A stretch of DNA of 64,000 nt from Salvia splendens. Lineage: Eukaryota; Streptophyta; Magnoliopsida; Lamiales; Lamiaceae. Each line of letters opens with the position of its first letter. The first letter of the stretch is position 1. Shown here one piece after another: positions 1 through 64,000 of the stretch. Both the position numbers and the translations under genes were made by a program. The stretch covers positions 2,568,062-2,632,061 of the forward strand of contig NC_056051.1 in NCBI RefSeq assembly GCF_004379255.2, in the 5' to 3' direction. Under the pieces are notes generated by a model that ran no database searches, was not told the origin of the DNA, and was given only the letters and a program-made list of their open reading frames with translations.

Positions 1-1131
1 GAATCGAGATCTTCCGTGACTCATGCTTGGTCTGTGATATGGAATGCCACTTTGCTTACCGATTAAGGATGATGAGATTTAATGTCAAACATGGCTTTTA
101 GTACCTGTAACATCACCAAACCCTTCATCTTTCATAATAGAGAAAAGGAAACTATGATGCTGGTGGCTTTTGACAGCTGATGCAAAATCTCTAAACCAGA
201 ACTGTTTTATTGGGTTCAAATCTGTTGTACCAGATTATTCAATGCTACATTACACTTCTTATCTTTTCATATTGTTTGGCTAGATTTTGGTGTATGCTAT
301 CTCTATACAGAGTATAATAACCAGGTCTTATTTGCCTATTCATATTCATTGTTGGCAAACTTCTTATTTATGCCTTTGAGCACTTGAAATTTTAACCTTT
401 CTGCCTGTGGGAGTGGAGATGTTACACTGTTCAAAACAAATCTTGATAAGTTCTCTCATCATTCTGTTATTTTATATTGTCAATCTCAAATAGCTGTTGA
501 CGCTAGGTTGCATTTTGTTAGCATGTGGAGTTTAGCTTATTCACCATTGCAAATGGCCTTGAAATTGCATATTCCCGCCTGTCAAAACTGCTCAAGTACT
601 ATTCCGTCTCATGGATACATATTCATGCTTATGTAAGAATTGACCATATATTGGAATCAAGTGGTATTTACGCACATGTTTTAGGGATGAACAAAGTAGA
701 ATTGAAGTATTTGCTTTTACAACTCACTTTTAGCTTCTAAAATGTGACTTCTTTGGCCTGGGAAGGTAATTGCTTTCATGAATTCTTAACACATAGGGTT
801 AAGTTGTTGAACGCAATCATAGCTTACCCTATCAGATGTTTAGCACTGGTAATTAGTATTTACAACCTCCCTGCATTCCCTCTGTATGTCAGTTATGGTA
901 GTCTATACATTCAATTACATTGACAAATTCTGTGGCTGGGATCTTGATTATCAATTGGAGTCTTGTTTACTACCTATATCTAGTAACTAGACAGGATACA
1001 CTAACCCCTTTTTACTGCAAATTTGAGAGAACTAAAATATGTTATGAAAGAAAGGGTGGAAGTGATTCTATTTCATGAAAGGTTATGTTATTCTACATGT
1101 AGATGACAGATTTAATTTGCACCTTCTGCAG
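1..1131 (+). other. Intron or upstream part of the S-acyltransferase gene
   Basis: No coding exon is recognisable here. The stretch is AT-rich and ends in a splice acceptor (ctgcag) directly before the first exon that can be read at 1132. Related plant S-acyltransferases begin with a short first exon of roughly a dozen codons. That exon is not visible in this stretch, so it probably lies left of the window and this is intron 1. Short open frames at 525-740 and 1075-1131 look like chance. Confidence 0.5.
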
Positions 1132-4127
1132 ATCTTTTTCCTGAATGGGAGGTTGATTTTTGGCCCGGATGCAAGATCACTGCTTGTCACCTTATTGTTG
1201 CTCATTGCCCCTGTCGTTATCTTTTGTGTTTTTGTTGCAAGGCATCTTCGTCATCATTTCTCGTCCTACAATGCAGGATATGCAATCATTGTTGCTGCTA
1301 TAGTCTTCACCATTCATGTTAGTTCCTAATATCTCTCCTGATTATTATGTAAATATTATGGGAATTTTCCTAAATTGTTTGTAATGGATGCATCCTCCTG
1401 CATTTTGGTTTATAACCTGTGATGTTGATTTTTCTACTAGTAGTAATAATTCGTCATCTCTGTTCATCCTAATCTAAATTGCTAATTGGTTCTGAATATA
1501 TCATATGCATATGGGAGTCTTCTATAAATTTTCTCATGTAATTAGTGAGTTACTTTAAGAATATATTAGAAATAGTCTCAGCACAAGGTACCTAATAGTT
1601 AGTGACCGAGAAGGCTAATGAAGGGGGTTCTTATGCTCAGTACAGAATATCTGTAACAGCAATGTTTATGTTTTTGGTTATCAGGGCAATATCATATTAG
1701 TAGAGAATTCATGATATGATATGTATCTTGTATCTCGAAGAAAAAGGGTATGCTGGATAAATTACTGTTTGGGCTGTGTTCTATTTTTCATACTACCGTC
1801 CTAATAGGTTTTTCTTTATAGAATAAGAATTACTACATTACTACTAATATAGACTGGCATTCAAATCATCTAGTGGGTTAGTGTGTGACTCTAAAAAATA
1901 ACAGAAGGAAAAGGACTGGTGTTTTGACTGTTAAATTCTGAAGTATAGGGTTTATAATTTCTCTAAAGTGATCCACTAAATGAATATGATTTGAACCCCA
2001 TCAAGAACATAACTGTAGCATTCAACTCTCTGGGATAATTTCTAGGATACGTGGATTGAATAATACTCTCAGTTTCTATATTTTTGAATTTGATCCAGGG
2101 CAGCCTTATGGTTTCCTTGCAGATGCTAGTGTCTTGAGTTTAGTGTACTAAAGAGCTCCACTAATTTCTAACAGTATGGCTTGTAGTACCAGAAATACAC
2201 ATCACCTTATTGTTGGTATATGCTTGTTATGGATGAGCTCACACAACATGGAATGGGAAATACAAGTTTGACATTGCTTAATTGTAGAGCTTACAAGTTA
2301 TCAAGTGGGAACTTGTAGATAGTACATGGATACAATAGTGCAATGGCAGCCAATAACGGTTTGAATCAAACTCTTTTGGGATATTTATTTGTTAACCTAA
2401 ATTTACAACCGGATCATATGGCCATATGGCAGCTCAGAAGGAGCTTGATTGAATGCATAGAAGCAACTACCTTTGTGGTTCTTTTATTCATCCACGTGGA
2501 CTTATGCCCACATTAGGTGACTGAACTTCTTTTTCTCTTTTTACTATTTGTGGTTTCATACTATTAAGTTTTAACTAGTATATGGCTAAGCAAGTCACTG
2601 TAGGTGTATTTTATACTCTACTGATCATCAATACCATTTTATATTCAGTATTGCATTTATGGTCAATGTGATTATCCAAAGAGAAGAATGTACTATGGAA
2701 ATCTTCATGGCTTATGGTCGTCTTTAATTGATTACTTAGGTTCTAGTTTTGTTGTTTCTAACCTCATCCCGAGATCCTGGGATTGTGCCACGTAATTCAC
2801 ACCCTCCAGAAGAAGAATTTCGTTATGATACTTCTGCGTCAGTGGAGGTTGGTGGACGGCAGACACCAAGCCTCCAGTTCCCTCGAACCAAAGAAGTAAT
2901 GGTCAATGGACTCCCTATCAGAGTAAAATATTGTGATACCTGTATGCTATATCGTCCTCCTCGTTGCTCACACTGCTCGATTTGCAATAATTGTGTGGAG
3001 CGTTTTGATCATCACTGCCCTTGGGTAGGCCAGTGCATAGGAATGGTAAGATATGTTCTTCAAATCAGTTGATTCCTTTCTTCCCTTCCTTTCTCTGCAT
3101 TTTTGTTTTCTTTTGCATTGCTCCTCGTTACGCCTAACTTCTTTTTGTTCTTTTCTTCAACTTATATGCAGCGAAACTACCGTTATTTCTTCTGTTTCGT
3201 TTCCTCGGCAGCCCTTCTTTGCATCTATGTGTTTTCAATATCAGCTTTCTATATCAAGGTTTTGATGGATGATCATAAAGGTACTGTGTGGACGGCAATG
3301 AAAGAATCTCCTGTATCTGTGATTCTGATGGGTTACTGTTTCATATCCTTATGGTTTGTTGGTGGGCTGACTGGATTTCACCTTTATCTAATAAGCACAA
3401 ATCAGGTTTGCTTCCAATTTTTAACATTCTGAAGTTCAGTTTCTTGTTTCTACTGTAACACATTATCACTTAAAACTGGAGAAATATTGTCTATTCCTGA
3501 GTGTGAAAGAAGCATTGCAGTGTGTGTGAAAGAAGCATTGCTGAAACTGTCGAGAATCATTTTAATCTTATTTGTCGATTTTGCTTTGAGAAAATACTTC
3601 AGTTTATAATACAAATTACTATCTTGGGGTTTTCATTGCAGACAACCTATGAGAATTTCCGCTACAGATCTGACAACAGGATCAATGTCTATGATCGTGG
3701 TTGCTTAAACAACTTTTCCGAAGTATTTTGTACAATGGTGAAGCCATCAAAGAACAACTTCCGAGCTTTGGTGCAGGAGGAATCCCAGAGGCCACCTATG
3801 CCCCTTTCAAGGGACAATGCTGAACCAGAGGAACCTGGAGATGGCCGACGTATGAAGGTGGAAGATGATTTAGACATTGGTGGAGATCTTTTGAAGATCT
3901 CACAGCGTCATAACATTGAAGACATTGAAGCAGACATTCGTAGTAGAGGGAGCGACGTGCCCCATCACAATTCATCTGAAGGAGATTCCGTGTTGGGTTC
4001 TGACAGACGGCCCCCTGGCGTGCAATCAGAACCAACACGGCGCGCAAGTTGGGGGCGAAGTGGGAGCTGGGAAATCGGCAACGAGGGAAACTTTGCCAAT
4101 TCGAAAGAAGCATTGCAGTCAGTGTGA
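1132..4127 (+). CDS. DHHC-type protein S-acyltransferase (palmitoyltransferase), 5' end missing
   Basis: The gene encodes an integral-membrane enzyme that attaches fatty acyl groups to cysteines of target proteins through an acyl-enzyme intermediate. Coding exons inferred from GT-AG borders and continuous frame are 1132-1317, 2740-3045, 3172-3405 and 3642-4127 (TGA stop). The first exon carries the plant-PAT signature [12 protein letters not shown] and two hydrophobic segments. The second has the Cys-rich zinc-binding block ([17 protein letters not shown]) and the catalytic DHHC in [12 protein letters not shown]. The third has two further membrane segments and ends in a TTYE motif that continues into the fourth. 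The fourth is a hydrophilic cytosolic tail. The four exons give about 403 residues, and only a short N-terminus is missing. The layout and sequence resemble the Arabidopsis PAT05-PAT09 group. No frameshift or internal stop was seen, so the gene looks functional. The large second intron (1318-2739) contains nothing recognisable. Confidence 0.93.
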
Positions 4128-4851
4128 AGAAGAGCAGTAGGCGTGCACCGGACATCAAGTGGTAAACTTGCAACTCGAACGATGTTCCTTTTGCATTTAG
4201 ATATTGGAAGAAAAATGCCATCTTCTATTCAATCCAAGGCCAAGTTGATCCATTTTTACTACCTGTTTAGGCTAAGATTTGTGCTATCATTCATCTCTTG
4301 CTCCTCCTCGGATCAATCTAATCTTTGCCTTTTTTTTTGTTATTTTTATGAAAAATGTGAAGGTTTTTATGTAATTGTGGTGGGGGAAAATGTCATTTTC
4401 TTACTTTGTATTTACCTCAAACTTCCCTATTTGATATCCATAGTCGTGCGTGGGTTTATGAATCGGCATTCTTTGTGTAATTAACTTTTTAACATAGATT
4501 TGGTGACATTTATTTTTCGGCTTTACCATAATCTATGTTGTATCAACTATTTTCAGTTGTGAATCGTTACAATTTGGTTAAATGCATTGCGTTATTTTGC
4601 AGAGGTAAAAGATTAGGCATAAGAAAATACTGTAATTAATATCAATTCTTGAAATATAACTTTAATAAAATGGAAATCAAATGACCAACTCGAATTAATG
4701 CATTTTTCTAAACGTTTGAACAATGAAAGTGATAAGCACTATGTAACATCCACATTCATTTCAACATATTAATGTCAACAGTTTTATATATTTTCTTACA
4801 CTCAACATCGTATGTATAGTTCATTCTTGATATGTACCATCAGAAAACATA
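4128..4851. other. 3' UTR of the S-acyltransferase and intergenic spacer
   Basis: The stretch after the stop codon is T-rich and is probably 3' UTR to about 4500, with no single clear polyadenylation signal. The rest is AT-rich spacer leading to the PMEI gene. No other gene is visible. Confidence 0.5.
4784..4791 (+). promoter_or_regulatory. Possible TATA box of the PMEI gene
   Basis: The motif ttatatat lies about 61-68 bases upstream of the ATG at 4852. It would place transcription start near 4815-4820 with a short leader. This rests on position and sequence only, in an AT-rich region, so it is tentative. Confidence 0.35.
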
Positions 4852-5433
4852 ATGGATCCTTCAAGAAATATTTTAGTAATATTCTTCACACTTGGTCTCT
4901 ATTTCGTAGTCATTCTTTCACCAACAACTGCATCAAAAGAAAAGGAACACCACAACAGAAACTCACCAAATGCAATTCCATATGAAACAGTAAACCGTTT
5001 CTGCCTTTACAGAAGGCTGTATGTGGAAAGGCCCTTCTGCCTCAGTGTGCTCAAAAGAAGTCATGCCGCCTATGCAAAAAAGGACAATTTAGTCCCCCTT
5101 CTCGAGGTTGCCATAAACTCGACCTCCATTTACGTGTGCAAGACCTTGTCCTATTTGCAGGACACTTATGCTAAGTTCAAAACGAGGGAAGTCGAGGAGT
5201 GCCTGTCCTGTTATGAGGAGATTGCCGGATACATGACAAAAGTCATAACCGATGTTTCACAAGAACCGGCCATTGCAGGTTTAGATGGTGAGGTGATTAT
5301 CAGCTATGTAAACCGTTGTGACAAGGCTGTAGTGAAGCACAAGGGCATTTTGGAGAAGAATCAACTAGCCATCGAGCATGCCAAGTTGATGATGGACATT
5401 GCTGATGGCCTCAGCAATACGAGCAAATTGTAA
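4852..5433 (+). CDS. Secreted invertase/pectin methylesterase inhibitor (PMEI) domain protein
   Basis: This 193-residue intronless gene starts with an N-terminal signal peptide (hydrophobic residues about 8-27, MDPSRNILVIFFTLGLYFVV), so the product should enter the secretory pathway and act in the apoplast. The rest fits a PMEI four-helix bundle. Cysteines at residues 51 and 63 make the first pair, in a helical hairpin. Cysteines at 117/120 and 156 supply the second pair around ECLSCYEEIAGYM and VNRCDKAV, and there is an extra cysteine at 96. The C-terminal helix (QLAIEHAKLMMDIADGL) is typical. Family members inhibit pectin methylesterase or acid invertase by 1:1 binding, and the sequence alone does not say which. 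Length is normal for the family. The start was chosen because it gives the signal peptide and no earlier in-frame ATG exists. The gene appears intact. Confidence 0.85.
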   Translation: MDPSRNILVIFFTLGLYFVVILSPTTASKEKEHHNRNSPNAIPYETVNRFCLYRRLYVERPFCLSVLKRSHAAYAKKDNLVPLLEVAINSTSIYVCKTLSYLQDTYAKFKTREVEECLSCYEEIAGYMTKVITDVSQEPAIAGLDGEVIISYVNRCDKAVVKHKGILEKNQLAIEHAKLMMDIADGLSNTSKL

Positions 5434-6055
5434 AAGATCGCTATGTTTACTATTTAGGCATTACTGTTATTGTTAACGATACTATTTGGGGATAATAAGT
5501 TTCATAATCGAACAATAAGTGTATTAGTAATTGATAGAAACATGGAAAAGAATATTTGAGTTTTCTGGTGTTTCATTTGTTGATGTTTCTTTATTTGCTA
5601 CAAAGGATTTTACATGGTTTTTACTCTTTTCTTCGTTTCTTCCATTGTATACAATCTTTAATCATCATAAACACCAGAATATTTAGTATTACAAACACAT
5701 ATATAGCAGAACAAATCAAACACAAGACAAAAGAAATGAGACGAGAGTCGCATAACATGATCTCAACTCTCAATAACCTGTATACAATGATAACTCAGAA
5801 GGTTTCAAGATTACAATTTGGCATTGTGCAAAAGAACTTGTGATGATAAACAGTTGCATCGCAGTCGACCATTGGCTTTTGCACATTCCTCAATCGATGA
5901 ATTGTAAGCCTATAGAGTCAGCTCCACTGGAGCTTGATGCCATTGCCACCAACATGTGAGGCAGAAAGCGGGTGTCATTGTGAGCTTTTGATTATATCTT
6001 GAAAATGGAAACATATATTATACTACATCAAATTCATCATCTTTACTAACCCAGA
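5434..6055. other. Spacer, with a doubtful minus-strand terminal exon at 5890-5984
   Basis: AT-rich sequence follows the PMEI gene. On the minus strand, 5984 down to 5890 reads open from a possible acceptor (atcaaaag) to a TGA. It encodes about 30 residues including FLPHMLVAMASSSSGADSIG. This could be the last exon of a gene whose remainder was displaced by the TRIM array starting at 6056. I do not recognise the peptide and no upstream exon was found, so it may be chance. Confidence 0.2.
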
Positions 6056-7668
6056 TGTTAGCAATTGAAACTAAAAATATAACATATAATTGTCCCACAT
6101 TGGTGTCAAGTGATAACTGAAACTAGTATATAAGTCTCATGGGCCCCTCCTCCTATCACCAATTGGTTTTAGGATGGAACCCATGGATTTCTATCATGGT
6201 ATCAGAGCGGGTCACCGATTGTGGGCTAAAATTGACTGACCCAGCAGTATCTGGGCTGAAACCGAAAAAATGACTGACCCAACAGTATAACTGGGCTGAA
6301 AATTTGGGCCAAGTGGTCCAATCTATCGAACAAAAAATTGGGCCGATTGTCCAATTGATTAGAAAAAAGTCCAACCCCTCCAAGGTTCACCTTGAAGGGT
6401 TTGAGGGAGGGTATTGACAATTGAAACTAAAAATATAACATATAATTGTCCCACATCGGTGTCAAGTGATAACTGAAACTAGTATATAAGTCTCATGGGC
6501 CCCTCCTCCTATCACCAATTGGTTTTAGGATGGAACCCATGTATTTCTATCATGGTATCAGAGCGGGTCACCGATTGTGGGCTAAAATTGACTGACCCAG
6601 CAGTATCTGGGCTGAAACCGAAAAAATGACTGACCCAACAGTATAACTGGGCTGAAAATTTGGGCCAAGTGGTCCAACCTATCGAACAAAAAATTGGGCC
6701 GATTGTCCAATTGATTAGAAAAAAGTCCAACCCCTCCAAGGTTCACCTTGAAGGGTTTGAGGGAGGGTATTGACAATTGAAACTAAAAATATAACATATA
6801 ATTGTCCCACATCGGTGTCAAGTGATAACTGAAACTAGTATATAAGTCTCATGGGCCCCTCCTCCTATCACCAATTGGTTTTAGGATGGAACCCATGGAT
6901 TTCTATCATGGTATCAGAGCGGGTCACCGATTGTGGGCTAAAATTGACTGACCCAGCAGTATCTGGGCTGAAACCGAAAAAATGACTGACCCAACAGTAT
7001 AACTGGGCTGAAAATTTGGGCCAAGTGGTCCAACCTATCGAACAAAAAATTGGGCCGATTGTCCAATTGATTAGAAAAAAGTCCAACCCCTCCAAGGTTC
7101 ACCTTGAAGGGTTTGAGGGAGGGTATTGACAATTGAAACTAAAAATATAACATATAATTGTCCCACATCGGTGTCAAGTGATAACTGAAACTAGTATATA
7201 AGTCTCATGGGCCCCTCCTCCTATCACCAATTGGTTTTAGGATGGAACCCATGGATTTCTATCATGGTATCAGAGCGGGTCACCGATTGTGGGCTAAAAT
7301 TGACTGACCCAGCAGTATCTGGGCTGAAACCGAAAAAATGACTGACCCAACAGTATAACTGGGCTGAAAATTTGGGCCAAGTGGTCCAACCTATCGAACA
7401 AAAAATTGGGCCGATTGTCCAATTGATTAGAAAAAAGTCCAACCCCTCCAAGGTTTACCTTGAAGGGTTTGAGGGAGGGTATTGACAATTGAAACTAAAA
7501 ATATAACATATAATTGTCCCACATCGGTGTCAAGTGATAACTGAAACTAGTATATAAGTCTCATGGGCCCCTCCTTGTCAAGTGATAACTGAAACTAGTA
7601 TATAAGTCTCATGGGCCCCTCCTCCTATCACCAACTGGTTTTAGGATGGAACCCATGGATTTCTATCA
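6056..7668 (+). mobile_element. Tandem TRIM retrotransposon array, LTR-(internal-LTR)x4
   Basis: Five LTR copies alternate with four internal domains at a strict 356-bp period. LTRs are at 6056-6196, 6412-6552, 6768-6908, 7124-7264 and 7480-7668. The first four are 141 bp. The fifth is 189 bp through a 48-bp internal duplication. Each internal domain (215 bp) begins exactly at the LTR end ctatca with the primer-binding site TGGTATCAGAGC, complementary to initiator tRNA-Met. Each ends in the purine-rich tract ttgagggaggg just before the next LTR. This is the anatomy of a TRIM (LTR about 140 bp, no coding capacity), here oligomerised with shared LTRs. Copies are nearly identical. The first LTR starts TGTTAG and the inner ones TATTGA, so the inner TG terminus is mutated and shared by all inner copies. 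The flanks ccaga and ataga do not form a clean 5-bp duplication. The repeated small open frames on the minus strand are not genes. Confidence 0.88.
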
Positions 7669-8879
7669 ATAGACAATGCTGATCTATAAAAAGTACCAAA
7701 GAATTTATAGCCATTAAGCTTTCTTTCTTCTTTGTCAAGAAAATCGAGTATAGGTTGTTAAGTTTTCATTTTAGTCAAACAGTGCCCTTTCGAAGCCTCC
7801 CGTTTTGGACTACTAACTTGGATAGAATAATTAAAATTAAGCCTCTTTCCAAAGAGTTGCTTTCCCTTCTAAATTACTATAAACTTATGCACGAAAGTCA
7901 TGAAATGGACACTAATTTAGTATAGTCTGGGATGCCCTAAAGAATCTGACCAACAAAATTTTGATCTTGAATTCCATAAAACAAATTCAATCTCCACAAT
8001 AATTACAAAAGCAAATAAATATGACTGACTTTTCACTTCAGTAATCGAAGGCAATCTCTTTCTATATTCAGAACTTGAGAGAGCAAAAAAAGTCTTAACA
8101 TGGATATAACTCTAAAAGACAAACCTAACAAGTTACGTCTTAACAAGCATGGATGCAAGACAAATATCCAGATGATCATATATATTTTATTCAAGGATCG
8201 AAATGCTGGATGGTCAGCGAAGGAGTGAGTGATATGTAAAGATAAACATTTGATTTCCTCGACCTTCCCTTTTTGGTAGCTTACCAAACAAGCGACACAG
8301 TTTCTCATAAAGGGTAAGAAAAATAGGATTATAAGACAAAGTTCAACCTATCAGCTCTCCTCCCTCCTGGTAAATTCATCTAAATATTTTATTTTTGCGA
8401 CGGCATACATTTCCTTCTCTAAGAAAACTAGCCATATCGATTCAGAAATAGAATTAAGAAAACCCTATTAGTTAAAGCATATACTGAGCCAAATCTAACT
8501 GATCACCACATTGACAAACCATGCTTCGGTCAGAGACAATTCACAATTAAAATTCCCAGCAATACGACCATTTTGTTATCATGAATTTCAAGTAAATACA
8601 GTTTAGCTGGAAACATATTTTGAAGCCTAACCCTAAAGTTCATCTCCAATATTTTAATGATTTTATTATCCTACGCAACTCCAAAAAAAGTCTAAAAAGA
8701 AAACAATAATAATTTGAAGATAAATACATTCAAATTAATATACGTACATACGAACTGTGTTATATTAATATCTGAATTTATATATGAATGCATATGGATA
8801 CATGTGTGAACTCACACTTTACTACAAGCATCAAACTCCATTATTGCGAATACTTAGCATATATATCATGGATCACGAC
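7669..8879. other. Intergenic AT-rich DNA
   Basis: Nothing is recognisable on either strand. An open frame of 91 codons on the minus strand (8033-8308) has low-complexity composition, no recognisable domain and no promoter-like context, and is not called. Confidence 0.5.
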
Positions 8880-9800
8880 TTTCGATACCTACGACTATGA
8901 TATAACTAATGTTAAGTGTATAACTAGAGAATAAATCTTAGCCACACATTATCTTAATCCAATGACTAAAATAAGTAAACATTTTTAGTTAATAAAAAAC
9001 TGCATAGGGGTATTTTAGGAAATCAACTTTGTTCTCATATTTTCACATGCACACACCATTCACCCTCACACACAAACACACTCTCTCCTTCTCTCACGAA
9101 AGAGGTGGCGGAGCAGCTTGCACCTCCTCTCCAGCGACACCCTCCTCCGGCCTGCCTGCGCCTCCCCATCTGTAGCCCCCTCCTCCGGCGAAATTATTTG
9201 CAGTGGTGATCCAAAATTTTTTCTTTCTTAGATTTGAAATCTACATTTTGTTTTCCCATTTGAAGAAAGACTATATTTTTGCAAATACCGATTTGTTTTT
9301 CTTAATTTTGGTTTGTTTGTAAGAAATTGGTGTCGTCTTCCACCTCAATATTTCTTATTCCATCGTTTTTCCTTTTTCAATGAAGGCGTGATCAGTGTTA
9401 ATAATCTTTTGTAGTAAAAGTTAAGAAAGAAATTAAAGAATATCGATAAAATGGTAAAGGAAAAAGAGGAATGAATTAAAAAGAGGAATGAAGAAAATGT
9501 TCGAGCGAGAGAGAGACGATTGTAGTTGCATCCATTGCAATTGTGCGATCTGTACACTATAATTTCGTCACTTTACCTACCACGATGCTAAAACAAATTG
9601 GAAATTAGTGTATAAGTTACATTTTCGAATTTAGAGTGAAAGAATCCATTGCAATTGTGGACACATAATCTTTTTTATTTTATTTACCTAAATCTGAATT
9701 TTTTAAATTTTGTTATTGTTTTTTTTTTGTTTTCTGTAAATCTTTTGGTTAGATTCATTGTAAGATAAAGAAGAATAGATGTATATTAATATGAGCAAAA

Positions 9801-10367
9801 TGATAGAAATCCATGGGTTCCATCCTAAAACCAATTGGTGATAGGAGGAGGGGTCCATGAGACTTATATACTAGTTTCAGTTTTCTATTGGCACCGATGT
9901 GGGACAGTTATATGTTATATTTTTTAGTTCAATTGCCAACACCCTCCCTCAAACCCTTCAAGGTGGACCTTGGAGGGGTTGGACTTTTTTCTAATCGTTT
10001 GGACAATCGGCCCAATTTTTTCGATCGGTTGGACCATTTGGCCCAAATTTTGACTTTTTTCTAATCGATTGGACAATCGGCCCAATTTTTTCGATCGGTT
10101 GGACCACTTGGCCCAAATTTTCAGCCCAGTTATACTGCTGGGTCAGTCATTTTTTTTTGTTTCAGCCCAGATATACTGTTGGGTCAGTCAATTTTAGCCC
10201 ACAATCGGTGACCCGCTCTGATACCATGATAGAAATCCATGGGTTCAATCCTAAAACCAATTGGTGATAGGAGGAGGGGTCCATGAGACTTATATACTAG
10301 TTTCAGTTTTCTATTGGCACCGATGTGGGACAGTTATATGTTATATTTTTTAGTTCAATTGCCAACA
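9801..10367 (-). mobile_element. Complete TRIM retrotransposon with target-site duplication
   Basis: This is the same family as the array at 6056-7668, in the opposite orientation. LTRs are at 9801-9941 and 10227-10367, 141 bp each, running TGATAG...CCAACA on the plus strand, with one obvious difference between them. The primer-binding site (gctctgatacca, complementary to initiator tRNA-Met on the minus strand) is at 10215-10226. The polypurine tract abuts the other LTR at about 9942-9965. The 5-bp direct repeat caaaa flanks both ends (9796-9800 and 10368-10372). The 285-bp internal domain exceeds the array's 215 bp by a 70-bp tandem duplication (9982-10051 and 10052-10121). It has no coding capacity. 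Confidence 0.92.
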
Positions 10368-10430
10368 CAAAACATAGTTATAGTGACGTAATCCAGGGTT
10401 AGAGTGATGTTTCTTTGATTTTTGGCTATA

Positions 10431-10682
10431 GTGATGTGTTTTGTAAACAAGAGTTAAGTAAAATCATGCTAAGAGTGATGTGTTTTGTAAACAAGAGTGA
10501 AGTAAAATCATGCTAAGAGTGATGTGTTTTGTAAATAAGAGTGAAGTAAAATCATGCTAAGAGTGATGTGTTTTGTTAACAAGAGTGAAGTAAAATCATG
10601 CTAAAAGTGATGTGTTTTGTAAATAATGAAGTAAAATCATGCTAAGAGTGATGTGTTTTGTTAACAACAATGAAGTAAAATG
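10431..10682. repeat. 44-bp minisatellite, about 5.8 copies
   Basis: Direct repeats start at 10431, 10475, 10519, 10563, 10607 and 10648. The unit begins gtgatgtgttttgtaaac and contains agtaaaatcatgcta. Spacing is exactly 44 bp for four intervals and 41 bp for the fifth, and the last copy is partial. There are no spacers between units, so this is not a CRISPR. Confidence 0.9.
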
Positions 10683-11497
10683 GACCAAACTCAAGGAGGG
10701 GTTCGACATTTCTAAATTGAAATACTCCCTCTTATCTTATTGCAGCATATATCACAGAAAATAACTAGTTTTGGGCTTTTGTATTCAAGCAAAGAATCAG
10801 GAGTACATGAAATGCAATGGCGGCTGTTCTAAAAGAGGCGTTATTCACTCTGTTTCACTTTGCTAATGCAGCAGCAACTACTTAAAGAGATGATGATTTG
10901 GATACAAATGGCTTCAAATCTGGTTAGTTGGATTCCACAATATCCAAATCTAAATTGATTACAAAAATAAAAAAAAACTGTTTCATCCACTTTGTTTACC
11001 CACCATCTCCGTCGATCACCTCTTTAATATAGAACAATAGGGAAGGGGCGGGGCCCCTGCATCTCTCATTTTTCACAAAATTGATGGTTGTGGTAGTACT
11101 TAAATTTGAATGTGAAAATTCTATATACATGTCATGTTAATGGCGGCACTCATGTTGAGCTCGGCGGCGGAGACTGGGGAGAGGGGAAGAGAGGGTGGAA
11201 AAAAAAGTGTGAATTGGACTTGGAAAATTGAAGGAGACGTTGGAGTTGAATATGGTTTCCAAAAATACCCATGTTAATTACTTTTTATTTAAAATATGTA
11301 AAAATAGCTAAGTCATAAGATTAATTTGGAGTATTAAGACGTGTGGCTGAGATTTATTCTCTAGTTATGTATTTAATGGGCATTGCCATAGATCACTACT
11401 ATATATATATATAGTAGTACATGATTAATGTATCGTTGTAATAACCACACGACTTTTCCATTTGTATCAATATAGACTTTATTCGAAACTTTTCTAA

Positions 11498-12220
11498 GAG
11501 CATCCACAATGGTCTAGGACCTCCCATAGCCCTCACATAGCCTTCCTACTGCCACATCATTCAACACTAAAATCCTCCTGCCACATCATCTAGACATGCA
11601 ACTGGACATCAAATAGCCCTCATCCTAAAACGACGCCTGAAATGGTTGGCGTTAAAACGCAGCTCCTCTGCGAAGTAATCTGTGAACAGGCGCTGATGTG
11701 CAGCTACATGATCACGATCAACCACTTGTCGACGGCGGACAACTGGTCGTGGGCGAGGTACCGGCGGCTGCATATAACTCTGCATCCATCGATCAACCTC
11801 ACGAATCGTATAGGCATCTAGCTCTTCGTTCAGCATACGCTCGTACTCATCAGCATCCCCATCACTACCACCACTACCACCGGCATTACTCATTTCTTAA
11901 ATTGATCTTGTACAGAAAGAAAGATAGAGAGAGTACTCGTTAAAACAAGTGGTGCAAATGAAAATGACGTCCAAGGCGCGTATATATAGTGTTTTCGAAA
12001 AAAAAAAATTAAATTAAATTCTGACGCCGGTCTGACACCGATCCTGGGCCTACAATGGCGCCGTGAGGATTGGCGTTAGAACCGGCGTCACCACATAAAT
12101 CGACATGGGTACGCCGAAATTGATGCCGATTTCGCCGACGCCGGTCGAATGGTTCGGCGTCAGAATCGGCGTCGGCGAAAAATCGGCATCGCGGTTTTGA
12201 CGCCTCCATTGCTGATGCTT
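11498..12220 (-). mobile_element. Non-autonomous PIF/Harbinger element with TAA target duplication
   Basis: Terminal inverted repeats are gagcatccacaatgg at the left and ccattgctgatgctt at the right, matching at 12 of 15 positions. They are flanked by the 3-bp duplication TAA (11495-11497 and 12221-12223), as expected for PIF/Harbinger. The element is 723 bp and keeps the N-terminal part of a transposase frame on the minus strand (11609-11893). The rest of the transposase is deleted. The right half (about 12010-12200) is GC-rich and repeats ggcgtc/gacgcc motifs. Confidence 0.85.
11609..11893 (-). pseudogene. N-terminal fragment of a PIF/Harbinger transposase
   Basis: The 94-residue open frame starts at a Met and ends RLFTDYFAEELRF...FRRRFRMRAI. 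This is the conserved block preceding the DDE domain in plant Harbinger transposases, and the matching block occurs in the transposase pseudogene at 17477-18751. The frame stops just past that block, so the DDE catalytic region is absent and the product cannot catalyse transposition. It lies wholly within the element at 11498-12220 and is acidic and Gly-rich at the start. Confidence 0.7.
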
Positions 12221-12329
12221 TAAGGCAGGAAATTTGTAAGAAACTAGGGTAACGTAGATAAAAATCACGGCTAGCACTTTTAATGATTGATACTACATTC
12301 TTTGGCACGTGTATGTATTTATTTTTCAA

Positions 12330-12850
12330 TAATTAAATAAGAAAAAATGTTGCATCTTTGAAAGTTATGCAATGATAGGGTCCTCGATTTAGTGAATCTC
12401 GCTGAAGATCATCTCTTATCCTTATTTATTGTAATCTTTTTATTAAATTATCTTGCTTGATTAGCAAGATAGGTTTAGGGCTTTGAATTCTACAAATTAT
12501 AGAATTTTCTAGTATTTTGATTCATTTAGAAATAAAGTATAAACTTATTCACATTCTCGGTTCTTGCGGAAATCGCCCCCTAGCACCTCAACTAGGGTTT
12601 ATCTTGTTCTTCGTTCGTTGGTGCTCTAGTCCGATACATCAATGGTCTATCATGCAACCTGCTAAGATCAAAACTTAAGTTGGTGATTTTGTTTAGCAAT
12701 TAATCGAAACTCATTTAAATGCAGAGTAAAATTTGCGTGCATTTAAATGTACGGTGCATCATTTTTAATTAAAATGAACTGAATTATTAATCACTAATTA
12801 TTTGTACTTAATTAGGATTTATTGTTCACAATATAAATTTAATGTAATAG
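12330..12850 (-). repeat. Dispersed repeat copy D (partial), interrupted by a solo LTR
   Basis: Read on the minus strand, this stretch matches part of the dispersed repeat present at 30606-31535, 53335-55310 and 57655-59230. Shared blocks include the sequence around aattaaaatgatgcac and the block caccaacttaagttttgat. It is split by the solo LTR at 12373-12652. Limits are approximate. Confidence 0.6.
12373..12652. mobile_element. Solo LTR, 280 bp, with TGCAA target duplication
   Basis: The sequence runs TGATAGGG...GGTCTATCA, with the terminal inverted TGATAG/CTATCA expected of an LTR. It is flanked by tgcaa on both sides (12368-12372 and 12653-12657). The dispersed-repeat copies at 31450 and 59030 carry the uninterrupted gttgcataac site, so the insertion is supported by comparison. 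No internal domain remains, and its family is unknown. Confidence 0.75.
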
Positions 12851-13545
12851 TAATATTAGAGTATATGTTGACTCATATTCCTCCATCGTCTGAACGAAGA
12901 TGACCCATTCGGTTGGCGGTATGAGATGTTAATGTAATTTTATTTTGTGTGTTGATTTGCGACAGTAAAATAAAAGAGAAGATATAAAGAGATAAAAGAT
13001 ATTTTCATTTTTTATAATGGATTATCTTGATTGAGATAAATTAAAAAAGAAAGTGGGTCATCCTCAATGAGACGGAGGACTACTTACATTTTGAATGCAT
13101 CAAAGCAATTGAAAAGAAGAACATTATCCCACAGAAGTGAGCAAAGTGGCACGAACTATTTTGTAAATACAAAATACCCAATTACTGTGAATACAAAGCA
13201 TTTCGTGAAGCATACTACCGATTCTACTCCAGCAACTATTGTTGCTAAAACTACATTCTAATTTCAATCATCACATCATTTCTCTCTATATTAATGTACT
13301 TAATCATTATATATGACATGACATTATTGAAAACGGTTCGCAGCCGAATCATTCCGGTTTGTAAAACAATGTTAAATCCCCTAGTTTGCCAATTCTTGGG
13401 GCCACTCTTTATTTATTTGTTTGGACTGAAATGTTAATCCTTTATTTTGGACAGATTTTACTCATTTAATTGGATTTCCTTCGTTGTATTATGTGGAATA
13501 GTCCCTTAGATTTTTGTTTCACTATGAACGGGCATAATTATATTA
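12851..13545. other. Intergenic AT-rich DNA
   Basis: No gene or clear element is visible. A 64-codon open frame at 13067-13261 shows no recognisable motif and is not called. Confidence 0.5.
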
Positions 13546-13767
13546 CTCCCTCCGTCTCAACAACTTATGCACTTCGGATTGAGTATGAGTTTTCATGCAC
13601 AAATAAAAGTAAGAGAGAGCTGGAAAGAAAAAATAATTAGGGTATTGTTAGTGTTAGTCGAGAATTAGTCTCATCTCACTAGAGAGAAAATTGCTTTTAA
13701 AATTAGAAAATTTATACTCTCGTGGAATTCACTAAAAAGGAGAAAAATGCCTAGGACTAGGAAGGAG
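13546..13767. mobile_element. Stowaway-like MITE
   Basis: It begins CTCCCTCCGTC and ends in the degenerate inverse gaaggag, flanked by the dinucleotide TA on both sides (13544-13545, 13768-13769). This matches Tc1/mariner-derived Stowaway MITEs. It is about 222 bp with no coding capacity. Confidence 0.75.
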
Positions 13768-13769
13768 TA

Positions 13770-14967
13770 TAATTGATGGTATTGGTAAGTGTATGTGGGC
13801 AGATTTTATGCGACAGAATGAGCTTGGTATTATTAAGTGTTTCCGGGCTAATATCATGTAAAAAATGGGCCCAATTTCTTTAATTCTTTAGAACAAACTA
13901 AAAAAGATGATGAACATCTTGAATGAGATGGAGACGAGAGAATGTTTTACTTCCATGCAGTTGCATCTTGAATGGGCCCAATTTTTATGCTATCCCATGC
14001 GGGTTGGGCCGAAAAGCGGTTGCATTGCCATTGCTCTCAATAGTTGAATTATGTAGTGTATGCTATCCCGATCCCTTTTCCATTTCTTATTATCCTCTAT
14101 TTATTATTCATTTTGTTTTTAATTGATATACTATATATTCAGGAACGGAGCTAGAAAATTATAATTGGAAGGGACAAATTATTAACATATAAATAAATAA
14201 ATGTAAAATATAATAAAATATAAGTATATTATAACGGAATGCATTATGGACTATTTGGACTTCAAAATCGCTAGCAAAATTGTCTCGAACCAAAGTTGCT
14301 GCACATCCAAATGATTTCGAGTCGGGTTTGAGTTAGGCCTTATTAGATAAATCGATATTGACTGACTCGATAACGATCTAACCAACACGATTTGTCATCC
14401 ACGTCGGTTGTAGCTGATGAGTCATAATTATCAACTGATTATGTATGGTGTCATATTTGTAATACAGAATGAGGTATGATATTTGTTTGTACTATGATTT
14501 AATTATGTTTTAAATGTTATTTAATTCGGTTTCTTTTAATTTATTAGGTTCAGTTTAAATGAGTATTCTCAATGAATTCATCCAAATATACGTGGAATAT
14601 ATTAATTGCATCACGATCATTTTTGAAGGCGTATTACAGTCCCCAGCTCTCCACTTACACATAATTTATGAAAAATCAATAATTTATTATTTGGAGTAAA
14701 ATATCTTAATGTTTTTGGCGTAATGTATATTCAATCAAAATTTTCGTAGCACATATATTTTCGACAATGACTATGCGAAGGACGCTTGCGCATGTGTCAC
14801 AGTAACATGACAAAAAATGTAGAAATTTATGCGTACTGACAAAATTTGGGAGGTTAAAATCAAATGAAATTAATTCCATAACAATCACCTAGGCAAACGA
14901 CGTGGGCCGTCGTTGACTCCACTTGTCACATTTCAACTTTTATAATAATGCATACTGATACTCTCCC
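13770..14967. other. Intergenic AT-rich DNA
   Basis: Nothing was firmly identified. The segment near 14140 (ggaacggagctagaaaatt) resembles a common plant repeat terminus, but no partner end was found. Confidence 0.45.
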
Positions 14968-15485
14968 TAGGGCTGGGGAAAAATATCGAAAAAATGATAT
15001 ATCGCTCGTATCGTATTGAAAAATATCGAAAAATTATCGGATTTTTGATATATCGTAATTTTCGATATGAAACGATACCGTATCGTAAGTTTTCGATACG
15101 ATAACGATATGAATTTCCTTATATCGCGATATATCGTTTTATATCAAATATACGATATATATCGATATTTTCGATATATCGTTTTATATCGAATATACGA
15201 TATATAACGAATATACGATATGTATCGATATTTTCGATATATCGTTTTATATCGAATATTCGAATATATCGTATATATCGAAACATATTGAAATTCAATA
15301 TATCGATATAATTTTCGATATACAGGTATTCGATATGATATCGATATTGATATTATCCATATCGAAAGTTCGATATATCGAAACTTTCGATACGATAACG
15401 ATATGAAATTTTTTCATATCGATATTTTCGATACGATATACGATACAACGTTTTCGATACGATATCTCGTATCGACCCACCCCTA
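14968..15485. mobile_element. hAT-type MITE filled with TATCG-rich self-complementary sequence
   Basis: Termini are TAGGGCTGGG at the left and CCCACCCCTA at the right, differing at one position as inverted repeats. The 8-bp direct repeat actctccc flanks the element (14960-14967 and 15486-15493). TAG-type termini with 8-bp duplications indicate a hAT-derived element. The 518-bp body is almost entirely permutations of cgatatatcg and gatacgatat, so it is self-complementary throughout and could fold into a long hairpin. It has no coding capacity. Confidence 0.8.
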
Positions 15486-16674
15486 ACTCTCCCTAACCTT
15501 ATAATTTATCATGATTTTATTCAACGCGAATTTTAAGAAAAATATAATAAAAAGTGATTTGAAAAAGTTAATAGCATATAAGTTTTACTTTTATATATTA
15601 ATTTTATAATAAAACGTGAGTGTGAGTGAGAATGAATTAGTATAATATGTGGTCCATTATAAAATGTTATAAAAGTGAAAGGTACAAAATTGTAAGGACG
15701 AACGAAAATAGTAATCAGTGACAAATTTTCAGGGACGGATGTAGTATAAATGCTAGGCAATGTTTTAAAAACCAGACCGGTGAGCGAACCGACGAAGCTA
15801 CTGGTTCATGGTTCAATCAGTCGGACCGATTTAACTACTGGTCGAACCGTTATACTATTATAAATATATTTAATTAAATATATAATGCACAAAAGTATAA
15901 TAAATGATAAATTATAATTCATAACATGTAAAAAAACATTAAACCTTGTAAATAATTAGTTATAGATATAATATAAATATAAAAAAATATTAAAATTGAA
16001 TAATTTTTTATTAGTAAATATAATTAGATACATAAGAATCACCTTAAAAATATATGTGGAAGTTATTTTAAAGAATTTGTTCTTTCTGCCGACGCAAGAA
16101 TCACCTTAAAAATATATCTTTAAATAATAGTTTCTTCAAATTTTTGTTATCTGCTTATCATTAATGACGGAAGATGAGGATTGATATTGTATACTTATGG
16201 GATGATCGGCTTGCAAGATTGTATTTCGTGATTAAATATGCAGCGTGTTTGAGTGTTTGATTCGTGAGATTGAACCCCACAACTCAATCTTAGATGGATA
16301 ATCATGTAATAATTAGTCATGATCAACCTATTGCAACTAAAACAATCTCACGACAAAATCTTAGATTATATATTGGTAGTATTTTATCTAGGAAACCGAA
16401 CCCCTTATAATTAAAGTGAATTCTAAAACATGGCGCTCAATATTACAATTAAAGTGAATTCTAAAACATGGCGCTCAATATTAGAATTAAAGTGAAGTTG
16501 GATTTCCATCGTAACAACAGAAGGCCGCATACACTTTTACATAACAGTGAACACAAATGTGAATTACATATATATGTTGACATAAGCGCCAACACCCAAT
16601 TGTAAGATGTGGATAAAATGTTTGAAAATTATTTAATAACTTCCATTCAAACATAGACAATTCTCAGGAGGGGA
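15486..16674. other. Intergenic DNA with short repeats
   Basis: No gene is visible. At about 15760-15860 there is a repeat-like stretch with accggt/gaaccg motifs (aaaaaccagaccggtgagcg) common in plant MITEs, but its second end was not found. At about 16414-16490 a unit of about 40 bp containing aaacatggcgctcaatatta is present twice in tandem. Confidence 0.45.
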
Positions 16675-16887
16675 CTAAGGATAGTCGCATGTTCTAGTTA
16701 TTGTACAATGATCGTAGTTTGGGCGGCCTTGAATAGTACGACGGCCGTTGTGTTTGAAGTATTGTAACTTCATTATCTTCTCACTATTGGTAGTCTGCAC
16801 AAGTTCCCTTGCAACAGCTGCTTGAGGGGACACTACGACAACTATGAGGAGCAAAATTTCAAGAAATGTAATTACTTTAGCACCCAT
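16675..16887 (-). CDS. Small secreted peptide, 70 residues, family not recognised
   Basis: The frame begins MGAKVITFLEILLLIVVVVS, a strong signal peptide with a likely cleavage after about residue 26 (AAVA). That leaves a basic mature part of about 44 residues. This has a dibasic GRR site followed by a C-terminal block with two cysteines six residues apart and the ending CDYP. A TATA element (ctataaat on the minus strand, about 16928-16938) sits roughly 41-51 bases upstream of the ATG, a spacing suited to a short leader. I do not recognise a known peptide family (not RALF, CLE, PSY or CEP by eye). It could encode a signalling or defence peptide, but that is inference. The gene is intronless. 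Confidence 0.6.
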   Translation of the reverse strand: MGAKVITFLEILLLIVVVVSPQAAVARELVQTTNSEKIMKLQYFKHNGRRTIQGRPNYDHCTITRTCDYP

Positions 16888-16927
16888 ACTATTTGAGCTT
16901 GAATTTTATGTTGGATTTGCTCCTCAA

Positions 16928-16938
16928 TTTATAGATAA
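16928..16938 (-). promoter_or_regulatory. TATA box of the small secreted peptide gene
   Basis: On the minus strand the sequence tatctataaat precedes the ATG at 16887 by about 41 bases. It would set transcription start near 16900. The sequence on its right (to about 17050) recurs in diverged form near 23060-23310 and 40660-40860. Confidence 0.5.
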
Positions 16939-17052
16939 ATTTGAGCCTTCGAGTGTGTGGAAAAGTAGACAAATTTTAATATGCGGTCAATTTCACAACC
17001 AAAAGCGACAAGTATTTAACTAGATTGGGATTGGCCGCCTTTATCGACTGAA

Positions 17053-18997
17053 GAGCATCCGCAACGGTGAGCAGCACGCTGTCCGTCCGTCCGTGCCAGC
17101 GGCACAGCACCGCTGTCCGCCTCTGCGCTCTTGCCGCTGGTGCGGCGCTGCTCGATGCATCGAGCATGTCTGTGCTAGCGAGCAGTTGACGTGGCGCGTT
17201 CTGATTGGCCAACGGTATTTCAGTTGGAAATTCAATTTTTTTTTAAAAAAATAAAAAATAATACCAAACATTAAAAAAATATATTTTTAGAATCCAAAAC
17301 ATATGGCCGTTTTTTACCATTTTTTCTGGATTTTTTTTATATTTTTTTATCCCAAAATCATCTATAAATACACACATTCATCATCTATTTTTCACATCAA
17401 ATCATCTCTCATTCATCTCTCATTCATATTTTTCATACAACTTATCTACATCTTCCTCTCTCACTCAAACCCTCAAATGGATTTCACCCATCTCATTGCG
17501 GAAGCGGAGCGCGAAGAACAAGAATACTATAAACAACATCGTGCCGCCTATGAAGCCTATGTCGCAGCGAATACCCCAACCCCTCCTCCTCGACCAACTA
17601 GATCAACTCGCCGCTACATCCATCGTGACAGGGAGCCAACGAAAGGCTCTTTGCCGACTATTTTTCCGACCAGCCGCGGTTTTCGGAAGATTACTTTCGG
17701 CGCCGTTTTCGCATGTCAAAACGCTTATTTATGCGTATTGTCAACACATTATACGTTCGTGTTAAATACTTTCAAACAAATACAGACGCAACCGGTCGGC
17801 AAAGTCTCTCGGCGTTGAAGAAGTGTACGTGTGCCATCCGACAACTTGCTACTAGGCAAACGGCTGACCTCTTCGACGAGTATTTGCATGTCGGTGAGTC
17901 CACTGGAATCCTTTGCCTTAAAAATTTTTGCGAGGGCATTCGTTCAGCTTTCGGTGATGAATTCCTTCGGTCACCCACCACCGATGATTGCCAACGGTTG
18001 CTTCATCTTCACGAAACAGTCCATGGTTTTTCCGGTATGCTTGGCAGCATTGACTGCATGCATTGGATGTGGAAGAATTGCCCGACTGCTTGGAGGGGGC
18101 AACACTTAAGTGGCCACAAAGGCGGCGACCCAACACTTATCCTTGAAGCAGTCGTCGACTACCGCCTATGGATTTGGCATGCATATTTCGGTGTTGCTGG
18201 ATCCAACAACAACTTAAACATGCTCTATTCTTCACCACTCTTCAATGATGTGTTGAATGGTGTAGCACCGGCGATCGACTTCACCGTCAACGGAAATGGA
18301 TAACATATGAGTTACTATCTCGCTGATGGTATCTACCCAAGGTGGTCGACTTTCGTGAAGACGCTCAGCAACCCGCAAGACTCGAGACGAGTTCTTTTTG
18401 CACAGCGTCAAGAGGAAAGACGTCGAAAGAGCTTTTGAGGTCCATCAAGCCCGATTCAACATTGTGAAGGCCCCGTCTCGGCTGTGGTACGTGAAAAATA
18501 TCGCCAACATCATGTACACGTGTATTATCTTGCACAACATGATTATAGCCGACGAAGGACCGAGGACGGCTAGCTTTTACGACGAGAATGAAGCCGGAAG
18601 CTCAACCGCGAGGCCTCCCCCACGCCGAGGTGTGCATACGACGGTGAGTGAGAGGATCGAAACAAAGCACACAATGCGCGATACCCGAACCCACGTTGAG
18701 CTACAAGAAGACCTAATCAAACACATTTGGGCAAAATTCGGCCACGAGTAGTGGTTTTTTTAATTTTATGAATTTAATTATGTAATTTTTAATTTTTATG
18801 ATTTTAATTATGTACTTTTAAATTTTAGGATTTTAATTATGTAATTTGTAATTTTTTTTATAATTTGTAATATTATTTTAGTTATTTTTAATGAATTTTA
18901 ATATTGTGGAAATATTTTTATTTAAATTGAATAATAGATTGGTGGGACCCTTGAGCTTGTCCTTGCGGAAGAATACGGATGTGGGTGCTGTGCTCTC
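17053..18997 (+). mobile_element. PIF/Harbinger element carrying a broken transposase
   Basis: The left end gagcatccgcaacggtg matches the Harbinger terminus seen at 11498 (gagcatccacaatgg). The transposase pseudogene at 17477-18751 lies inside. The right end is probably near gtgctctca at about 18997, where the inverted repeat is too degraded to fix. No TAA or TTA duplication could be confirmed. The insertion follows ggccgcctttatcga, a sequence also present at 40847-40861, supporting the left junction. Confidence 0.65.
17477..18751 (+). pseudogene. PIF/Harbinger transposase (ALP1-like DDE nuclease), disrupted
   Basis: The reading starts at MDFTHLIAEAEREEQEYY. It shifts frame near 17631-17645 into the block RRRFRMSKRLFMRIV, then continues through GSIDCMHWMWKNCPTAW, which holds the first catalytic Asp. 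The second catalytic block reads FGVAGSNNNLNML, where the family usually has Asp after GSNN. Here it is Asn, so the active site is lost. An in-frame TAA follows at 18301-18303. Another frameshift near 18400 leads to KDVERAFEVHQARF, containing the catalytic Glu, and on to the end at 18751 (LQEDLIKHIWAKFGHE). In intact family members this nuclease works with a Myb-like partner protein, and no such partner gene is visible nearby. Two frameshifts, one stop and a missing catalytic residue make it a pseudogene. Confidence 0.85.
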
Positions 18998-19135
18998 ATT
19001 TCAATCACATTTTATAATAATATTTAAAAATAAGACTCATATTTCCCTGAACTATTACAACTCATTTTCCATTATAGTATTATTTAAAACTTCGGGCTAG
19101 ACATCTTGATATGGTGGACTCGTACCACAATTCCT

Positions 19136-20311
19136 CTACGACTTCTCACTCATCTTTATCCTGTAAAATCTGTAGATCCATTCCACCAGCCATTTAGGCC
19201 TTCCATACCCAAGAATCACACAACCCACTGTAGTACCGATTACAAATCCAAATCCAAACCCGGAAACCACAGCCTGCCAACAGAACCCGTTTAGAATACC
19301 ATAATCATCATCATCTTCTTCTTGCAGCATCACTGGAGGCGAAGGCCCTTCACATTTTTGTGTCAATGGAAGTCCGCACAGTCCAGAATTCCCAACATAT
19401 GATGTATTTTCAAACGTGGAAAACTGGCCATTGGATTGAGGTATCATCCCTGAAAGATTATTCATGGAGAGGTTCATCACCGAAAGAAATGTGAGCTTTG
19501 TTAGCTCTGTTGGAATTTCCCCCACCAATTGGTTCGAAGACAGGTCCAAAGCCTCGAGTGCACTCACGTTTCCAAGAGATGAAGGTATAACTCCCGTGAG
19601 GCAATTGCGAGACAGATTCAAATATATCAAGGACTTCAATTTTCCTATGGAGTTTGGGATACTGCCTGAGAATCTGTTGGATGACATGTCTATAATCGTT
19701 AAGGTTTTCTGAATATTTCGCAATATTCGATCCATACCTTTTAGTGTTAATGTGAATGAATCTGTGTAAAATGGTAACCCGAGTTGTTCTTCTCGATAAT
19801 CCTCGTGTACATCCATCATCTCTTTGAAATTCCTCACATATTCATTTGGAAAATTTCCAATGAATGCATTATGGGATATATCGAAAATATGGAGCTTGGG
19901 GAATGGAAGCATAGTCTTGGCAGTGAGAGAAGAAACAGTACCACTAAAATTGTTGGATCTCAATACCAGGATGCTAAGATCAGTGAGATTTCCGGTCCAA
20001 ATTGGAAAGGTGTCATGAATTCTATTGTTTCCAACATCAAGATAGATCAGATTTAGACAATTGGAAAGGGATTGAGGTAATGCTCCTTCCAACTTATTAC
20101 CATTCAAATTGAGTGCTAGAAGACTACAATTCTTTGGAAATGTAGTTGAGGTGATGTCCCATTCTAAACTGTTATTTGATAGAGATAACACGGAGAATGC
20201 CTTCATGTTTCCCATTATTGGTGGAATGGATCCTGAAAATTTATTAGTAAAATTAATATAGCAGATGAACTTTAAATTTCCAAGTTCATGAGATGACAAT
20301 TGACAGCTCAA
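19136..20311 (-). pseudogene. LRR receptor-like protein (RLP), C-terminal half only
   Basis: The open frame of 391 residues contains about ten plant-type LRRs (LxxLxLxxNxLxGxIP). It includes the island-type break with FTLTLKGMDRILRNIQKT and the membrane-proximal repeats typical of Cf/Ve-like RLPs (LEALDLSSNQLVGEIP). An acidic spacer (EEDDDDY) follows, then one transmembrane helix (about residues 346-368, VVSGFGFGFVIGTTVGCVIL) and a short basic cytosolic tail without kinase. Full-length RLPs are about 800-1000 residues. Here the signal peptide and N-terminal LRRs are missing. Upstream on the minus strand (20312-20430) RLP-like words appear in shifting frames with a stop (SISGGI, SMPECLG), so the 5' part is degraded. 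It is probably a pseudogene, although a truncated transcript cannot be excluded. Confidence 0.75.
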
Positions 20312-21284
20312 AATATTGGAAGATAAGATTTAACTTCACCCAAACATTCAGGCATTGAATCCAAAACCATGTTGCCAACAAGGCACAAATCCCCCCAGAT
20401 ATAGAATGAATCCACTCAGCCGTACCAGCCAAAGATATACTCTCACTACATCCCATAAAATTGTTTCATTTTCATTTATGGAAAGTTCTCCCATGCTTAT
20501 TACATATACATCAATTTATTTACAACTTATAACACTAGGTCCCGCCATTAAATATTAATAATAATATGGGTCCCACTATCCTCTAATTGTTTTAACATCC
20601 TCACGAAATTATTGGGTTTTGGTCAAGTCTTATTGGGTCCGGGTCCTTATCGGGTTGACTCATTAAGAACCCGATAATTTCAGGTCGGGTTCGGATTGGA
20701 TGCGGCTCGGATACGGATAACCCATTAAAAAATAATATAAGTATTTTTATTTTAAAAAAAAAATATATATATTTTAGTGGCAAGCTTTTTAATGACGGAT
20801 CTGCCGATACTTAATCTGTCACTAACCCTGTTAAGTGACTAAATTTCGCTATTTAGTGACGGAATCTTACGTCACTATATAGCAAGTTTTTTGTTGTAAT
20901 ATGTTAGAATTAGCTATTTTTAGAAATTGTTGGATTGACCAAACTTTGTTGTTTTTTAGGAATTTTCCCAAGAGCAAATGATACTATTTATAGATCGGCC
21001 AAAAGAGAAAATGAGATTAATTTTTGTTAATGCATAGAGTATTTAGCAAATTGCTTAAGTTTCCTATTTTAAAAGGAATGACACCCATGACTAGTAGTTT
21101 GATGCATCAATAATCTGAAGAGATAGATGAAAAATTCCCCAGCGGATAGGATGCCATTTTATGGATTGTTAAATATATGTATCCCCAAGAGAAGAGGATT
21201 AATTATTTGCTAAAGATTTTTGTTATCATAAAAAATATTAAAAGTGCATAAACAAATGGAAGAAAGGATCATGTATGGTAGTAG
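20312..21284. other. Spacer between the two LRR genes
   Basis: 20312-20430 holds decayed RLP sequence on the minus strand. 20600-20720 is rich in ggtccgggt/cgggttcgg repeats of the kind found in plant MITEs. 20800-20880 has gtgacgga repeats. No kinase domain was found here, although the truncated receptor kinase at 21498-22674 would need one on this side. Confidence 0.5.
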
Positions 21285-22674
21285 TACTCAAGATATTTTG
21301 AAATGCATGGGGATTTTGCCACTGAGATTATTGGCTCTTAACATTGTCAATATGTTTGTATTTCAAGATATATATTTTGTAGAATATTCCCTTCCAAGTC
21401 AAGATGCTTGTTCATATATATAGCTCTCCAAATGATCATTTTCAAGCAAAATGCTACAAACTTGAATTGTGACAATAAAGCTCATGAAGGAAAGTACCTG
21501 TGAACTTGTTGTAATCGAGATACAATGCCTTAAGCCGTGGTAGATTTTGGAAATTTGGGATACTTCCTGACAAACTATTGTCATAGAAACTCAACATTTT
21601 CAAAGAAGACATGTTGAAGATTGAAAATGGAATGTTTCCGGTTAGAGAAGCGTCATCAATGTTTAATATCTCTAGCTTTGTAAGATTCCCTATTTCTGGT
21701 GGAACTCCTCCTATGATTGTTATGTATCAACAAAATCAATTTGATATAAATGTATCAGTATAAACAAATATTGCAGCACATAACCATTTGACTTCTATAA
21801 AAATAAATATATTTAAGAAAGAAAAGAGGTTTATACCTGGAAAGCCATTATTGTACCCCAAGTACAATGTTGTAAGAAATCTCAATTTGCCAATTTGGTG
21901 TGGGATGTTGCCACTAAAATTGTTGAAGGATAATGACAAGATCTCAAGATGTGTACATTTCCATATATTTGACGGAATCTGTCCTTCAATTCGGTTATAA
22001 GAGAGTGACAATATTTGGATGTTGGGCATATTGTTGCACATATTACTTGGAAGCCAACTTGATAGGCTATTACTTTTAATTCTAATGTCTCTAAGTGAAG
22101 AGACATTGAAAATACCATGTGGTATGGACCCATTCAGTTTATTGTAGTGCAAGTGTAATATTTGTAATGTTTGGAGCTTGGAATTGTTAAACAAAGATGA
22201 AGGAATTTTACCTAAGAAAGAGTTATTGTACAGATAGAGTGCCTCCAGTTTAGGTAAACTGCCCAACCATGTTGGTATTTCTCCGGTGAATGAATTGTCT
22301 CCCACATTCATCACCTTCAAACGACGCAGTTTAGAGAGCTCAAAGGGTAAGATCCCCGTAAAACTGTTGTTACTGATGTCCAAATATCTAAGAAACGTTA
22401 GGTTTCCGAGATGTGGAGCAAGAGTTCCAGCAAGGCCGTAGCCATAGAGATCGAGAGCAGTGACACGGCCTTGTTTGAGGCCGCACGACACACCGATCCA
22501 ACTACAGACTGATGTGTTTTGCGACCAATTGGTGCTCAAGATAGTGTAAGGGTTGGAAGTGATTGAGTTTTTGAAGAAAATAAGTGATTGTTTATCTGTG
22601 ATGGAATTCAAGGAGAGGGCAAAGCTATTGAATAACAAGATTGAAAGAGCAAAGGCAAAAGTAAGATTCTCCAT
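21285..22674 (-). pseudogene. LRR receptor kinase (subfamily XII-like), ectodomain only, truncated
   Basis: Exon 1 (22674 down to 21837) starts with the signal peptide MENLTFAFALSILLFNSFAL. The LRR N-terminal cap [15 protein letters not shown] and about nine LRRs follow. The exon ends at the donor CCAG/GTATAA. Exon 2 (21710 down to 21498) adds about three LRRs (NSLSGSIP). A decayed third piece near 21300-21360 still reads NNLSGKIP. Nothing resembling a membrane segment or kinase follows, so the signalling half is missing. Intact relatives (EFR/Xa21-type receptors) sense microbial or peptide ligands at the plasma membrane. The same exon 1 structure recurs on the plus strand at 62181-62928, and this copy has one extra LRR (27 residues, containing NNSFLGKIPSSLFNNSK). 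It is either a pseudogene or a secreted LRR fragment. Confidence 0.75.
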
Positions 22675-23310
22675 TTATTTGCTGCTTCGTTTTAGTTGGC
22701 AGACTCTTTTGCTTTATAGTTATGTTGAGTTTGATAATTTATTATTATTAAAATAAATTTTGAAATCATAATTATTTCGATTTCTTTTATTTCTTAGTAT
22801 TCGATTGATTTGAGTCTTCTTTAATGATAGTATGTTAATTGCATTGTATCTCTTTTGAAGCAATAATATTTTTCGAACGATGATCTTATGAAATTGCATC
22901 TATACGAGATCAACTTGGTTCATCGTTGACTCCACTTGTCACACTTCTATTTTTTTTTAAAAATAATGTAAATAAATATACCCGATAATAGAACAACTCC
23001 TTTCTAGATTGAAATTTAGACGACAATGGAGACTTTTTTGGATGAGATTTTGTGTTCGTTTCTCATCAATTTATTGACAAATTCGAGCAATTAAGTGGTG
23101 TGGAATATTTGAGTGCGAGGAAAATTCAAACTAGTCAAATATATTAATATGGTATGTACTGAAGTTTAGAGTTTCAGGGTAGATAGCGGTATAATGATAT
23201 TTTCTAACATTGTGAAAAAAGAAATCACACCACATTATTTTTTAACTGATGCAATTAACCTAAAAAGACTTACAAAAAGTAGAGGCAATTAATTTGCAAA
23301 CGATGTTGTT
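22675..23310. other. Spacer with a diverged copy of the peptide-gene upstream region
   Basis: 23060-23310 resembles the upstream region of the small peptide gene (16920-17050) and also 40660-40860. Shared words include ctaacattgtgaaaaa, atcacaccacat, gatgcaattaacctaa and agtagaggcaattaatt. No peptide frame accompanies this copy. Confidence 0.45.
22712..22719 (-). promoter_or_regulatory. Possible TATA box of the LRR kinase fragment
   Basis: On the minus strand ctataaag lies about 38-45 bases upstream of the ATG at 22674, within a plausible distance for a short leader. This is position and motif evidence only. Confidence 0.35.
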
Positions 23311-23676
23311 CCACGCCGTCAAAGAATCACCAAAGAAATCCGAAACAGGAACTTATAATTATGCTCGAATCAATATAGTTATAAATTGTTCAAAAAGAAA
23401 ACAAAACAATTACTATAAATAAAATTGCAGGAAAAATAAGGATTAGCACGAGACAAAGTCTCGATATTTCTCGGGCCGTCGAGTCTGCCGTTTTGGCCGA
23501 CCTTCCTTTGCGCTCATCCCCTTTCCTTGCACTTCCTCGTTCCCTATCTCTGCATTATGCTGCAGGCCATCTTCCGTATCTACATGTATCTCCTCGTTAG
23601 GTGGCGTTGTCTCCACGCTCGTATCAATATGGCGCGAAGAATGAATTATATTGGCACATTGATTATGCATTGAAGT
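23311..23676 (-). pseudogene. Gypsy LTR fragment encoding a polyprotein C-terminal tail
   Basis: The minus-strand frame from about 23660 to 23443 ends RPKRQTRRPEKYRDFVSC. This matches in style the tail RPRRQPKPITRYGDFVSH encoded in the LTR of the gypsy element at 43493-49732. The sequence at 23320-23460 also follows that LTR in order (agaatcaccaa, then aacttataat, then agacaaagtctc). It is therefore probably a piece of a related gypsy LTR, truncated on its right by the copia insertion at 23677. Confidence 0.5.
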
Positions 23677-23941
23677 TGTTGTGACATAATAGAGCAATTG
23701 TGTAATTGAGACAAACAAAAACGTAAAGAGACACAGAATTTACGTGGTTCACCAACGTTGTGTTGGCTACTTCCACGGGCAGAAAACGTAGAACAGATTG
23801 TATTAAGATTGTTTTCAAAGTACATAGCTATGCGCCCTACTTCTATATAAATAAGCACACGGACAACGGGCTAGGCCCAATAAGACAACGAGACCCCCGT
23901 TCGGCTAACGACAAACTATATAGATTTAAGACATACTAACA
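23677..23941 (-). repeat. 3' LTR of the copia element (265 bp)
   Basis: It is homologous to 29412-29669 with many substitutions and small indels, for example an extra agaccccc near 23890. It contains a TATA-like ctatataaataag at about 23851-23863 as read on the plus strand. Confidence 0.9.
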
Positions 23942-24030
23942 AATCTCCACCTTGATTTGAATTCTCCTTACAGATGCTTCATTACAATGCCAGACGAATA
24001 GCTTGCCTCAGATTTGCCCTCCTTGGGCAA

Positions 24031-25320
24031 TTAACAGCTCATGACGTTAAGCAAGTCCAAACAATGTTGAAACTTGCTATGTGGGACCGGCTTGGTGAAC
24101 ATATCAGCAGGATTGTCAGTAGTACGTACTTTCTTCACCTCAATTCTCTTCTCATTTTTCAAAAAATGATTTCTCACATCAATATGATTGGTCCTCTCAT
24201 GATGGACCTGATCCTTGGCTAAACAGATAGCACTCTGATTATCGCAGAACACAACATCTTACTCTTGATGTAGACCAAGATCACCAACTAGCCCTTTCAG
24301 CCATATTCCCTCTTTAGCAGCTTCTGTCAATGTCATATACCCTGCTTTAGTTGTAGACAAAGTAACTGCAGCCTACAAAGTTGCCTTCCAACTAACAATG
24401 GAACCACCAAGATTGAAAACATAGCCAGCCATAGATCTTCTACTGTCAACATCTCCAGCATAATCAGAATCAAAATAGTCAGTCATAGAACAATGAGTAT
24501 CACCTCCATAAACGAGACCAACATCAGACGTATCTCTCAAGTAACGAAAAATCATCTTTACAGCCTGCCAGTGCTCCTTTCCAGGATGCCCCATGAACCT
24601 GCCGACAACACTAACAGCATGTGCTATGTCTGGTCTATTGCAGACCATTGCATACATCAGACTCCATAATGCATTAGAGCAAGGAAATCGAGACATGTAC
24701 TCCTCCTCAGCTTCAGATTTTGGTGCATGATCAAATGACAAATGAATGTTTGTGGCACTTGGAGTACCAATAGCCTTAGACGTAGACATGTCAAATCTTG
24801 ACAAAATCTTCTCAATGTAGCTCTTCTGTGCAGGGAAAACTTCTTCTTTTCTCTTTTCCTAGAAATCTCTACGCCCGAGATTTTTTTACAGCACCCAAAT
24901 CCTTCATATCAAACTCACCACTAAGATGAGCTTTCAACTTCTGAATTCAGACTTCAACTTTGCAGCTATAAGCATATCGTCCACATATAGAACAAGATAG
25001 ATCATGGAACCACCATCAACATTGTTGTGATACATACAACAATCATACGGACTCCTGATGTATCCCAGCTGGACCGTGTAGCTGTCAAATCTCTTATACC
25101 ATTGCCTCGTAGACTGCTTTAGTCCATACAAGGACTTCTTCAGCTTGCAAACATAATCCTCATTTCCCGGAACCATAAATCCCTCTGGCTGAGTCATGTA
25201 GATATCTTCCTCAAGCAATCCGTGTAGGAAAGTTGTCTTCACATCTACTTGCTGCTCAAGCTCCTTATCATAATGTGCAATCATCGCAAGTAATACTCTG
25301 ATGGAAGTGTGTCTGACCAC
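24031..25320 (-). pseudogene. Copia reverse transcriptase and RNase H
   Basis: Fragments in order on the minus strand begin at 25320-24934, the RT palm with QVDVKTTFLHGLLEEDIYM, YGLKQSTRQWYKRFD and the catalytic YVDDM. Next is 24804-24373, the connection and RNase H start with GRFMGHPGKEHWQAVKMIFRYLR and DSDYAGDVDSRRSMAGY. Last is 24252-24031, the RNase H end with [23 protein letters not shown]. These blocks copy retroelement RNA into DNA and degrade the RNA strand. They lie in different frames separated by stops, so no enzyme can be made. Confidence 0.9.
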
Positions 25321-25490
25321 TGGCGAAAAAATCTCATAGTAATCAACCCCCTCCTTCTGCTTGAACCCTCTTGTAACTAGCCGAGCTTTATATCTTACAC
25401 CCTCATTTGCTATGGTCGCTTCCTTCTTCTTGAAGATCCATTTCTAAGTAATAATTTTTCTCCCCTTAGGTCGTTTGACCAGCTCCCAAG

Positions 25491-27214
25491 TCAAATTCTT
25501 CCACAATGATTCCATCTCCTCTCCCGTTGCAATGAGCCATTTAGCACGCTCACTACCCAAAACAGCTTCCTTGTAAGTGGATGGTTCGGCAGTAGATGGT
25601 TCATCTTCCACCTCACCAGCAACCTGTAGTGCATATGCATCATATCCTCAAAGTCGTACTTCAACGGAGGCTTCACACATGTCCTCCTAGCTCTGTCAAT
25701 AACAGTGCTTCTTTGACGAGCTTCTGGATGAATATCAGAACTAGTAATTTCAGCAGTAGTGTATTGATCTTCTCCACCTTGGAGTTGTGATTCACTCTCA
25801 TCGTGAGTGACTTGCAGCTCCACCTGTTTATCAACACTACCAGAATCCTCTGCACCGATAAACTGCACAACAGAGCTGAGCATAGATTTCTAATCAAACA
25901 CCACATTCCGACTGTGAATAACTTTATTCTCCGAAGTTGCCAGATTCTATACCCCTTAACTCCTTCTCCATAACCAACGAATACTCTCTTCTTAGCTCTT
26001 GGTTCCAATTTACCCTCACTCATATGATAGTAAATAGTACTCCCAAAAACTCTCAGCAACGAGTAAAGTGCAGGTGTATCAGACCATACCTCATAAGGCG
26101 TCTTGCAGTCAATGTCAGTGTGAGGTCCACGGTTGATCAGATAACACACCGTGTTTACTGCTTCTGCCCAAAACTTCCTAGTCAAACCAGCCTGGAAATA
26201 GTGCATCTCGTTCTTTCAAGCAGTGTCAGATTCATGCGTTCTGCCACACCGTTCTGCTACGGTGTATGTCTAATAGTGTGGTGTCGAACAATCTATTTGT
26301 TCTTACAGAACTCATTGAACTCAGACGGACAGAACTCTAGACCATTATCAGTTCTCAGTCGCTTGATCTTCTTCCCTGTCTATTTTTCCACCAAGGTCTT
26401 CCACTGTTTGAACTTATTGAAAGCATCACCTGTATGCTTCATCATAATCACCCAAGTCATCCTCGAGTAGTCATCAATCATCGACACAAAGTACTTGTGA
26501 CCTCCAATAGATTTTAACACGTGATGGACCCCAACAATCCATATGAATATAGTCGAGTGTCCCCTTGGTCCGATGAACATCCTTCTTTGGGAACTTGTTG
26601 CGATTAAGCTTCCCGAAAACATAGTGTTTGCAGAATCCAGATTCTTCACTTTATGCCCAGGGAGAAGATCACACTTTGACAGAATTTTCATCCCTCATTC
26701 CCCATATGACCAAGCCGCATATGCCATAGCTTTGTCATATCCTCGGCCGGAATCTCGGATGATGCAATATCAACATAGCCTGTGAGATGGAACTTCTCAG
26801 AACATATAAGGTACCACGTTTTAAGGCCATTAGAACCACCTTCGAACCCTTCATAATATGCATTACTCCACCTTCACCTCTGAAGTCGAGTGCCTTATTG
26901 TCGTCAAAGGTGCTCAGTGATACCAGATTCTTTGTCATCTGTGGAACATGCCTAACATCGTTCAAGGAGCAGATGACCCCATCATGCATCCTTATCCGGA
27001 TAGAGCCAATGCCAACCACCTTGCAGACAATATTGTAGACCATGGTAATATTGTCTCTGTCTATCTGCTCGTAAGTGCCTAAATACTCCCTGTGTGGACA
27101 TAGATGGTATGATGCTCCCGAGTCAAGAATCCACACATCATTACAGTGTGGTTGTTCATTCGCAACTAGCGCCACACTTTTTTCAGAATTTATGTCATCA
27201 GCTTCTGCCACCAA
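25491..27214 (-). pseudogene. Copia protease and integrase
   Basis: 27214-26735 contains the aspartic protease core WILDSGASYHLCPHREYL. 26691-26380 holds an integrase part with GGHKYFVSMIDDYSRMTWV (catalytic Asp block). 26206-25491 continues with AEAVNTVCYLINRGPHTDID and KTPYEVW. Frames are broken by stops and shifts throughout. In an intact copia element the protease matures the polyprotein and the integrase inserts the cDNA. Confidence 0.85.
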
Positions 27215-27849
27215 TGTTGAATCGTTGGCATCCTTTTTCTTGACCTCTTTCTTTTTCTTCTTCGGGCAATCATACTTCTAGTGTCCTGGTTCATTATAGT
27301 ATCTGCAGATGTCACCGGGTTGGAAACCTTTCAAACCTCCTTTTGAGTTCGACTTCTTCTTTCCAAACTTCTTCTGACCCGTTGCAGATAATCCTGACGC
27401 CTGACTTTCTGTGGCTGAACTAGTTTCCTGTTGTCGATCTTCTCTGATGTGGAGAGCAGATCGAACATCTTCCAGAGACAATGTTTCTTTCCCAGACAAT
27501 GTTTCTTTCCTAGTCAAAAAGGACGAAAGGAAATTCCCATATGACTCAGGCCAAGAAACTAGCAGAATTAAAACAACATCTTCATCTTCTACTTTAACAT
27601 CAACATTACGCAAATCCAGCAAAATTTTGTTCAAATTTTCCAGATGATCCCGAAGGGGCATACCTTCCTGCATGCGTAATAGGAACAGACGTTGCTACAG
27701 AAGCAGCTTATTGGTTAGAGATTTTGTCATGTATAAACTCTCCAACTTCGTCCAAGGTAAGCAGCAGTTACCTGATCAGCGACTTCAATGATAACACCGT
27801 CAGACAAGCATAACATGATTGTCGAGTGAGCCTTTTCATCTAGAGTTAC

Positions 27850-29169
27850 TGATGCACTATTTTTAGCACTATAAATACCTGCAAGTATACAAAGTAGATC
27901 TAGTATAACTAAAAGTTAGTACCAGATATCGAACACGGGGAATAAATTTACAGATTTTCTACCACATACAAAGCCTCAAATACTATTTGGAAAAACATGA
28001 TTTTTTGGGTTGAATAATTAATCAGATAGAAATAAATAAAAAAAAGCAAGTAATGAAACACAATTGCAGTAAACTTGGTTTGAGAAAGCAGACGAGACAA
28101 GGGAATCCTAAGGTACTAATTTCATCAACTCATTAGTAATTCTAATTATTTTTTTATTTTTTTTATTTTTTTTAAAAAAATTTAACTCCTATATGAAGGG
28201 GGAAATTACAAATAAACTCATATACTATAGAAAGTAGGAAATTTTAACTGATGTCAAGAGGGCTCGAACTCGACACCTCATACATTAATGTCTAAGCTCC
28301 TTGCAGCTAGGACAAAGGCTCTGGACAATTATTTAGTTCTATGTTCATCCAACTCAAACTCTACTAGGAACTATTCCTATCGTGTATCAACACTCATGTC
28401 ACAAATATTGTATTGACACATAGAATATAAATCACTCAAAGTCATCACCGATAAGAGATAAACAATAATCAAAGTAACAACCAAGCAATTAAATATAAAC
28501 CAAGGAATGATTAAAGTAAAACGAGTTGTGAACATTAAACAAAACAAAAAGAACTACATAAAGTCAATTACTTTCATCCCCTGGGATTCTATAAATTTAG
28601 TTATCCATAGATAGATAATCTAAATAAATATAAGCAAAATAAGACATGTTCAATCTAAATTTCCTTCTTTGAATTTCTGCCTATATTCCCGCCAACATTT
28701 AACCGTAATCCTGCCAGGTAGAATGGCCATAACTTTCTCCACAGAACTTCGATTGAGATTTTCTAGGTACCATCGCGAAGATCTTTCAAAGACGAAGAGA
28801 ATGGTATGTAATACTCCCTGATCGGACCTCGGAATCGCCGGAATAATAGGATTGAAGTGAGGTTGCTGCAGCGAACAGGTCCAGCAGCCTCTGGGATGGC
28901 CCGGCGGGCAGTTGGAAAGCTCCTGACTCTCTGGAATGGTTTCCAGCGACCGCTGGAGTGCGCCAGTGGCCCGCTGGGTTGTCCTTCAGCTCCAACTTCC
29001 GAATTTGACCTTTTTATGCTCTTTTTCAGCTCTATTTTGCATATTTCTCACAAAACACGATAAAATACCAAATAGATAAAATATGCAAATAATGGACATA
29101 TAATGCAATTTTGACACTCAAAACGAACCAAATAATGGCCTTAAAATAGTGAAAAATCCGAGCATATCA
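27850..29169. mobile_element. Solo LTR (about 1,320 bp) inside copia gag, GTTAC target duplication
   Basis: It starts TGATGCACTATTTTTAGC and ends GAGCATATCA. The duplication gttac is on each side (27845-27849, 29170-29174). Copia gag resumes on both sides. No primer site, polypurine tract or coding region lies inside, so it is best read as a solo LTR. It hosts a SINE at about 28150-28327. Confidence 0.75.
28150..28327 (-). mobile_element. tRNA-derived SINE
   Basis: On the minus strand a polymerase III-like B box (gagttcgagccc, 28261-28272) follows an A-box-like tagctgcaagg (28300-28310) at a tRNA-like spacing of about 30 bases. A poly(A)-rich tail (28150-28173, T-rich on the plus strand) closes the 3' end. 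The words aattattt at 28143-28150 and at about 28328-28335 look like a target duplication. It lies inside the solo LTR. Confidence 0.6.
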
Positions 29170-29411
29170 GTTACCCACTAGTCATCTTTCTTGTCTGTCT
29201 TCTTCGCTTTTCCCTTTTCCGTTAGCGGCGCCCACAACCCCTACTACTTCAGTAGAGATCGCATTTTGATCTGCCATAAACCGAAACTAATTCTCTCAGT
29301 GAATTTGTCGACCTTCACGTTTAGAGCATACATCTTGATGGATTAACATAGAAACCCGAACAGATGCGAAATTCATAACCATAGTTCGAAAACCAGGCTC
29401 TGATACCAGTT

Positions 29412-29669
29412 TGTTGTGACGGAATAGAGTAATTGTATAATCGAGATAAACAGAAATGAAAAGAGACATAAAATTTACGTGGTTCACCAGCGTTGTGTTG
29501 GCTAAGTCCACGAGCAGAAAATGGAGAACTGATTATATTTAGATTGTTTTTAGAGTACGAGTTATGCGCCCTACTTCTACATAAATAGGCATACAGATGA
29601 CGGGCTAGGCCCAATAAGACAATTCCGTTCGGCTAACGGCGAACTATACAGATTTAAGGCATACTAACA
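29412..29669 (-). repeat. 5' LTR of the copia element (258 bp)
   Basis: It pairs with 23677-23941 and abuts the primer-binding site at 29397-29408. Its last 70 or so bases (gggctaggcccaataagac to actaaca) recur at 31536-31605. Confidence 0.9.
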
Positions 29670-30605
29670 GAAGTTTCAAGCTAGATAGCGGACTAGTGAA
29701 ATTTTCTGATTTGTGCTCCCTTTGTAAATTGTAGGTGAAAATTGAGGAGGTCCTTGGCCCCGTGAAGTCATGTGTGTGACCTCAGCCATATCCTAATCTT
29801 CAGATTTTTTCTTTTGTTCCCTTTTTGCTTAGATCCTTCGGAATCATTGTCATGTGTTACTAATCGGTCTATTGAGTTTGCAAATGATACTTCTGGAGTA
29901 ATAGCTTGAAGTTTCAGATCGGTTGAGGAATTCTTAGCTAGGAATACTTAGCTAGGGTTTATCCTTGTATCTTTTTTCTAGATTCCGATTGTGTACTCTT
30001 TCTTTTTTGTATTTCGGCTTGTTAACTTTGAGACTTGCCATCTCAGTTAGCAATGTAACAAAGAGATCCCGGTAATTAGTGAACCTTGTTGATTTTATCC
30101 CGGATGGTCAAACAATATACCCACCAAGGGTAGCCGAATAGTACCAAGAGTCTCAAGATAATCAAAATATTGTTGATAATATCTACGGTCCATCCTACGA
30201 CATCCCACTAGAAAATTGAGGGGGTGAGGAATAACCATGAGTTCGAGAGTGAAAACACCAATGCTACATATCAATTAGGGATTAATACGAAATAATAAAT
30301 AATTTGAAGAGAAATAATAAGAGAAGGAAAAGATCTCTGGGGAGAAGAGAACGGCAGTTTCTCTCCTTGAGAGAAAACGTGAGAATGATAAATTTATTTA
30401 ATTCTTCCTTCGTTATAATAAAATACTCTACATATATTTATAATATGTGTGGTACAAAAAGATCCTAAAATACAAAAATAAAACAAATCATAACAGACTA
30501 AATCAAATACAATCCTAACAATTTATGAGAATAAATAATAAAAATAATACAAATTTATGGAGAAAATTGGCTGATTTGAAAAAGATATCCGTAGACCGGG
30601 TATCT
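29670..30605. repeat. Duplicated segment R1
   Basis: The sequence from tttcaagctagatagcggac to gatatccgtagaccggg recurs as R2, split between 31606-32047 and 39926-40625. It is unique to these two places except that 30410-30470 has similarity near 56590-56640. It has no gene. Near 30060 the words gagatcccggtaattagtg and cggatggtcaaac look like LTR or leader sequence of an unidentified retroelement. Confidence 0.8.
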
Positions 30606-31535
30606 TTTTAAAAGATAATTTTTTTTTTGTATTGGTAGAATTGTTTGCCTTATTTAAAAAAATATAGAAATGTCAAGTTGAGGTGACGAGGATGACCACA
30701 ACGTTTGCTCCATTGATAACGAAATAATAGTGGAAATTGTTTTCTTTTGTTTTTTTTAACCTACTCTAAATTTTGTAATCGTTCTCAATACTAATTACTA
30801 AATATACATGGCTAACAATAATTTGGTTGAATTATTATGTTTACTAGTATTACTCAAGAAACTTTACAATATTTTCGTGGAAACATCCTAAATAATCAAT
30901 CTTACATTGTATGCTACATTGCTAACGAACTAACAGTCTGGCAATTGTTTTCGTTTGTTTTTAACCTACACCAAATTTTGTTATTATTTCTCAATACAAA
31001 ATCCAAAATATAAGTGGCTAAAACATTTTGATTGAATTAGTATTAGTCAAGTAACTTTAAGATATTTTGGTGGGATCATACAATTAATAAATACTCCCTC
31101 CGTTCCTCTGTAGCTTAGTTGTATTATTTTTTGGATTGTCCCACTATAGTTGAGTCATTTTTTTTTGGCAAAAAATATTTTACTCTCTCTTACTTTATTC
31201 TCTCTCCTCTCTTCATCTTTCTACCTTTTTTCGTTTCTACTTTATTATCTTTTTCCTTAACTCATTTAAAACAATTTTTCTTAAATCTCGGGCCGAAAAA
31301 AATATCTCTACTACAAAGAGACGGAGAGAGTAGTGAATAACAATTTTATTCAATTAAAATGATGCACTGTACATTTATGTTTTAGCAGCACAAAAATTAA
31401 TCTATACCTGGTTAATTGCTAAAAAAACCACCAACTTAAGTTTTGATTTTAGCAAGTTGCATAACTTGCAATATATTAACATTTTTTCTTATTTGTTGCA
31501 AAACAAACATGTCCAAAAAAATGTAGCAATCATGA
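30606..31535 (+). repeat. Dispersed repeat copy A
   Basis: It shares ordered blocks with copies B (53335-55310) and C (57655-59230). These include ggtagaattgtttgcctta, acgtttgctccattgataac, ttaaaatgatgcactgtac, ccaccaacttaagtttt and aacaaacatgtccaaaaaa. It carries a Stowaway MITE (31094-31330) at the same position as copy C. No coding capacity was seen. Confidence 0.8.
31094..31330. mobile_element. Stowaway-like MITE in repeat copy A
   Basis: It starts CTCCCTCCGTTCC and ends ggacggagagag, flanked by TA (31092-31093, 31331-31332). It is orthologous in position to the MITE at 58659-58899. Confidence 0.85.
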
Positions 31536-32047
31536 CAACTGGCTAGGTCCAATAAGACAATTTCGTTCGGCAAACTATACAGATTCAAGGCATACTAACA
31601 TAAGTTTCAAGCTAGATAGCAGACTAGTGAAATTTTCTGATTTGTGCTCCCTTTGTGACTTGTTGGTGAAGATTGAGGAGGTCCTTGGCCCCGTTCAGTC
31701 GTGTGTGCGACCTCAGCCATATCCTAATCTTCTGATTTTTTTCTTTTGTTCCCTTTTTTGCTTAGATCCTTCGGAATCATTGTCATGTGTTACTAATCGG
31801 TCTATTGAGTTTGCAGATGATACTTCTGGAGTAATAGCTTGAAGTTTCAGATCGGTTGATGAATACTTAGCTAGGGTTTATCCTTGTAACTTTTTACTAG
31901 ATTTCGATTGTGTACTCTTTTTTTTGTATTTCGGCTTGTTGACTTTGAGACTTGCCATCTCAGTTAGCAGTAAAGAGATCCCGGTAATTAGTGAACCTTG
32001 TTGATTTGATCACGGATGGTCAAACAATATACCCACCAATGGGTAGC
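31536..32047. repeat. Copia LTR tail plus left part of duplicated segment R2
   Basis: 31536-31605 matches the last 70 or so bases of the copia LTR at 29600-29669. 31606-32047 matches 29670-30130 of R1 in order. The copy is cut at 32047 by the gypsy insertion and resumes at 39926. Confidence 0.85.
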
Positions 32048-32700
32048 TGATGATCCCGCGAATTTTTGATGGTGATGAATGCTGGTAGAGAATAAAGATC
32101 ACGACACAATGAATTTACGTGGTTCGATTTACTGAGGTAAATCTACGTCCACGGGAAGAAAAGAGGGCAGAGTTGTATTGCTTGATCTGTTTTCTACAGC
32201 TTACAATACAGACTTGCTATTTTATCTTTGATCTCTAGAAAGCGAGAGAGTCTAACCCTATCTATCTGATCTAGGTTCTATTTATACATTGAACCAGATC
32301 GTGGCATGCAGCACCATTTACTAGGTAGTGGATGTCGTGGAGATCGTGGCGATCTTGCATGGGTCCACTATCCTGCATGAGTTAATGACTGCTTGACACC
32401 ACTAAATAGATCGTGGGTGTAGTGGAGGTGGAAATCCTGCATGAGTCCACTATCTCCTAGTTCGGTCGAATACTGAGACCGAACTGCTGAATTATTGCCG
32501 AGCAGCTTTTGCCGATCTGAGAGTAGAGCTTGAAGCCGACCTGAGAGCAGAGTTTGATTGGTTGGCTTTTACCGAGCTGGGGCCGAACTCTTTGGTTGTG
32601 CCGAACTGAACTCTTTAGTCATGCCGGACTGATACTCTTTCTTGGGCTTTAGGCTGATGGGCTTTACTGCTGTTGGGCTTGTTTAGTACGTACTCCATCA
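32048..32700 (-). repeat. 3' LTR of the Tat-type gypsy (653 bp)
   Basis: It appears identical to 39268-39920. It contains the words ccgaactg and gccgaac several times and a TATA-like tctatttata near 32276-32285 on the plus strand. Confidence 0.93.
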
Positions 32701-32787
32701 CTACCCCCCCCGGAAAGCGAAGTGAATTACTTCGGCATTCTGGATAAAGGTACGGGGTAAGTTGATGTTTGTCCTCGGTCTTATGAA

Positions 32788-33005
32788 ATGAACATCTTTG
32801 ACCGGACTCGTCTTTGGTCTGATGAAATAAACATCTTTGACCGGACTCGTCTTTGGTCTGATGAAATAAACATCTTTGACCGGACTCGTCTTTGGTCTGA
32901 TGAAATAAACATCTTTGACCGGACTCGTCTTTGGTTTGATGAAATAAACATCTTTGACCGGACTCGTCTTTGGTCTGATGAAATAAACATCTTTGACCGG
33001 ACTAA
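32788..33005. repeat. 39-bp tandem repeat in the gypsy 3' region
   Basis: About 5.6 near-identical units contain catctttgaccggactcg followed by tctttggtctgatgaaat. The 39-bp length is a multiple of three, so both strands stay open and mimic repetitive proteins. There is no evidence of coding. Confidence 0.93.
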
Positions 33006-33010
33006 GCTTG

Positions 33011-33165
33011 TGTCCTAATTTGGCGAGTTTTATCGCTCGGATCGGACTTTCCGTTGTCCTAATTTGGGGATCGGACTTTCCCTTGTCCTAATTCGGCGAG
33101 TTTTATCGCGTGGATCGGACTTTCCCTTGTCCTAATTCAGGCAAGTTTTATCGCGAGAATTGGAC
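33011..33165. repeat. About 45-bp tandem repeat in the gypsy 3' region
   Basis: Roughly three diverged units contain cggactttcccttgtcctaa followed by ggcgagttttatcgcg. It adjoins the 39-bp array on one side and the 89-bp array on the other. Confidence 0.7.
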
Positions 33166-33170
33166 TTTCG

Positions 33171-33625
33171 TTGCAGTTCGTTTCAGACGAAGTGCTTGAT
33201 TCTTAAGCTGAATTGTGGTCTTGTATCCTCTTTAGAAGCTTGGACTTCACAATCGTTGGCTTATTGCAGTTCGTTTCAGACGAACTGCTTGTTTAAGCTG
33301 AATTGTGGTCTTGTATCCTCTTTAGAAGCTTTGACTTCACAATCGTTGGCTTATTGCAGCTCGTTTCAGACGAACTGCTTGTTTAAGCTGAATTGTGGCC
33401 TTGTATCTTCTTTAGAAGCTTTGACTCACAATCGTTGGCTTGTTGCAGCTCGTTTCAGACGAACTGCTTGTTTAAGCTGAATTGTGGCCTTGTATCTTCT
33501 TTAGAAGCTTTGACTCACAATCGTTGGCTTGTTGCAGCTCGTTTCAGACGAACTGCTTGTTTAAGCTGAATTGTGGTCTTGTATCCTCTTTAGAAGCTTG
33601 GACTCACAATCGTTGGCTTGTATAT
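33171..33625. repeat. 89- to 93-bp tandem repeat in the gypsy 3' region
   Basis: Units start at ttgcag positions 33171, 33264, 33354, 33443 and 33532, giving periods of 93, 90, 89 and 89. Each contains cgtttcagacgaactgcttg and cacaatcgttggcttg. The last unit runs to about 33625. Confidence 0.9.
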
Positions 33626-33811
33626 GTTCTAAGAAGGGGATCAGCCTTCGAAGAACAAGATACCTCAGTAACATTTGTAAGAGACGACACGCACAGAGAC
33701 AGACAAAACGCATATAGACAAATAAAAAGCACCGAGACAAACAAAGACCAAGCAAACCAAATAAAGCACATTGACCGAACAGGACTCAAGACTGACTGAC
33801 CGGACTGTCTC

Positions 33812-36800
33812 TTACAAATGGAACTTCTTGAGGTTGGAAATGTGCCATGTTCGGGGTACCTGTTCTCCTGACATGTGAGCCAATTTGTAAGACCCTTTGC
33901 CGAGGACTTCTGACACCTGATATGGACCTTCCCATGTGGGTTCGAGCTTGCCCAGCTTTTCTGCTCGGCTTACTTCGTTGTTTCTCAAGACGAGATCTCC
34001 CACTTGAAATTGCAGCTTCTTCACCCTTTGGTTATAATACCGGGCTACTTGCTCCTTGTACTTGGCTGCTTTTATGCATGCCAATTTTCTTCTTTCTTCG
34101 GCAAGATCTAGCTCGGCTCTCAGTCCGTCGTCATTCATTTCTGCTGAGAAATTTAGAGTTCGGGGACTGGGTACGCCGATCTCCACCGGAATTACGGCTT
34201 CAGTGCCGTACACCAGACTGTACGGAGTTTCACCGTTGGAGGTTGTGGGTGTAGTTCGGTAGGACCATAGGACTTGAGGGAGATTTTCTACCCATTGTCC
34301 TTTGGCTTGTTCTAACCGAGCTTTTAACCCTTTCACCAGGATACGATTTGTTACCTCCGTTTGTCCGTTTGCTTGTGGATGAGAGACCGAAGTGAACCCC
34401 TGTTGAATATTCAGCTCTTGGCACCAATTCTTGAACGTCTTGTCGGTGAACTGAGTCCCGTTATCCGAGATGAGGATGTGGGGTATGCCAAATCGGCACA
34501 CTATGTTCTTCCAGACGAAATCCAATGCCTTCGAGCTCGTTATCGTAGCTAATGGTTCAGCTTCCACCCACTTCGTAAAGTAGTCCACGGCAACGATTAG
34601 GAATTTCATTTGCCGAGGAGCTTGAGGAAGTGGTCCCACTATGTCTATGCCCCATTGCATGAAAGGCCAAGGGCTTTGCATAGTGGATAGATCGGTCTGC
34701 GGCATCCTTGGGATATTTGCATGGATTTGGCACTTCGGGCATGTCTTGACGAGCTGCACTGCTTCTTGTACCAAGGTTGGCCAATAATATCCCCATCTTA
34801 GAACTTTTTTAGCTAAAGCTCTAGCTCCGATGTGGCTGCCGCACGATCCTTCATGAACTTCTCTGAGGATGTAGTCCGTCTCTTCTGGTCCTACGCACCG
34901 CAATAGCGGCTGGAGGTAAGACTTTCTAAAGAGGACTCCTTCATGAAGTTCGTACCGAAGTGCTCGGCACGTGATCTTCCGAGCTTCTCTCTTATCCTCG
35001 GGCAATTGTCCTTGATCCAGATACTGCAAGATCGGCGTCATCCAGTTCGGCGAGCTGGATACTGAATGTACCTCGGCTTCATCAATGCTTCGATGCATTA
35101 ATTCTTCCGCCTTTGAGCTCGGATCTGAGGCCAACTTACTTAAGGTATCTGCTCGGCTATTTTCCGCTCTGGGAACGCGGATTATCCGAAAATAGGAGAA
35201 ACTTCGGCTGATGCTTTGCGCTTTGTCCAAATACTTCTTCATTCTCTCGTCACGAGCTTCACTTGTACCCAACATGTGATTTACTATGACTTGTGAATCA
35301 CAATGGACTTTGAGAGATTTGACGAGCAGACTTTGCGCTAACTGGAGTCCGGCCAGGAGGGCTTCGTATTCGGCTTCGTTATTAGTAGTTGGGAATAAGA
35401 AACGAAGTGAATAAGTTACCTCGTGTCCGTCGGGAGCGATAAGTAAAATACCAGCTCCACTTCCCATCTTGTTTGAAGCTCCATCTACGAAACCGCTCCA
35501 GCAGTCTGGCGGCTCTACTTCGGATTCCAAGGGCTGTGCTAGTTCGGCATTGGCAGAATTTTTCTGTTCGGCAATGACAGGGATTGCTTGATCGAACTTG
35601 GCCTCTGCAAGAAAATCTGCCAAGGCTTGTCCCTTGATTGCTTTCCGAGGTAGGTACTCGATTGAGTGTTCTCCCAGCTCTATGGCCCATTTGGCGATTC
35701 TGCCTGATGCTTCTGGCTTGGTCAAAACTTGCCGAAGAGGCAGATCGGTTAAGACGCATACCTTGTGAGCATAGAAGTATGGCCGCAGTCTCCTTGCTGT
35801 ATTTACTAACGCCAGAGCAATTTTTTCCAGAGGTTGATACCTTGTTTCTGGACCTCTTAATGCTCGGCTTGTAAAGTAGATGGGAAACTGCTTTAGGCCT
35901 TCTTCTCGTACAAGCACCGCGCTGATGGTTTGATCTGATGCCGCTAAGTATAAGAATATTACTTCGGCTTCGGTTGGAGCAGAGAGAATAGGAAGCTCGG
36001 CTAGATAACTTTTGAGCTCGTCAAAGGCCTTTTTCTGCTCGGCTCCCCACTCGAACTTTGGTGCCTTTTTCAACACCTTGAAGAACGGCAGTTGCTTTTC
36101 GGCTGCTTGGGAAAGGAATCGATTCAGTGCGGCTAGACATCCGGTTAGCCTTTGCACGTCATGTATGGACTTCGGCATTGCCATGTTCTGAACGACTTGA
36201 ACTTTTGAGGGGTTTGCCTTGAGTCCGTCCTTTGAAACCCAACAACCCAGAAACTTTCCCGAATCTACCAAAAAGGTACACTTTTGGGGATTAAGTTTGA
36301 GGTTGGCTTTCTTGAGCACGTTGAGAGTGGACTTGAGGTTGTGCTCGTACTCCGAAGTGCTTTTGCTTTTGACGACTATATCGTCAACATACACTTCGAC
36401 CTCCTTTCCGATTAGGTGCCGAAAAAGCTTGTCTACCATCCTTTGATAAGTGGCTCCGGCATTCTTTAAACCGAATGGCATCTTTTTATAAGCGAAAATG
36501 CCGAAATCGGTAATGAAAGCTGTTTTCGGAGCGTCACTCTCATCCATCAACACTTGGTGATATCCTTTGTATAAATCAAGAAAACAGAAAATTTCGAAGC
36601 CGATCAAAGCTTCTACTTTTTTATCTATATTCGGAAGGGGATAGCAATCTTTAGGACAGTGCTTGTTTAGATCGGTAAAATCTATGCACATCCGCCATCC
36701 TCCTTCTTTTTTCTTGATCATCATAGGATTGGCCACCCAAGAAGGATATTTCACCTCGAATAGTACATCCGCTTTTAGTAATTGGCGGACTTCGTCATGG

Positions 36801-37075
36801 ATGACTTGGCTTCTTTCTGCCGCAAAGAGTCTTTGCTTCTGTTTTACTGGCCGGATTGAAGGATCAATATTTAACCGATGAGTGATTACCTCGGGGGGCA
36901 CTCCGGTCATGTCCAACGGAGACCATGCAAAGACATCTTTGTACTCCTTGAGGAGCTGAATGGTCTTTTCCCGGAGTAGAGGCGTTCCTGCGAAGCCAAT
37001 CTTGACCGTTCTGGATGGATCATCTTCGTATAACTGAACGGTCATTGAGTTCGGCTCTGAAGTGACTTCGGTCAT
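33812..37075 (-). CDS. Tat-type gypsy pol: RT, RNase H, archaeal-type RNase H, integrase
   Basis: The intact frame gives 1,087 residues from the Met at 37075, and is open back to the UAG at 37109-37111. RT covers about residues 100-280 with WRMCIDFTDLNKHCPKDCYP and the catalytic YVDD at 229-232. The ordinary gypsy RNase H (about 375-490) has YLAAS where the family usually has an Asp in LDAS, so it may be inactive. A second, archaeal-type RNase H starts at GFVDGASNKMGSGAGIL (Asp 531) with TNNEAEYEALLAGL. Integrase has an HHCC zinc region (about 740-785) and catalytic Asp 811 (GIDIVGPLP), Asp 871 (ISDNGTQF) and Glu 907 (NGQTEV). There is no start signal ahead of 37075, and the frame equals that of gag-protease, so expression probably needs UAG readthrough. 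Confidence 0.95.
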   Translation of the reverse strand: MTEVTSEPNSMTVQLYEDDPSRTVKIGFAGTPLLREKTIQLLKEYKDVFAWSPLDMTGVPPEVITHRLNIDPSIRPVKQKQRLFAAERSQVIHDEVRQLLKADVLFEVKYPSWVANPMMIKKKEGGWRMCIDFTDLNKHCPKDCYPLPNIDKKVEALIGFEIFCFLDLYKGYHQVLMDESDAPKTAFITDFGIFAYKKMPFGLKNAGATYQRMVDKLFRHLIGKEVEVYVDDIVVKSKSTSEYEHNLKSTLNVLKKANLKLNPQKCTFLVDSGKFLGCWVSKDGLKANPSKVQVVQNMAMPKSIHDVQRLTGCLAALNRFLSQAAEKQLPFFKVLKKAPKFEWGAEQKKAFDELKSYLAELPILSAPTEAEVIFLYLAASDQTISAVLVREEGLKQFPIYFTSRALRGPETRYQPLEKIALALVNTARRLRPYFYAHKVCVLTDLPLRQVLTKPEASGRIAKWAIELGEHSIEYLPRKAIKGQALADFLAEAKFDQAIPVIAEQKNSANAELAQPLESEVEPPDCWSGFVDGASNKMGSGAGILLIAPDGHEVTYSLRFLFPTTNNEAEYEALLAGLQLAQSLLVKSLKVHCDSQVIVNHMLGTSEARDERMKKYLDKAQSISRSFSYFRIIRVPRAENSRADTLSKLASDPSSKAEELMHRSIDEAEVHSVSSSPNWMTPILQYLDQGQLPEDKREARKITCRALRYELHEGVLFRKSYLQPLLRCVGPEETDYILREVHEGSCGSHIGARALAKKVLRWGYYWPTLVQEAVQLVKTCPKCQIHANIPRMPQTDLSTMQSPWPFMQWGIDIVGPLPQAPRQMKFLIVAVDYFTKWVEAEPLATITSSKALDFVWKNIVCRFGIPHILISDNGTQFTDKTFKNWCQELNIQQGFTSVSHPQANGQTEVTNRILVKGLKARLEQAKGQWVENLPQVLWSYRTTPTTSNGETPYSLVYGTEAVIPVEIGVPSPRTLNFSAEMNDDGLRAELDLAEERRKLACIKAAKYKEQVARYYNQRVKKLQFQVGDLVLRNNEVSRAEKLGKLEPTWEGPYQVSEVLGKGSYKLAHMSGEQVPRTWHISNLKKFHL

Positions 37076-37102
37076 CTCGCTTGCCTTTGACTCCGGTTGC
37101 TG

Positions 37103-37111
37103 TGATTGCTA
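37103..37111 (-). promoter_or_regulatory. Candidate stop-codon readthrough signal, UAG-CAA-UCA
   Basis: On the minus strand the gag-protease frame ends GCA TAG and is followed in the same frame by CAA TCA. This matches the UAG-CARYYA readthrough context known from plant RNA viruses. The frame then stays open through eleven codons to the pol Met at 37075 and on to 33812. The stop sits exactly between protease and RT. Confidence 0.65.
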
Positions 37112-39190
37112 TGCTTGATGGTGCCGAACTGATTGCTCGGCACTTTTAAGAGCAATCTGCAGACATTCTTTTGCTCTCTTTTGATCACCTCGGATGACCG
37201 CTATCCCACCTTTAGTGGGGATCTTGATGGTGAGGTGATAAGTAGAGCAAACGGCCCGAACTGTGTTGAGCCAGTCTCTCCCCAGGATGATGTTGTACGG
37301 GGACCGAGCTTTCACCACAAAGAACTCGATCATCGTATTGGAGCTTGTAGGCGCTTTTCCCACCGTGATCGGAAGGCTGATAATACCTTCAGGGCGGGTG
37401 TCCTCCTGGGCGAAACTTTTCAGAGGAAGTGGAGCCGGACTGAGCCGAGCTGGATCCACTTCCATTTTATCGAAACATTCTTTAAAAAGAATGCTGACTG
37501 ACGCTCCTGTATCCACAAATACTCTATGGATCAATTTGTTTGCCACTCCGGCTTGAATGACAATAGCGTCTTGGTGAGGAGAGATGGCTGGGACGGGATC
37601 GGCATCTGAAAATGTAATCACTTCGTCTTTCTTCAGCCTTTTATGTGTTGGCTCCTCTTGATTGGAACCTCTGCGTTCTGCTTTTAGGGACGACTTAGTC
37701 TTCCCGGCAGGGAGAGCATCAATAGTCTGGATTACTCCATCATATTGCGGCTCGTCGTCGTCTTCGGGATCCTCATGCCTTTTCGGATCCTGAGGATTGC
37801 AGTTCGCACCTCTCTGCCTTTTGTTCTTTTTCGGCTGCTTGCTTTGGTATTTTTTTAACGTTCCTGTTTTCACAAGAACATCAATACCTGCAGCCAAATT
37901 TCGGCACTCCTCGGTATCGTGACCGTGGGTTTGATGGAAGGAGCAATATTGATCCTGAGGTCGCCGCGCGGCTGATTTCGTCATCCGCTTTGGTCTTTCG
38001 AACATATCGGAATGTAGTTCGAAAATTTCCGCTCTTGACTTGTTCAGCGGTACGAACTGAGCAGGCGGCTTCTCGGGATTGAGACGGGGTCCCAATCGGT
38101 CTTGCACCGGAGCCCTTTGAATTCTTTCAAATGGAGTCCGGCGAGGATGCCCCTGATCGCTATGATCGGGCTTCCTTCTGTCTCCTCGGGACGATGAGCT
38201 GTCTAACGACCGTTTGCGACGGTCTGCCTCATCGGCCCGGGAGTACTGGTCCACAATGTCCCACATTTCCTGAGCTGTCTGCGGACCGCACTCAACGAGC
38301 TTCCTGTAGAGAGCTCCGGGCAGGATTCCATTTTGGAATGCCGAGATGACAAGCAGATCGTTGAGATCGTCTACTTGCAGGCATTCCTTGTGGAATCTTG
38401 TCATAAAGTCGCTGATTTTTTCGTCGCGACCTTGACGAATGGAAAGCAGCTGAGCCGAAGTGATTCGGACTTCCGCTTTCTGAAAGAACCTCCTATGGAA
38501 TGCATCCATTAGATCTCGGTAAGATCTAATGCTGCCTTGGGGGAGGCTATCGAACCATCTTCTTGCGTTCCCGATGAGCAGCTCGGGAAACAGCTTGCAC
38601 ATGTGGACCTCGTTGAGACCCTGGTTCGCCATGTTATATTGATAGCGTCCCAAGAAATCATGAGGATCCACGAGTCCGTCATAGGTTATCGACGGAGTTC
38701 GGTAGTTCCGCGGCAAAGGAGTTCGGGTGATATCGTCCGAGAACGGAGTCTTTAATGCTCCGTACATGGCGAACCCGACCTCTCTTCGGTACGGAGGAGA
38801 TGGAGTTCTCCTGTGGTTCCGGTACCGAGGAGGACCAGGAACATGTCGGGGTTGAGGATTCTTTCTCCTGGAAGACACGTCACTACTGCGGTAGTGACTT
38901 TCATGTCTGGATGAGGAGGGAGAATCCGCCGTTGTCTTCTCCGGCTGTTGGCTCTTCTGCAGGAAGGTTAAGAACTCCTCCTGCTTCTCGGCCAAAAACA
39001 GCTTGACAGCTTCATTTAAATCGGGCTGCTGGGAAGACTCGGTGCGATCTCTCCTGGAGTGGCTTGTTCCTTCTTCGTGAGAACCGGAGGTAGATGTCTC
39101 CCGAGGCCGTTTTTCAGACCTGCGAGCTGGACTAGCTTCCTCACGGTTATCACGAACGGTATTACGGGTAGTGTGTGATCTGGTATGCAT
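37109..39190 (-). CDS. Tat-type gypsy gag-protease
   Basis: The frame is 693 residues from the Met at 39190 (MHTRSHTTRN). It is open further upstream into the LTR, but this ATG is the first one past the primer-binding site. The N-terminal 160 residues are charged and Ser/Arg-rich. The retrotransposon gag domain lies at about 165-280 (NARRWFDSLPQGSIRSYRDL). A Cys/His knuckle variant CSFHQTHGHDTEEC follows. A lysine-rich region and an acidic stretch come next. The retropepsin starts near residue 556 with VFVDTGASVSIL, and NIILGRDWL closes its fold. Gag would form the particle and the protease would cut the polyprotein. The frame ends at UAG, in phase with pol. No internal damage was seen. Confidence 0.93.
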   Translation of the reverse strand: MHTRSHTTRNTVRDNREEASPARRSEKRPRETSTSGSHEEGTSHSRRDRTESSQQPDLNEAVKLFLAEKQEEFLTFLQKSQQPEKTTADSPSSSRHESHYRSSDVSSRRKNPQPRHVPGPPRYRNHRRTPSPPYRREVGFAMYGALKTPFSDDITRTPLPRNYRTPSITYDGLVDPHDFLGRYQYNMANQGLNEVHMCKLFPELLIGNARRWFDSLPQGSIRSYRDLMDAFHRRFFQKAEVRITSAQLLSIRQGRDEKISDFMTRFHKECLQVDDLNDLLVISAFQNGILPGALYRKLVECGPQTAQEMWDIVDQYSRADEADRRKRSLDSSSSRGDRRKPDHSDQGHPRRTPFERIQRAPVQDRLGPRLNPEKPPAQFVPLNKSRAEIFELHSDMFERPKRMTKSAARRPQDQYCSFHQTHGHDTEECRNLAAGIDVLVKTGTLKKYQSKQPKKNKRQRGANCNPQDPKRHEDPEDDDEPQYDGVIQTIDALPAGKTKSSLKAERRGSNQEEPTHKRLKKDEVITFSDADPVPAISPHQDAIVIQAGVANKLIHRVFVDTGASVSILFKECFDKMEVDPARLSPAPLPLKSFAQEDTRPEGIISLPITVGKAPTSSNTMIEFFVVKARSPYNIILGRDWLNTVRAVCSTYHLTIKIPTKGGIAVIRGDQKRAKECLQIALKSAEQSVRHHQA

Positions 39191-39248
39191 TTTTTTTGGG
39201 GTGGAAAAAAGGTCAAAAATTCGCTTTATCACAAATTTGGTTCTCTGA

Positions 39249-39266
39249 TTCCCACAGACGGCGCCA
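39249..39266 (-). other. Primer-binding site of the Tat-type gypsy
   Basis: TGGCGCCGTCTGTGGGAA on the minus strand begins one base after the 5' LTR end. The TGGCGCC start is shared by many plant gypsy primer sites. The exact tRNA was not determined. Confidence 0.8.
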
Positions 39267-39267
39267 G

Positions 39268-39920
39268 TGATGATCCCGCGAATTTTTGATGGTGATGAAT
39301 GCTGGTAGAGAATAAAGATCACGACACAATGAATTTACGTGGTTCGATTTACTGAGGTAAATCTACGTCCACGGGAAGAAAAGAGGGCAGAGTTGTATTG
39401 CTTGATCTGTTTTCTACAGCTTACAATACAGACTTGCTATTTTATCTTTGATCTCTAGAAAGCGAGAGAGTCTAACCCTATCTATCTGATCTAGGTTCTA
39501 TTTATACATTGAACCAGATCGTGGCATGCAGCACCATTTACTAGGTAGTGGATGTCGTGGAGATCGTGGCGATCTTGCATGGGTCCACTATCCTGCATGA
39601 GTTAATGACTGCTTGACACCACTAAATAGATCGTGGGTGTAGTGGAGGTGGAAATCCTGCATGAGTCCACTATCTCCTAGTTCGGTCGAATACTGAGACC
39701 GAACTGCTGAATTATTGCCGAGCAGCTTTTGCCGATCTGAGAGTAGAGCTTGAAGCCGACCTGAGAGCAGAGTTTGATTGGTTGGCTTTTACCGAGCTGG
39801 GGCCGAACTCTTTGGTTGTGCCGAACTGAACTCTTTAGTCATGCCGGACTGATACTCTTTCTTGGGCTTTAGGCTGATGGGCTTTACTGCTGTTGGGCTT
39901 GTTTAGTACGTACTCCATCA
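39268..39920 (-). repeat. 5' LTR of the Tat-type gypsy (653 bp)
   Basis: It pairs with 32048-32700 and has the same length and apparently the same sequence. It is followed on the plus strand by the target duplication gtagc and the rest of segment R2. Confidence 0.93.
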
Positions 39921-39925
39921 GTAGC

Positions 39926-40625
39926 CGAATAGTACCAAGAGTCTCAAGATAATCAAAATATTGTTGAGAATATCTATGGTCCATCCTACTACATCTCACT
40001 AGAAAATTGAGGGGGCCAGGAATAACCATGAGTTCGAGAGTGAAAACACCAATGATACATATCAATTAGGGATTAATACGAAATAAAAAATAATTTGAAG
40101 AGAAATAATAAGAGAAGGAAAAGATCTCTAGGGAGAAGAGAACGGCAGTTTCTCTCCTTGAGAGAAAACGTGAGAATGATAAATTTATTTAATTCTTCAT
40201 TCTTCATTATAATAAAATACTCTAAATATATGTGTGGTACAAAAAATCCTAAAATACAAAAAATAAATCAAATCATAACAAACTAAATCAAATACAATCC
40301 TAACAATCTATGAGAATAAATAATAAAAATAATACAAATTTATGGAGAAAATTGGATGATTTGAAAATCCTAAAATACAAAAAATAAATCAAATCATAAC
40401 AAACTAAATCAAATACAATCCTAACCATCTATGAGAACAAATAATAAAAATAATACAAATTTATGGAGAAAATTGGATGATTTGAAAATCCTAAAATACA
40501 AAAAATAAATCAAATCATAACAAACTAAATCAAATACAATCCTAACAATCTATGAGAATAAATAATAAAAATAATACAAATTTATGGAGAAAATTGGATG
40601 ATTTGAAAAAGATATCCGTATACCG
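39926..40625. repeat. Right part of duplicated segment R2, with a 121-bp triplication
   Basis: It matches R1 (30132-30600) in order. At 40246-40608 a 121-bp unit (atcctaaaatacaaaaaata to gatttgaaa) is present three times with starts at 40246, 40367 and 40488. R1 has it only once. No gene is present. Confidence 0.85.
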
Positions 40626-42806
40626 GTATAAGAATAACTTATATTGGGACATTTATTATGCATAGAAATTTGAGGCCGATGACTGATGATAGCGGACCAT
40701 TGACATTTTCTAACATTGTGAAAAAGATATCACACCACATGATTTTCTCAACCGATGCAATTAACCTAAGAACACATGGTCGGAAAGTAGAGGCAATTAA
40801 TTTTTAAACTATCTTGGCCTATATTTGGCCGCCTTTATCGAATAGCTACTTCCTTCAAACAACATGGTAATTACTCCTATAATCATTTCCTACAGATGTT
40901 TCTATCGTAAATTGTATTTCTATGGTGGATACAAAAACACAAAATATCACTTATCCAGTTCACGGGATAATACATTCTCAAATATAATAATATAATTATT
41001 ATCATTTGTAATTAATAATTCATTAAAAATTTTATTATTATTATTCTTATTATTCTTTATAAATAAAATAATAATAAGTATATTTTTAGTTTGGTGTTTA
41101 AATCAAATATAATATTTAAAATTTTGATATTTTCTAAACACAGAAAAGTAAAATTATGGATGAATGATGGATATTATAATTTATGATTTTTTTATTTTTT
41201 TAAATTTGTAGTAGGTTTTTTTCTCTTAAATTTGAACTACTTCAAGTTTGTATCAAATTCGAATTACAAGTTTGTACTTCTAAAAGTTTGTAGTTAATTT
41301 CCTTAAAAAATAATAAAATAAATAACATAAAAATCCAAAATCGGGACTGGATGTCCGAGCCGGGTATCCGGATACCTGAAATCATTTTCAGACCGGGTAT
41401 TAGATTTTAGAAAATTCGGGATCGGGTACCTGAAATTTGCGGATGGGATATCAGCGAATACCCGATTTGACAGGCCTAGTCGGAACCCAAGTTAAAAAAA
41501 GGAGTTATGCATGTTTTCAAAATTAGAAAACAACCTATAAATAAACATAAGTGATTACTTTAATTTAATTTCAAGTGATTGGTTTCTTTTTTGCTGTTAT
41601 TTTGAGAATAAACTAATAAATAGTTTAAGTGGAGAGAAGGTAAAGTAAAAGAAAGAAAATGTAGAAAAGAACTGCATCTATATTATTCTTTCTCTTACTT
41701 TGCTTTCGCTCTACTTTAATTATTTATTCATTTTTGCCAAACGCTTGAAAAAAATAGTCAATCACTTGAGATGAGACGGATGAAGTATTGCAGGCAGGAT
41801 GTGGTTCCGTATGTCGGATTGAGAATCTATACCCATTCATCTTCTTGCTTTGTGTTTATTCAGTGATTTTTTTCCCATTTTATAGTTTTGTTGTAGACAT
41901 TTAATTGATATGCCCCTTCTTTATAGTTGATCTTATATATTTCGATTCCCTAACTTGAAAGAACGTCGATAGTTTATCCAAAAAAAATTTCCTTTGTTTC
42001 GTTTAGATAATTAAAGAATATATTTGGTCGTTTAAGAGGAGTTTCAAATTTTGGTTTTGTACTTAGAATAACATTATGGCACCAAATAATAATAATTTGT
42101 CTTTTCTTTGCAAAGAGGAGAAATTAAAAGCTAAAAGAAATAAAATACATCTCAAGTACATAAGGTAATTAAAGTAATTTACCTTAGGCTGCATCTTTAT
42201 GGAGGTACAAAAGAAATCAAATTACAAAAATATAATACACTTGGGCCTTATAAAAGAAAGTAAAGATTTGTAGTCTTGGGCCTAGTAAAAACATAAGAAA
42301 GTTTTAAACAATTCCTCAAGCCCATTTTGTTTTGGAGAATCAAATAAATCTTGCGTGCGATTCCATTAGCAATCAATTCGTCGCAACTATTTGCAATTAA
42401 TATTGGACAATCAATTCAGAAAACAATTTCAATAAATCCCAATGGTATATAGTACTTATTTACGTTTCATTCTCTTCCACAATCTCCACACTTCCAAATG
42501 ATCAGAGAACAGAGAATTAGAAGGTAAAGTGAAGCAAAAGGGGCTGCAATTACACTAGATAGGTAATCACTAACTTGAATTTCTATGTGCATGTACAACA
42601 CTTCGCAACAACATAAATAGATGGATACATAGTTCTCGACTGAATTTTTGGGCCATCGTGTTGCTAGAGGGCTGGAGTAATTTTGGGCCAGCAAGAATAA
42701 AAGTAAACGAAATGGATGGGCCGAATACCTAAAGAGAGATATGGGGATTATATCTATAATTTGAAACAGAAGAAGAAGAAACCAACATACTTTACCGATG
42801 CTTTAG
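40626..42806. other. Intergenic AT-rich DNA
   Basis: 40660-40860 matches the upstream region of the small peptide gene and 23060-23310. 41340-41470 has cgggtatccggatacc repeats of MITE style. The rest (to 42806) shows no gene or element I can support. A 75-codon minus frame at 42467-42694 has no motif. Confidence 0.45.
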
Positions 42807-43492
42807 TGGAATGACTACTCCAATGCGTGGAAGACACCTGCTCATATTGAGGCTTCCAAGCGATCATCTGCAAATTGCAAGCAAGGCCGGGAGACTGCCC
42901 TTGGCACACATAGCAATGGCTGTGTTTCATTTGCTGAGACAGTAGAAAAGATGGTTAAAACTGAATTTTCTGTTTTGACTTGATTGCATCTTTTTATAAT
43001 GCTAACTCATTTCCAATAATATTTGCGGACTAGGGAGAATAACGGGAGGCGCCCTACATTTTGGGAACTCTTTAACAAGACTCATAGGCTAACCCGAAAA
43101 GACTCACATGGGATGTGCTCACAGCGCGCCGCGGAAATTGAAGTCATTTCGTTTTAAATTGCTTACTAATATGTTTGTTACACTGAGCATGGTAATTTAG
43201 AACAATTAATTACTTTATATGTGTTTGTTTGTTTAAGGAGCAAGTTTAGGTGATTTAGAACAGTTAATTTAGTTCTGGTCAGTTGCTAGTAAACTGAAAA
43301 AAAATAGCTTGAATGAATTAATTAATTTGATCATCAGTGATTAAGTGATGAAAACCAGCATGAATTACTTTGAAGATCAGTGATTATGTGATGAAAAGTA
43401 GCATGAATGAATCATTTGATAGATCATTGATTAATTGATGAAGTGTGAAAGGAGAAACCTGATCTTATTTCACTTAATTTATGGTGTGCTGC

Positions 43493-44180
43493 TGTTAAGG
43501 GTAATCCCCTTAACGCGTAGTTATCGGCGACGAGAAGTCGACGATGGAGGATCAAGTTCGGACGTCGCAGGCTCTCCCGGCGATCTGCTCCGATTCTAGG
43601 GTTTGCAATTTGCGGTAAAAACGTAAAGAATAAGGAATTGGGAAGATTGTGATATTATTGCTTAGTGAAAAATCATAATGTATCTCCCTTTTATAGCTAA
43701 GGACCCTAGATGATTCGACTCTCTTTTGCGATCCGGGAAAGAATCACCAAGAAAACCCGGAAAGGGGCTTATTGGGCCCGACTCAATTAATAACAAAATT
43801 ATCCATAATGTAAAAGGAGATTAACCAAAAATAAATACTACTAATTACTACTAATCTAATGCAAACGTAAATTCTCGGACGTCTCTGCCTTGCTGCTCTA
43901 ATGAGACACAAAGTCTCCATAGCGCGTGATCGGTTTCGGTTGTCTCCGGGGTCTTCCACTGGCCGCCGGCACCTCAGCGGTCGGCGCCTCCTCTTCCGTC
44001 ACCTCACTCTCTGCCACCTTATTCACACGCGTCTCCTCTTCCGTCACCTCACTCTCTGCCACCTTATTCACACGCGTCTCCTCTTCCATCACCTCACTCT
44101 CTGCCGCCCCATTCACACTCACCGGCTCGCCTCTCTCGGTTGGAGCTTCCCTACTAGGAATGGAGGTTATCTCCGTATCA
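43493..44180 (-). repeat. 3' LTR of the chromovirus, encoding the polyprotein C-terminal tail
   Basis: It contains three tandem 45-bp units (about 43991-44125) encoding repeats of KVAESEVTEEETRVN on the minus strand. The frame ends RPRRQPKPITRYGDFVSH at 43898. The other LTR has two such units. Confidence 0.9.
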
Positions 44181-44883
44181 ACTCCCCCCCGATAAGAGCC
44201 TCCTTGTCCACAAGGAGGTCCGGAAAGTGTCTCTCGATCAGCGCCAGAGGCTCCCATGTTGGTGCCGCCCCTCCGTCATCGTTCCATTCCAACTGACCCT
44301 CTTCTTGAGGAGCATTGTCGCACAACACCGTTCGCCTAGCCAGGAGTCTCGTTGGCCTTGCAATGGGCAGACCCCGAGAAAAGACCTCCGGAAACGCTGT
44401 TGGCACAGCCTGGTTTCCTTCCACAAATGGCCGTAGCAAACTCACATGGAACACATTGTGGATACGGCTACTATCCGGCAACTTCAATCTATACGCCACC
44501 TCCCCGATTCGTTCGAGGACTTCAAAGGGTCCATAGAAACGGCGACCCAGTTTAGCCGACGCTGGACGGGCCACGGAGTGTTGACGATACTGTTGCAGCT
44601 TGAGAAGCACCCGGTCCCCGACTTTAAACTCCAAATGTCGCCTATGGCGATTCGCCGTCGCACGCATGCGCTGCTGGGCCTTCTCCAAATTCCGACGCAG
44701 CGCCACTATCAAATCCCCCCGTTCGCGAATATCGCGAGCTACATCCGGCGGCGTGGCCGCTGATGGTGGTGCCGCGATGAGAGCCGGCGGCTCCCGGCCG
44801 TACAAGGCGTGAAATGGGGATGTGCCAAGGCCTTCATGGTGGAAACAGTTCAGGGCTAACTCCGCCCAAGGCAACAAATTCAC
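44167..44883 (-). pseudogene. Chromovirus integrase end and chromodomain-like C-terminus
   Basis: This is the continuation of pol after a one-base frameshift near 44888-44900. It reads LLPWAELALNCFHHEGLGTSPFHALYGREP, the end of the integrase catalytic fold. KVGDRVLLKLQQYR and the GPFEVLERIGEVAYRLKLP domain follow. A chromodomain-like segment comes last, around WEPLALIERHFPDL. It terminates just inside the LTR at 44167. A second frame (44257 to 43898) would carry the tail if one more G were read in the G7 tract at 44184-44190. Chromodomains direct integration to particular chromatin. Confidence 0.8.
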
Positions 44884-47800
44884 CCATTCGATGGTCTATC
44901 CGCGACAAACGATCGCAGATACTGCTCCACCCCTCGATTTCTTACTTCCGTCTGGCCATCCGATTGAGGGTGGTAAGCCGTTGAAAATTGTTGTTTAGTA
45001 CCGCTTAGCTTCAACATGTGTTTCCATACGTCACTCAAAAACAAGGGGTCCCGGTCGGACACTAGCGTCTTCGGAAATCCATGGTGCTTAATCACAGTAT
45101 CGATGAACAACCGTGCCACCCTCCAAGCATCACAACGTGCCGGCAGTGGTGCAAAGTGAGCATACTTGGACAGCCGGTCCACTGCGACTAGAATCGTAGT
45201 GTAGCCCCGCGATTGAGGCAAGCACGTGATGAAATCCATAGAAACGTTCTCCCACACCTGGGACGGAATCGGCAATGGCTGAAGCAGACCCGCCGGTTTC
45301 TGGGTCGAGTATTTCGACGTTTGGCATTCAAAGCAAGCCTCGACAAATCGCTTAACGTCCTTGCGCATGCGACGCCAAAAGAACGAGGTCGCCAATCTGC
45401 GGAAAGTTCGGTCGATGCCCGGGTGACCCGCCATCGGTGTGCTGTGATGCTTGTAAAGTAATGCTTCCTTCGCCGCCGAAGCTAGGCCGACTACAATTCT
45501 CCGGTCAAAGTAAAGCATCCCCTCTACCACCGAAAAACTCGGGCTGACCGTCTTAGCCTTCACGGCCTTATGGAGTTCCAGTAATTCCTCCAATGACCCG
45601 TTCTCCCTGCGCAAGATCTGCATAATATCCGGGATTGGGTGACTCACAGCCGTCAGCAACCTTCCGTCGGCCTCGGGATCGCCAATATCAACATCCCGTC
45701 GCGATAGGGCATCCGCTGCTTTGTTAGACGCCCCTGTCTTGTACTCAATACGAAATTTGTATCCCATCAGTTTCCGCACAAACAACTGTTGATCCGGGGT
45801 CTGAATCACTTGTTGGAGTAGTTCCTTGAGGCTCTTCTGGTCACTACGAATCACAAATTCTCGTCCCAACAAGTACTGTCTCCATTTCTGAACGGCTTCG
45901 ACAATCGCGTACAGCTCCTTATGATAGGTTGAAGTCACGCGACGTCGTGGACCTAGCTTCTTGCTGAAAAAAGCCAGTGGATGGCCGTCTTGTAGTAGAA
46001 CCGCGCCCACTCCAAAATCCGAGGCATCGGTCTCCAAGTAGAAGGTCTTGGAGAAGTCCGGTAGGCGTAGCACCGGAGCTGACGTCATAGCGATCTTGAG
46101 TGCCTCAAAGCTCTCCGTGGCACTGGGTGTCCATTCAAATGCATCCTTCTTCAATAACTCCGTCAACGGTGCGGCAATGGATGCATACCGCGCGATAAAG
46201 CGCCTATAATACCCCGTGAGGCCCAAGAACCCGCGCAGCTGTTTGACTGTGACCGGGGTCGGCCAGGCCACCATTGCCTCTATTTTCCCCGGGTCGGCGC
46301 GCAACTGGCCTTCCTCTATCAAATGCCCCAAATAATCTACAGTCGCACAACAGAAAGTGCATTTCGACAATTTCACAAAAAAGCTATGTGAATGAAGGAT
46401 AGAGAGCACCTCGTGTAAATGCTCTGCGTGGCTCTCCATCGAAGGACTGTAGATTAGAATGTCGTCAAAGAACACAATGACTGACTGCCGAAGAAGATGC
46501 CGAAATATGTCGTTCATTGCTGCCTGAAATGTCGACGGGGCGTTGGTTAAACCAAACGGCATCACTAGGAACTCAAAATGTCCGTCGTGTGTTCTGAACG
46601 CCGTCTTAAACACATCCTCCGAGTGCATCCGAATCTGGTGATACCCTGCTCGGAGATCCAACTTAGTAAAGACCCTTGCTGCCCCAAGCTCATCAAATAA
46701 CTCGTCCGTGGTTGGAATGGGAAAGTGGTCCGGGACAGTAGCTGCGTTCAACGCCCTATAATCGATACAGAAGCGAAACGAGCCATCATTCTTCCTGATC
46801 AAAAGCACTGGTGATGAGAACGGGCTATGGCTCCTCCTGATAATCCCCGTGTCCAACATCTCCTTCACCTGCCGTTCAATTTCCGCCTTCTGAAAGTACG
46901 GGTATCGATAAGGCCGAACACTCACGGGCTTCGTGTTTGGGAGTAAATGAATTATGTGATCAAACGGCCGGTTTGGTGGCATGCCCGACGGAAGGGTGAA
47001 GACCGTCCGGTTCGTCTCTAAGACCGTTAACACCGTATGTGGGATGCCGGTGGGGAACACGACCTCGTCCGTGTCGGCCGGTGACGACCCAGGTAGCTGG
47101 ACCAACTCGAAAGCACGTGCCTCAGTGCTATGCAATAAGAGTAATGAGGCCGCCCGGAAGGACACCTCACGCGCCTCAGTGGGACCCACCTTGAGACACA
47201 CCGGAACACCTCCTCGTGTGAACTCTATCGTACCATCCACAAAGTCATTCGTCACTCGTCGCAAGGAGCGCAGCCACTCCATGCCCAGTACCACGTCAAG
47301 GCCATGTATCGGCAATATATGCAAGGTTACTGTAAAGGACTCCTTCTGAATGTGGAGCACTGTGGCTACACTAGCAAATGAACACACCAACGAGGCGCTA
47401 TTGCCCACATAAACCCTGAAAGGTCGCACCGCGGTTAGTGGCAATTTTAGTTTCTCGGCCACCCGTGGGTGCAGAAAATCGTGGGTACTTCCCGTATCCA
47501 CCAACACTTGAACGGGCTCGTTCCCGATATGGCCCTCAAGCAACAGCGAATTCGGACCTGGGCGACCCCCCAATGCATATAGGTGTGACAAATCAGTAGT
47601 CAGCAATTCGTCCGGCGGGGAATCCCCCTCCATCTCCTCCGGTTCCACCAGGTCCTCGCCCATGTATGCCAGGAAAGTCTTGTTACAGACGTGCCCCGGA
47701 ACCCACTTCTCAGGGCAATACCAACACAGCCCTTTTCTCGTCCGTTCCGCCTTTTCTGCTGCACTAAGCCGGATGACCTGGACGCCGGCGTAGTCGCTGC

Positions 47801-48377
47801 CCCGCTGAAGGCCAGGGCGAGTTGATGGTGCTGCCGGCGGCTGAGGCTGCTGCTGCTGGCCCCCAACGGAACCCAATTGGGGTAGCGTGTGCTGCTGAGG
47901 TTGCTGTCCCCCGCGAGGTTGCCACGGTCGGCGTTGGGCCGAATGATGGGCCGGTGGTCGTTCTACCGCAGCATCGAACTCTACTGCCAGGGCCATGGCG
48001 GCCGCCACCGATGGAGGGTACTGAAATTTAACCTGGTTCCGCACCGGCTGCATTAACCCCTCAACGTACAGTGTTACCAAACGCCGCTCGGGCACCCCCC
48101 GAACTCGATTCAACATACTATCAAACTCCGAATTATAATCGGCCAACGACCCGGTCTGAAACAGCTTAGCCAACACCCCAAAATGGTCCACAAAACACTT
48201 AGGATCGAAGCGACGGCGGACATCCTCAAAAAACTCGCCCCACCTCGCCGTCGGGTTCCCCTCGCGATAATTAAACACCCATTCCGCGACGGGGGGTTCG
48301 AACAACATCACCGCATAGTGTAAGCGTTGTTCCTCCGGTAGGGAAAAATGATCAAAATAGAATTGAATCCTCGAGAT
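44880..48377 (-). pseudogene. Chromovirus gag end, protease, RT, RNase H and integrase
   Basis: The long open frame (1,143 residues from 48311, open back to a stop at 48378-48380) starts in gag (ARWGEFFEDVRRRF). It then has a zinc knuckle CWYCPEKWVPGHVC (residues 196-209) and protease VQVLVDTGSTHDFL (Asp 272). RT has FRFCIDYRALN and the catalytic FFDD at 614-617. RNase H follows with FYLETDASDFGVGAVL. Integrase has a zinc region at GHPGIDRTFRRL...CFECQ, catalytic Asp in VSMDF, Asp in VSDRDPLF and Glu in GQTEVRN. The frame ends prematurely at 44880 through a one-base shift. All catalytic motifs seen are intact, so this copy was active recently. Confidence 0.92.
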
Positions 48378-49065
48378 TCAACTCGTAACGTTCGACCCGT
48401 CGAAGCGAGGAGGTTTCATCGTGACCCCCGGCGGCTTCTCCGCGATCTGCTGCCGTTGACCCCGAGGTCTCCCACGACGGTCGACTGCCATACGCCTGAA
48501 ATTCGGGAAATCTGTTCCCCCATGGATCCGACGGTGGGGGGGCACGCGTCGTAAGCGGCATGTCCCACGCCGGCAACTGCTGTGGACGCGACGGCTCTGG
48601 GGCGTCCCACGAAGACTGCTGGAACCAAGACGTGGGGGGAAGGTCCCACCCACCACGCTGTTGCTGGGTAAAATCCGGTCGGAACGACCCAGACCCTGAA
48701 TTAGGGTTTGGCCGAAAGCTATCAAAACGACCCGCAGACCCTCCCGCCGCCGGGATTGATGGAGTGGAGGCGGCTATTGTGGAGAGCGGTGGGTGAAACG
48801 GCAGGGACACCCCCAATGATCGGGTGAACGGGCGACTGTGCGGCGGCTCCGGATCCGGTCGCTGCGTGCGGCGCGACGACGGAAGGCTATCATACGCATC
48901 CATACGGGACTCCAACCTCGCCATACCCGCCAACATGTGCTCGAACATTACTTTAATCGGGTCTAGGCCGGGCGAATCCTCGATTGGGGTTAGAACTGGA
49001 TCGGTTACCACCGGCAAGGAGCACAAGGGTTCTGTGCGCCCTTCGAACGTGTTTGAATCAGCCAT
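48352..49065 (-). pseudogene. Chromovirus gag N-terminus, disrupted
   Basis: The frame starts at the Met 49065 (MADSNTFEGRTEPLCSLP), nine bases beyond the primer-binding site. It holds a Pro/Ser-rich region. Somewhere around 48430-48520 the family-like reading moves to another frame (QIAEKPPGVTMKPPRFDGSN), and a TGA at 48378-48380 follows where related gags have Trp. Beyond it the same frame continues into 48377-44880. One frameshift and one nonsense change thus separate gag from pol here. Confidence 0.75.
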
Positions 49066-49089
49066 GAGATCAACAATGAAAGCACCAGT

Positions 49090-49732
49090 TGTTAAGGGTA
49101 ATCCCCTTAACGCGTAGTTATCGGCGACGAGAAGTCGACGATGGAGGATCAAGTTCGGACGTCGCAGGCTCTCCCGGCGATCTGCTCCGATTCTAGGGTT
49201 TGCAATTTGCGGTAAAAACGTAAAGAATAAGGAATTGGGAAGATTGTGATATTATTGCTTAGTGAAAAATCATAATGTATCTCCCTTTTATAGCTAAGGA
49301 CCCTAGATGATTCGACTCTCTTTTGCGATCCGGGAAAGAATCACCAAGAAAACCCGGAAAGGGGCTTATTGGGCCCGACTCAATTAATAACAAAATTATC
49401 CATAATGTAAAAGGAGATTAACCAAAAATAAATACTACTAATTACTACTAATCTAATGCAAACGTAAATTCTCGGACGTCTCTGCCTTGCTGCTCTAATG
49501 AGACACAAAGTCTCCATAGCGCGTGATCGGTTTCGGTTGTCTCCGGGGTCTACCACTGGCCGCCGGCACCTCAGCGGTCGGCGCCTCCTCTTCCGTCACC
49601 TCACTCTCTGCCACCTTATTCACACGCGTCTCCTCTTCCATCACCTCACTCTCTGCCGCCCCATTCACACTCACCGGCTCGCCTCTCTCGGCTGGAGCTT
49701 CCCTACTAGGAATGGAGGTTATCTCCGTATCA
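49090..49732 (-). repeat. 5' LTR of the chromovirus (643 bp)
   Basis: It pairs with 43493-44180 and lacks one 45-bp unit. The primer-binding site is two bases away at 49074-49087. Confidence 0.93.
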
Positions 49733-50176
49733 GCTGCTCATAAACTCAAAATTTGGCTGTTTGTTGAAACCAGACATATACTAAATTACTATATATGTGT
49801 TTGTTTTTTGAAGGAGCAAGTTTATGCATTACTGGCACAAGGGGTTGAAAATATTGATTACGATGCAATCTTTGCCGATCTTTTTGGGAAGGTGAAAAAG
49901 AGGAAACAGGTCCCTGGTGCCGGACAAGCAACGAGCATATATTTCCCGTTTGCTACTAGCTCGTCCACCTCTGCAGCTGCGGGCTCAGATGAGGTCGAGC
50001 AACGAGTCCAGGAGTTACGTGAACAAGTCAGGGTTGAGGTTACAAATGAGGTGCAAGAGCTTGTGATGCAGGACGAACTTGCGAAAGTGCGTGATGAGTC
50101 GGACCAGAAAACAGCGTCGTTGCAAGATCAGCTGAAGATCCTCAGTGAACAGTTCAACCAATTGACACGAGGCTAG

Positions 50177-51059
50177 TGTTATGAAGTCCATTTGAAGTGA
50201 AACCAATCTAGTATTTTGAACTCCTTAACTATCTTTTTCTGAAGTGAACCAATTTAGTTTGAACTGCCTAATCATCTAACTTCCTTTGAAGTGTAAAACG
50301 ATGTTATTTTGTTTTATGCAATTTTTTATTTTGCTATTATTGTTTCATTACATTATAGTAGTTTATTATATTAATTTCGTAAATAATAATAATAATAATA
50401 GCCCTGTATATTGAATTTTTGCAAATCTCCGAGCACAAATAATTAGTCGCACATTTCCAGTGAGGAGAATTCCGAGCACTAATAAGTGGTAGCAAATTTC
50501 CTAGCACACACACGCTGCTCGGAAAACTTTCTTTTTCCACACCACGGTGCTCGGACACTTTTCATGGCCGGCTTTTTGAATTTTTTTATTTTTAAAATTA
50601 AAATTTTTTAATATATATATATGCCCCGGCTTCACTTTTCATTTGTAATTCGATTATGAAATGGATTCCGGTGGATACTCAAGTCCCAATAGCCCGATGT
50701 TTGGAGATGGTGCACGTTCGGTCGTTCGACCCCAACACGCAGTACGATCCCGATTTCAGTACGGATTCGTCGGGGTACTTCCGTTTCCTCCCCTTCACGC
50801 GGCACCCCCGCCGCGTCCTCGGCCGCCGCCCCGCCGGGGTACTTCCGTTTCCGCCCGGTATTGTCATCGTCGGCTGTCCACTTCCTCTTCCCCTTTCCGT
50901 CGGAATCAGTTGTCTTCTCCTTCCCTTTAGCTGAAACCATCTGCGTGTGAGAGGAAAAGGGCCAAACAAATATTGTAACCCGTGTCATGCAAACATTGGG
51001 CGATTGATTCGGCCAAACAAATATTGTAAGCCGTCTAAATTTTTTTTTTAATTAATGTA
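50177..51059. other. Spacer with a possible Harbinger-like fragment
   Basis: 50590-50940 contains a TATA-like run and an ATG (50661) opening an 89-codon frame beginning MDSGGYSSPNSPMFGDG. This resembles the start of Harbinger-associated proteins but cannot be confirmed. The Tourist/Harbinger-type ends at 51490-51545 (ccccattgctaatgctct) may be its right terminus. No left terminus was found. Confidence 0.3.
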
Positions 51060-51310
51060 CTCCCTCCGTCCCCGAATAAGAGTTGCTAATTTTCATTTTG
51101 GACCGTCCCCCATTAAGAGTCATTCTTCATTTTTACCATAAATGGTAGTAGGCCACACATTCCACTAACTCACTCCACTCACATTTTACTATAAAACCAA
51201 TATAAAAATGTGGGTCCCACATTCCACTAACTTTTTCAATCAACTTTTCTCTACATTTCTTAAAACTCATGCCCGGTCAAAGAACGACTCCTATTAGGGG
51301 ACGGAGGGAG
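51060..51310. mobile_element. Stowaway-like MITE
   Basis: It starts CTCCCTCCGTCCCCG and ends ggggacggagggag, a near-perfect inverted terminus. It is flanked by TA (51058-51059, 51311-51312) and is 251 bp. Confidence 0.9.
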
Positions 51311-51410
51311 TAGTATTTACCGTTTTTAGTTAAATATTTGTGTTTTTAATTAATTTGCATTTATATATTTAAAAATATTTAAATTAATTAACAAAACAAT
51401 AGTAAAACCT

Positions 51411-51545
51411 ATAGGGCGCCCCTTAGGGCGCTCCACTGCAGGTGAAAGGGTAGGAGGATAAAATTCTGACGTGACGGTGCATAGGCCGGCTTTAGGGCGC
51501 CCCATTGCTAATGCTCTAATAAGGGGCGCCTAGCTAATGCTCTAA
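51411..51545. repeat. Tourist/Harbinger-type right terminus, duplicated
   Basis: Two similar ends follow each other: ttagggcgccccattgctaa with tgctctaa (to about 51519), then aaggggcgcctagctaatgc with tctaa (to about 51545). Each resembles the reverse of a GAGCATTAGC-type Harbinger terminus followed by TAA. The corresponding left end was not located. Confidence 0.4.
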
Positions 51546-51724
51546 TGATTGATATTTGATAGTACTAACTAATGAAATGTTCTATTGTTTATATTCGGGT
51601 CTGTGTTTATGAAAAATAATTATCTTTTCTATTTTACTACGAACTACTACAAAATTTAAAACATATCAGTGCATATTTTTTTAAAAATATTGACTTTGTC
51701 TATAAAAGTGGGAGGAATAAAAAT

Positions 51725-53323
51725 GTAATACCCACTATTTAATTATCTTAATTTTTAAAATATTAAACTACGAGGTGAATGCCATTTTCTAGTTACTCCG
51801 GTTGCTGCTCCAAGCCAAAAAAAAATGAAGGGACAGCTGCAGCAGCTCTGCAGATTTTCAGTTAACAACCCTGCACACTTTAGACACCTGCAAAACCACA
51901 TCAAAAACTCAGTAAAGATGCTGCAAGGGACAGAGGAAGCGAGCCCTGCAGTAGGATAACAAATGAGGGAGAGAGGCCGACTTTGTAGGTGGAAGGGGCT
52001 CTCTCTCTCTTTTAATTTGGGCCATGGTATAGTAGCTGGGCCGATTTAAATTTTTAATTGGGTCACTGGATTTATTTTTCTTTGGGCTATGATATATGTT
52101 GGCCATTTTAAGACTTGGACCAACATTTAATTTAGATTGGGCCTTGCCAATTTAATTTAGTCCAAGAAAATTTAATTAATGTTAAACTAATGATAAAATA
52201 AATTATGGAGTGGGCTGCCAATTAAAATACTAGTATGACAAAAAAAATTCTAATTTAGTTTATAGGCTCTCCTAATGTTTTACCGATTAAATAATGGATA
52301 GCCGCTATTAATCTCGTGACATTAAATTTAAATTTCCGGAATTTAACTAATGCTCGGATAATTTTACAAATCCCAAATAAATTAAATCGTTTGATTCAAT
52401 TAATACTTAAGAAATAGAAATGATCTCACGCTTAGGAATGCATACATGTTAACTATTTAGCTCTTAAGCCTAATTTAAGTACTTTATTTTCTAAAGGGAC
52501 GTCGTCGCACGTCAAGTGAGACCAAGTCGAGGGATTTTCAATTAAGGAATTAAGCTCTGAGGTGGGCTTTCTTTTCAAAACGTGCTATTAATATGAAAAT
52601 ATGATTTGTTTCTAAAGATGCTTGTCATGTCATGTTTTGTTTTACGATTACCTATCTGTTGGCTATGCCAATCATGTTAAATCGAATTTGGGTCCCAGTA
52701 GGGCCGCAAACCCTACTCGGACTAGTGTACACATATGGGGATCGTGTGCTAGCCTTCGAGTTGGCCGGTCCTGTGACCGTCGTGGAATGTGGCCACATTC
52801 CCCGTTCACATAAGTTCAGATATGATATTTATGTTTATTTGATTGCGCAATCAATTTAATGAAATGAAAGGAATTTAGTGACTATGACCTTTTAAAAACA
52901 AAAACCCCGTGTTCACTAAACTATGACTGGCAACTAAATGGAACTTATTTTTGGCACTATGCTCACTGAGTATATCAAGTACTCAGCCCTGCATGTTTCT
53001 TTTCTAACATGCAGGTTGAACGTGGATGAGACGATGAATGTGTTAGGGAAGTGACCATGAATAAGTAGTTAGGTAGCCCAAAGTAGTATGTCTTCATACA
53101 TATTATTTTGTCTTGGAACATTCTGCTGCAATAGAATTTTGTCCTAGGAACTTATGAAATTGGTCTTGATACTCTGATTTTACTTCGACTATGTACCCAT
53201 TCGCCTTCGAAATTATTCCCTCGAGTCGATTAATTTCCTTTATGTTGAATTCATGATTCATGAAATCATTTTTAGTTACGAAATAACTACGCTCACTAGT
53301 ACTAGGAAGTTGTGGTCGTGACA
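51725..53323. mobile_element. Probable solo LTR of a gypsy element (about 1.6 kb)
   Basis: It starts TGTAATACCCACTATTTAAT and ends GGTCGTGACA, a start/end pair common for large plant gypsy LTRs. The interior has gtactcagccctgcatgt and no coding capacity, primer site or polypurine tract. The flanks are A-rich and the target duplication is unclear, so this remains a probable call. Confidence 0.5.
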
Positions 53324-53854
53324 AAATTAGTAATATATGAGTCTTACTTAGATATAATTTTATCATAATTATGAATACAACGTGTTAGTTGAATATAATG
53401 ATCTTTTACTTAGAAAAATTGTAAGAGTGGTAAATATGAAATGAACTAATTAATAAGGATAAATGAAAATGATAAAATGAGACAATTAATGATGATTAGA
53501 TGACGTATTAGGACTTTAAGGCCTATAGAGGACATGGGGAATATTAGTGCGAGTTGCACACGTGTTGTTACTCTACACACTCGAAATACGCACAAAGATT
53601 AATTTGACGCCAATTATAATAGCAAAAGTAGAGTTGTTCTTTATTTGGTAGAATTGTTTGCCTTACTTTAACAAAAATAGAAATGAGAAGTTGAGTTGAC
53701 GATGATGACCCACATCGTTTGCTCCATTCATAACGAAATAACAGTCTGGAAATTGTTTTCTTTTGTTTTTTTAACCTACTCTAAATTTTGTAATCGTTTT
53801 GAATACAAAGTATTCGTGGATAACAAAATTTGAATGAATTATTATATTTACTAG

Positions 53855-54853
53855 CAGTGGCGGATGCACACTAGGACAAGGGGTACGACTGTACCCAAAA
53901 TATTTTGGTTTAATGTAGTATTAATGGACAAGATAACATTTGGCATCAGTAGCCTAGCGGTTGAAAGCTTATTTTCATCAGCCAAAGTCCAAGTTCGAGT
54001 CCTTGTGATAACAATTTTTAATATTATGTCTTCTAACTTTTTTGAAAATTCATTGGCCCATCATGATGTTTCATTGATACCCATTTATCCTTTTCAATTC
54101 AATTATATTTTTATTATGTACTCTATTTTTTTTATAAATTTGTTTTCATTGATACATAACTTGACTTGTCCTTTTAAATTTATGTTTGTTTTCATTCATA
54201 CACTGATTTCATTTGCCTTTTCGGTTTGAATTTGTTTTCATTGATAAATATTCATATAGCTAAATTATTAATAAGTGTAATTTTTTTAATTTTGTTTTCA
54301 TTTATATTTTGTTTCATTACGTTTTTTTAACAGATATTTATATAGCTATTATTTAATAAATAGTAAAGTTTATATGTTTTTTCATACTTTTAAAACAAAA
54401 TATTAAGAAAAAACAAATTAAAATCTAATTACGGAATCTATCATTCATAATGGATGAATTCAATTTGAATTAATTGTTTAAGAATATTGGACTTTTAAAG
54501 TTAACTGATCGGAACTGAAAGACGATTCTTTTAAAAGATAACACAATCTAACAGAGTTGAAGTAGATTTTCCATAATACATAGAAATTTAAGCACATTCA
54601 TTTCAAATAAAATGAAGATAACATAAACTAAATTATTCATAATATAAAGAACCTCCTTTTTAAATAGTAGAAATCATCTGAGTAAAACACTAGGAAAATA
54701 ATTTATTTTTATTTACAATGAAGGGTTTAATGAAAATAAATGATAAAGATTCTAATTCAGAAAAAATGACAAAGAGAACAAAAAAGGCTTATTTGAATAT
54801 GTCACTGTAATTATTTTCGCACCCCCACATCGAAAATCCTGTATCCGCCACTG
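53855..54853 (+). mobile_element. Non-autonomous hAT element with 8-bp target duplication
   Basis: Termini CAGTGGCGGATGC and GTATCCGCCACTG are inverted repeats over 11 bp. The 8-bp duplication tttactag flanks it exactly (53847-53854, 54854-54861). It is 999 bp and has no transposase. Near its left end it carries tRNA-promoter-like boxes (53950-54002). It sits in dispersed repeat copy B, whose sequence resumes on the other side. Confidence 0.9.
53950..54002 (+). promoter_or_regulatory. tRNA-like A and B boxes inside the hAT element
   Basis: tagcctagcgg (53950-53960) and aagttcgagtcc (53991-54002) match polymerase III A- and B-box patterns at tRNA-like spacing. This suggests that a SINE head was captured by the element. 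Whether it is transcribed is unknown. Confidence 0.5.
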
Positions 54854-55310
54854 TTTACTAGTATTACTCAAGTGTCAAGAAACTTTAAGATATTTGTGGA
54901 ATCATCCTACATTGTATGCCCCATTGATAACGAAATAACAGTCTGGCAATTGTTTTCATTGGTTTTTTTAACCTACTCCACCTACTTCTCCATACAAATT
55001 CAAAATATACGGGGCAAAAAATAAATTGATTGAATTAATATTACTCAAGAAATTTTAAGATATTTTCGTTGAACAATCCTAATAAATTGTGAATTACTAG
55101 TACTATTTAATTTAATTAAAATGATGCACCATGCATTTAACTGCACACAAATTAATTTATACCTAGATTAATTGCTAAAAAACCACCAACTTAAGTTTCG
55201 ATTTTAGCAATACATCAATATTTTTTTTCTTATTTGTTGCAAAACAAACATGTCCAAAAAAATGTAGCAATCATGACAACTGCCGAGGTGTGATTTTTTT
55301 CACGATGCCC

Positions 55311-56218
55311 TACTTTCTCAAACACATTTCCTTCCGAGTTAGAAATATAATGGTCAATTAATTTTCTTAGCCATCGGAATTTCAGAACAAGTCTATTTAG
55401 CTACAAGTCAATTAATCCGGCCTTAGTCTACACCATATTGTATATTTGTAGCCATTTTTCTCACTTTAATTGTGTTGTTGCATAAATTTGAGTACTATCA
55501 TAAAATAGAAGTCAAACTCGTTGCTGGCTACTATCCAATGTGCAGCATGAGAAAATCGATAAACAAAGTCAAATATTGAGACTCGTTGCTGGCTACTACC
55601 CAATGTGCACCATGATAAAAGCGATAAACACACTTAATATACGACTAAAAAAATTTTCTTTTAGCAAATTAATAAGACCAATTTTGAACTTTAGTTTACT
55701 TATTATGTTCACGATCGTTATTCACAGTCCACATTATATACATTAATTTATTAAATTAATTATCACCACTTTCAATATGAACGAAGAAGACCGGCGTCGT
55801 TTGCCTCGTTAATCAAGTATAATTATGGTATCGTGCGATTAATAATTCCACATCTATATATGGACGAATTGTTCTCATAAAATTTTAACCTAATAAATTA
55901 AAAGGAATCAAAATGATCCCATCATTTAAAAAATAGATCAAATTCACGATTAATTATTTTTTTAATGATATATAATTCGATTTTATCTGTATTCAAGAGT
56001 GGAATAAATGGAATTTCACTGTTATTTACATTTCGTCAAGTATAAGTATAAACCCAATACATTATAATGAACCGAAATAATTACTATATCATTTTATTTA
56101 ATCTAAAATTTATGTATTAAAATTTTTAAAATTACAGTTTATTTAAAAATTGAAAATTGCAAAATTGAAATCCTAAATATAATTTATTTTATGCGATAAA
56201 ATACATAATCAAATTAGT
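55311..56218. other. AT-rich spacer with a short tandem duplication
   Basis: At 55515-55635 a stretch of about 60-70 bp (actcgttgctggctactacc, aatgtgcaccatga) is present twice. No gene is seen in the rest. Confidence 0.5.
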
Positions 56219-56560
56219 GGAAAAGTATTGCCGAAGAATTACGCCAGAAAAATATTGCGGGATATCGGCTACTTGTTGCCAAATTTCAACCAAATTTGTT
56301 CTATTAGATCTTCCTGGAGTTGTGCGTGGGCAGCTAAATCGCACGGCGTTGCCCAAAGATGTAAGAGCTCGCTAAATGGTGTCGGCGCGCCCTGGTGTGG
56401 GGGAGTGTTTGCGGTGGAGCTGTCGTGGGTATCATCGACGAACCAATTTTCCGCGTTTGGTCTTTCTTCTTTCAATTATCATGGTGTGTATGATAATACA
56501 CACAAACCGTGCTTGTAGAACCCCAAATGCTCTTTCTACATCTTTCCGGATAACTAAATT
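56219..56560 (-). pseudogene. PIF/Harbinger transposase C-terminal fragment
   Basis: On the minus strand, from 56560 to about 56500, KDVERAFGVLQARF (catalytic Glu block) is recognisable. It is followed, after an internal deletion, by an IIIHTMII-like block. 56475-56269 continues with ENWFVDDTHDSSTA and LQEDLIEQIWLKFGNK, matching the end of the transposase at 18751. Everything upstream is missing, and no Harbinger termini were found. Confidence 0.75.
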
Positions 56561-57107
56561 ATTTTTTATTCCTTAATTGATTAATGATTATGAAATACTC
56601 CACAAATATTTATAATATGTGGAGATACAAAAAGATATCATATCCTAATATAAGTAAATCAAATCTAATATGGTCTTAACACTATGGGCCGTTTGATGGC
56701 TATGTTAGAGCAAGTTACAAGCTCTTATCTAGCTTTGATCGTGCTTTGGTGCTTATATTTGCCTTAGTTAATAGACAACGTTAGTTTTTTGGCCAGAAGA
56801 AGTCCGCCTTGAAGCCTAAGTTTAAACCTAGAAAATTAACCCACAATTTTAATGGAAATCTCCGCAGACAACTCCAAATCTGATTTGGTGGTAAGCTTTG
56901 TAGTTGGCTTCATGGATTTTCGCGCGCATTCATCTCTCAAATTGCATATGATCTGCCGTATCTCATTGAAGATGATAGCAGCGAGATCGAATTTCTATAT
57001 GATATGCATTAGTTCGGGAATGAAAGCACCAATTGATATGATGTTAACCCTATCGAGGTTGAGCGGCAGCTAGAGCTTGGTGATCCGAGCGGCAGCTTAG
57101 TAACCTA
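56561..57107. other. Spacer, partly similar to segment R1/R2
   Basis: 56590-56680 (gaaatactccacaaatattt, ataatatgtgg) resembles 30420-30470. The open frame at 56852-57073 has no recognisable domain. Nothing else was identified. Confidence 0.4.
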
Positions 57108-57367
57108 CTCCCTCCGTCCCACCACAAGTGATGGATTTCTTTTGGGCACGAGATTTAAGAAAATGATATATGTTGAGTTAAAATGGAGAGAATAAAGTAT
57201 AAGAGAGATGAAGAGAGAATACAGTAAGAAAGAAAGAATAAAGTAAGATAGAGTGAATAAAGTAAGAGGGGGTTAAATGTTTGTTTTTTGTTAAAAAAGA
57301 AAACTGATCACTTGTAGTGAAACAATCCAAAATGGAAAGTTGATCACTTGTAGTGGGATGGAGGGAG
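57108..57367. mobile_element. Stowaway-like MITE
   Basis: It starts CTCCCTCCGTCCCACCAC and ends gtgggatggagggag, flanked by TA (57106-57107, 57368-57369). It is 260 bp. Confidence 0.9.
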
Positions 57368-57654
57368 TACTAATTTCTAAGATAGAAAATTGTATTTTGA
57401 TATCAAAAATTTTAGAGCATCATAAAAAAGAAAGTGGAAAATGACAATATGCTCAAACGTAAACAAGATTTTACCTTTAATGGTGTATAACTCATTTCAT
57501 TTGTCGACTTAATTTATAAAAATAATTATTATTTATCTCTAACATTTTGAGAAAAGAAAATTGATAAGAAAATAACAATATGGTTTGATAGTTTGTAACT
57601 CCACATTAATCATATTCATAAAAATCAGTGCAGCAATGATAACCGTAGTTTATC

Positions 57655-59230
57655 AGCATACTTAGATATAATTTTATTATAATTACAAATAAAATGGGTT
57701 GGTTGAATATAATGTTCTTTTACTAAAAGAATAGTAAATATGGAATGAATCAATAAGTAAGGATTAGATGAAAATGATTAAATGAAACAATCAATGAAGA
57801 GCGGATAGCCTATCTACGAGGACAGAGGAATTATTAGTGCGAATTGCGTGTTGTTAGTCTACACTCTTTAACAAACGCACACAAATTAATTGACGATATT
57901 TAACAGCAAAGTAGAGTTTCTTTTATACTATAATAAAAAAATATCGTTAAAGACATTTTTAATGCAATTAAGGACGTTAATTTGTGTTTTAAAAAATACT
58001 AGTAACACTTGAAAAAATATTCTTATTGCTGGTATTCCAACTAAAATTAGAGGACGGCAAAAAATTAAGTTAATTGTCTTTAATTTAGAGACGCTTTCTT
58101 TTGCGTCCTAAATTGTTGTTATTTGTTAAAACTTTTCAACGCAAATAATTGCGTCTCAAGTTTTGTGTTTTTAAAAGATAATTTTTTTTAGTATTGGTAG
58201 AATTGTTTGCCTTATTTAAAAAAAATATAGATATGACAAGTTGAGTTGACGACGATGGCCACAACGTTTGCTCCATTGATAACGAAAAATAGTGGAAATT
58301 TGTTTCTTTTGTTTTTTTAACCTACTCTAAATTTTGTAATCGTTCTCAATACTAATTACTAAATATACATGCCTAACAATAATTTGGTTGAATTAATATT
58401 TTTACTAGTATTACTCAAGAAACTTTACAATATTTTCGTGGAAACATCCTAAATAATCAATCCTACATCGTATGCTACACTGATAACGAAATAACAGTCT
58501 GGCAATTGTTTTCATTTGTTTTAAACCTACACCAAATTTTGTTATTATTTCTCAATACAAAATCCAAAACATACGTGGCTAAAACTATGTTGATTGAATT
58601 AGTACTATTAGTCAAGTAGCTTTAAGATATTTTGGTGGGATCATACAAATAATAAATACTCCATCCTCCGTTCCTCTGTAGCTTAGTCGTATTACTTTTT
58701 GGGTTATCCCATTATAGTCGAGTCATTTTTTTGGGGCAAAAAACACTTTATTCTCTCTTACTTTATTCTCTCTTCCCTCTTCATCTTTCTACCTTTTTTT
58801 CCTTTCTACTTTATTCTCCTTTTACTTAACTTATTTAAAATATTTTTTCTTAAATCTCTTGCCGAAAAAAATGTCTCTACGACAAAGGGACGGAGAGAGT
58901 AGTGAATAACAATTTTATTCAATTAAAATGATGCACTGTACATTTATGTTTTAGCTGCACAAAAATAAATTTATACCTGATTAATTGCTAAAAAACCACC
59001 AACTTAAGTTTCGATTTTAGCAAGTTGCATAACTTGCAATATACCAACATTTTTTCTTATTTGTTGCAAAACAAACATGTCCAAAAAAATGTAGCAATCA
59101 TGACAACTGACGAGGTGTGATTTTTTCCAAGATGCCCTATTTTCTCAAACACATTTCCTCCTGGTCAATTTATTTTCTTAGCCATCGAAACTTTTAAAAC
59201 AGGTCTATTTTGCTACAAATGAAAAGGAGG
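57655..59230 (+). repeat. Dispersed repeat copy C
   Basis: 57660-57920 matches 53340-53640 and 58170-59200 matches copies A and B. Between them (about 57921-58165) is a segment absent from copy B and rich in gcgtct/aggacg words, probably an insertion. The Stowaway MITE at 58659-58899 is shared with copy A. Confidence 0.8.
58659..58899. mobile_element. Stowaway-like MITE in repeat copy C
   Basis: It starts CTCCATCCTCCGTTCC and ends ggacggagagag, flanked by TA (58657-58658, 58900-58901). It has the same position and sequence type as 31094-31330. Confidence 0.85.
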
Positions 59231-59735
59231 GTTGTTATTGCTATAGTGTAATGATTAAATAATTAATATTATCTACTAACCCTATCTTTATCTAAATATG
59301 GGAAAATATGAATTCGTAATCCACACCCTCTAAACACCGAGTAAAATTTCGTTAGTCTACCGGACATATTGAGATAGTATGTCTAGAAAGATAAAAGATC
59401 AAAGATAAAATAATAAGGTAAAGTGAAATTATTTTTACGTTTACAATTAATTGGATATAACACGCGATAATATTTCCAAATTCATAGAAGTCAAGTTATT
59501 TATAATTACAATTGTAAAATTAATTCCATCCACTTGTAATAGCAATAATGGAGGTGTCGTATCATTTGAATTCTAACCACATGAAATAGAAATAATTTTC
59601 TACGTTCCAAATTGATCTTGTTGTGGATTTGTAGAGACGTACAGGTACAGTGACATTAATGTGACATGCAAGTCTCCTTCGTGTGCAGAAAATATGTGAA
59701 ACGAAAAATAATTTGATTGAATAAAGTACTATATA
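59231..59735. other. AT-rich spacer
   Basis: No gene or element was recognised. Confidence 0.45.
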
Positions 59736-59756
59736 CTATCCATCCGTGAAAAAAAG

Positions 59757-60516
59757 TGATACGAGAATATCTCTACATATATCCCCAAATCTCTCTTATT
59801 TAATTTAGCATTGATTTAGCATATCCTTTCATATATTAGTAGTATCTTTATTTTCTTGTTAATTAAGTTAGGGTTAGTCTTATAAATAAGAGTCATTATA
59901 TCCACTTTAATCAATGAAGAAGAACATTATATTATTTTAGGTTATGCCTTTTACTTCCACGCAAATTACTTGCTTTCCTTAGAAAATCTTAGTTTTGGAG
60001 CTGATCCCGGGGAAAGCCCGTGACGTCCACCATTGTTATCTTCTCGTCATCGATCTCTCGTCGACGTCGAAACCTTGTTAGGGGATTACCCTTAACAATT
60101 GGTGCTTTCATTGAGAGGGAGTACATGGCTTCCGTCTGACCCCCGAATGATTGACAATCCGACATGAGATCAACAATGAAAGCACCAATTGTTAAGGGAT
60201 GATTTCCCTTAACAAGATTATCGACGCCGATGAGTGATCGACGATGAAGAATAAAGATGGACGTCTCGAGCTCGCCCCGAGATCAGCTCCAAGAACTAAG
60301 GTTTTGCAAAATGGAAAAATAAAGGAGACGAAAAAAATTAAAAGGGGAATATGTATTTCATTGATTGAATAAAAAGAGAACAAATAGTCCTATTTATAAT
60401 ACTAATTCTCTAATACCCTAACTTAGTGATCAAGAAAACAATCATAAGCATATATGGAAAGATATGGAAAATAATTGATAGACAAATAAATTGAGATTTG
60501 GAGATATCTCGTATCA
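59757..60516. mobile_element. Inverted pair of gypsy LTRs sharing one target-site duplication
   Basis: The left LTR (59757-60097, plus orientation) runs TGATACGAGA...CCCTTAACA and is followed by primer-site sequence ATTGGTGCTTTCATTG. The right LTR (60190-60516) is the same LTR in minus orientation with its own primer site. The two face each other across 92 bp (60098-60189). The outer flanks carry the same 5 bp, aaaag (59752-59756, 60517-60521). The LTRs are moderately diverged from each other. Their U5 ends and primer site resemble those of the chromovirus at 43493-49732. There is no coding region. Confidence 0.8.
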
Positions 60517-60625
60517 AAAAGTCTCATTTCTTTTCGACACGAGTTTTTAAAAATATTAAAAAAAAAATGGATGGAAGAAAGTTAGTGGAATATAAGTCCT
60601 ACTTGTATATATGTATTAGTTTTAA

Positions 60626-61169
60626 GGGCAAATTGCCTGTAAAGTTATGAACTTTCAACATAGTTTGGTTTTTCCCATGAACTTTAAATGTTGTATGAAA
60701 ACTCATGAATTTTATCAAATTGTGTAAATTTCCCATCTTACCCAACCCGATAGATTTTCAACACAAACTTATCCTACGTACGCGCCAGAAGCGTAACTTG
60801 GCAAATGACAAATTTATGGATCAATTCGAATTGTGGAATTAATGCTACTTTTATGTTGAATTCGAATTGTGGAATTCGATTTGTATGTTTATGTCGATTT
60901 GTATGTTTTCACTTGTTCTACTTGTATGTTTGTGTTAGTCCAAGTTCAGATATTGCAAAGATAGAAGAGAAATAATCAGAACTAGAGGAGTTTTGCCAAG
61001 TCATGCCTTCGGCCACGTAGGATAAGTAATTGTGTCGAAAATCTATCGGGTCGGGCTGGATGGAAAATTTACACAGTTTGGTAAAGTTATAACTTTTCAT
61101 GCAACATTTAAAGTTCACGGGGAAAACCAAATTATGTTGAAAGTTTATGACTTTACATGCAATTTGCCC
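60626..61169. mobile_element. MULE-like MITE with long inverted repeats and 9-bp target duplication
   Basis: Terminal inverted repeats of about 100 bp begin GGGCAAATTGC. Both ends carry the word aactttcaacata in some form. The 9-bp duplication tagttttaa flanks the element (60617-60625, 61170-61178). It is 544 bp with no transposase, and fits a Mutator-derived MITE. Confidence 0.85.
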
Positions 61170-61214
61170 TAGTTTTAAATGATACGGGAGTGGAATGAGT
61201 TGGTGGAATGTGGA

Positions 61215-61525
61215 TAGAGGTGTCAAGTGGGCCGGGCCGGGCCCGGTGAAGCCCGATGACATTTAGGCCCAACCCATGCCAGGCCCATGTCTAAAACGGA
61301 ATGGGCCGGGCCGGGCCGGGGCTGGAATCAAGCTTGTATATTGAGCTCAGCCCAACTCGAGCCCAGTTAGCAAGTGGTCCTGGGCCTGGGTTTATAAAAC
61401 AACCCAATTGAAGCCCGATTAAACTAAGCCCAGCCCAGCCCAGGCTCGCTTTATTTCAGTAATGGGCCGGGCCTGTGTCAGCCTACATCGGGCCTGGACC
61501 CGGCCCAGCCCACTTGACATCTCTA
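61215..61525. mobile_element. hAT-type MITE, GGGCCGGGCC-rich
   Basis: Termini TAGAGGTGTCAAGTGGGC and its inverse GCCCACTTGACATCTCTA differ at one position. The 8-bp duplication aatgtgga flanks it (61207-61214, 61526-61533). It is 311 bp, GC-rich inside, with no coding capacity. Confidence 0.88.
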
Positions 61526-61640
61526 AATGTGGAGTCTTTTTTAACACTTATGATAATTATGAACCGTGACACCTATTTGAGGATGGACCAAATTGGAAAA
61601 ACGAGACTCTTATTCGCAGAGGGACCAAATTGAAAAAACG

Positions 61641-62159
61641 GGACTCGTAGTGTTTATTTCAATTTAGATAGTGTCTTTCAATACTTATAATGAATTACTT
61701 TTATTTGCTTTCTATTTCGATATTATGTAATAATAACGTAACAAAGCTACTAATAGCTTTACAGTTGTCTATTATCTCTTCGAATAACATTAGTTGGGAA
61801 GTAAAATCTTAATAATTTTACTACTAAAAAGATCTTGGTTTGAAAAACTTAACAATTGTATTTCAATAAATTATGTGCAAGTGAAGAACTTTACAGTCCA
61901 GTTGAAACTACTTAAAGAAAACATGAAATCGTCATATAAACATTTGGACAAATAGTTCATCGAAGACTAAAGTCAATCATAATAAATTAAAAGAATTAAA
62001 ATTGTTTTTGTCTTTTGGGTCAGTTAAAATTTCAGCCCATAATCAACAACCAACTCAGTATACAGGAGTTTCGGTTTTCTATTTACACAACCACCATGGA
62101 ATATTCAACGGTTTAATTAATGATAAGGAATATGTAATGATAAAAGGGCAGAGAACCAA
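61641..62159. other. Upstream region of the LRR receptor kinase
   Basis: AT-rich sequence, with no firm promoter element recognised. The interval ends directly at the receptor gene's leader. Confidence 0.45.
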
Positions 62160-62180
62160 ATGAAACAGAGCAGAAAATCA

Positions 62181-63143
62181 ATGGAGAGTTTGATGTTTTC
62201 CTTTGCTCTTTCAATCTTGTTATTAAGTAGCTTTACCCTCTCTTTTGATTCCTCCACCGATCAAAATGCACTTGTTTCCTTCAAAAACTCCATCATCTCC
62301 CACCCTTATGCCTTCAATTGGTCACAAAACACATCTGTTTGTGATTGGATTGGTGTGTCGTGCGGCCTCAAGCACCACCGCGTCACTGCTCTCAATCTCT
62401 CCGGCTTCGGCCTTGCTGGAACTATTGCTCCACATCTCGGAAACCTAACGTTCCTGAGATATTTGGACATAAGTTCCAACAGTTTCACAGGGAGCTTACC
62501 CTCTGAGCTCTCTAAACTGCGTCGTTTAAAGGTGATGAACGCCGGAATAAATTCATTCACCGGAGAAATACCACCATGGTTGGGCAGTTTACCTCAACTA
62601 GAAGCACTCAATCTGTACAGTAATCAGTTGAGTGGTTCCATACCACATGCTATTTTCAATGTCTCTTCAATTAGAGAAATTGAAATTGGCAATAATAGCC
62701 TATCAGGTATGCTGCCAAGTGATATGTGCAACAATACGCCCAACATCAAAATATTGTCACTTGAACAAAATCAAATTGGAGGGGAAATTCCGTCAAATAT
62801 ATGGAAATGCACACATCTTGAGATGTTGTCATTATCCTACAACAATTTCAGTGGCAACATTCCACGTGAAATTGGAAGACTGGCCTTCCTTTCAAATATG
62901 TCGTTGGGGTACAATAATGGTTTTGGAGGTATAAACATCTCTTCTTCTTTTTAAGTCATACATTTATATGAAATTGATTTTGTGATATATAATGAATAGG
63001 AGGACTTCCACAAGAAATTGGAAATCTCACAAGACTAGAGATATTAACAATTGGCGGTGCTTCTCTAACCGGGGATATTCCATCTTCAATCTTCAACATC
63101 TCTTCTTTGAGAATCTTGAGTTTATCTCACAATAATTTGTCAG
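62181..63143 (+). CDS. LRR receptor kinase (subfamily XII-like), 5' part
   Basis: Exon 1 (62181-62928) encodes the signal peptide [20 protein letters not shown]. The LRR N-terminal cap [15 protein letters not shown] and about eight LRRs follow. Exon 2 (63000-63143, two LRRs, ending NNLSG) is joined in phase by GT-AG borders. The ATG at 62181 is preferred over an in-frame ATG at 62160 because it aligns with the start of the paralogue at 22674 and opens directly on the signal peptide. Introns fall at LRR borders. The membrane segment and kinase are not reached within the window. The next intron holds a Stowaway MITE. No damage was seen in these two exons. Such receptors usually perceive peptides or microbial patterns at the cell surface. 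Confidence 0.85.
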
Positions 63144-63354
63144 GTAGTAATTACTTTACTCAACAATCATTACAAATCAATTTTGAGATATATTAGACTT
63201 TGAAATAAAAACTATTTAGCGTGGGATTGGACAGATTTCACCGAAAATTGAAAATTAAATTGAATCAAATAAAAAATATCTTCTTTGTCCGCTATTACTT
63301 GTCACTAGCTCTATTTTTTGTTCGTCCGTCAATACTTATCACACTTACTTTTTA

Positions 63355-63595
63355 CTCCATCCGTCCCTCTGTAGTAGAGACATTTTATTTTCAGCACTCG
63401 TTTTGAAAAAATTATACCAGTAAATAGTTAAAGCGAAGATAGAATAAAGTAAGAAAAAAGAATAATATAGATAAGAGCCGTCTATATATTATTCTTTATC
63501 TAATTTTACTTTATCTTTATTTTAATTATTTATTATTATTTTTTCAAAACGAGTGCTGAAAATGAAACGCCTCTACTGTAGAGGGGCAGAGGAAG
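63355..63595. mobile_element. Stowaway-like MITE
   Basis: It starts CTCCATCCGTCCCTCTGTAG and ends gaggggcagaggaag, flanked by TA (63353-63354, 63596-63597). The inner repeats agcactcgttttgaaaaa and ttttcaaaacgagtgct are inverted copies. Confidence 0.85.
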
Positions 63596-63894
63596 TATAA
63601 CTTTTGATAATGGACTCAACATTCCACTAACTCATTCGCACACACATTTTATTATAAAATTAATATATAAAATTAGGATCTATGTTCCACTAATTTGGTC
63701 AGGTTAATTTTTATATTTTGTATAAATATTCAACTTTTTGACTCTTCTGTAGTTACTTTTTAAAAAATTAAATCAAAAACATATTATTATACTATAGACC
63801 TTTAGGACTAGGATAAAATAAAAACTCTACCTATTACTTTAAATCATGAGCACATTAAGAGAGTTGTAGTTTTATTTTATTTTATCGTATCTAA

Positions 63895-64000
63895 GGCCAT
63901 CCGCAACGCATCCATTAACCGTATCTTATCTCGTCTCTTCGAGACGAGACGGATAAGAGTCGGCGTTGCAGTCTTCCGTCTCTATCCCGTCTCGGAGAGA
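63895..64000. mobile_element. Left end of a Harbinger/Tourist-type element, cut by the window edge
   Basis: GGCCATCCGCAACGCATCC follows TAA at 63892-63894, the typical target and terminus. The rest lies outside the window. Confidence 0.6.

What the first reader, a model, noticed from the sequence alone, without database searches (positions are those of the whole stretch)
37075..37150. In-frame UAG-CAA-UCA between gag-protease and pol of an intact Tat-type gypsy: probable stop readthrough
Gag-protease (39190-37109) and pol (open to 33812) are in the same frame and separated by a single UAG at 37111-37109. The next six bases are CAA UCA, fitting the CARYYA readthrough context. The eleven codons before the first pol Met stay open. 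Both frames are otherwise undamaged and the two LTRs look identical, so a random nonsense mutation at exactly this border in this context is unlikely. Ogre elements of the same lineage place an intron at the protease/RT border, so this may be an alternative way to control the gag:pol ratio.
Basis: partly seen in the sequence, partly recalled or inferred. Interest (0 to 1): 0.8.

Follow-up and report, generated by a model that had tools for sequence, protein, structure and literature searches.

The report
Programmed leaky stop in plant retrotransposon
A very abundant plant jumping element keeps one UAG stop codon, in the sequence setting that makes tobacco mosaic virus stops leaky, between its gag-protease and its polymerase genes, which suggests that it makes polymerase by letting a few ribosomes read through the stop.

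Summary
Confirmed. On the minus strand an intact Tat-type Ty3/gypsy element (LTRs 653/653 identical, 5-bp target duplication) has gag-protease and pol in one frame, split by a single UAG followed by CAA UCA, a perfect CARYYA. With exact flanks, 659 of 662 genomic sites carry UAG; none has a border codon beginning with A, C or G. A foreign-protein search not tied to the border DNA scored 113 loci (of 12,433 first-look candidates): the 96 that align across the border each hold exactly one stop, a UAG; none of the 113 lacks the border. pol after the UAG is under purifying selection (pN/pS 0.07-0.08), although its first 25 residues look relaxed. So pol is made despite the stop. Tobamovirus-type UAG readthrough is the best mechanism; reinitiation at the pol AUG 33 nt downstream is the main rival. 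A hairpin just upstream exceeds chance but is weaker in a second subfamily. No expression data were available. Known relatives: MLV gag-pol, SIRE1 pol-env, rice RIRE2 (cited elsewhere as a readthrough candidate); the fungal Tca2 and VdLTRE5 gag/pol stops lack CARYYA.

The parts
39268..39920 (-). 5' LTR (TG...CA), 653 bp
   Evidence: identical 653/653 to the 3' LTR
32048..32700 (-). 3' LTR, 653 bp
39921..39925 (.). target site duplication GCTAC, 5' side
32043..32047 (.). target site duplication GCTAC, 3' side
39249..39267 (-). expected primer binding site, directly after the 5' LTR (tRNA not assigned)
   Evidence: position and sequence only
37112..39190 (-). gag-protease frame, 693 codons
   Evidence: Pfam Retrotrans_gag E 8e-17; gag-asp_proteas E 4e-4, 21.5 bits against a curated cut-off of 28.2; pN/pS of variants in 3 or more copies 0.16 for its last 500 codons
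37121..37143 (-). inner hairpin GUGCCGAGC/GUUCGGCAC, ends 9 nt before the UAG
   Evidence: z -6.79 for 39 nt; z -4.16 against synonymous shuffles; weaker in subfamily B
37104..37157 (-). predicted outer stem GAUUGC...GCAAUC that pairs the G of UAG and most of the readthrough context with an upstream arm
37109..37111 (-). border UAG stop
   Evidence: 659 of 662 exact-flank sites; 86 of 86 aligned copies; 96 of 96 border-spanning protein matches hold 1 TAG and no other stop
37103..37108 (-). CAA UCA, CARYYA (TMV type) readthrough context
   Evidence: no variation in 86 copies, 50 of which were chosen by an exact match that includes it; also in 20 of 20 loci fetched by the protein search
37076..37108 (-). 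eleven linking codons
   Evidence: 33 nt long, no stop, in 86 of 86 copies
33812..37075 (-). pol: RT, RNase H, additional RNase H, integrase; first AUG 33 nt after the UAG
   Evidence: RVT_1, RT_RNaseH, RVT_3, Integrase_H2C2, rve; pN/pS 0.07 for variants in 3 or more copies, first 487 codons
32732..33621 (-). two tandem-repeat arrays (39-bp and about 89-bp units) between pol and 3' LTR

Best explanation
The UAG is a fixed, functional part of a high-copy Tat-lineage retrotransposon. Most ribosomes stop at it and make Gag-protease; a minority decode UAG in the tobamovirus-type context UAG-CAA-UCA (in the tobacco mosaic virus context by tRNA-Tyr) and go on through the eleven-codon linker into RT-RNase H-integrase, giving a Gag-Pro-Pol polyprotein at a set low ratio. 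Shown: near-fixation of UAG with CARYYA, open frame on both sides, purifying selection on both sides, no border-less genomic copies in the sample. Inferred: that pol is reached by readthrough, the efficiency, the inserted amino acid, and any help from the upstream hairpin.
For: (1) UAG in 659 of 662 sites with exact 21-nt flanks, 0 with a codon starting A, C or G; a looser 30-nt pattern with free border codon and up to 3 mismatches hits 3,164 sites, reversed control 0; the 100 rows listed, all zero-mismatch, carry UAG. (2) Search with a foreign (Erythranthe) protein slice across the border: 113 loci scored of 12,433 first-look candidates; 96 align across the border and each has exactly one stop, TAG; the other 17 match in two pieces with the same total span of 1,017 bp, border codon not shown there; 20 of 20 loci fetched read UAGCAAUCA. 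(3) 28 of 36 copies have 999 codons around the border with no frameshift and no stop but the UAG; 18 further copies (of 20 fetched; L104 and L118 left out) from two subfamilies have only the UAG as in-frame stop, 2 of the 18 with a frame-shifting indel. (4) Variants in 3 or more copies: 35 N/64 S upstream (pN/pS 0.16), 14 N/56 S downstream (0.07). (5) UAGCAAUCA unchanged in 86 of 86 copies while 32 of 180 upstream and 34 of 135 pol-start columns vary (see caveat). (6) In plants CAA UYA after UAG is the TMV/BNYVV readthrough class (PMC2754532, passages).
Against: No RNA or protein data. The pol AUG is kept in 85 of 86 copies, with G at -3, so a separate start is possible. In the 66-copy set the linker (2 N/1 S shared) and the first 25 pol residues (4 N/1 S shared, 11 N/0 S single) look relaxed. 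94 of the 120 best pol homologues carry protease and RT in one predicted protein (gene models may splice over stops), so a stop is not needed in the lineage. Pattern counts are conditioned on conserved flanks, and 50 of the 86 aligned copies were chosen by an exact match that includes CAATCA (not the stop codon); the protein search is not tied to border DNA but keeps only the best-scoring loci. A count of variation at a neighbouring neutral site, meant as a control, did not complete.
Confidence: 0.8

Rival explanations
1. Termination-reinitiation or internal initiation: Pol is a separate protein started at the AUG 33 nt after the UAG; the hairpin and UAG serve that.
For: AUG kept in 85 of 86 copies, G at -3; of 26 pol-only homologues 14 begin 9 to 50 residues before the same RT point, ours 25 before it; strong structure just upstream; relaxed linker and pol N-terminus in the 66-copy set.
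Against: It does not explain why pol is in frame with gag-protease, why the linker is 33 nt in 86 of 86 copies, or why a perfect CARYYA follows the UAG. Fixed linker differences between subfamilies are synonymous only, 2 of 2, a small number.
Confidence: 0.12
2. Splicing, as in Ogre: an intron over the border removes the UAG from part of the transcripts.
For: Ogre elements of the same clade do this (PMC6317226, passages).
Against: No extra sequence at the border: PR-to-RT linker 68 residues including the stop, against a median of 58 (range -11 to 167) in 94 relatives. 112 of the 113 loci span 1,017 bp and one 1,083 bp; reverse-transcribed spliced RNA would leave shorter copies, though these might score lower and be missed.
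Confidence: 0.03
3. A nonsense mutation (CAG to UAG by methylation decay in a Gln-rich linker) that spread with a master copy complemented in trans.
For: The linker is Gln-rich and relatives with one predicted gag-pol protein exist.
Against: pol after the stop is under purifying selection; subfamily B, about 7% different from the window copy, shares UAG and context; 659 of 662.
Confidence: 0.03
4. Ribosomal bypass (stop hopping) driven by the upstream hairpin.
For: Hairpin ends 9 nt before the UAG; CAA codons lie on both sides of the stop.
Against: The hairpin is weaker in subfamily B, without compensatory change; hopping was looked for and not found in the TMV context (PMC2754532, passages).
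Confidence: 0.02

Closest known systems
Tobacco mosaic virus replicase UAG-CAA-UYA readthrough (type I)
   Same: UAG followed by CAA UYA, A just before the UAG, plant host (PMC2754532, passages)
   Different: a retrotransposon gag-protease/pol border; codon before the stop is GCA, not CAA; hairpin upstream
RIRE2 (rice, Retand/Tat) as a readthrough candidate
   Same: same clade; its paper is cited for gypsy-type readthrough candidates from rice (PMC2754532, passages; RIRE2 placed in Retand, PMC6317226, passages)
   Different: the original paper (Ohtsubo 1999) was not seen; its signal and conservation are unknown to me
SIRE1 pol/env stop suppression (soybean, Ty1/copia Sirevirus)
   Same: plant LTR element, two genes split only by a stop that is suppressed (PMC2829016, passages)
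   Different: controls env-like, not pol; other superfamily
Tca2 (Candida) and VdLTRE5 (Verticillium) gag/pol stops
   Same: LTR elements with gag and pol split by a stop and a proposed readthrough (Tca2: PMC2194720, listing; VdLTRE5: PMC3441728, passages)
   Different: UGA, Ty1/copia, fungal, and without CARYYA according to PMC3441728
Murine leukemia virus gag-pol UAG readthrough
   Same: Pol in the gag frame behind a UAG (PMC5009743, passages)
   Different: uses a pseudoknot; the stop lies before protease (recalled), here after protease
Ogre gag-pro/RT intron
   Same: same clade, same border (PMC6317226, passages)
   Different: a spliced region averaging 274 bp between the ORFs; here none

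Membership tests
Tat clade of plant Ty3/gypsy | additional RNase H domain; in angiosperms between RNase H and integrase | tested here: met
   RT_RNaseH 373-468, RVT_3 530-648, Integrase_H2C2 730-785 of pol; feature from PMC6317226
[quoted passage not shown]
   one in-frame UAG, no intervening region; border kept in 113 of 113 scored loci; transcripts not examined
Retand | pol-3'LTR region of 2.9-6.6 kb | tested here: not met
   1,111 bp, from the pol stop and the LTR end; figure from PMC11963269
Retand | antisense ORF with TRP28 domain after pol (nearly all clusters) | tested here: inconclusive
   no ORF of 150 aa or more there on either strand; shorter ORFs and the domain were not searched
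Retand | position in the RT phylogeny | not tested
   no tree was built
Type I (TMV) readthrough signal | UAG followed by CARYYA | tested here: met
   constant in 86 of 86 copies
Type I (TMV) readthrough signal | measurable readthrough in plant cells | not testable with these tools
   needs a reporter assay
MLV-type readthrough | structure directly 3' of the stop | tested here: inconclusive
   122 nt from the UAG on, z -2.76, but z -1.21 against synonymous shuffles; no pseudoknot search was made

The most novel reading that the evidence does not exclude
Tat-lineage elements with separate gag-pro and pol ORFs generally use a tobamovirus-type leaky UAG, helped by a hairpin just upstream, to set the Gag-Pro to Pol ratio, where their relative Ogre uses an intron: two solutions to one problem at the same border.
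Probability: 0.3. Interest if true: 0.75.

Novelty: new variant of a known kind. Interest (0 to 1): 0.62.

Why it matters
How plant Ty3/gypsy elements set the Gag to Pol ratio is, outside Ogre, little tested as far as I know. Here one family with hundreds to thousands of copies keeps a virus-like leaky stop with its context, which makes the question directly testable with a short reporter. It also warns that annotation that discards elements with an in-frame stop may drop working families.

Tried and rejected
Scans of viral contigs with the first 500 residues of pol and with a pol alignment gave no relative. The genome-contig scan gave 13 RT loci, 25-39% identical; the best, L001 in a Streptomyces assembly, is one open frame that I take for plant contamination and did not use. 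The gag-protease search of the protein database gave 2 hits and its C-terminal part none. Of the pol hits 3,990 passed the cut and only the best 120 were listed and used. My recollection that the conserved gag-end stem-loop of Gao 2003 was in a Ty3/gypsy group does not fit a review, which puts it in Sireviruses (PMC5009743, passage); the Gao and Havecker papers were not held. The idea that the hairpin is strictly conserved was dropped: subfamily B weakens it with no compensatory change, and the window copy alone of 66 has a T at 37151 in the outer stem. A foreign-protein search meant to find sister Tat families gave only this family among the 20 loci fetched. Not done: a tree, the border codon among the roughly 2,500 sites with 1-3 flank mismatches, a count of protease against RT sites, and a neutral-site control (searches did not complete).
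Full report
The observation. On the minus strand the sequence reads ...CAT CAA GCA UAG CAA TCA CAG CAA CCG..., with UAG at 37111-37109. Gag-protease is open from ATG 39190, pol from ATG 37075 to 33812, same frame. Pfam places gag (above its cut-off), a weak aspartyl protease match (below its cut-off), RT, RNase H, a second RNase H (RVT_3) and integrase in that order; the second RNase H before integrase is the mark of angiosperm Tat elements (PMC6317226, passages). The LTRs are identical over 653 bp and flanked by GCTAC, so this is a young, complete insertion.

Is it chance? Only 5 of 1,791 codons in the frame are followed by an in-frame CARYYA. Apart from the UAG itself, no codon that is one transition away from a stop is followed by CARYYA. 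That left open a CAG-to-UAG decay in a glutamine-rich linker, a likely nonsense change in methylated plant DNA (general knowledge), so other copies were needed.

Copies in the host genome. The window lies in an assembly of 806 Mb. The 40 DNA matches scored for the 301-bp border, the window's among them, all read UAGCAAUCA. A 30-nt pattern with the border codon left free and up to 3 mismatches hits 3,164 sites, control 0. With exact 21-nt flanks, 662 sites have a codon beginning with T, 659 of them UAG, and none begins with another base. These counts are conditioned on conserved flanks. A sample not tied to the border DNA is the search with a foreign Erythranthe protein slice over the protease-RT border: 12,433 first-look candidates, 113 loci scored, so the best-scoring only; 96 match straight across and each holds exactly one stop, TAG; in the other 17 the two halves match separately and the border codon is not shown. 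The span is 1,017 bp in 112 loci and 1,083 bp in one. The 20 loci fetched from that search all read UAGCAAUCA; 19 were sorted into two groups by identity to the window, and L104 carries a short duplication after the border.

Selection. Of 38 longer loci, 36 cover 999 codons around the border, and 28 of these 36 have no frameshift and no stop but the UAG. Variants in three or more copies are 35 nonsynonymous to 64 synonymous upstream (pN/pS 0.16) and 14 to 56 downstream (0.07). In the 66-copy set of 498 codons, variants in two or more copies are 24 to 59 overall, with pN/pS 0.10 for the upstream 200 codons and 0.08 for the RT part. Fixed differences between the two subfamilies are 21 N/33 S upstream, 12 N/25 S in pol, 0 N/2 S in the linker. 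So the part after the stop has been working while the family spread. In 86 distinct copies, the window's included, the linker is always 33 nt with no stop, the nine bases UAGCAAUCA never vary, and the pol AUG is kept in 85; 50 of the 86 were chosen by an exact match that includes CAATCA but leaves the stop codon free. Against a strict reading, within-family linker variants are 2 N/1 S shared, and the first 25 residues of pol look relaxed (4 N/1 S shared, 11 N/0 S single), so the linker test is weak.

RNA structure. The 60 nt from 37162 to 37103 fold at z -6.45, second of 444 windows in the coding region; the 120 nt from 37222 rank first of 220. The result depends on the window: the 60 nt that end just before the stop give -2.33 and the 60 nt from the stop on -0.58. 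An inner 9-bp hairpin ends 9 nt before the UAG, and an outer stem pairs GAUUGC with GCAAUC, which includes the G of the stop and most of the context. Against synonymous shuffles the excess holds for codons around the border (z -4.35, 1 of 1,000) but not for a longer stretch (z -1.73, 53 of 1,000) or the 3' side (z -1.21). In subfamily B the inner stem loses pairs with no compensation. I regard it as a possible modulator, not a proven part.

Relatives. Of the 120 best pol homologues, 94 carry protease and RT in one predicted protein (gene models may splice, so an uninterrupted frame is not proven) and 26 are pol only, 14 of them starting 9 to 50 residues before the same RT point. This fits the report that 59% of Retand clusters have one ORF and the rest two (PMC11963269, passages). 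No close homologue was among the hits listed: the best pol hit is 55% identical.

Mechanism. A leaky UAG of TMV type is best supported: context, frame, near-fixation, selection after the stop, no border-less copies in the sample. Reinitiation at the AUG is the serious rival. Splicing and trans-complemented nonsense are unlikely. Placing protease before the stop means that protease would be made at Gag level, unlike MLV, where the stop precedes protease (recalled).

What is known. A 2009 paper says that experimentally verified readthrough in plants concerned viral RNAs, with rice gypsy elements (citing the RIRE2 paper) and computed genes as candidates (PMC2754532, passages). SIRE1 is said to suppress a stop between pol and env (PMC2829016, passages). 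[quoted passage not shown] A fungal paper calls a gag/pol split by a stop very rare and notes that VdLTRE5 and Tca2 lack CARYYA (PMC3441728, passages). Nine literature searches, in open papers only, listed no report that I recognised of a CARYYA gag-pol border in a plant retrotransposon; most listed papers were seen as listings only and subscription papers not at all.

Noticed in passing
window 43493-49735: A second Ty3/gypsy-like element with LTR-like repeats 43493-44183 and 49090-49735 (93% identical) and its coding region split into two overlapping frames near 44880.
   Followed up: no
window 29600-32050 and 39921-40626: The element sits among other repeats: sequence next to its 5' end (39921-40367) recurs at 30130-30582, and 29600-30137 recurs at 31538-32050.
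   Followed up: no
window 6062-7575 and 9800-10368: Tandem copies with 356-bp spacing at over 99% identity, and a related inverted stretch 2 kb away.
   Followed up: no
window 32732-33043 and 33170-33621: Two tandem-repeat arrays (39-bp and about 89-bp units) in a short 1.1-kb pol-3'LTR region that has no ORF of 150 aa or more, unlike the Retand pattern.
   Followed up: partly
L104 1750-2166; L118 1750-3642: One copy has a short tandem duplication just after the border; another locus holds two border regions 1.5 kb apart.
   Followed up: partly
protein P0121 (database record labelled Escherichia coli): A gag protein 48% identical to this one is filed under E. coli on a 2.2-kb contig, most likely plant contamination.
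   Followed up: no
window 19136-22674 and 62160-62954: Leucine-rich-repeat receptor-like gene pieces; 21561-22699 and 62156-63149 are related copies in opposite orientation.
   Followed up: no
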